Of a stretch of DNA of 24,614 nucleotides, positions 1 through 24,614 are shown piece after piece (within the stretch, counting starts at the first letter, position 1; the number at the start of each line of letters is the position of its first letter). Both the position numbers and the translations under genes were made by a program. Under the pieces are notes generated by a model, which made no database searches, had not been told where the DNA came from, and worked only from the letters and a program-made list of their open reading frames with translations. This DNA is from a virus, in the IMG/VR virus record IMGVR_UViG_3300047273_000102, positions 1 through 24,614 of that record; one strand, given 5' to 3'.

Positions 1-69
1 GCGATGACCTGGACTGGCGCCACTGCGGCCAGACAGCTCAACGGCTGCGGCGTCTACCAGGTTGCCTAA
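1..69 (+). CDS. C-terminal end of a probable major capsid protein (partial)
   Basis: The first 22 codons are the tail end of a frame that enters from outside the window and stops at TAA 67-69. The visible peptide ends in CGVYQVA. So short a piece cannot identify the protein. The capsid assignment is an inference from position: a hairpin terminator follows at once, and then come adaptor and nozzle genes. This is the T7 order of gene 10, T-phi, gene 11, gene 12. In other podoviruses a scaffold or head decoration gene could also sit here. Confidence 0.5.
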   Translation, partial: AMTWTGATAARQLNGCGVYQVA

Positions 70-91
70 AAGGTAGCCTAAGAAAAACAGG

Positions 92-122
92 GGGCCTAGG
101 CTTGACAGCTTAGGCCCTTTTT
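92..122 (+). terminator. Rho-independent terminator between capsid end and next gene
   Basis: A 10-base-pair stem (92-101 with 108-117, one G-T pair, otherwise complementary) closes a six-base loop and is followed by a run of five T at 118-122. This is a textbook intrinsic terminator. The next start codon is only 17 bases beyond the T-run, with no room for a promoter between. Transcription of the downstream structural genes must therefore read through it, as at T7 T-phi after the capsid gene. It probably lowers the level of the tail genes relative to capsid. Confidence 0.8.
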
Positions 123-138
123 GTATATTAATGACTCT

Positions 139-468
139 ATGGAACTAGCAAGAATATCTGTCACGCTGTCTGGCGACCTCGGTAACGTTGTCTACAAGAA
201 CGGCATCACCGCCCCCGAAGCCTCTGTCCTCCGCGCAATGCACGGCAAGGGCTCCGTGTCCGTTGTCTATATCGAAAGTATGGACAAGCGCTCGCACGAT
301 AGTGAACTTTCACGACTCATCACCAATTACCCCAAGGATGTCGTCACCAAGCTTTGGCCCGGCGAAAGCCCGAGACTGCCTGTTCGTTTTTCGGACATCG
401 GCCTTGCCGAACCCGAACTCGCGGTTCGTCCACTTGCGTCAACCGAGAAGGACAAGGAGTCTAAGTAA
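139..468 (+). CDS. Small phage protein between capsid and adaptor genes, function unknown
   Basis: This encodes a protein of about 109 residues starting MELARISVTLSG. The same frame is open upstream to a TTG at 121, but that codon lies in the terminator T-run, so ATG 139 is preferred. No Shine-Dalgarno sequence is visible before it. The segment around GITAPEASVLRAMHG looks like a conserved core I associate with small proteins found near capsid genes in podoviruses, without a known role. No membrane segment, signal peptide or catalytic motif is seen. Five of its seven arginines use CGN codons, and isoleucine is mostly ATC, unlike the genes that follow. Its stop overlaps the next start by one base (TAATG). 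It may be a minor virion or assembly protein, but that is only inferred from position. Confidence 0.75.
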   Translation: MELARISVTLSGDLGNVVYKNGITAPEASVLRAMHGKGSVSVVYIESMDKRSHDSELSRLITNYPKDVVTKLWPGESPRLPVRFSDIGLAEPELAVRPLASTEKDKESK

Positions 469-1160
469 TGGCTAGGAATAGGACGCTTTCTGAGTTGAGA
501 GACCAGCTTCGCGCCGAAATTGGTGCGTCGCCTAGCGTCGCTATGGGAGTCAACGCGGTTCCTCAGATGAACCACATGCTAAACAGAGTGCAGGAGCGAC
601 TCTGGCTTGACTACGATTGGCCGTTTCTTTGGACTGAAACAGACATCCAGTCTGTGGATGGCGTCCGTTACTACAACATACCAAACACAGTAAACGGAGA
701 CCGAATCCGCAAGGTGATGGTCAACTGGAACGACTACTGGTACGCGTGCGAAAGCGGTATTGGTCCGGCTCACTACAACATCGTCAACAGCGAAATCGGC
801 CAGAAGGAAGATAACGTTAGAAGGTGGAGAATAGCGGCAAACAACACGCAGATTGAAGTCTGGCCTATACCGGAAAGCGACCTACAGAAGTTCAGACTCT
901 TCGCGTATATGAATTGCCCAAGAATGGTTTCAGATTCAGACAGAGCGTTGCTTGACGACAATCTTATCGTGCTGTACACAGCCGCAGAAATGCTCGCCTC
1001 ACTGAAGGACGAGGGCTCTGCAATCAAGTACGACCAAGCCAAGATTCATTTTACGAAACTAAAGGCTCTCGCCTCAAAGGGTGGAAACTTTGTGATGGGT
1101 GGCGAGGATGTGAATCCGGAACCGAGAAAACTGTGGGGCAGATGGAAGGAAAATAACTAA
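468..1160 (+). CDS. Head-to-tail adaptor (tail tubular protein A, T7 gp11-like)
   Basis: This 230-residue protein fits the adaptor that forms a ring between the portal and the nozzle of podovirus tails (T7 gp11 is 196 residues). The helical N-terminal part with LRDQLRAEIG, then QMNHMLNRVQERLWLDYDWPFL, is the style typical of this family: an N-terminal helix, a helix carrying RVQERLW, and a tryptophan-rich turn. A beta-rich middle follows (YYNIP, IEVWPIP) and then a helical C-terminal part. The start has a good ribosome binding site, AAGGAG at 454-459 with eight bases of spacing. It overlaps the preceding stop by one base, and its own stop overlaps the nozzle start in the same way. The neighbouring nozzle gene strongly supports the call. 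Arginine codons are mixed, intermediate between the first small gene and the late block. Confidence 0.82.
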   Translation: MARNRTLSELRDQLRAEIGASPSVAMGVNAVPQMNHMLNRVQERLWLDYDWPFLWTETDIQSVDGVRYYNIPNTVNGDRIRKVMVNWNDYWYACESGIGPAHYNIVNSEIGQKEDNVRRWRIAANNTQIEVWPIPESDLQKFRLFAYMNCPRMVSDSDRALLDDNLIVLYTAAEMLASLKDEGSAIKYDQAKIHFTKLKALASKGGNFVMGGEDVNPEPRKLWGRWKENN

Positions 1161-3886
1161 TGCCATATCTTCTCGTCCAGGACTTCAAGCTAGGCCTTGA
1201 CTCACGAAGAAACGAATTAACGTCTCCCGCGGGAGCGCTAATGGTGTGCTCAAACGCGCACATATCAAGGGGCGGCGAAGTCGAGAAGCGCCATTGCTTT
1301 GAAACGATAGCTGAAGTTGGCGAAGATTTTCACGGGATTGAATCGACGGCGGACGGACTTTTTGTTTTTGCTTTATTGTCTGACGTAACAGAGCCAGTTG
1401 CCACGCTTTTAAAGTCTGCTGGAATAAGCATACAGGCAGTATCTCATCCTTACAACAATGACTGGGTCTTAGATAAAGTTGTTTGGTCAACTGTTTTTGA
1501 CGGAAAGATATTTTCAATAATTAAGTTTAGACACACAATAGAAACGTCACAAACAGAAACGTATTGCTACTACGACGAGCAAAAAGAAAAACACTTACTT
1601 GGCCCAACTAGAATATACAAGCCAACTATAATAAAAGACCTTTACAAAGGTATGGTTGGAAACGGAAGAACTGCACCGACCTACACGGCTGCATCTGTTG
1701 CGCTTGAGTTGTACAACTTCTTAAAGCTGGACGAAAATTTCTCAGCAAGCACAATAGGGACGGGAGCCGACGCAAACAGAATAACAGTCATAGGAAAGTC
1801 GGAAAAATCATTTAACCTTGAGGCCAGAAGGATGACCAACCTGGTTCAGTACACAAATGCAACAGAAACACTGGTGAGTACCTTTAGGACTCAAGAGAGC
1901 GTTGTTGGCTCACTTCCGGTCGGCGCGTTTACTAAGTTTGGAATAACTGGAGGTGCGGCTGGTGCTGCAGTGGCGTACGGAGTAGGGAGAGCGGCCTATG
2001 GGTACATAGCTCCGATGAAGGTGTCTCAAGTCATTGTAAATGACGTAGACATAGCGTTTGTTCCAATTAATTCGTTTATAACAATAAACGACAATGACAT
2101 CCCATACCTTCTTGGCACAGAGATAATGGCTGGAGCCATAGCTAAATTCATAAACGCAAACACGCCAGCAACTGGATATTCTGCGGTGCCTGGACATGAT
2201 GGAGATTGGTATGGATGGAATACGTGCGGATTCATAAGCTTATACATATCTTCTCCAGCTGTAAATTCAATAGATTACAACGGAGACGAAGTGTGGTTTG
2301 AGCTTGATAATACCTTTAGCGAGTGCTACGCGTTTGCCCATTCACATAGAAGTGGTGGTTCGTTTTTAATTGGCGGGACAGCAATGGTAAGCAATAAAAG
2401 CAAGACTGGGGCTGTAGCTACAAATCCAGAAGGTACATTTAAGCTGATGAGATTGACGGCTCCATTTGCAGGTGGTTCCAGGAATTCAATATCTAGTATA
2501 AAAATAGACAGCCTTGAAATACTTGGGGTTGAAAAGTTTTGGCTAACATCAAACGGGCAGCTAATGCAAGACGTTGCGGACCAGATAAATTCATTTCAAA
2601 ACGTGTATGACGCCTCGGTGCAAGAAAGCATGATTAACATAAAGCACGTTGCTGGCGGTTCACCTCAGAACGGAAAGCAAATGGTTGTTGTTAAAAATGG
2701 TAGCGTAACAGTAAGTACATTTAGCGTCCTAACTGGGGGTGTTAGCTCAGAAGGAGCACTGCCTCAAAAGAATACGATAATTATAGGAGCCTCAGCCAGT
2801 GAGCCGGTCGGCAAGGGTACAAGGTTTGAAATAAACACAAAATACGCCGACGACTTAATATACAAAACTCATTGCGCGTCTGACATAACCGGGATAATCC
2901 CAACGTTTGCACTCGTCTTTAAATCAAAGATGCACATGACCGCTGGGGCTTCCGTGTTCTTCTCTGCCCTCAATGACCCAATGGACTGGGACCCACAAAT
3001 GGCGGGGGCCGGGTATGTTAACTTCTCCGAGAACTTCTCAACGAAGTATGACATAGTCTCTATAGCTCCGTACAAGGCACAGCTTGCCGTTTTTGGACAG
3101 AACAACATTCAAATATGGGGATGGGACCCGAACCCGGAACTCAATTCCCAGCAACAGGTGTTAGCCAATACCGGAGCAATAGCCGCGGGTTCTATAGCCC
3201 AGCTTGGAGACATAGACGTTTTCTATGTGTCATCGAGCGGCATTAGGTCTCTAAAGGCAAGAGATGCCACGGACAGCGCAATGTCTTCTGACGTGGGAAC
3301 CCAGATAGATACTCTTATAGAAAGTGAAATAGAAATAGACGGACCGGACTATCAAGTATCATCGCTCATTGAACCCAATAGCGGTAGATACATGATGAGC
3401 ATTAATGACAAGATATACGTCCTGTCTCAGTTTACAGGCTCGCAGATACAGTCATGGAGTACGTATGAGCCCGGATTTGGAAACATTGAAAAGATGGTTT
3501 CTAACAATACTGACGTGTACATGCGATGTGAATCCGGGAAGATATACATCCTGTCTAGGACAAACTACACATCGTTTGAAGACCCAAATGTGACTACAGT
3601 TCAGATGCCATACCTTGACGGAGAAAAGCCAGCTCACACAAAGACATTCACTGGCGTTGATGCCACAATAACGGGCTCATGGCAGGTTTTTGCCGGGACA
3701 AACACTTCAAACACGCTAGTAAGAGAGCTTATAGCTACTATAAATAGTCCTACATTTGAGATAGGACGGATTCCTTTGGTTGGACTAGGGACGCATATGG
3801 GGGTACTAATGATATCTCCTGCATCAAACCAGCCAGCAACTATAGCAAACTTAATGATTCACTATAGATTGGATAAAGCAGACTAA
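1160..3886 (+). CDS. Tail nozzle protein (tail tubular protein B, T7 gp12-like)
   Basis: This 908-residue protein is somewhat longer than T7 gp12 (794). The N-terminus, with GLDSRRNELTSPAGAL followed by AHISRGGEVEKRHCF, matches the characteristic opening of podovirus nozzle proteins, where the chain starts by stating a '(G)LDxR...pAG...nAhI.rGGeiekR' pattern. The later part (about residues 590-720), containing FFSALNDPMDWDP, LAVFGQNNIQIW and DVFYVSSSGIRSL, looks like the beta-propeller of the nozzle. A Gly/Ala-rich stretch at residues 261-284 is unusual in an otherwise beta-rich protein. The start has AAGGA at 1146-1150. Of its 24 arginines, 20 use AGA or AGG, and ATA is common. The role is the distal channel through which DNA and internal proteins leave the particle. 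Confidence 0.85.
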   Translation: MPYLLVQDFKLGLDSRRNELTSPAGALMVCSNAHISRGGEVEKRHCFETIAEVGEDFHGIESTADGLFVFALLSDVTEPVATLLKSAGISIQAVSHPYNNDWVLDKVVWSTVFDGKIFSIIKFRHTIETSQTETYCYYDEQKEKHLLGPTRIYKPTIIKDLYKGMVGNGRTAPTYTAASVALELYNFLKLDENFSASTIGTGADANRITVIGKSEKSFNLEARRMTNLVQYTNATETLVSTFRTQESVVGSLPVGAFTKFGITGGAAGAAVAYGVGRAAYGYIAPMKVSQVIVNDVDIAFVPINSFITINDNDIPYLLGTEIMAGAIAKFINANTPATGYSAVPGHDGDWYGWNTCGFISLYISSPAVNSIDYNGDEVWFELDNTFSECYAFAHSHRSGGSFLIGGTAMVSNKSKTGAVATNPEGTFKLMRLTAPFAGGSRNSISSIKIDSLEILGVEKFWLTSNGQLMQDVADQINSFQNVYDASVQESMINIKHVAGGSPQNGKQMVVVKNGSVTVSTFSVLTGGVSSEGALPQKNTIIIGASASEPVGKGTRFEINTKYADDLIYKTHCASDITGIIPTFALVFKSKMHMTAGASVFFSALNDPMDWDPQMAGAGYVNFSENFSTKYDIVSIAPYKAQLAVFGQNNIQIWGWDPNPELNSQQQVLANTGAIAAGSIAQLGDIDVFYVSSSGIRSLKARDATDSAMSSDVGTQIDTLIESEIEIDGPDYQVSSLIEPNSGRYMMSINDKIYVLSQFTGSQIQSWSTYEPGFGNIEKMVSNNTDVYMRCESGKIYILSRTNYTSFEDPNVTTVQMPYLDGEKPAHTKTFTGVDATITGSWQVFAGTNTSNTLVRELIATINSPTFEIGRIPLVGLGTHMGVLMISPASNQPATIANLMIHYRLDKAD

Positions 3887-3889
3887 TTT

Positions 3890-4264
3890 ATGTTTCCATC
3901 ATTCCACCTCATAGATTCGGAAGAAAAGCTCAATGAAGTAATAGAAGCGGCCAGAGAGGACAATCACAATGTCCCTCTGATGCCGAACTATTATTGTATG
4001 AAAGACGGAGAGATATGTGGCTGTTTTACATTTTGGCCTGGAAATAGGGGCGTCTGCCACATAGCGATATGGGCACATTCAAAGAAGATGAGTGCAAGAG
4101 ACAGCCTTGTGGCGCTTGCAATAGTAGAGAACTTCTGTAGAATGTCTGGATACGACTACATATACATGCCGTGTTCCGAGTCTAGCCCGTACTGGAACTA
4201 CATGGATAAGTTTGGATTTCAACAAATGACATCACCTCAACCTTACTTTTTGAAAAAGATATGA
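3890..4264 (+). CDS. Small GNAT-like protein in the gp13 (internal virion protein A) position
   Basis: This 124-residue protein begins three bases after the nozzle stop. No Shine-Dalgarno sequence is apparent, so reinitiation is likely. Residues 55-110 have the layout of a GNAT fold: a beta strand (CHIAIWA), a helix (ARDSLVALAIVENFCRMSG), a strand (YDYIYMP), then SPYWNYMDKFGF, which resembles the usual 'y.k.GF' end. The acetyl-CoA loop (R/Q-x-x-G-x-G/A) is not visible. The segment KKMSARDSL stands in its place, so catalytic activity is doubtful. T7 gp13 is a 138-residue protein in the same gene position, needed for assembly of the internal core. An active acetyltransferase remains possible. 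Confidence 0.65.
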   Translation: MFPSFHLIDSEEKLNEVIEAAREDNHNVPLMPNYYCMKDGEICGCFTFWPGNRGVCHIAIWAHSKKMSARDSLVALAIVENFCRMSGYDYIYMPCSESSPYWNYMDKFGFQQMTSPQPYFLKKI

Positions 4265-4277
4265 AAGGAATATACTA

Positions 4278-4874
4278 ATGTGCGGCGGTGGTGATGGTGG
4301 CGCAGCCGAATCTCGCCAGATGGAAATAGACAGACAGAACCGCGTAAAGGAGGGTATTTCTGCGGTTAATAATGCCTTTAGGGGATTCGATGACAATTTT
4401 TACGCCAAGCAAAAGAACACTTATTCACAGTGGGCAAGGCCGCAAGTTAGCAGACAGTACAACCAGGCACTGGACCAACTTAAGTACGGAATGGCAAGAA
4501 CGGGCCTTGGCTCCTCTTCAGCTGGCGCAAAGGCTAAGGCTGACCTAACCTATGAACTTGGGCAGCAGACCCAGGGCATTGAACAGGCTGCTACGGATTA
4601 CGAACAGAAATCAAGACAGACAGTTGAAATGGCAAGAGGAGACCTAATAGGTCAAGCCGTGTCTACCACTGACCCGCTGGCTGCAGCAAACTCATCTTTG
4701 TCGCGCGCTAACTCGATGGCGTCCGGACCGGCCTACACTCCTGTCGGTGCTTTATTCCAGGCCGCAAGTCCTATAGTCGTCAACAACATGAAACTTCAGC
4801 AGTTCAACCCCAATCTTGGGATGAACATGGGCTGGAACAATAACAAAACCTCAAGCGGAAAAGTTGTAACATAA
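4278..4874 (+). CDS. Internal virion protein B-like (T7 gp14-like)
   Basis: This 198-residue protein starts MCGGGDGG and is then helical and rich in Gln, Ala and Arg, with little hydrophobic core. It matches T7 gp14 in length (196) and place, and T7 gp14 also begins Met-Cys. In T7, gp14 leaves the particle first and forms a pore in the outer membrane, and the family is low in sequence similarity. The repeated small residues around GMARTGLGSSSAGAKAKADL suggest a packed helical bundle. The start has AAGGA at 4265-4269 with eight bases of spacing. The stop overlaps the next gene's start as TAATG. The name rests on context plus the MC opening. No enzymatic motif is seen. Confidence 0.62.
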   Translation: MCGGGDGGAAESRQMEIDRQNRVKEGISAVNNAFRGFDDNFYAKQKNTYSQWARPQVSRQYNQALDQLKYGMARTGLGSSSAGAKAKADLTYELGQQTQGIEQAATDYEQKSRQTVEMARGDLIGQAVSTTDPLAAANSSLSRANSMASGPAYTPVGALFQAASPIVVNNMKLQQFNPNLGMNMGWNNNKTSSGKVVT

Positions 4875-5809
4875 TGTGTGACCCAGTAACAACGTCATTA
4901 ATGATAGCCAGCGCAGGTGCTTCCTACGCCGGCAACAGAAAGGCACAAAAGGCAATGGAAGGCACTGTAGCCGAAGAATCAGCAAGACAGCGTAGGTTCA
5001 GAGACCAGCAAAAAGGCGTACTAGACCAGTCAACCGCTTCACGCTCTTCCGGTAAAACACAGGAAGAGATGGCCCTTGATGCTGCAAAAGCAAACACAGA
5101 AGCCGATGCTGCAGCAGCCGCAAGCACTGCTGGGGCTACTGACGCTCCTTCTGGCGTGGCCCCGTCTGCGGCGGCGTCACAAAATGTCACAGATTCATAC
5201 TCAAGAGAGTCCGGAAGAGCACAGGCAAAAAGCAAAGAAGACAGCACGAGAAGTGCAGCCCTCAATGCGTTCAGTAATGTAATGACTGCACAGCAGCTTA
5301 ACAATTCAAAGTACGCTCAAGATTCAGCTGTTCTGGCAAATATGTCACAAGGTTCACTTGGTGTATTGCCGCATGAGCTGCAAGCTGCGTCTAAGGCTGG
5401 CGATGGGTACAAGACGCTAAGCCAAGTTCTGTCACTTGCGTCAATCTATAGCGGTTACCAAGCTGGCATAGGCAAGCCTCTCGGTCCTGCTTCGTGGGGC
5501 GAGTTGTTTAACCCAGAGGTTGCAGCTAACGCGGGCGCTGCCGCTCCAACATTTTCCACACCAGATGTGCCCCAGTACGCCGCAACCCCAGCCGCAACTA
5601 GCCCAAGCAGCCTAAATGTAATAGGTCCTCCCGCACCTCCGGCAACCATAAATCACGCTTATACCACGTTCCCGCAAAGTGGAATTGGCCCTCCCCATTT
5701 CAACATGCCAAAGGCAATGCAAGGTGGATATGTTAATGCAACAGGTCAATATGTCGGCGGCATCAAGGGAATAAATGCAAATCTAACACAAGGAATCAAA
5801 GTACGATAA
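4874..5809 (+). CDS. Second Met-Cys internal virion protein candidate, Ala-rich
   Basis: This 311-residue protein starts MCDPVTTSLMIASAGASYAG, an opening common among podovirus internal virion proteins. A mildly hydrophobic Ala/Gly segment (residues 7-19) is followed by a charged, probably helical part (to about 150) rich in Ala, Ser, Lys and Glu. A Pro/Ala/Thr-rich C-terminal third follows from about 215, with several Pro-Pro and Ala-Pro pairs, probably extended. It is the second gene in a row to start with Met-Cys, so either this or the previous gene may be the true gp14 equivalent. The ribosome binding site is weak (GGAAAAG about 10 bases upstream) and the start overlaps the preceding stop, so coupled translation is likely. 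Confidence 0.6.
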   Translation: MCDPVTTSLMIASAGASYAGNRKAQKAMEGTVAEESARQRRFRDQQKGVLDQSTASRSSGKTQEEMALDAAKANTEADAAAAASTAGATDAPSGVAPSAAASQNVTDSYSRESGRAQAKSKEDSTRSAALNAFSNVMTAQQLNNSKYAQDSAVLANMSQGSLGVLPHELQAASKAGDGYKTLSQVLSLASIYSGYQAGIGKPLGPASWGELFNPEVAANAGAAAPTFSTPDVPQYAATPAATSPSSLNVIGPPAPPATINHAYTTFPQSGIGPPHFNMPKAMQGGYVNATGQYVGGIKGINANLTQGIKVR

Positions 5810-8787
5810 TGGCAACTTCTGGAATGGACCCGGCGTTTGGTCAAGCAATTAGCGCACTTGCAAGCGGAGTATCTGGACTTCCGGAAACCTATGCATCGGG
5901 TCAAAGGCACCTGCTTGCACAGCAAATCGCTGCGTTTAATCAAGAAGACAAGAATAGAAATTTTAACATAAAGAAGCCACTTACGGAGGCTCAGACAAGG
6001 TTTCACAACGCAAAGGCAACAAGTATTGAGAGTGAAAACACAGCTAAAGCCTTGTTTCCGGAACTGTCTAAGTCTTTCCTAGTACCGGTCAAGGGTCTCG
6101 ACGGAGAGCCGGACAGAATTGCATTTAACGATGACCCAAGGGTTATGTCTAGCGTTGTGGCAAACCTTACGGCTCAAGGCAGGAATCCGGAACAGGTTAT
6201 CAACGCTTACAGAAGCGGACTTGCCGGACACCTGGCGGCAGCTTCAAAGCCTGGAACATCAATGCCAAGCCCTAATGCACAAATAGCAGCGTCTAGGATT
6301 GGTAAAGACTTCGGAGCTACAGCATCATCTATATTCTCGGTGGAAGACAGAGATAAAGTTAAGGCTACGGCGGAAAAGGAAGCTATGGGAAGAGTTACAG
6401 CACAACAGGCTGCGGCATGGGACAGGGCACAGCTTGCTGCAACAACGTCCACAGCTAATAGCGTAAGAGGAATAACTGCTACAAACTCAAGGGCCGCAGC
6501 AAGTATACAGGCAAGAAATGAAGCAGCCCTTGCAAGACTTAATAAAGCTGGAGCCGCCGCTGGAGCCGGAAAGATAACAGTTGATATTGTTAACAAGGTC
6601 GAAGGAAAAGACCTTGGTGGATATGATGGATTTGCAAACATAGACGTAAACGAGATAGTTCCGAAATCTTCCGAAAAGGAAACACTTGAAGCTTACACGG
6701 CTAGAACTGGTCCAATAAAGCAAGCATACGCCGACGCGTTCTACGCCAATTATAGAACTTCAAACGACGCGGCGGCTGCCAGGGCTGCCGGAAGGGCTGC
6801 CGCAAAGGCTCACATTGCTGCCCCTGCCGCGTCTGGCCCAGCTGCTGCCGCTTCTGGCGTCGTGGCTCCCGGGGCTACGACTGCCGCGGCTCCAGCAGCA
6901 GTAGTCACCGCTGCCGCTGCACCTGCTCCCACCGACCCGGCTTACGCCAGCTCTCGTTTTTCAAATCCTTCTCAGAACATAATAGACGCAACGGATGACC
7001 AGATTGCTGCCTCGCTAAACCTGTCAAGAGATGAACTTCGCGCGCTTGCAACAGAGCAGGGAATTTCAACAGTTGATTACCATAAAGCCGTAACAACGCC
7101 AGCGCAAGAAGGCCCGGTAGAGCCGGTCGCCGCAGAACCCGCAGATTTGTTAGACCCTAGCGTGGCCGGTAATGCTTTCTATCACGACAGCGGAAGAACG
7201 CCAGATACTATTCCAAACCTTGGAGAGTCCATCATTCCGTCGGCAGATAGATTAGTAAACGCAACAAACACTCGACCGGGGCAGGTCATTGAGGCGGGAA
7301 GACAGCCAGCAAGTCCGCTTGACAAGTTCCTCCCTCCTGCAGCCCCAGAAGACTCAACTGTTCTTTCTTACGACGAGGCAGTTGCCTACAATCAAGCAGA
7401 GCGCCCGGTTGAATATACCGCAACCGGCGTCCGCGGGAGGTCTAATTTAACGCCAGAACAACAAGCAATATACGACGCCAAGGCTGCCGAAACGGCTGCA
7501 GCACTAGCAAGACCATTTGACAAAACCGTCCCCCAAAGCTTCCCGGTTCCGCAAGAGCAGGTGCCTCCAGCTTCTCCGGAAGAAATGGCTAGACTTGCGG
7601 CAGAGGAAGCTGGTCCCGCAGCTGCGGTTTCCGGTGGCAAGAAGGGCAAAGGCAAGGGCAAGGGCAAGAAGGGCAAAGCGCCTGCACCAACGGAGCCCTC
7701 AGTTGCTCCGGCGGCAGTGGCGGCCTCACCTGTAGCCGAAGCGGCAACTAAGGAGCAGAATCTGCTTAATGAGCCCAACTTCTTGACCGGTACAAACAGA
7801 GGCCACCCGCACCCGTATAACTTATACTCCCCTCCGGACCCGCTTACCGCGACAATGCCTACTGCCGAGTTTACGGGGAATACCTACGAAACTGCGCTGG
7901 ATTACAGGCTTGCTGACAATTCGGACGCACTGTTCTTAAAAGACATAAAAGAAAAGCAAAGGTCAACAACAGAAGGACTGTTTTCAACTGGCATGCCAAA
8001 AGAGTTTTTGGCTGGCTCAACTGAGGCCAAGTCACATGAGTACCTGTACAAGCCAGACGCCGTCGAGCAGGTTATGGCTAACTCTGGCGTTGACAGAAAG
8101 TCGGCTTTTGGAAAAAGAGTAGAAGAGCTTCAGAGAGAAAAGTATTCATTAATGAATTCCGTAGCATCTCAAAGCGGGCCAGCAATGGCAGCAAACGGAC
8201 TCGCCAATGACCTACAGCAAAGAGTAATGGGGGTCAATCGAAAGATTGACGAACTAATGAACAATCCTTACGCTAAGATATCGCCCAGTGCGGCACTTCT
8301 TGTGCAGGATTTTATTGGCGCACCTGGGCTTATCGTTAATTCATTATCAGAACTGCCAAATAAAGAAAATGCAAAATACGTATTGAAGCAATCTGAAGTT
8401 TTACATTTGCTGAAAACATTTACAAACGTTACGATTAAGCCGGACGGAAGTTATTCTGTACAATACCCTATAGATGGAAATCCAGAAAGCAATCCTACGC
8501 TTAGCAGGGTTTACTCAACGGCTGGTGAAGCCGTAGCTGGAGGAAGGTATGTTGATGGCGATAGAATGTTTGCAGCATTTGACAAGGCTCACAAGGAAAT
8601 CAAGGATTTATTTATCAGAGAAGGAAGGCTTGGCATGAAGCCTGGTGACTCGCTGGCAAGAACGCTTGTTAATTTGACCATTTCGTCAAACAAAGAGATT
8701 GCGGCATCTGGGAAAGTTGGCTTACTGGACCCTATGGCAAGTCCTGCACATTCCTACCAGGGGGTAATACAGCAAGCTGTTAAATAA
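5809..8787 (+). CDS. Large internal virion protein, gp15-like by position, Ala/Pro-rich
   Basis: This 992-residue protein lies in the place of T7 gp15 (747 residues). The first 340 residues are mostly helical, Ala/Gln/Arg-rich and low in cysteine. An Ala/Pro linker covers roughly residues 330-385. Further Pro/Ala linkers occur around 440 and 570-640, and they enclose a Lys-Gly tract at 609-623. The last 330 residues look like a folded helical domain (for example VEELQREKYSLMNSVASQ). No lysozyme, protease or nucleotide-binding motif is seen. T7 gp15 forms part of the ejection tube with gp16, and the same role is inferred here from order alone. The start overlaps the preceding stop (TAATG), and its only Shine-Dalgarno-like AAGGA is about 14 bases away. 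The stop in turn overlaps the start of the giant gene. Confidence 0.6.
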   Translation: MATSGMDPAFGQAISALASGVSGLPETYASGQRHLLAQQIAAFNQEDKNRNFNIKKPLTEAQTRFHNAKATSIESENTAKALFPELSKSFLVPVKGLDGEPDRIAFNDDPRVMSSVVANLTAQGRNPEQVINAYRSGLAGHLAAASKPGTSMPSPNAQIAASRIGKDFGATASSIFSVEDRDKVKATAEKEAMGRVTAQQAAAWDRAQLAATTSTANSVRGITATNSRAAASIQARNEAALARLNKAGAAAGAGKITVDIVNKVEGKDLGGYDGFANIDVNEIVPKSSEKETLEAYTARTGPIKQAYADAFYANYRTSNDAAAARAAGRAAAKAHIAAPAASGPAAAASGVVAPGATTAAAPAAVVTAAAAPAPTDPAYASSRFSNPSQNIIDATDDQIAASLNLSRDELRALATEQGISTVDYHKAVTTPAQEGPVEPVAAEPADLLDPSVAGNAFYHDSGRTPDTIPNLGESIIPSADRLVNATNTRPGQVIEAGRQPASPLDKFLPPAAPEDSTVLSYDEAVAYNQAERPVEYTATGVRGRSNLTPEQQAIYDAKAAETAAALARPFDKTVPQSFPVPQEQVPPASPEEMARLAAEEAGPAAAVSGGKKGKGKGKGKKGKAPAPTEPSVAPAAVAASPVAEAATKEQNLLNEPNFLTGTNRGHPHPYNLYSPPDPLTATMPTAEFTGNTYETALDYRLADNSDALFLKDIKEKQRSTTEGLFSTGMPKEFLAGSTEAKSHEYLYKPDAVEQVMANSGVDRKSAFGKRVEELQREKYSLMNSVASQSGPAMAANGLANDLQQRVMGVNRKIDELMNNPYAKISPSAALLVQDFIGAPGLIVNSLSELPNKENAKYVLKQSEVLHLLKTFTNVTIKPDGSYSVQYPIDGNPESNPTLSRVYSTAGEAVAGGRYVDGDRMFAAFDKAHKEIKDLFIREGRLGMKPGDSLARTLVNLTISSNKEIAASGKVGLLDPMASPAHSYQGVIQQAVK

Positions 8788-11700
8788 TGAGCGAAGACAT
8801 ACTAGATGATTTACTGAAAAAAATCAGAGAAACTGGAGAGACTTCGTTTGTTCCGGGACCGCTGGACAGGGGAATCTCTTCGCAGAATCCAGACGGATGG
8901 CAAAATTTAAACATTGAAAGGGTTGCAGACAGGGCAAAGCAAGGTTTTTCTGACGCTAAAGGCAGAACGCGCGAAATAGGCGGCAAGGTTTACTTAAACC
9001 CAGAAAGAACATCTTACGTTCCTTATTACAAGGACGCCACCGATGCCTTGCTGAATCCCACGGCCATGAACGCGTTTTCACGGAGTGCTCCGTATTATGC
9101 AACAATTGCCGCTACTTCGCTTTATGGCGGCGGTCTTGTGGCTGCAGCCGGTGAGGGCGCAGCCGCTATTGGTGGGGCCGGAGCACTAGGCACGTCCGCC
9201 ATGCATATTGGCGGGTTTCTTGCTGGTGCTGGCGGCACTGCGTATGCTACGCAGCAAGGCCTTGGAGCTATGGGCTTTAATGGCCCCACTCCGTATGAAC
9301 AATTGACGCAAGCGGGTCCGCTTGCAGCGACCGCTACCGGCATCGGCCTAGCTACATTTAGGCCCGGACTCCCGAGCTCGATGGAACTATTTAAAAAACA
9401 GGCCCTTGGTGGCGCCATGTTTGCCGGTGGTGTCGGTATAGAGGAAGCCGGAAGGGCCGCGATAGGCAAGGCAATGGGGACGGACGAAAGACCCGCTTCT
9501 AAAATCGTAGCAGAAGGGGCGTTGCACATGGGCGAAGCTTTCTTGTTCGGTGTTGCAATGAAGCCGACAGTAATCGGAGAAGGCCTTATACAAGCTGGAA
9601 GAAGTACGGCCAATGCTGGCAATGTACTTCCGTCCATGATTGCGTCTTCGCAATTTGGCGGCGGCCTCTTTAGAAGCGGACCAAGCCCCCTTGATATTAG
9701 GGGCAGAATAATCCCAGCGCGCGAGCCTGGTATAGTTGTAAATGAAGACTTAACTGAAAGCTTTGACCCTGGCTCACCTGCGAGAAGGGTTGGCGATGCC
9801 CCCTACGTTCAGCAGAACACAAGAGGTAGAGGCGGAGTAGTTCTCCGGGACGGAGTTCCGGTTGCTGGAGAAATGGTGCCCACTACGCCATCCGAACCAG
9901 GCCAAACTGGCCTATCTACGCAGACACAGAATTCAACATTTAGACCCTCAAAGACGGGCCGCGGTGACATGACTTCATTTGACCCGGCCACTGGGGCCGG
10001 TCTTAAGATTGAAGTACTGCCAAATGGCGATGTTCAATATACACTATTTACAAACTTGGGCGGAAGCGCACTTAAGGCCAAGGGTCCGTACAAGGACCTT
10101 CCGGACCAGTTCAGAGTTGGTCATCATGACATGGTTCGTGCTAACTTTGACGCAAGAATGGCGGCCAACGAGGCCGCAAGACAAGAGGCAGTATGGCGCG
10201 CCGCAGGGGCAAAGGCAAGGACTCAATCTGAAGTTCCGCCAGTTCCTGCCGCAGAAGCACCTCCGGCCCCGTCTGCGCCAGTGCCGCCCGCTCCGACAGT
10301 CCCCCCTGTTGCACCTGTAGTCCCGAAAGCCGCACCCGTGGCACCCCCAGTAAGCGCAGCTATGGCGGGAGTCCAGCGCAGGTATGACGACGCGCAAGAA
10401 GCCGAACGAGCAGCAGGTCAAGCGGCCACTAAGGCGTCGCAAGATTACGCAGAAGCAGCCCTTCGCGAAGCGCAAGACAGGACGCCTGCCACAACCGAGG
10501 CACGAAGAGCCGCTTCACAAGCAGAAGCGGGCGCGTTAATTATACTGGAAAAAGCACAAATGGAAGCCGAGGCCGCGTCTAAAGGGCTGGCTGCAGCAAA
10601 GCAAGCGGAAGCAGCCAATAATGCGTCTTCATCCACACCGGCCGCACAGGGAGAAAAGGTAAACCCCAGACCGCTATGGAGCACGGACAACGGACTGAGC
10701 GCAAGAGAATGGGATTCTAAATATAGCGACACGCACAACCCGGAAACTGGAGTAAAATACAGTGAAGAAGCGAGACAGCAGCTTAAACTAAGGAACCAAG
10801 CAAGAGAGCAACTTTTTAAAGAAGAACGTGAATGGGAGAAGACAGACCCAGGCGTTGCCTCTGATTCATCAAACGATGATAGTTCTTTGTTTTTAGGAAA
10901 AAAGAGAGTCATCCCAAGAGCAATGCTTACGACTCCGGCTGGAAGAATTGCGTGGGATGAGCTTTATGGAAGCAGATACAATGTCAACGGAGACCCTAAG
11001 GCAGTTAGAAGCAAGGGCCCATTGCCGGCCCCTGCCGAACCTTCTGCCGTCCCCCCAAAACCGGTAGAGCCAGTTACTATACTTTCTGCCGAAGAAGCGG
11101 CAGCCGCCGGGAAAAAAGGCCAAAATCTCCCATCACCCATTGGGGATGAAAATGTAAGAATATTTGATAATGAAATGAAAAGCCCTCTTCTCGGGGGTAC
11201 GCTTGATAAAGACGGAAAGGCAATAACAATAAGCGAGCTTAGCATGGCTGACGCGCAAGGGTTGCTTGACAGCACTGCGAGAAAAATGGCAGCACACATG
11301 GAAGATGGAAGTCCTGGATATCTTCGTGGTGGATATGCTCTTTATCTTGCTGGAGTTAAGAAACTGGCAAAACACATAAAAGCACTTGATGACAAACAAA
11401 AATCAGATGAACTTGAAGCAGAAGTGGCTGCAGCAAACGCTGATGCTGAAAAGGAAAAATTAGAAAGAGAAGAATTTGCAAGACAGCAAGCGAAGAAAAA
11501 CAATCCACTCCCAGCTGAAAACGAAGGCCTTCTTCCTGGAGAAGTGGGCAACTTTGTTAAATTCATGCGTGCAGTGGAGCTTAATGATGCCAAGAAGCTC
11601 ATTGGCATGGGAGACGATGGTAAGCGAAAAAACTATACCTGGAAGCAGGAAGGAGACAATAGATGGACTAATAATGACAACACTGCCATCATTGTAAAGG

Positions 11701-14700
11701 CAGAAGGCGGCGGATACATAATCTACCATCGCCCTACCCCAAAGGCAGCTGCTCCTGTCACGACAGAGGTAGCGCCAGTTGCACCCGTCTTGCCAGCTAC
11801 CCGCGAAGAGCTGCTTGCCGGAACTCGCCCGCTGTCCGAAGCAAGCAAGAGCACAGAAGTCGCACTTACCCCTGCCGACAGAAAGCAATACATTGCAGCC
11901 AGAAAAGCCTTCCTTGAGTCTGGCGGCCAGAAGGCACCCCCAGCTGTAGTTGCTCAGTCTGGGCTTACAACTCCTCCAGGCGGAGAAAACGTAGTGGCAC
12001 CTAGCGCCTCGACTGCTGCGGCAAACCTGCAGGAAGTTCCTCCGACTGCGCCAGCTACGCCTGCCGCGGCTGCTGGAAAGGTCGCTAATGAAATAGAGAG
12101 ACTTGTTGACATCGGAGACGCAAAGGGCGCTGCTGATGTTCAGAAGAGAGTGCTTAATACCCTTCAGCAATTAGTCGAAAGCGAAAGGACAAACCCCACC
12201 GGTCAGCTTGAGGTCAAGGTTCCAGACATGAAGCCAGCTACAGATGTAGCTGGAAAGACAACCGCAATAACTGTTAACGGAGTTGAAGTTGGCGTAATAA
12301 GAAAGGATTCTAGAAAGTTTTCATCTGGACTTGTGTTTACTCCAAGTAAAGCTGGCGCAAAGCTAGGATTAACTAACGTAAATAGTGACTCAGCAGATAC
12401 TAGTTACTACTTAAGCGACGCTGAAATATCATCAATAATAAGCTTCATTGGAGATAAGTACACCGACTCACAAAGATTAAAAGACCCAAGAAAGTACGTA
12501 ATAAGAATTCCTGGCGACGGAACGTTTACAATACCAAGAAGTGAAAAGGCAATACTTGACTTAATGCAACGCATCAAGTCTGGAGGCGCTGAAGCATGGA
12601 GAGGTGTGGCTGGAAGACCCAAGCCGAAAGCCCCGTCCGACTCGCAGCTTCGTGGCCCTAAGTTCAGCCCTACCCTTACCGCTGCAGACAAAAAGCAGCT
12701 TGAGGATTTAATTCTTACAGAGACTGCAAATCTTACTAACCCAATAGACGGAAGGACTCCTGCTGAAATACAGGAGAACATAGATGCTTTAAGAAAGGCC
12801 ATTGCTGGCAGCACGCTCGCGCCCGAGAATCAGTCGGTAAGAGAAATGACATCAGAGGAGCATTGGTCGGTCGAAAAAGACCGCGAAGAAGCTGCTCAGA
12901 GGAACAGAACCCCTGCCGTCACGGAAGCCCCAGAGACAGCCAAGACTAAGGCCCAAACTGACGCCGAAGGTAAGGTCGAAGGAGCCAAGAGATACGGCGC
13001 ATCTGGCGTTAGATTTAACATAGGCGGACCAAAGAACCCCGACTCGTTCGGCGGCGAAATAAGAGGCGAAAAGGGCGTCAAGGTTGCAACGACTCCAGAA
13101 AATTGGAACGAAAAAGACCTGCAGTTAATTAAAGATTACCTTTCATCTGAAGCCGGTGTACTGAGGAACCTTGGCTATCCTAAGTTTTACTTTAACTCGC
13201 ATATAACAGGCGAAGATTCCAATTGGATATCCGCCCCAGTGCCAGCCGCCAATGGCAACTTCCTGGTCTACGAGGTTAACCCCAAGGGCTCTGGCGCAGT
13301 TGGTAATTCCTACAGAAGAACCGCTAGGCTGTTCAGAAAGCTTGTAAATGCGGACGGAAAGCAGATAGGTAGCATGACGGAAGTCGGAAGAGGCGAACTC
13401 GTTGGCATGTCAACTGTGTCAATTGCTCCGGACGGCAAGCCACTCTTCCAGGTTCCTGCCATATTCCACGCCATGATGAAGGCTGCACAGGATTCACTTG
13501 CGTCAAGGCAGATGACGGAAGGACAGGTCAATTTCAGCGGTGACATCACGAACCCGAATCCGCTTAACGCAAGAATACCACTCAGCGGAACAATCCATGA
13601 AGACATGACAGTCTTTGAGGAAAATGAGCTGACTCCTCCTGGCCTTAGGGACAAGATGGAAGTCTTTAATGGACTCAAAAGCGGAGAGGCCATAAACGCA
13701 GCAATTATAGGCTTCATTGGAAGCCCGGACAACGCTTCAGCCGCGATGCTCTCTTCGCAGCTACAGACAAATGGACTTTGGGCTGCTGGCGATGCCGAGT
13801 CTTTCATACAAGGACTTGCTGCCCAGATGGGCCTAGAACCTGGGACTTACGCACTCGTTACATCCCCGACTGACGACGAGCTGTATCCAATAATGAAAAG
13901 ACAGGGCATCTACCCGACGGAGGCAAGACTGATGCTCAAGTGGATACAAAACGGATATCAGAGAATAATTTACGAAGTTGGCAAACATGACCCGGAGACG
14001 GGGTTGGAATTGCCAGACAAGGTGCAGTCTAAGGTTGGCGGGGTTCTGAGATGGCTTCCCAAGCCAGGTCCTAACGGAGAGAAGCTTCCGCTCATGATAA
14101 ACAATCCGGACAAGTGGAGAGCCCCGGTTGCACAATGGATGACTGCTGAAGACTTTACAGTCCGAGACAAGGACGGAAAGGTGACCTTCATGCCCAAGCC
14201 ACACCAAGTTGTTGGCCCTAATATGGCAATGACAAGATGGTTCCCTCCAGGTGTTGACTCCGGACCAAGAGACCTAAAAGCCGGTCAGCCCAGAGCCATA
14301 CTTATAAACGACGCCCCCGGAACTGGCAAGACGCTTCAGATGCTTATGGCAGCCGTGCTGTATCGCCGCCAGCTGATAAAGCTCTCACAGGACCCGACAA
14401 GCAAATGGTTTGGTACAAAGATTCAGCCAGTGCTTATAGTTACCCAGAATGCGCAAATTATACAAAATGCGTTCAAGGGAGACGCCACAATGGCCGGGAT
14501 TGAGCTAAATGGACAATTTACAGAAACAGGCTTTGAGCCAGACGAATACGACGTCGCTCCAGACGGGGGTCGAATACTAAAGGGCAACTCATGGATAGAC
14601 ATAGCCACTTATTCATCAATAAAGCCAACAAGTGAAAAGATATTGCTGTTTGAATCTGACGGAAAGACAGCCAAGATGCAGGACGCCATACTCAGAAATG

Positions 14701-17700
14701 AAGCTGGAAACCCTATCCCTGGCCCAGATGGAAAAGAACAGATAGCATACCATCCCACCGAGGTTGACGCTAAGGGCATGCCGGTTCCGATAAGAGAACA
14801 GGCTTTCAAAATGGTTAAGGTTGGTCCTCCCAAGAAGGGTAACGGCAAGTGGGGAGTTATAATGTTTGACGAAAGTCACAACATGAAGAACGACACAAGC
14901 GCAAGGTCAGACGCTGGCTTTGAGATAATGTCAAACGCTCAGCATGTAATGCTCGCGAGCGGAACGCCCATAGACAAGCCAACGCAGCTAGGTCCGATTC
15001 TAGGCATGTTACTGGATAAGCCAATGGAAGAAATTGCAGCCCAGCTTGGCATGAAACTTGCCATAACGACAAGAAGCGCTGACTTGCTGCTAAAGAAGAG
15101 AGCACCGGAAGACGGAGCCCCGATAATGGACAAGGCAAAGCTTGAGTATGGAACAATGCCAGCCGACCCAATTGAACGAGAAAAGGCTTACAACAATCTG
15201 TTCATAAGGCTAAGAATGCTCAGAGACGAAGCCGGTAAGGCTGGAGCCATACTAAGAAGAAGCACAAAGTACTTTGGTGTTGATAACATTTGGCTAGACC
15301 CAACTGACTCCTTCCATCCGGAAGGCCAGAAAGCGCTGCTGAAACTGCAGACATGGTGGTTTAATGAGATGGCTCTTGGCGCAGAGGGCGAAACTGGGAT
15401 GAATCCGAGAAACATGCGAGGCATGCTTCTGTTTGAATCAAAAAGACTCACGTCACTTATCAAGTGCGGTATACCTGGCACCCCCTGGAACCCATCCGAC
15501 CAACCTAAGGGTGCGGCCAAGATAATGCTTGATGAGCTAAAAGAAGGCAGAAAGGTTATCATAACAATGGATACATCAAATCCATTCAACCTAGCCGATA
15601 CCGCAAACATAAGAAGATTCAGAGGCCTTAAGACAACAGAAAACGCACCGCTTCCGTACGAGTCCGAATGGGTTCAGTGGAAAAAGTACCTTGATAGCCT
15701 TGGCATAAAGTTCGGCTCAATTACTGGCGACTTCGGTATAGCCGAAAGAGAGCACACAGTCAGAGAATTCCAAAAGAACAATCCGGACCTGCCCGTCATC
15801 ATCATGACAACCATGTCTGGTGGAACAGGCCTTTCCATTGACGACAGGCATGGCGTTGGAGGTAAGACCAACCCCAAGAAGCAGTACACAGACGCAGAAA
15901 TAGCTACAATGAAACAGGTTGCCGCCGAGGAAATCGACGGCCAAAAGGTTGAATCCGGAAGCTTGCCGCGCACTATGATAATAGTCTCATCTCCCTGGGG
16001 TGGCGACGTATTCATCCAGGCGATGGGAAGAACGGACAGAGTCCTGTCCACTACACCTTCAAGAATCATTGTTTTGACTTCCCATATATCAGAAGGTGAC
16101 GAAAAGCTTGCTGACCTTGTCAGAATGAAGACAATGGCTACCAATGCCATCAACGAAACTGGCGACGAATTGGCTGCCGCGGTAATCATGGATGCTGCAG
16201 AAAACGGAGCTGGCATAAAAGACACAGAGGGACTCAAGCCCGTAAAGGAGCTTGGAGGCGTGACAGCAGGAGACAAGTCTGCCGAATCAGTGTCAGAAGA
16301 GGTAAAGTACTTTAAAAACAAGGCGAAGCAGACGATGAAGAAAAACCTTGCCGCCGTTGATGACGTCGTAAAAACAAACAAAGACAAGCTTGCGCAGGCC
16401 AAAAAGAACAATTCGACACAGAGGGACATAACAAGATGGGAAGATAACCTTGAGTCAGCCGAAGCTTACCAGAAATGGGCGCGTGGAATACTTAAAGGAC
16501 TTGAAGATGGAAGCGTTGACTACAAGTCGGTTATATCAAACTTAAAGAAGTATTCTTATGAGGAATACAAAAAGGAAGAAGGAGCCGGAGATATGGACCC
16601 TGCTGACGAAGATGGCGGCAGCGGAGGTCAAAGAAACGAGCTGGCATTGGACCTGCCATTAGGAAAGGCCATGCCGGTTCGCGAAGGCGTTCCGACATCA
16701 GTCAGCGGCCTAAACAGAAAAGGAAAGCCGTCTCGCAATAGGCAGATAATAGACAGACTTTACGGAGTAAATCACTTGGCATCCGGCGGAAAGGTGTCCG
16801 AAGAGGAGCTTGCAGCCATAGAACAAACTGTCGTTGACATAGTTGTGCCATTTGTTGAAGAAAACAGACAAGGACGACTAAGTGACCAAAAGTTAAAGTC
16901 TGTAATGAGAATGGCCTCAGACGTTGCTCATCTCGTACATAAATACGAAATAATACTAAAGAAAGCAGACGTTAACACGAAGTACGCCGGTCAAATGAGC
17001 TTCTCCGGGAAGGCAATACTTCAATTGCTTAAACCAAGACTAGAAACAAGAACGGGTCCGATATACCACGAAATAGGACATGCAATATTTGAAATGCTTC
17101 CGGAGGAAGAAAAGAAGTTGGTGGTTGCGGAGCTGCAAGCAGCCAGGCTTGACTGGGTTCGCGAACTTGGAATCGAGCACCCTCTCACATCAATAGTCTT
17201 CCCGTCCGTTGACTGGAGAGACCCTCAAGGACTTGAGAACTACGACTTTAAAGGAGTGCAGGTAAAGAAAGCCCCCGTGCCATACTCTACGTCAAAAGTA
17301 TACACCTCGGTAATAGCACAGAGAACTCCTGGCGGACTTCTTGAATCAACAAAAGAAGGCGTAAAGGATAGGGTTGGCCCAGCACTTGCGTCAAAGGCGC
17401 TTAGGATAGCTTTTAATAACGCCGTCAAAGCCGGATGGGTCAAGGCAAGCGAGATGCCCAAGTTTGCCGTCGAAGACGTCGCGGCAAAGGGGTGGTATGG
17501 TCAGCCGGGGCAAATGGATGTAGTTGAGAGCGGAATCACGCCTCAGCAAAAGGCCACAAAGGCGTTGCTGTCAATGTTTTCTGCATCAATGCTTCAGTAC
17601 AGAAACACAACTAGGGCAAAAATGGAATCATTAACAAAGATTGTTAAGGCAAAAGACCTAACAACTGGAGTTAATTTTGATAATTTAGAAATAACACTTC

Positions 17701-20700
17701 ACCATATTAGTTCGTTGGCTCGCGGAGGTTGGGGTCATTACTCGGTTGGAGAGGACGGCTCGCTGACCCTAACCACAAGGGCTGACTTGGCTAAAAATTC
17801 AAAAAAGCACACCAGTACAATAGAAACTGAAAGAGAAAAGTCCAACAAGCACGTAGATGGAAATTTTGCAGAAAAAATAGGCAATGCTCCAAATATGGTT
17901 CAAATATTCATACCAGGAAAGGATGTATATGAAATGTTTGTACATTCATTTGGCTCAATAAATCCGACTGGTTCATTGGCTGCAGAAGTGTTTGAATCAC
18001 CAAGAGTCGCTACATTCGACTTTGTGACAATGGCAAACAGCGTGTCTGAGGTTGTTACCGGACTGGCAGAAGACTCAATGATAGCACATAATTATAAATA
18101 TGTGAACGCCGACGAATGGATTGCCAACAATACAGAAATCCTGTTCAATGACTTTTATGACAGAAATGAGCATAGCGACCTCACTGGGCTCACGGCATCA
18201 ATAACTGCTTCAATCTTTGTCAACGCGTCCGCTGGAGGTTATGGAAACGTTGTAAAGTCTATAGTTGCCGCCTTGGTTTCTGGAAGAATGACTCCGGCTA
18301 CGGCTACAGCTGGACTCAGCTTGAGCGGCGCCCAGTGGCACGCGGAATACCTAAAGGGTCAGAACGTGATGGCAGCCAACGCGGCAGCTAACGCGCCCCC
18401 GCAGTCAGAGATAGACGACGACGTTTTAGCTCTCGACCCCACCCCGATTATCGGACCTGCCAGACGCAAGCTTGAGTCTGCAATTGAAGGCCTTCACGCT
18501 ATGGCTGCGTCTATAGCTGAATCAGCCCTGGACTCACCAGTCATATCAGACGGAAGCAGCATGAGCGAGTGGCTCAAGTCCGTAAGAAAGAGAAAATTCC
18601 AAACCGGAAGGCCAGACAATGTCACAGGATTTGGAGTTGGCTACAAGCTTCAGCACGTCTGGGGCACCCTCATAGGCCAAGTCGAACAGATAGCTCAGAT
18701 AACCAGAGACCCGTTTGTTGCTGAGCTTTCTGCCAGACTTTATCCAGCTCCCAATAGCGGGCTGAATGTAAGAATAACATACACAGAAGACGTCTATGCA
18801 CATACGTCATACTGGACCAATAGTTCTTCCGCTATACTCAGAGACAACGGACTTGACAAGAAAGTAAAAGAAGCGAAAAACGATAAAATCAGAAGACTTG
18901 TCCAGGGAGCCGAGAACATGCCAGGATTTGAAGATGCACTTACAAAGTACATTCTAAAGGTCCACAATCCCATATATAACACACTTGAAAGAATTCAGTT
19001 TGAAATAGACGCAATCGAGGCGGACGACAAGGGCAACAAGACCTTAACTGCCTCTCTAAAGAGAGAGCTTCAGAGGTTTGGACTTAGCCCTTCGGAGTGG
19101 AGAAAGATTAACGACTTAATGCTGTCAGAAGAGAGCGACGCACGGATTGACGCCGCTTCCTTTAACAAGGGCGGCAAATACGACAAGGTTGCGCTCGGAA
19201 GAGAAGCAGACGCTTTCCTTTCAGAATTCATAGAAGCTGGCGGCATTGACAAATTGATGATGGACGTTGGCAGGAGCATGGCAATACCGAAGGACTCTCC
19301 GGAATACCTAACCAGGGCTCAAAGGTTTGAGCCAGAGTCAATAGCGACCGCGGACGCCCTGCTGGATGGATGGTCTGGGCCGTTCCTCGATTGGGCAAAG
19401 GGCATGGGACATCCTATCGCAGACTGGGGCAGCTCATGGGTGCCTCGCATGGTAGACGGAAACATAGTCTCATCCTACGGCAATGCATCCGGTGACGACT
19501 TTACGCTTACAGCCGCAAAGGCAATGCTTGAGGATAACAAATTCCAGAGAGTTAGGCTCCCGGCAAGCTTCAAGGTTCCTCTGACCGACTTCTCGGTTTC
19601 GTCACTAATAGTGAATTCAAGCACGATGCCACACCTGTCAAAAGCCGAGGTAGCAGACTTGCTTACACAGTTCCTCGACCCAGTTACAAAGAAGGACACC
19701 CTTACCTACCCCTCATGGATGGCCGCAAGGGTATCTCAGATTATATCCGGAAAGACGCCAAAGGAATCCTTCATGGGCTACGACGTTTCTGCGGTCAATC
19801 TGGTTGACGGCAAGGAAGTAGAAGACATTGACCCCATTACTGGCGCAGCCACGCCAAGAACGGAAAAGACAACACTGGCTCAACACATGTCCGTAAATCT
19901 TCAAATATACAGGGGTAAGCTTGAGGAAAAAGCGATATCCCTGTATGGAAGCGTCAGAAAAGCCCTTACGATTAGGTCATTTAAGGATGAGCACGAAATG
20001 GTAAGCAGAGCAATAGACGAACTATCCCAAAGCCATGAGCGCAAGGTGCTCGCTGGGCCGCTAACCCCCGCGGCAGCTATAGCCATAGCAAAGAAGTGGA
20101 AAACACGAATTGAGCACAGGGCTTCTGGCGTCCAGAGCAGTAATCAAGGATACGCGGACCTCTTTGGCGGACAACATGGAAACATGAAGACCCCGGACAG
20201 CATGAGACAGAGACAGATGGACACGGCTGCTGCGGATAAAATACTTGATCGTTTTTACATAAGAGACCCAAGAGTATTCCTTCCGGCCTACAATGAATCA
20301 GTGGTTAGAAATCTAATGCTTAAAAAGCACCTCCCCGAAGGATTCTTCGAGAGAATGCAGAAATCAATAACATCAAGTCCGGAAAACAGAAGATTCTGGC
20401 CGGAGCTCACGTATCTGATGGCTAAGATTACCAACTCACAGCCAGCGCACGATTCATCAAATCTGTTTAAATCAATAGTTACACTCGCATCTGCAACGAC
20501 GTTCATGCCTGTCACCTCGGTGTTACAGTTGACGGAGTCCATGCCAGCCGGGTTGCATACTCCGCACTTTATAAGCTCAAGCAACGTCTTTGCAAGGCTT
20601 GCCGGAAGCACAACCCCTGGCCTTGTTGCTACCGGTAACACACTGAGAATCGCTGCACTAAAGTCGGCAAATGCCGTAGTAAAGGTGGCGGCTGAGCTTG

Positions 20701-22244
20701 CCACGATTCACTCTATATACGTTGACCCGAAGGTAATGGAACTTGAAATAGACAAGTTCATGTACAGGCTTGCCGAAAGAAGTGGAGTCATCATGTCAAC
20801 TTACGTTGATGACATTCCTCAGAGTTCAGCAGACCCGCGCGGCACAGTCCAGCGGTTCACGGACAAGATGATTAACAGGTACCACAGGCAGGGCAATGCG
20901 CTTGCAACAGTGACAGACATGTCAAGAGTTGCTGTGCTAAAGGGCAATGTCTTGATGCTTGAGTCAACTGCCGATGAAATACTTCTACGCGAATTTGGTC
21001 ATTACGGAAAGAATGGAGCACCGGATGAGGCGTCATTTGCAAAATTGTTGAAGCCACTCGAAATACTGCTTCTGAGAAACCTTGGAATACCGGATTCTGA
21101 GCTAAAAGCGTTCCTAAATCACGCGCTAATAACAAGAAGCATTACACAGCAGGATATATCAAGCATACCTGCGTACAAAATAGAGCAAACGCTTAGAACG
21201 CTTATTGATTCTGGGTATAAAGAAGGAAACCTGCATGCGCAATTGTATTCGAATGCGCTTAACAGATTGAACATGCTTACGATTCAGCGTTCGGTACCGG
21301 CGAACATGTCAAGACTCAGAGGCCTGGTTGATAGACACATTGGCGTATTTGCTGGCTCATCCATGTTCTTCTTGACCAACTTCAATTCTGCGCTGGCAAG
21401 AAATGTCATGCTTCCTGCCGCAAGAATGCTCACAAGCCCGTACACTGAGCTTAGCAGGGTCAGAAATGCTGGCGACCAGGACAAGAGCGCCCCTGCCGGT
21501 ACATACCTTACAGATGTTGGTTACCCAGTGAGCCCAGGATTTTCAACCGGAAAAATGCTTCCTGCCATCGCGTTGATGGGAGCCATGACAACGTTCATAA
21601 ACTTCGAAACCAGAAACTTTAGAAAGTGGGCGAGAAACGACCCAGCAACGACGTTCATGGACGACAGAACGACACTGCTAAAGGTTTTTGCGGCCATTGA
21701 CCAAGCTGGCTTTACAGGCAATCTGTCCCTGCCAATTAACGTGGCACAGGCACTCAGATACCAGCGAGAAGCCGCACAGGTTGCCGCCGGTCCGTTCTTT
21801 GGTGGCATAGCTGGGGTGATTGACGCTGGAAGAACAATACTTTCAGACAAGAACTCAGCCAACACCCCCACGGCGGAGAGAGCGGGTGCAAAGATTACCT
21901 ACGACATGATTATAAGACCAATCGGGCAGGTCGGTCTTCAGATGCTCACTTCAAGTGGCGGTATTGGAGACATACTGAACCTTGTAGGAACGCAAGCTAT
22001 GGCCCACCCGCAGACGAGGGAATCCTTCATGAGATGGGTTGCTGACGACATTTTTAACGCTGGAAACGGCGGAAAGCGAGTACCGGTTTCAAAGGGAGAC
22101 CTCATTAAAGCCTACGAAAAGAACCTTATAACAAGAGAGCAAATGATGGAAGGTCTAAGAATAAGGGCACAATATGACTCGCAACATGCCAAGGAAATGG
22201 CTATGAGAGAAGCAAATGAAGCTTTCAAGAGAAGAAAAGAATAA
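8787..22244 (+). CDS. Giant polyvalent virion protein with SF2 helicase and HEIGH zinc-peptidase motifs (gp16 position)
   Basis: This is one intact frame of 4485 codons, over half the window. Order of parts: Gly/Ala-rich hydrophobic region, about residues 103-275; Pro/Ala linker 483-525; coiled coil about 530-612; small domains separated by further Pro/Ala linkers up to about 1280; an unassigned region to 1790; a helicase with Walker A APGTGKT (1843-1849), DESH (2028-2031), LASGTP (2056-2061) and QAMGRTDR (2411-2418); a charged helical spacer; HEIGH at 2761-2765; then about 1,300 residues of unassigned, partly hydrophobic sequence ending in a basic tail (KRRKE). It closes the internal virion protein series, where T7 has gp16 (1318 residues). 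I see no lytic transglycosylase and no DPPY/NPPY methyltransferase motif. Large phage proteins that fuse helicase, peptidase and linker domains are known as polyvalent proteins and are injected to protect or prepare the genome. Arg is mostly AGA/AGG. No Shine-Dalgarno sequence is seen, and the start overlaps the previous stop. Confidence 0.85.
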   Translation: MSEDILDDLLKKIRETGETSFVPGPLDRGISSQNPDGWQNLNIERVADRAKQGFSDAKGRTREIGGKVYLNPERTSYVPYYKDATDALLNPTAMNAFSRSAPYYATIAATSLYGGGLVAAAGEGAAAIGGAGALGTSAMHIGGFLAGAGGTAYATQQGLGAMGFNGPTPYEQLTQAGPLAATATGIGLATFRPGLPSSMELFKKQALGGAMFAGGVGIEEAGRAAIGKAMGTDERPASKIVAEGALHMGEAFLFGVAMKPTVIGEGLIQAGRSTANAGNVLPSMIASSQFGGGLFRSGPSPLDIRGRIIPAREPGIVVNEDLTESFDPGSPARRVGDAPYVQQNTRGRGGVVLRDGVPVAGEMVPTTPSEPGQTGLSTQTQNSTFRPSKTGRGDMTSFDPATGAGLKIEVLPNGDVQYTLFTNLGGSALKAKGPYKDLPDQFRVGHHDMVRANFDARMAANEAARQEAVWRAAGAKARTQSEVPPVPAAEAPPAPSAPVPPAPTVPPVAPVVPKAAPVAPPVSAAMAGVQRRYDDAQEAERAAGQAATKASQDYAEAALREAQDRTPATTEARRAASQAEAGALIILEKAQMEAEAASKGLAAAKQAEAANNASSSTPAAQGEKVNPRPLWSTDNGLSAREWDSKYSDTHNPETGVKYSEEARQQLKLRNQAREQLFKEEREWEKTDPGVASDSSNDDSSLFLGKKRVIPRAMLTTPAGRIAWDELYGSRYNVNGDPKAVRSKGPLPAPAEPSAVPPKPVEPVTILSAEEAAAAGKKGQNLPSPIGDENVRIFDNEMKSPLLGGTLDKDGKAITISELSMADAQGLLDSTARKMAAHMEDGSPGYLRGGYALYLAGVKKLAKHIKALDDKQKSDELEAEVAAANADAEKEKLEREEFARQQAKKNNPLPAENEGLLPGEVGNFVKFMRAVELNDAKKLIGMGDDGKRKNYTWKQEGDNRWTNNDNTAIIVKAEGGGYIIYHRPTPKAAAPVTTEVAPVAPVLPATREELLAGTRPLSEASKSTEVALTPADRKQYIAARKAFLESGGQKAPPAVVAQSGLTTPPGGENVVAPSASTAAANLQEVPPTAPATPAAAAGKVANEIERLVDIGDAKGAADVQKRVLNTLQQLVESERTNPTGQLEVKVPDMKPATDVAGKTTAITVNGVEVGVIRKDSRKFSSGLVFTPSKAGAKLGLTNVNSDSADTSYYLSDAEISSIISFIGDKYTDSQRLKDPRKYVIRIPGDGTFTIPRSEKAILDLMQRIKSGGAEAWRGVAGRPKPKAPSDSQLRGPKFSPTLTAADKKQLEDLILTETANLTNPIDGRTPAEIQENIDALRKAIAGSTLAPENQSVREMTSEEHWSVEKDREEAAQRNRTPAVTEAPETAKTKAQTDAEGKVEGAKRYGASGVRFNIGGPKNPDSFGGEIRGEKGVKVATTPENWNEKDLQLIKDYLSSEAGVLRNLGYPKFYFNSHITGEDSNWISAPVPAANGNFLVYEVNPKGSGAVGNSYRRTARLFRKLVNADGKQIGSMTEVGRGELVGMSTVSIAPDGKPLFQVPAIFHAMMKAAQDSLASRQMTEGQVNFSGDITNPNPLNARIPLSGTIHEDMTVFEENELTPPGLRDKMEVFNGLKSGEAINAAIIGFIGSPDNASAAMLSSQLQTNGLWAAGDAESFIQGLAAQMGLEPGTYALVTSPTDDELYPIMKRQGIYPTEARLMLKWIQNGYQRIIYEVGKHDPETGLELPDKVQSKVGGVLRWLPKPGPNGEKLPLMINNPDKWRAPVAQWMTAEDFTVRDKDGKVTFMPKPHQVVGPNMAMTRWFPPGVDSGPRDLKAGQPRAILINDAPGTGKTLQMLMAAVLYRRQLIKLSQDPTSKWFGTKIQPVLIVTQNAQIIQNAFKGDATMAGIELNGQFTETGFEPDEYDVAPDGGRILKGNSWIDIATYSSIKPTSEKILLFESDGKTAKMQDAILRNEAGNPIPGPDGKEQIAYHPTEVDAKGMPVPIREQAFKMVKVGPPKKGNGKWGVIMFDESHNMKNDTSARSDAGFEIMSNAQHVMLASGTPIDKPTQLGPILGMLLDKPMEEIAAQLGMKLAITTRSADLLLKKRAPEDGAPIMDKAKLEYGTMPADPIEREKAYNNLFIRLRMLRDEAGKAGAILRRSTKYFGVDNIWLDPTDSFHPEGQKALLKLQTWWFNEMALGAEGETGMNPRNMRGMLLFESKRLTSLIKCGIPGTPWNPSDQPKGAAKIMLDELKEGRKVIITMDTSNPFNLADTANIRRFRGLKTTENAPLPYESEWVQWKKYLDSLGIKFGSITGDFGIAEREHTVREFQKNNPDLPVIIMTTMSGGTGLSIDDRHGVGGKTNPKKQYTDAEIATMKQVAAEEIDGQKVESGSLPRTMIIVSSPWGGDVFIQAMGRTDRVLSTTPSRIIVLTSHISEGDEKLADLVRMKTMATNAINETGDELAAAVIMDAAENGAGIKDTEGLKPVKELGGVTAGDKSAESVSEEVKYFKNKAKQTMKKNLAAVDDVVKTNKDKLAQAKKNNSTQRDITRWEDNLESAEAYQKWARGILKGLEDGSVDYKSVISNLKKYSYEEYKKEEGAGDMDPADEDGGSGGQRNELALDLPLGKAMPVREGVPTSVSGLNRKGKPSRNRQIIDRLYGVNHLASGGKVSEEELAAIEQTVVDIVVPFVEENRQGRLSDQKLKSVMRMASDVAHLVHKYEIILKKADVNTKYAGQMSFSGKAILQLLKPRLETRTGPIYHEIGHAIFEMLPEEEKKLVVAELQAARLDWVRELGIEHPLTSIVFPSVDWRDPQGLENYDFKGVQVKKAPVPYSTSKVYTSVIAQRTPGGLLESTKEGVKDRVGPALASKALRIAFNNAVKAGWVKASEMPKFAVEDVAAKGWYGQPGQMDVVESGITPQQKATKALLSMFSASMLQYRNTTRAKMESLTKIVKAKDLTTGVNFDNLEITLHHISSLARGGWGHYSVGEDGSLTLTTRADLAKNSKKHTSTIETEREKSNKHVDGNFAEKIGNAPNMVQIFIPGKDVYEMFVHSFGSINPTGSLAAEVFESPRVATFDFVTMANSVSEVVTGLAEDSMIAHNYKYVNADEWIANNTEILFNDFYDRNEHSDLTGLTASITASIFVNASAGGYGNVVKSIVAALVSGRMTPATATAGLSLSGAQWHAEYLKGQNVMAANAAANAPPQSEIDDDVLALDPTPIIGPARRKLESAIEGLHAMAASIAESALDSPVISDGSSMSEWLKSVRKRKFQTGRPDNVTGFGVGYKLQHVWGTLIGQVEQIAQITRDPFVAELSARLYPAPNSGLNVRITYTEDVYAHTSYWTNSSSAILRDNGLDKKVKEAKNDKIRRLVQGAENMPGFEDALTKYILKVHNPIYNTLERIQFEIDAIEADDKGNKTLTASLKRELQRFGLSPSEWRKINDLMLSEESDARIDAASFNKGGKYDKVALGREADAFLSEFIEAGGIDKLMMDVGRSMAIPKDSPEYLTRAQRFEPESIATADALLDGWSGPFLDWAKGMGHPIADWGSSWVPRMVDGNIVSSYGNASGDDFTLTAAKAMLEDNKFQRVRLPASFKVPLTDFSVSSLIVNSSTMPHLSKAEVADLLTQFLDPVTKKDTLTYPSWMAARVSQIISGKTPKESFMGYDVSAVNLVDGKEVEDIDPITGAATPRTEKTTLAQHMSVNLQIYRGKLEEKAISLYGSVRKALTIRSFKDEHEMVSRAIDELSQSHERKVLAGPLTPAAAIAIAKKWKTRIEHRASGVQSSNQGYADLFGGQHGNMKTPDSMRQRQMDTAAADKILDRFYIRDPRVFLPAYNESVVRNLMLKKHLPEGFFERMQKSITSSPENRRFWPELTYLMAKITNSQPAHDSSNLFKSIVTLASATTFMPVTSVLQLTESMPAGLHTPHFISSSNVFARLAGSTTPGLVATGNTLRIAALKSANAVVKVAAELATIHSIYVDPKVMELEIDKFMYRLAERSGVIMSTYVDDIPQSSADPRGTVQRFTDKMINRYHRQGNALATVTDMSRVAVLKGNVLMLESTADEILLREFGHYGKNGAPDEASFAKLLKPLEILLLRNLGIPDSELKAFLNHALITRSITQQDISSIPAYKIEQTLRTLIDSGYKEGNLHAQLYSNALNRLNMLTIQRSVPANMSRLRGLVDRHIGVFAGSSMFFLTNFNSALARNVMLPAARMLTSPYTELSRVRNAGDQDKSAPAGTYLTDVGYPVSPGFSTGKMLPAIALMGAMTTFINFETRNFRKWARNDPATTFMDDRTTLLKVFAAIDQAGFTGNLSLPINVAQALRYQREAAQVAAGPFFGGIAGVIDAGRTILSDKNSANTPTAERAGAKITYDMIIRPIGQVGLQMLTSSGGIGDILNLVGTQAMAHPQTRESFMRWVADDIFNAGNGGKRVPVSKGDLIKAYEKNLITREQMMEGLRIRAQYDSQHAKEMAMREANEAFKRRKE
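14184..16160 (+). other. Helicase region inside the giant protein (SNF2 / strawberry-notch-like)
   Basis: Residues about 1800-2458 hold the full set of superfamily 2 helicase motifs in order. A Q-like KPHQVVGPN segment comes first, then Walker A with K1848, VLIVTQN (motif Ia), DESH as motif II (D2028, E2029), SGTP as motif III, KVIITMD and GSITGDF for the second RecA fold, MTTMSGGTGLSI as motif V, and QAMGRTDR as motif VI with R2415 and R2418 as arginine fingers. After motif VI the segment SEGDEKLADLVRMKTM resembles the strawberry-notch C-terminal region ('GE..f...v..rl'). All catalytic residues are present, so an active ATPase is expected. Subfamily placement between SNF2 and strawberry notch is uncertain. 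Confidence 0.8.
16980..18150 (+). other. Zinc-metallopeptidase-like region inside the giant protein
   Basis: Residues about 2732-3122 follow the helicase and a charged spacer. HEIGH at 2761-2765 is preceded by a hydrophobic strand end (GPIY) and followed by AIFEMLPEEEK, the usual form of a zincin active-site helix with H2761 and H2765 as zinc ligands and E2762 as catalytic base. The third ligand is not certain. A candidate is E3110 in NADEWIANN, which resembles the 'EfFAe' glutamate seen in phage and toxin zincins, but it lies 345 residues downstream. The long gap includes an AT-rich stretch (17620-18000) that may be an insertion. Peptidase activity is inferred from the motif only. Confidence 0.55.
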
Positions 22245-22635
22245 ACGAACAAACACTTGGCGAAGGTCATGGAGTCATTCGAAGTGGCTCTATCACATAT
22301 GCAGAGCGCGCGCCAGAAGAACCGGAAGAGAGTGGAACTTGCAAATATCCGACATTCACGTCCCCTATAGGTGCCCCGTGTTGGGCATAAAATTGGTAAT
22401 GAATGTTGGATTTGGAAAGAAAAACTCAGCAACAATAGACAGAATAAACCCCAAAAAAGGATACATAAAATCAAACATAGCCGTGATATCACACATGGCT
22501 AACAGGATAAAATCCAATGCTACCTCGGAAGAAATTAAAAAAACCTACCAATGGCTCAAAAAAAATGAAAATAATCACCGCATTCATAAAGTCTATAATC
22601 GAACTCGCAAAACTTTTAACAAAAAAGTGAAATGA
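22216..22635 (+). CDS. HNH-like homing endonuclease
   Basis: This 139-residue basic protein has the hallmarks of a common phage HNH-like family: a helical RARARRTGREWNL part, CPVLGIKL at 53-60, IDRINPKKGY at 74-83, then SNIAVISHMANRIKSNAT (86-103). The Asp-Arg of DRINP and the Asn of the N-x-A-V-I-S segment are typical metal- and DNA-contacting positions of this group. Zinc-binding cysteine pairs are absent, as is usual for these members. The first 29 bases lie in another frame inside the 3' end of the giant gene, and its stop overlaps the spanin start (ATGA). Such genes often behave as free-standing homing endonucleases inserted between phage genes. A DNA-packaging nicking role is a less likely alternative. 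Confidence 0.78.
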   Translation: MKLSREEKNKRTNTWRRSWSHSKWLYHICRARARRTGREWNLQISDIHVPYRCPVLGIKLVMNVGFGKKNSATIDRINPKKGYIKSNIAVISHMANRIKSNATSEEIKKTYQWLKKNENNHRIHKVYNRTRKTFNKKVK

Positions 22636-23354
22636 ATAAGATATGTATAATATTAACCTGTTTCTGTCTGTCATCTTGCAGTTCGTCGAAAGAGGACATT
22701 GCGAGGCCGCAGCCAGCTTCGGAAAAGCTTATTGGTACGGAGGAGCGGGCCAACTCGCGCGTATCAGCATCAGCGGAGGCTATCAAGAAAGCAAACGAGC
22801 TCAATACGCATACCAACTCAAAAACGGCAATAGCCGCAGAAGCTGGACTAATTACGGCGACAGTCGGGAGCCCTGGCGCGCAGGATTCCGCGGCAGCCAT
22901 GAAGAGACTGGAGGACTACCTCGGAGGAAGGGTGAAGGAAGCAGAAAGCGCAAGGGCGGTGGCAGAAAAAGAGGCCGTGGCAGGAAAGGCGCAGGTTGAG
23001 GCCCTTAAAAAGCAACACCAGAAGGAGATGGAGGAATCCAGGGCTGAGATATCAATGCTCAAGGCGAAGTCAGAAGAGGAAAGAAAAGAGAACACAACCC
23101 TGCTTTTTGCATTCTTCGGCGCCGTACTTGCGTCAATCGGAGCCCTCGGATTTGCGTTTACACCCTTCAAGAAGGGATTTGGCTATGTCATAGCATCCGG
23201 AATGCTGATGGGAAGCGTTGCCTTCGTCTGGGATAGCGTCTGGTTCCACGCCATACTTGCAACTACTCTTGTTGCCGGAATAGCGTACGCATTCATTCAG
23301 ATTAAGAAGAGGAAACAGGAGGCCGCAGATGAACAGCGAAAAGAATCTACTTGA
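22632..23354 (+). CDS. Candidate unimolecular spanin: lipoprotein with three C-terminal membrane segments
   Basis: This 240-residue protein has a lipoprotein signal peptide (residues 1-15) ending in a canonical lipobox L13-S-S-C16. Serine follows the cysteine, which favours outer-membrane sorting. Residues 20-155 are hydrophilic and mostly helical, Ala/Glu/Lys-rich, with likely coiled coil from about 95 to 153. Three hydrophobic segments follow at about 156-176, 184-200 and 206-224, then a basic tail (KKRKQE). A protein fixed to the outer membrane by lipid and to the inner membrane by its C-terminal part is the design of a u-spanin such as T1 gp11, which fuses the two membranes at the end of lysis. 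T1 gp11 has one membrane segment, so three would be unusual. The holin gene overlaps its last 26 bases, which supports a lysis role. A plain lipoprotein of other function remains possible. Confidence 0.65.
   Translation: MNKICIILTCFCLSSCSSSKEDIARPQPASEKLIGTEERANSRVSASAEAIKKANELNTHTNSKTAIAAEAGLITATVGSPGAQDSAAAMKRLEDYLGGRVKEAESARAVAEKEAVAGKAQVEALKKQHQKEMEESRAEISMLKAKSEEERKENTTLLFAFFGAVLASIGALGFAFTPFKKGFGYVIASGMLMGSVAFVWDSVWFHAILATTLVAGIAYAFIQIKKRKQEAADEQRKEST
23317..23322 (+). promoter_or_regulatory. Strong ribosome binding site of the holin gene
   Basis: AGGAGG is a full Shine-Dalgarno match six bases before the holin ATG. It lies inside the spanin coding region and is the best site in this window. 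It fixes the holin start at 23329 and shows that the holin does not depend on reinitiation, unlike many of the upstream late genes. Confidence 0.8.
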
Positions 23355-23643
23355 AACATTTCTAGATAATACATTAATCAGCGCAATTATAGGTGCCGCT
23401 GGTATGTCATGTAGGTTGCTTCTAAGTGAAAATAAGGAAATTACAATATGGATAGCTATAAGACATATTATCGCAGCCATGTTGACCGCGGTAGTGGTAG
23501 GCCACGCGGCATCTGACTACATAAGTACAGAGAGTACTAGGTACGCACTTGTCGGGGTCGCTGGCTACGCTGCCCCAGAAGTTCTGGATGCCTGTCTTAA
23601 GTTGGTCAGAAAACAGATAGAAAAAATAACCAAAAAAGGTTGA
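23329..23643 (+). CDS. Holin with three membrane segments (LydA-like)
   Basis: This 104-residue protein has three predicted membrane segments, at about residues 14-32, 39-62 and 71-93, and a basic C-terminal tail (RKQIEKITKKG). Size and layout fit class I holins, and the style resembles the LydA-type group (P1 LydA is about the same length). Holins gather in the inner membrane and open it at a set time, so that the endolysin reaches the cell wall. The gene starts 26 bases inside the spanin candidate, with a strong ribosome binding site. A dual start (holin/antiholin) is not obvious, since the next Met is at residue 26. No endolysin gene is next to it in this window. Confidence 0.72.
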   Translation: MNSEKNLLETFLDNTLISAIIGAAGMSCRLLLSENKEITIWIAIRHIIAAMLTAVVVGHAASDYISTESTRYALVGVAGYAAPEVLDACLKLVRKQIEKITKKG

Positions 23644-23656
23644 CGCGGGTGCTCTG

Positions 23657-23676
23657 CATGCCAAACTAGTGGCATG
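23657..23676 (+). promoter_or_regulatory. 20-base dyad covering the start codon of the helix-turn-helix gene
   Basis: Two perfect 7-base arms (23657-23663 and 23670-23676) flank a six-base spacer. The right arm ends in the ATG at 23674-23676. A second pair of complementary five-base arms (23652-23656 and 23681-23685) could lengthen the stem with a four-A bulge. No T-run follows, so it is not a terminator. It could be a repressor operator or an RNA hairpin that hides the start codon. Confidence 0.5.
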
Positions 23677-23898
23677 AAAACAGAGTACGACGTCAAAGGT
23701 CTACTTGACTCCATCGGAGGCAAGGCGGACGCCCATGCTTTACTGGCGGCAGAAAATTGCCACGTGACGATGAAAGCGATTGACAAGTGGATACTGCGAC
23801 GCAGCATACCTTCATACGCAATCATGGCTCTCATCGTTGGAGCCAGCAAATACAAGGGTATAACGCTTGACGTACCAAAATTTTGGAAGAAACTTTAA
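23674..23898 (+). CDS. Small helix-turn-helix DNA-binding protein, Cro/YdaS-like
   Basis: This 74-residue protein has a likely helix-turn-helix. There is a first helix at about residues 6-14 (DVKGLLDSI). A GGKADAHALLAAENC segment at 15-29 resembles 'GG...lA..lg', and a recognition helix at about 32-40 (TMKAIDKWI) is followed by RRSIPS, the 'W..R..iP' pattern seen after that helix in Cro- and YdaS-type regulators. A hydrophobic C-terminal helix (AIMALIVGA) may give dimerisation. No Shine-Dalgarno sequence is visible, and the start codon is inside a dyad. It begins the stretch where the late genes give way to replication-type genes, so it may regulate one of the two. The function is inferred. 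Confidence 0.6.
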   Translation: MKTEYDVKGLLDSIGGKADAHALLAAENCHVTMKAIDKWILRRSIPSYAIMALIVGASKYKGITLDVPKFWKKL

Positions 23899-23900
23899 CC

Positions 23901-24329
23901 ATGAAAAACACAAAAGAAATCAGCATCGAAAAACTCAAGGCCCGCCTTACGAGCATCTCTCGCGAGAAGGCTTTCCTCGTCAATGAGGAGAAAGAAATCC
24001 AAGCAACGCTTCGCGAAAAACTTCAGCGTCCGTTCGCTGATGAACTCAAGACTCTCGGCAAGGAGAGCGGCGAAGTGACCATGCTTGTAGACGACGTCAA
24101 GGTTAAGATGGAGATTCGCAAGACAGTCACTTGGGACAGCGACCAACTCTACCTCATCGCCAAGGAGATGGGTCCCGAAAACGCGGTCAAGATTATGACC
24201 ATCGAAGCATCGATGCCCGAAACAAATTACAACAAGATTCCTGTTGACAGCAAGTGGTGGGGCGCAATAACCTCTGCTCGCACAGTCAAATACTCTGACC
24301 CCAAGTTCTCTTTTCCCACCCAAGAATAA
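23901..24329 (+). CDS. Unrecognised phage protein upstream of P-loop ATPase gene
   Basis: This 142-143-residue protein starts at ATG 23901, two codons after the previous stop. A TTG 18 bases upstream in the same frame overlaps the preceding gene and is not preferred. The GGAAG at 23885-23889 is a weak ribosome binding site. The first 45 residues form a charged helix (probably coiled coil: KLKARLTSISREKAFLVNEEKEI). A beta-like part follows (GEVTMLVDDVKVKMEIRKTVTW). The TVTWDSDQL motif resembles small proteins found beside RecA-like ATPases in phage replication or recombination blocks, but I cannot name it. All six arginines use CGC or CGT, and nine of ten isoleucines use ATC or ATT, unlike the late genes. 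Confidence 0.72.
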   Translation: MKNTKEISIEKLKARLTSISREKAFLVNEEKEIQATLREKLQRPFADELKTLGKESGEVTMLVDDVKVKMEIRKTVTWDSDQLYLIAKEMGPENAVKIMTIEASMPETNYNKIPVDSKWWGAITSARTVKYSDPKFSFPTQE

Positions 24330-24337
24330 AAACACAC

Positions 24338-24614
24338 ATGACCACCAAATCACACACCAAGTTCGGTTTCATTAAAGCAGATGACAGACTCAAGGCAAAG
24401 CCCAAGGTCAACATCGCCATGTTCGGTCCCAGCGGAGTCGGCAAGACTACGCAAGCCCGAACCCTCGACCCCAAGACCACCCTTTTTGTTGACCTTGAGG
24501 CTGGCACTCTTGCGATTCAAGATTGGGCTGGCGATGTGTTCGACATACGAACTGCCGCTTCTGCTACTGGGCTTCACCCTTGGGAAGTTGCTCGCCTACT
24601 TGCGTTAATCGTAG
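24338..24614 (+). CDS. P-loop ATPase, AAA_24 / Sak4-like (5' part only)
   Basis: The start is at ATG 24338 and the frame runs off the window end, leaving 92 residues. A Walker A motif FGPSGVGKT has K36 and T37. The following segment, TTLFVDLEAGTLAI, is the strand with the acidic 'D-x-E-x-G' typical of the phage nucleotide-binding protein group (AAA_24), which includes Sak4-like single-strand annealing recombinases. Their job is ATP-dependent handling of single-stranded DNA during replication and recombination. No clear ribosome binding site is seen. The gene lies eight bases after the preceding stop, so the two are probably cotranscribed. Codon use is CGN-rich. Without the C-terminal part, the Sak4 subgroup cannot be confirmed. 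Confidence 0.75.
   Translation, partial: MTTKSHTKFGFIKADDRLKAKPKVNIAMFGPSGVGKTTQARTLDPKTTLFVDLEAGTLAIQDWAGDVFDIRTAASATGLHPWEVARLLALIV

Follow-up and report, generated by a model that had tools for sequence, protein, structure and literature searches.

A probable switch between late and early genes of a phage at the start of a Cro-like regulator gene

Two described systems are precedents for the locus analysed here. In phage PY54, the cro mRNA begins at the AUG, and the strong promoter in front of it has an UP-like stretch (according to the accessible part of PMC4488713). At T4 gene e, a hairpin forms only in long transcripts, because its 5′ strand contains the late promoters (PMC3014915, accessible part). 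For leaderless genes in general, a −10-like signal about 10–12 bases before the start codon has been given as a criterion (in the available excerpt of PMC3160421).

We analysed a stretch of 24,614 bases, an IMG/VR virus record, referred to below as the window. Like the cro loci of PY54 and N15, as far as their published description was accessible, it contains a gene for a small Cro-like protein with a putative promoter directly before the start codon and an A+T-rich sequence upstream. The region around this start codon probably serves to switch between late and early genes of the phage. In our main reading, to which we assign a probability of about 0.4, an early promoter would drive a leaderless Cro-like gene, and a hairpin would form only in transcripts running on from the holin gene, where it would hide the ATG.

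Late genes, early block and the regulator family

The 3′ part of the window carries the following genes:
23329–23643, + strand: holin-like lysis gene, last of the late genes (PHROG 6384 holin, E 4.5e-7)
23674–23898, + strand: 74-residue Cro-like helix-turn-helix gene, with its proposed transcription start at the ATG
23901–24329, + strand: second gene of the early block, a 142-residue protein (PHROG 2480, unknown function, E 2.1e-8)
24338–24614, + strand: Sak4-like recombinase, truncated by the window end (Pfam AAA_24, E 2.9e-10; PHROG 124, E 8.5e-11)

The preliminary description had placed a small helix-turn-helix regulator at the border between late and replication genes. The gene order agrees, since the regulator heads the replication genes directly behind the holin gene, whose Pfam match (Phage_holin_3_3, E 1.3e-4) falls short of the family cutoff. 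The late genes run directly into the regulator, with no + strand terminator reported in a scan of 22000–24614. A terminator was discarded as a candidate, as the five terminator-like sites in this range are all on the − strand. Within the window, we saw no cI gene adjoining the regulator. Further upstream, the late genes include a single ORF of 4485 residues (8787–22244), the end of which is overlapped by an endonuclease-like gene (22216–22635; PHROG 3322, E 5e-29) that also matches endonuclease VII and HNH families. At the other end of the window, positions 79–129 hold the most stable + strand 39-base folds, and a T run precedes the ORF at 121. This is probably a terminator; its counterpart in the L002 contig, a close relative, follows a 358-residue ORF that we take to be the capsid gene.

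The helix-turn-helix assignment is supported by the predicted fold of the protein, which is Cro-like, though its match to N15 Cro is weak. The AlphaFold2 model is helical with a mean pLDDT of 92.2, and N15 Cro was its best Foldseek match (E 0.49, TM 0.55), with none at E ≤ 0.001. A profile search against PDB chains, N15 Cro included, gave no sequence match, and neither Pfam nor PHROG matched the regulator at E below 0.05. The NCBIfam carph-isopro domain was found in four of four members (best E 0.00017), the window protein scoring 19.2 bits against a cutoff of 38; no mention of this domain was found in the literature searched.

To cover the wider family, we scanned with the C-terminal half of the Sak4-like protein and took the best 80 of at least 574 related stretches. 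Of the 78 loci L017–L094 from this sample, 56 have a regulator homologue (E < 0.05) upstream of their Sak4 match; profile E values range between 1.5e-21 and 0.043, and the few weakest hits are borderline and rest on position. Gene context was compared in 33 sequences among the matches listed, i.e., 32 distinct ones plus L003. A same-strand holin-like gene lies upstream in 17 of these, where a divergent integrase or repressor was not found (holin-type); "holin-like" here means similarity to five seed proteins, with family support for the window's seed only, no Pfam match for three of the other proteins searched, and L042 classed by one other seed alone with 722 bases available upstream. A divergent integrase lies upstream in 13 (integrase-type: L022, L027, L029, L034, L050, L051, L052, L054, L083, L084, L085, L086 and L026), four of which also have a cI-like gene, and the remaining three are unclear. 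Pfam assigned all three of the cI-like genes tested to HTH_3; HTH_3 repressors adjoin the homologue divergently in L052, L084 and L085, and L026 has a relative of these. In 8 of the 13 integrase-type sequences a holin-like gene is found further upstream, and the lysogeny module hence looks gained or lost between the holin and the cro-like gene. Judged from sequence, the regulator occupies the position of cro in temperate phages.

Among close and fairly close relatives, the regulator is 96% identical to the window protein in L002, 92% in L003 and 52% in L005. Queries with the helix-turn-helix protein, the second gene product, the Sak4 N-terminal part and the giant protein returned only these three contigs, and the phage collection, the genome collection and PDB sequences contained no additional close relatives.

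The probable promoter before the regulator gene

Three elements make up the proposed promoter:
23615–23639, + strand: A+T-rich, UP-element-like stretch that is at the same time coding sequence for the lysine-rich end of the holin
23640–23645, + strand: TTGACG, proposed −35 box and outer left hairpin arm (from TTGAC conservation and matrix rank)
23662–23667, + strand: CAAACT, proposed weak −10 box with a spacer of 16, overlapping the inner dyad described below (assigned by eye)

It is quite probable from the following comparisons that this stretch is the promoter of the Cro-like gene heading the early (replication) block of a tailed phage. TTGAC occurs 75–20 bases before the regulator start in 22 of 32 distinct sequences among the matches listed, the window and L002 included, against a background of 276 of 4718 windows of 55 bases (5.8%). 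The 20 bases upstream of it are 70% A+T compared with a locus mean of 44%, all 22 being above, and compared with 48% at 224 other TTGAC (p 2e-10). With an upstream/−35 matrix built on 20 other sequences, 23640 scores highest among 49168 window positions, as does the homologous site among 59624 positions of the L002 contig; the training sequences were selected for TTGAC, which favours the rank, and include L005, L017 and L018 of the window's clade. With the upstream stretch without TTGAC, the window site ranks 171 of 49180. A matrix of the downstream part alone places it only at 35438 of 49182, and with both parts combined it falls to rank 8, while the L002 site stays first. A generic sigma-70 scan did not report a promoter at 23640.

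The −10 region is less well defined. CAAACT has an A in the second and a T in the sixth place of the hexamer and is far from TANNNT. Across the family, an (A/C)AA..T signal appears about 23–28 bases downstream of the first T of TTGAC, and AACT follows the TTGAC hexamer by 15–21 bases in 10 of 22 promoters versus 10 of 226 other TTGAC.

In the window, L002, L003, L005, L017 and L018, TTGAC lies 34–35 bases before the ATG, which is the usual spacing from a −35 box to the transcription start; the distance to the start is 39–71 in the 17 other distinct TTGAC-bearing sequences. From this spacing it follows that the transcript is probably leaderless and would lack the 5′ arm of the hairpin. The −10 box assigned by eye is 5–6 bases from the ATG in the same six clade sequences (6 in the window), which would put the transcription start on the ATG. 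All in all, we consider a leaderless start of the regulator transcript slightly better than an even bet. No Shine-Dalgarno match was found at the window regulator start (duplex +1.0 kcal/mol), and the duplex score in L002 is modest (−4.2). On the L002 contig (L009, L010), several early and head gene starts likewise have no Shine-Dalgarno match and their leaders are A/C-rich, which suggests that host or phage initiates without it.

The predicted hairpin over the start codon

The arms of the predicted structure, apart from the outer left arm TTGACG, are as follows:
23649–23656, + strand: middle helix left arm, GTGCTCTG (RNA fold; one pair double-changed between window and L002/L003)
23657–23663, + strand: inner dyad left arm, CATGCCA
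23670–23676, + strand: inner dyad right arm, TGGCATG, start codon included
23681–23688, + strand: middle helix right arm, CAGAGTAC, codons 3–5 (RNA fold; comparison with L002/L003)
23691–23696, + strand: outer right arm, CGTCAA, Asp-Val-Lys codons (RNA fold; Asp-Val-Lys recurs in relatives)

The preliminary description had reported a perfect 7+6+7 inverted repeat over the ATG with possible outer arms, and had read it as a dimeric repressor site or as an RNA hairpin that hides the start, either one suggesting self-control of the regulator. The repeat is indeed found at 23657–23676 (CATGCCA-AACTAG-TGGCATG, arm centres 13 bases apart), and the start ATG of the 74-residue ORF (23674–23676) sits in its right arm. 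It can also be extended, as CTCTG (23652–23656) and CAGAG (23681–23685) flank the dyad; these arms grow to GTGCTCTG and CAGAGTAC with one G-U pair, a mismatch if the site were DNA. Together with the outermost pairing of TTGACG (23640–23645) and CGTCAA (23691–23696), this gives a nested hairpin of 57 bases (23640–23696) with 21 pairs in three helices of 6, 8 and 7 pairs. Taken alone, the 7+6+7 dyad is common in 24.6 kb and evidence of little weight: perfect 7-base arm pairs around loops of 3–10 number 18 in the window, compared with a mean of 12.25 in 40 dinucleotide shuffles, and exact 7+6+7 cases number three, compared with a mean of 1.7.

The complete fold is much more pronounced. For 23638–23698 we obtained −28.2 kcal/mol (z −6.7), a value equalled by none of 200 shuffles, versus −6.2 kcal/mol for the 41 bases from the ATG onward folded alone. 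In the predicted fold the ATG is paired with probability 1.00, in agreement with the earlier notion that the RNA would conceal the start. When TTGACG and the coding part were fixed and only the 28-base gap between them was shuffled, none of 1000 mononucleotide and none of 500 dinucleotide shuffles matched the stability of the window. The outer helix was dropped as evidence for RNA structure; it is expected anyway, since the promoter accounts for the conservation of TTGACG and the recurring Asp-Val-Lys codons account for CGTCAA. Rfam gave no known RNA family in 22600–24614 at E up to 1. A split Shine-Dalgarno as in T4 genes 25 and 38 was ruled out, since the ATG is inside the hairpin rather than after it. 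Within codons 7–12 of the regulator gene (23692–23709), there is a further inverted repeat, GTCAA-AGGTCTAC-TTGAC, which is the same in L002 and differs by one spacer base in L003; codon constraint may be the cause of its conservation.

In the close relatives, the three helices behave differently. L002 and L003 have the same outer helix as the window. The middle helix has 91.7% of its cells paired in the window, L002 and L003, with one double change from U-A to G-C and one G-U pair; these changes are only suggestive, because pair-column shuffles of the three sequences equal the observed score in 64 of 500 cases. The inner helix has 61.9% of its cells paired, being lost in both L002 and L003, and the pairing probability of the ATG is 0.02 and 0.08 there, compared with 0.95 in L018. 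A paired ATG by itself is not special, as values above 0.9 are also found in the weak-fold relatives L022, L027, L026 and L050. In gap shuffles, native stability was reached in 11 of 1000 for L003, 46 for L002, 49 for L018 and 50 for L005, the last being unremarkable with dinucleotide shuffles (59 of 500), and no hairpin excess was seen in L017, L066, L063, L024, L025 and L054.

Beyond the clade, a family-wide hairpin was rejected, since the mean z over the 33 sequences is only −0.63. Holin-type sequences are slightly more structured than integrase-type ones (p 0.051; 0.12 without the window and L003). Dyads with arms of at least five bases near the regulator start are found in 19 of 32 sequences against 10.0 expected, and near the second-gene start in 9 of 29 against 7.0. 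This enrichment was set aside as unspecific because the Sak4 start is enriched as well; there, 15 of 26 distinct loci compare with 4.9 expected from shuffles.

The promoter may be real and the hairpin and its dyad without function, the −35 box, the Asp-Val-Lys codons and a drifting 28-base gap having come to pair by chance. The loss of the inner helix in L002 and L003, the other explanation for the outer helix, the abundance of perfect 7-base arms across the window and the low family-wide structure are all in agreement with this. Against it stand the gap shuffles, where 0 of 1000 reach the window and L003, L002, L005 and L018 are at 11–50 of 1000. We judge such a functionless hairpin on a real promoter rather unlikely in itself and rate it nearly as likely as the proposed switch. 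That the hairpin has a function is a tentative assumption.

The position of the holin stop allows for translational coupling. The TGA (23641–23643) lies within TTGACG, and thus within the outer 5′ arm; 30 bases further on comes the regulator ATG, which has no Shine-Dalgarno. A ribosome at the holin stop could melt the lower stem, and regulator translation from late RNA would then need holin translation. However, the inner helix starts 14 bases beyond the holin stop and could persist, and in L005 the stop of the upstream gene precedes TTGAC, yet TTGAC is kept. Coupling appears very unlikely.

Alternatively, the inner dyad might be a DNA operator over the −10 box at which the Cro-like dimer would bind to repress its own gene. 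The dyad covers the −10 box and the start, and the predicted fold of the regulator would suit such a role. The dyad is, however, gone from relatives with 96% and 92% identical regulators, which makes it a poor operator candidate for the window protein. In particular, L003 shares with the window residues 28–38 (NCHVTMKAIDK), which run into the predicted recognition helix (33–42), where I40V is the sole difference. A search for further copies, as had been proposed, found no second exact one in the window and 94 loci, the single match among the loci being L001, the window itself; with up to three mismatches, there are six window matches versus 1.4 expected, the other five having two or three mismatches.

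Several relatives bear a different dyad, CTACA-N3-TGTAG, at the regulator promoter. With up to two mismatches, it is found 27 times in 9240 bases of −250 to +30 compared with 59 times in 257331 bases elsewhere; the motif was picked by eye from part of the tested sequences, −250 to −76 being unused in its definition. In this latter range it is enriched in the 13 integrase-type sequences (8 in 2262 bases versus 24 in 106687; odds ratio 15.7, p 2e-7), which have 9 further sites in −76 to +30. The 17 holin-type sequences have 8 sites in −76 to +30, and no enrichment is seen in −250 to −76 (2 in 2958 bases, p 0.18). The window's clade has zero sites in −250 to +30. Nine sequences (L022, L027, L029, L050, L051, L052, L026, L042 and L030), seven of them with a divergent integrase, carry paired dyads of this kind 38–73 bases apart between −109 and −22, which are candidates for shared operators of a lysis-lysogeny switch. 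In some relatives the halves mismatch, e.g., CCGAC-N5-GTAGG, as would be more in keeping with a site in DNA than with a helix in RNA. Self-control is thus plausible for the family, as relatives carry operator-like dyads at the regulator promoter; the clade of the window is without this motif at the promoter. As an operator of the 74-residue protein, this dyad is quite unlikely.

The proposed switch and known systems

In the proposed switch, the −35 box TTGACG (23640), the A+T-rich stretch upstream and the weak −10 box (23662) would direct transcription to begin with the A of the ATG (23674) or right beside it, and the Cro-like gene would be translated from a leaderless mRNA. As the 5′ arms lie upstream of this start, promoter-made RNA would be without them and its ATG free. 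Given that the likely transcript begins at the ATG, the hairpin would be confined to late-gene read-through RNA. Such RNA from the holin gene would carry the full stretch, fold into the 57-base hairpin and hide the ATG; as a consequence, the early regulator would not be produced from late transcripts. Sequence comparison supports the conserved TTGAC, the A+T-rich upstream stretch and the 34–35 base spacing in the clade, and hairpin stability is predicted for the window; leaderless start, read-through and translation block are inferred from these.

We may further speculate, although as a whole this is unlikely, that within one 57-base stretch the holin stop, both promoter boxes (−35 and −10) and the start codon are superposed on a hairpin that would act as a switch sensing where the RNA came from. 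The lineage would be one whose holin and cro-like genes have no integrase/repressor module between them. If true, a phage without a lysogeny module beside its early block would silence the early regulator in late RNA with no terminator needed, and the leaderless early transcript is what would make this terminator-free silencing possible. A phage family with and without integrase also allows comparing one cro-like promoter and its operators.

In a literature search of titles and abstract beginnings, we found, among the matches listed, nothing on the phage group of the window and no leaderless cro with a start-codon hairpin. Acidithiobacillus phage AcaML1 has a similar early block of regulator, small gene and Sak4-like protein (47% identical). 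In contrast to the window, an antirepressor intervenes, and the regulator profile finds no match in the first gene of AcaML1, which has, by eye, a Shine-Dalgarno-like leader. For PY54, a leaderless cro mRNA is described, as proposed here, and the accessible part of that source (PMC4488713) does not mention a start-codon hairpin. Unlike PY54 and N15 cro, the regulator has no adjoining prophage repressor within the window, and it gave no profile match to the N15 Cro chain. T4 gene e and I-TevI share with our model a start hidden in a long-transcript hairpin and a promoter in the 5′ strand (PMC3014915, accessible part). The timing in the window would be reversed, with an early gene shielded from late RNA, and the promoter would be of host type, the transcript probably leaderless and without Shine-Dalgarno.
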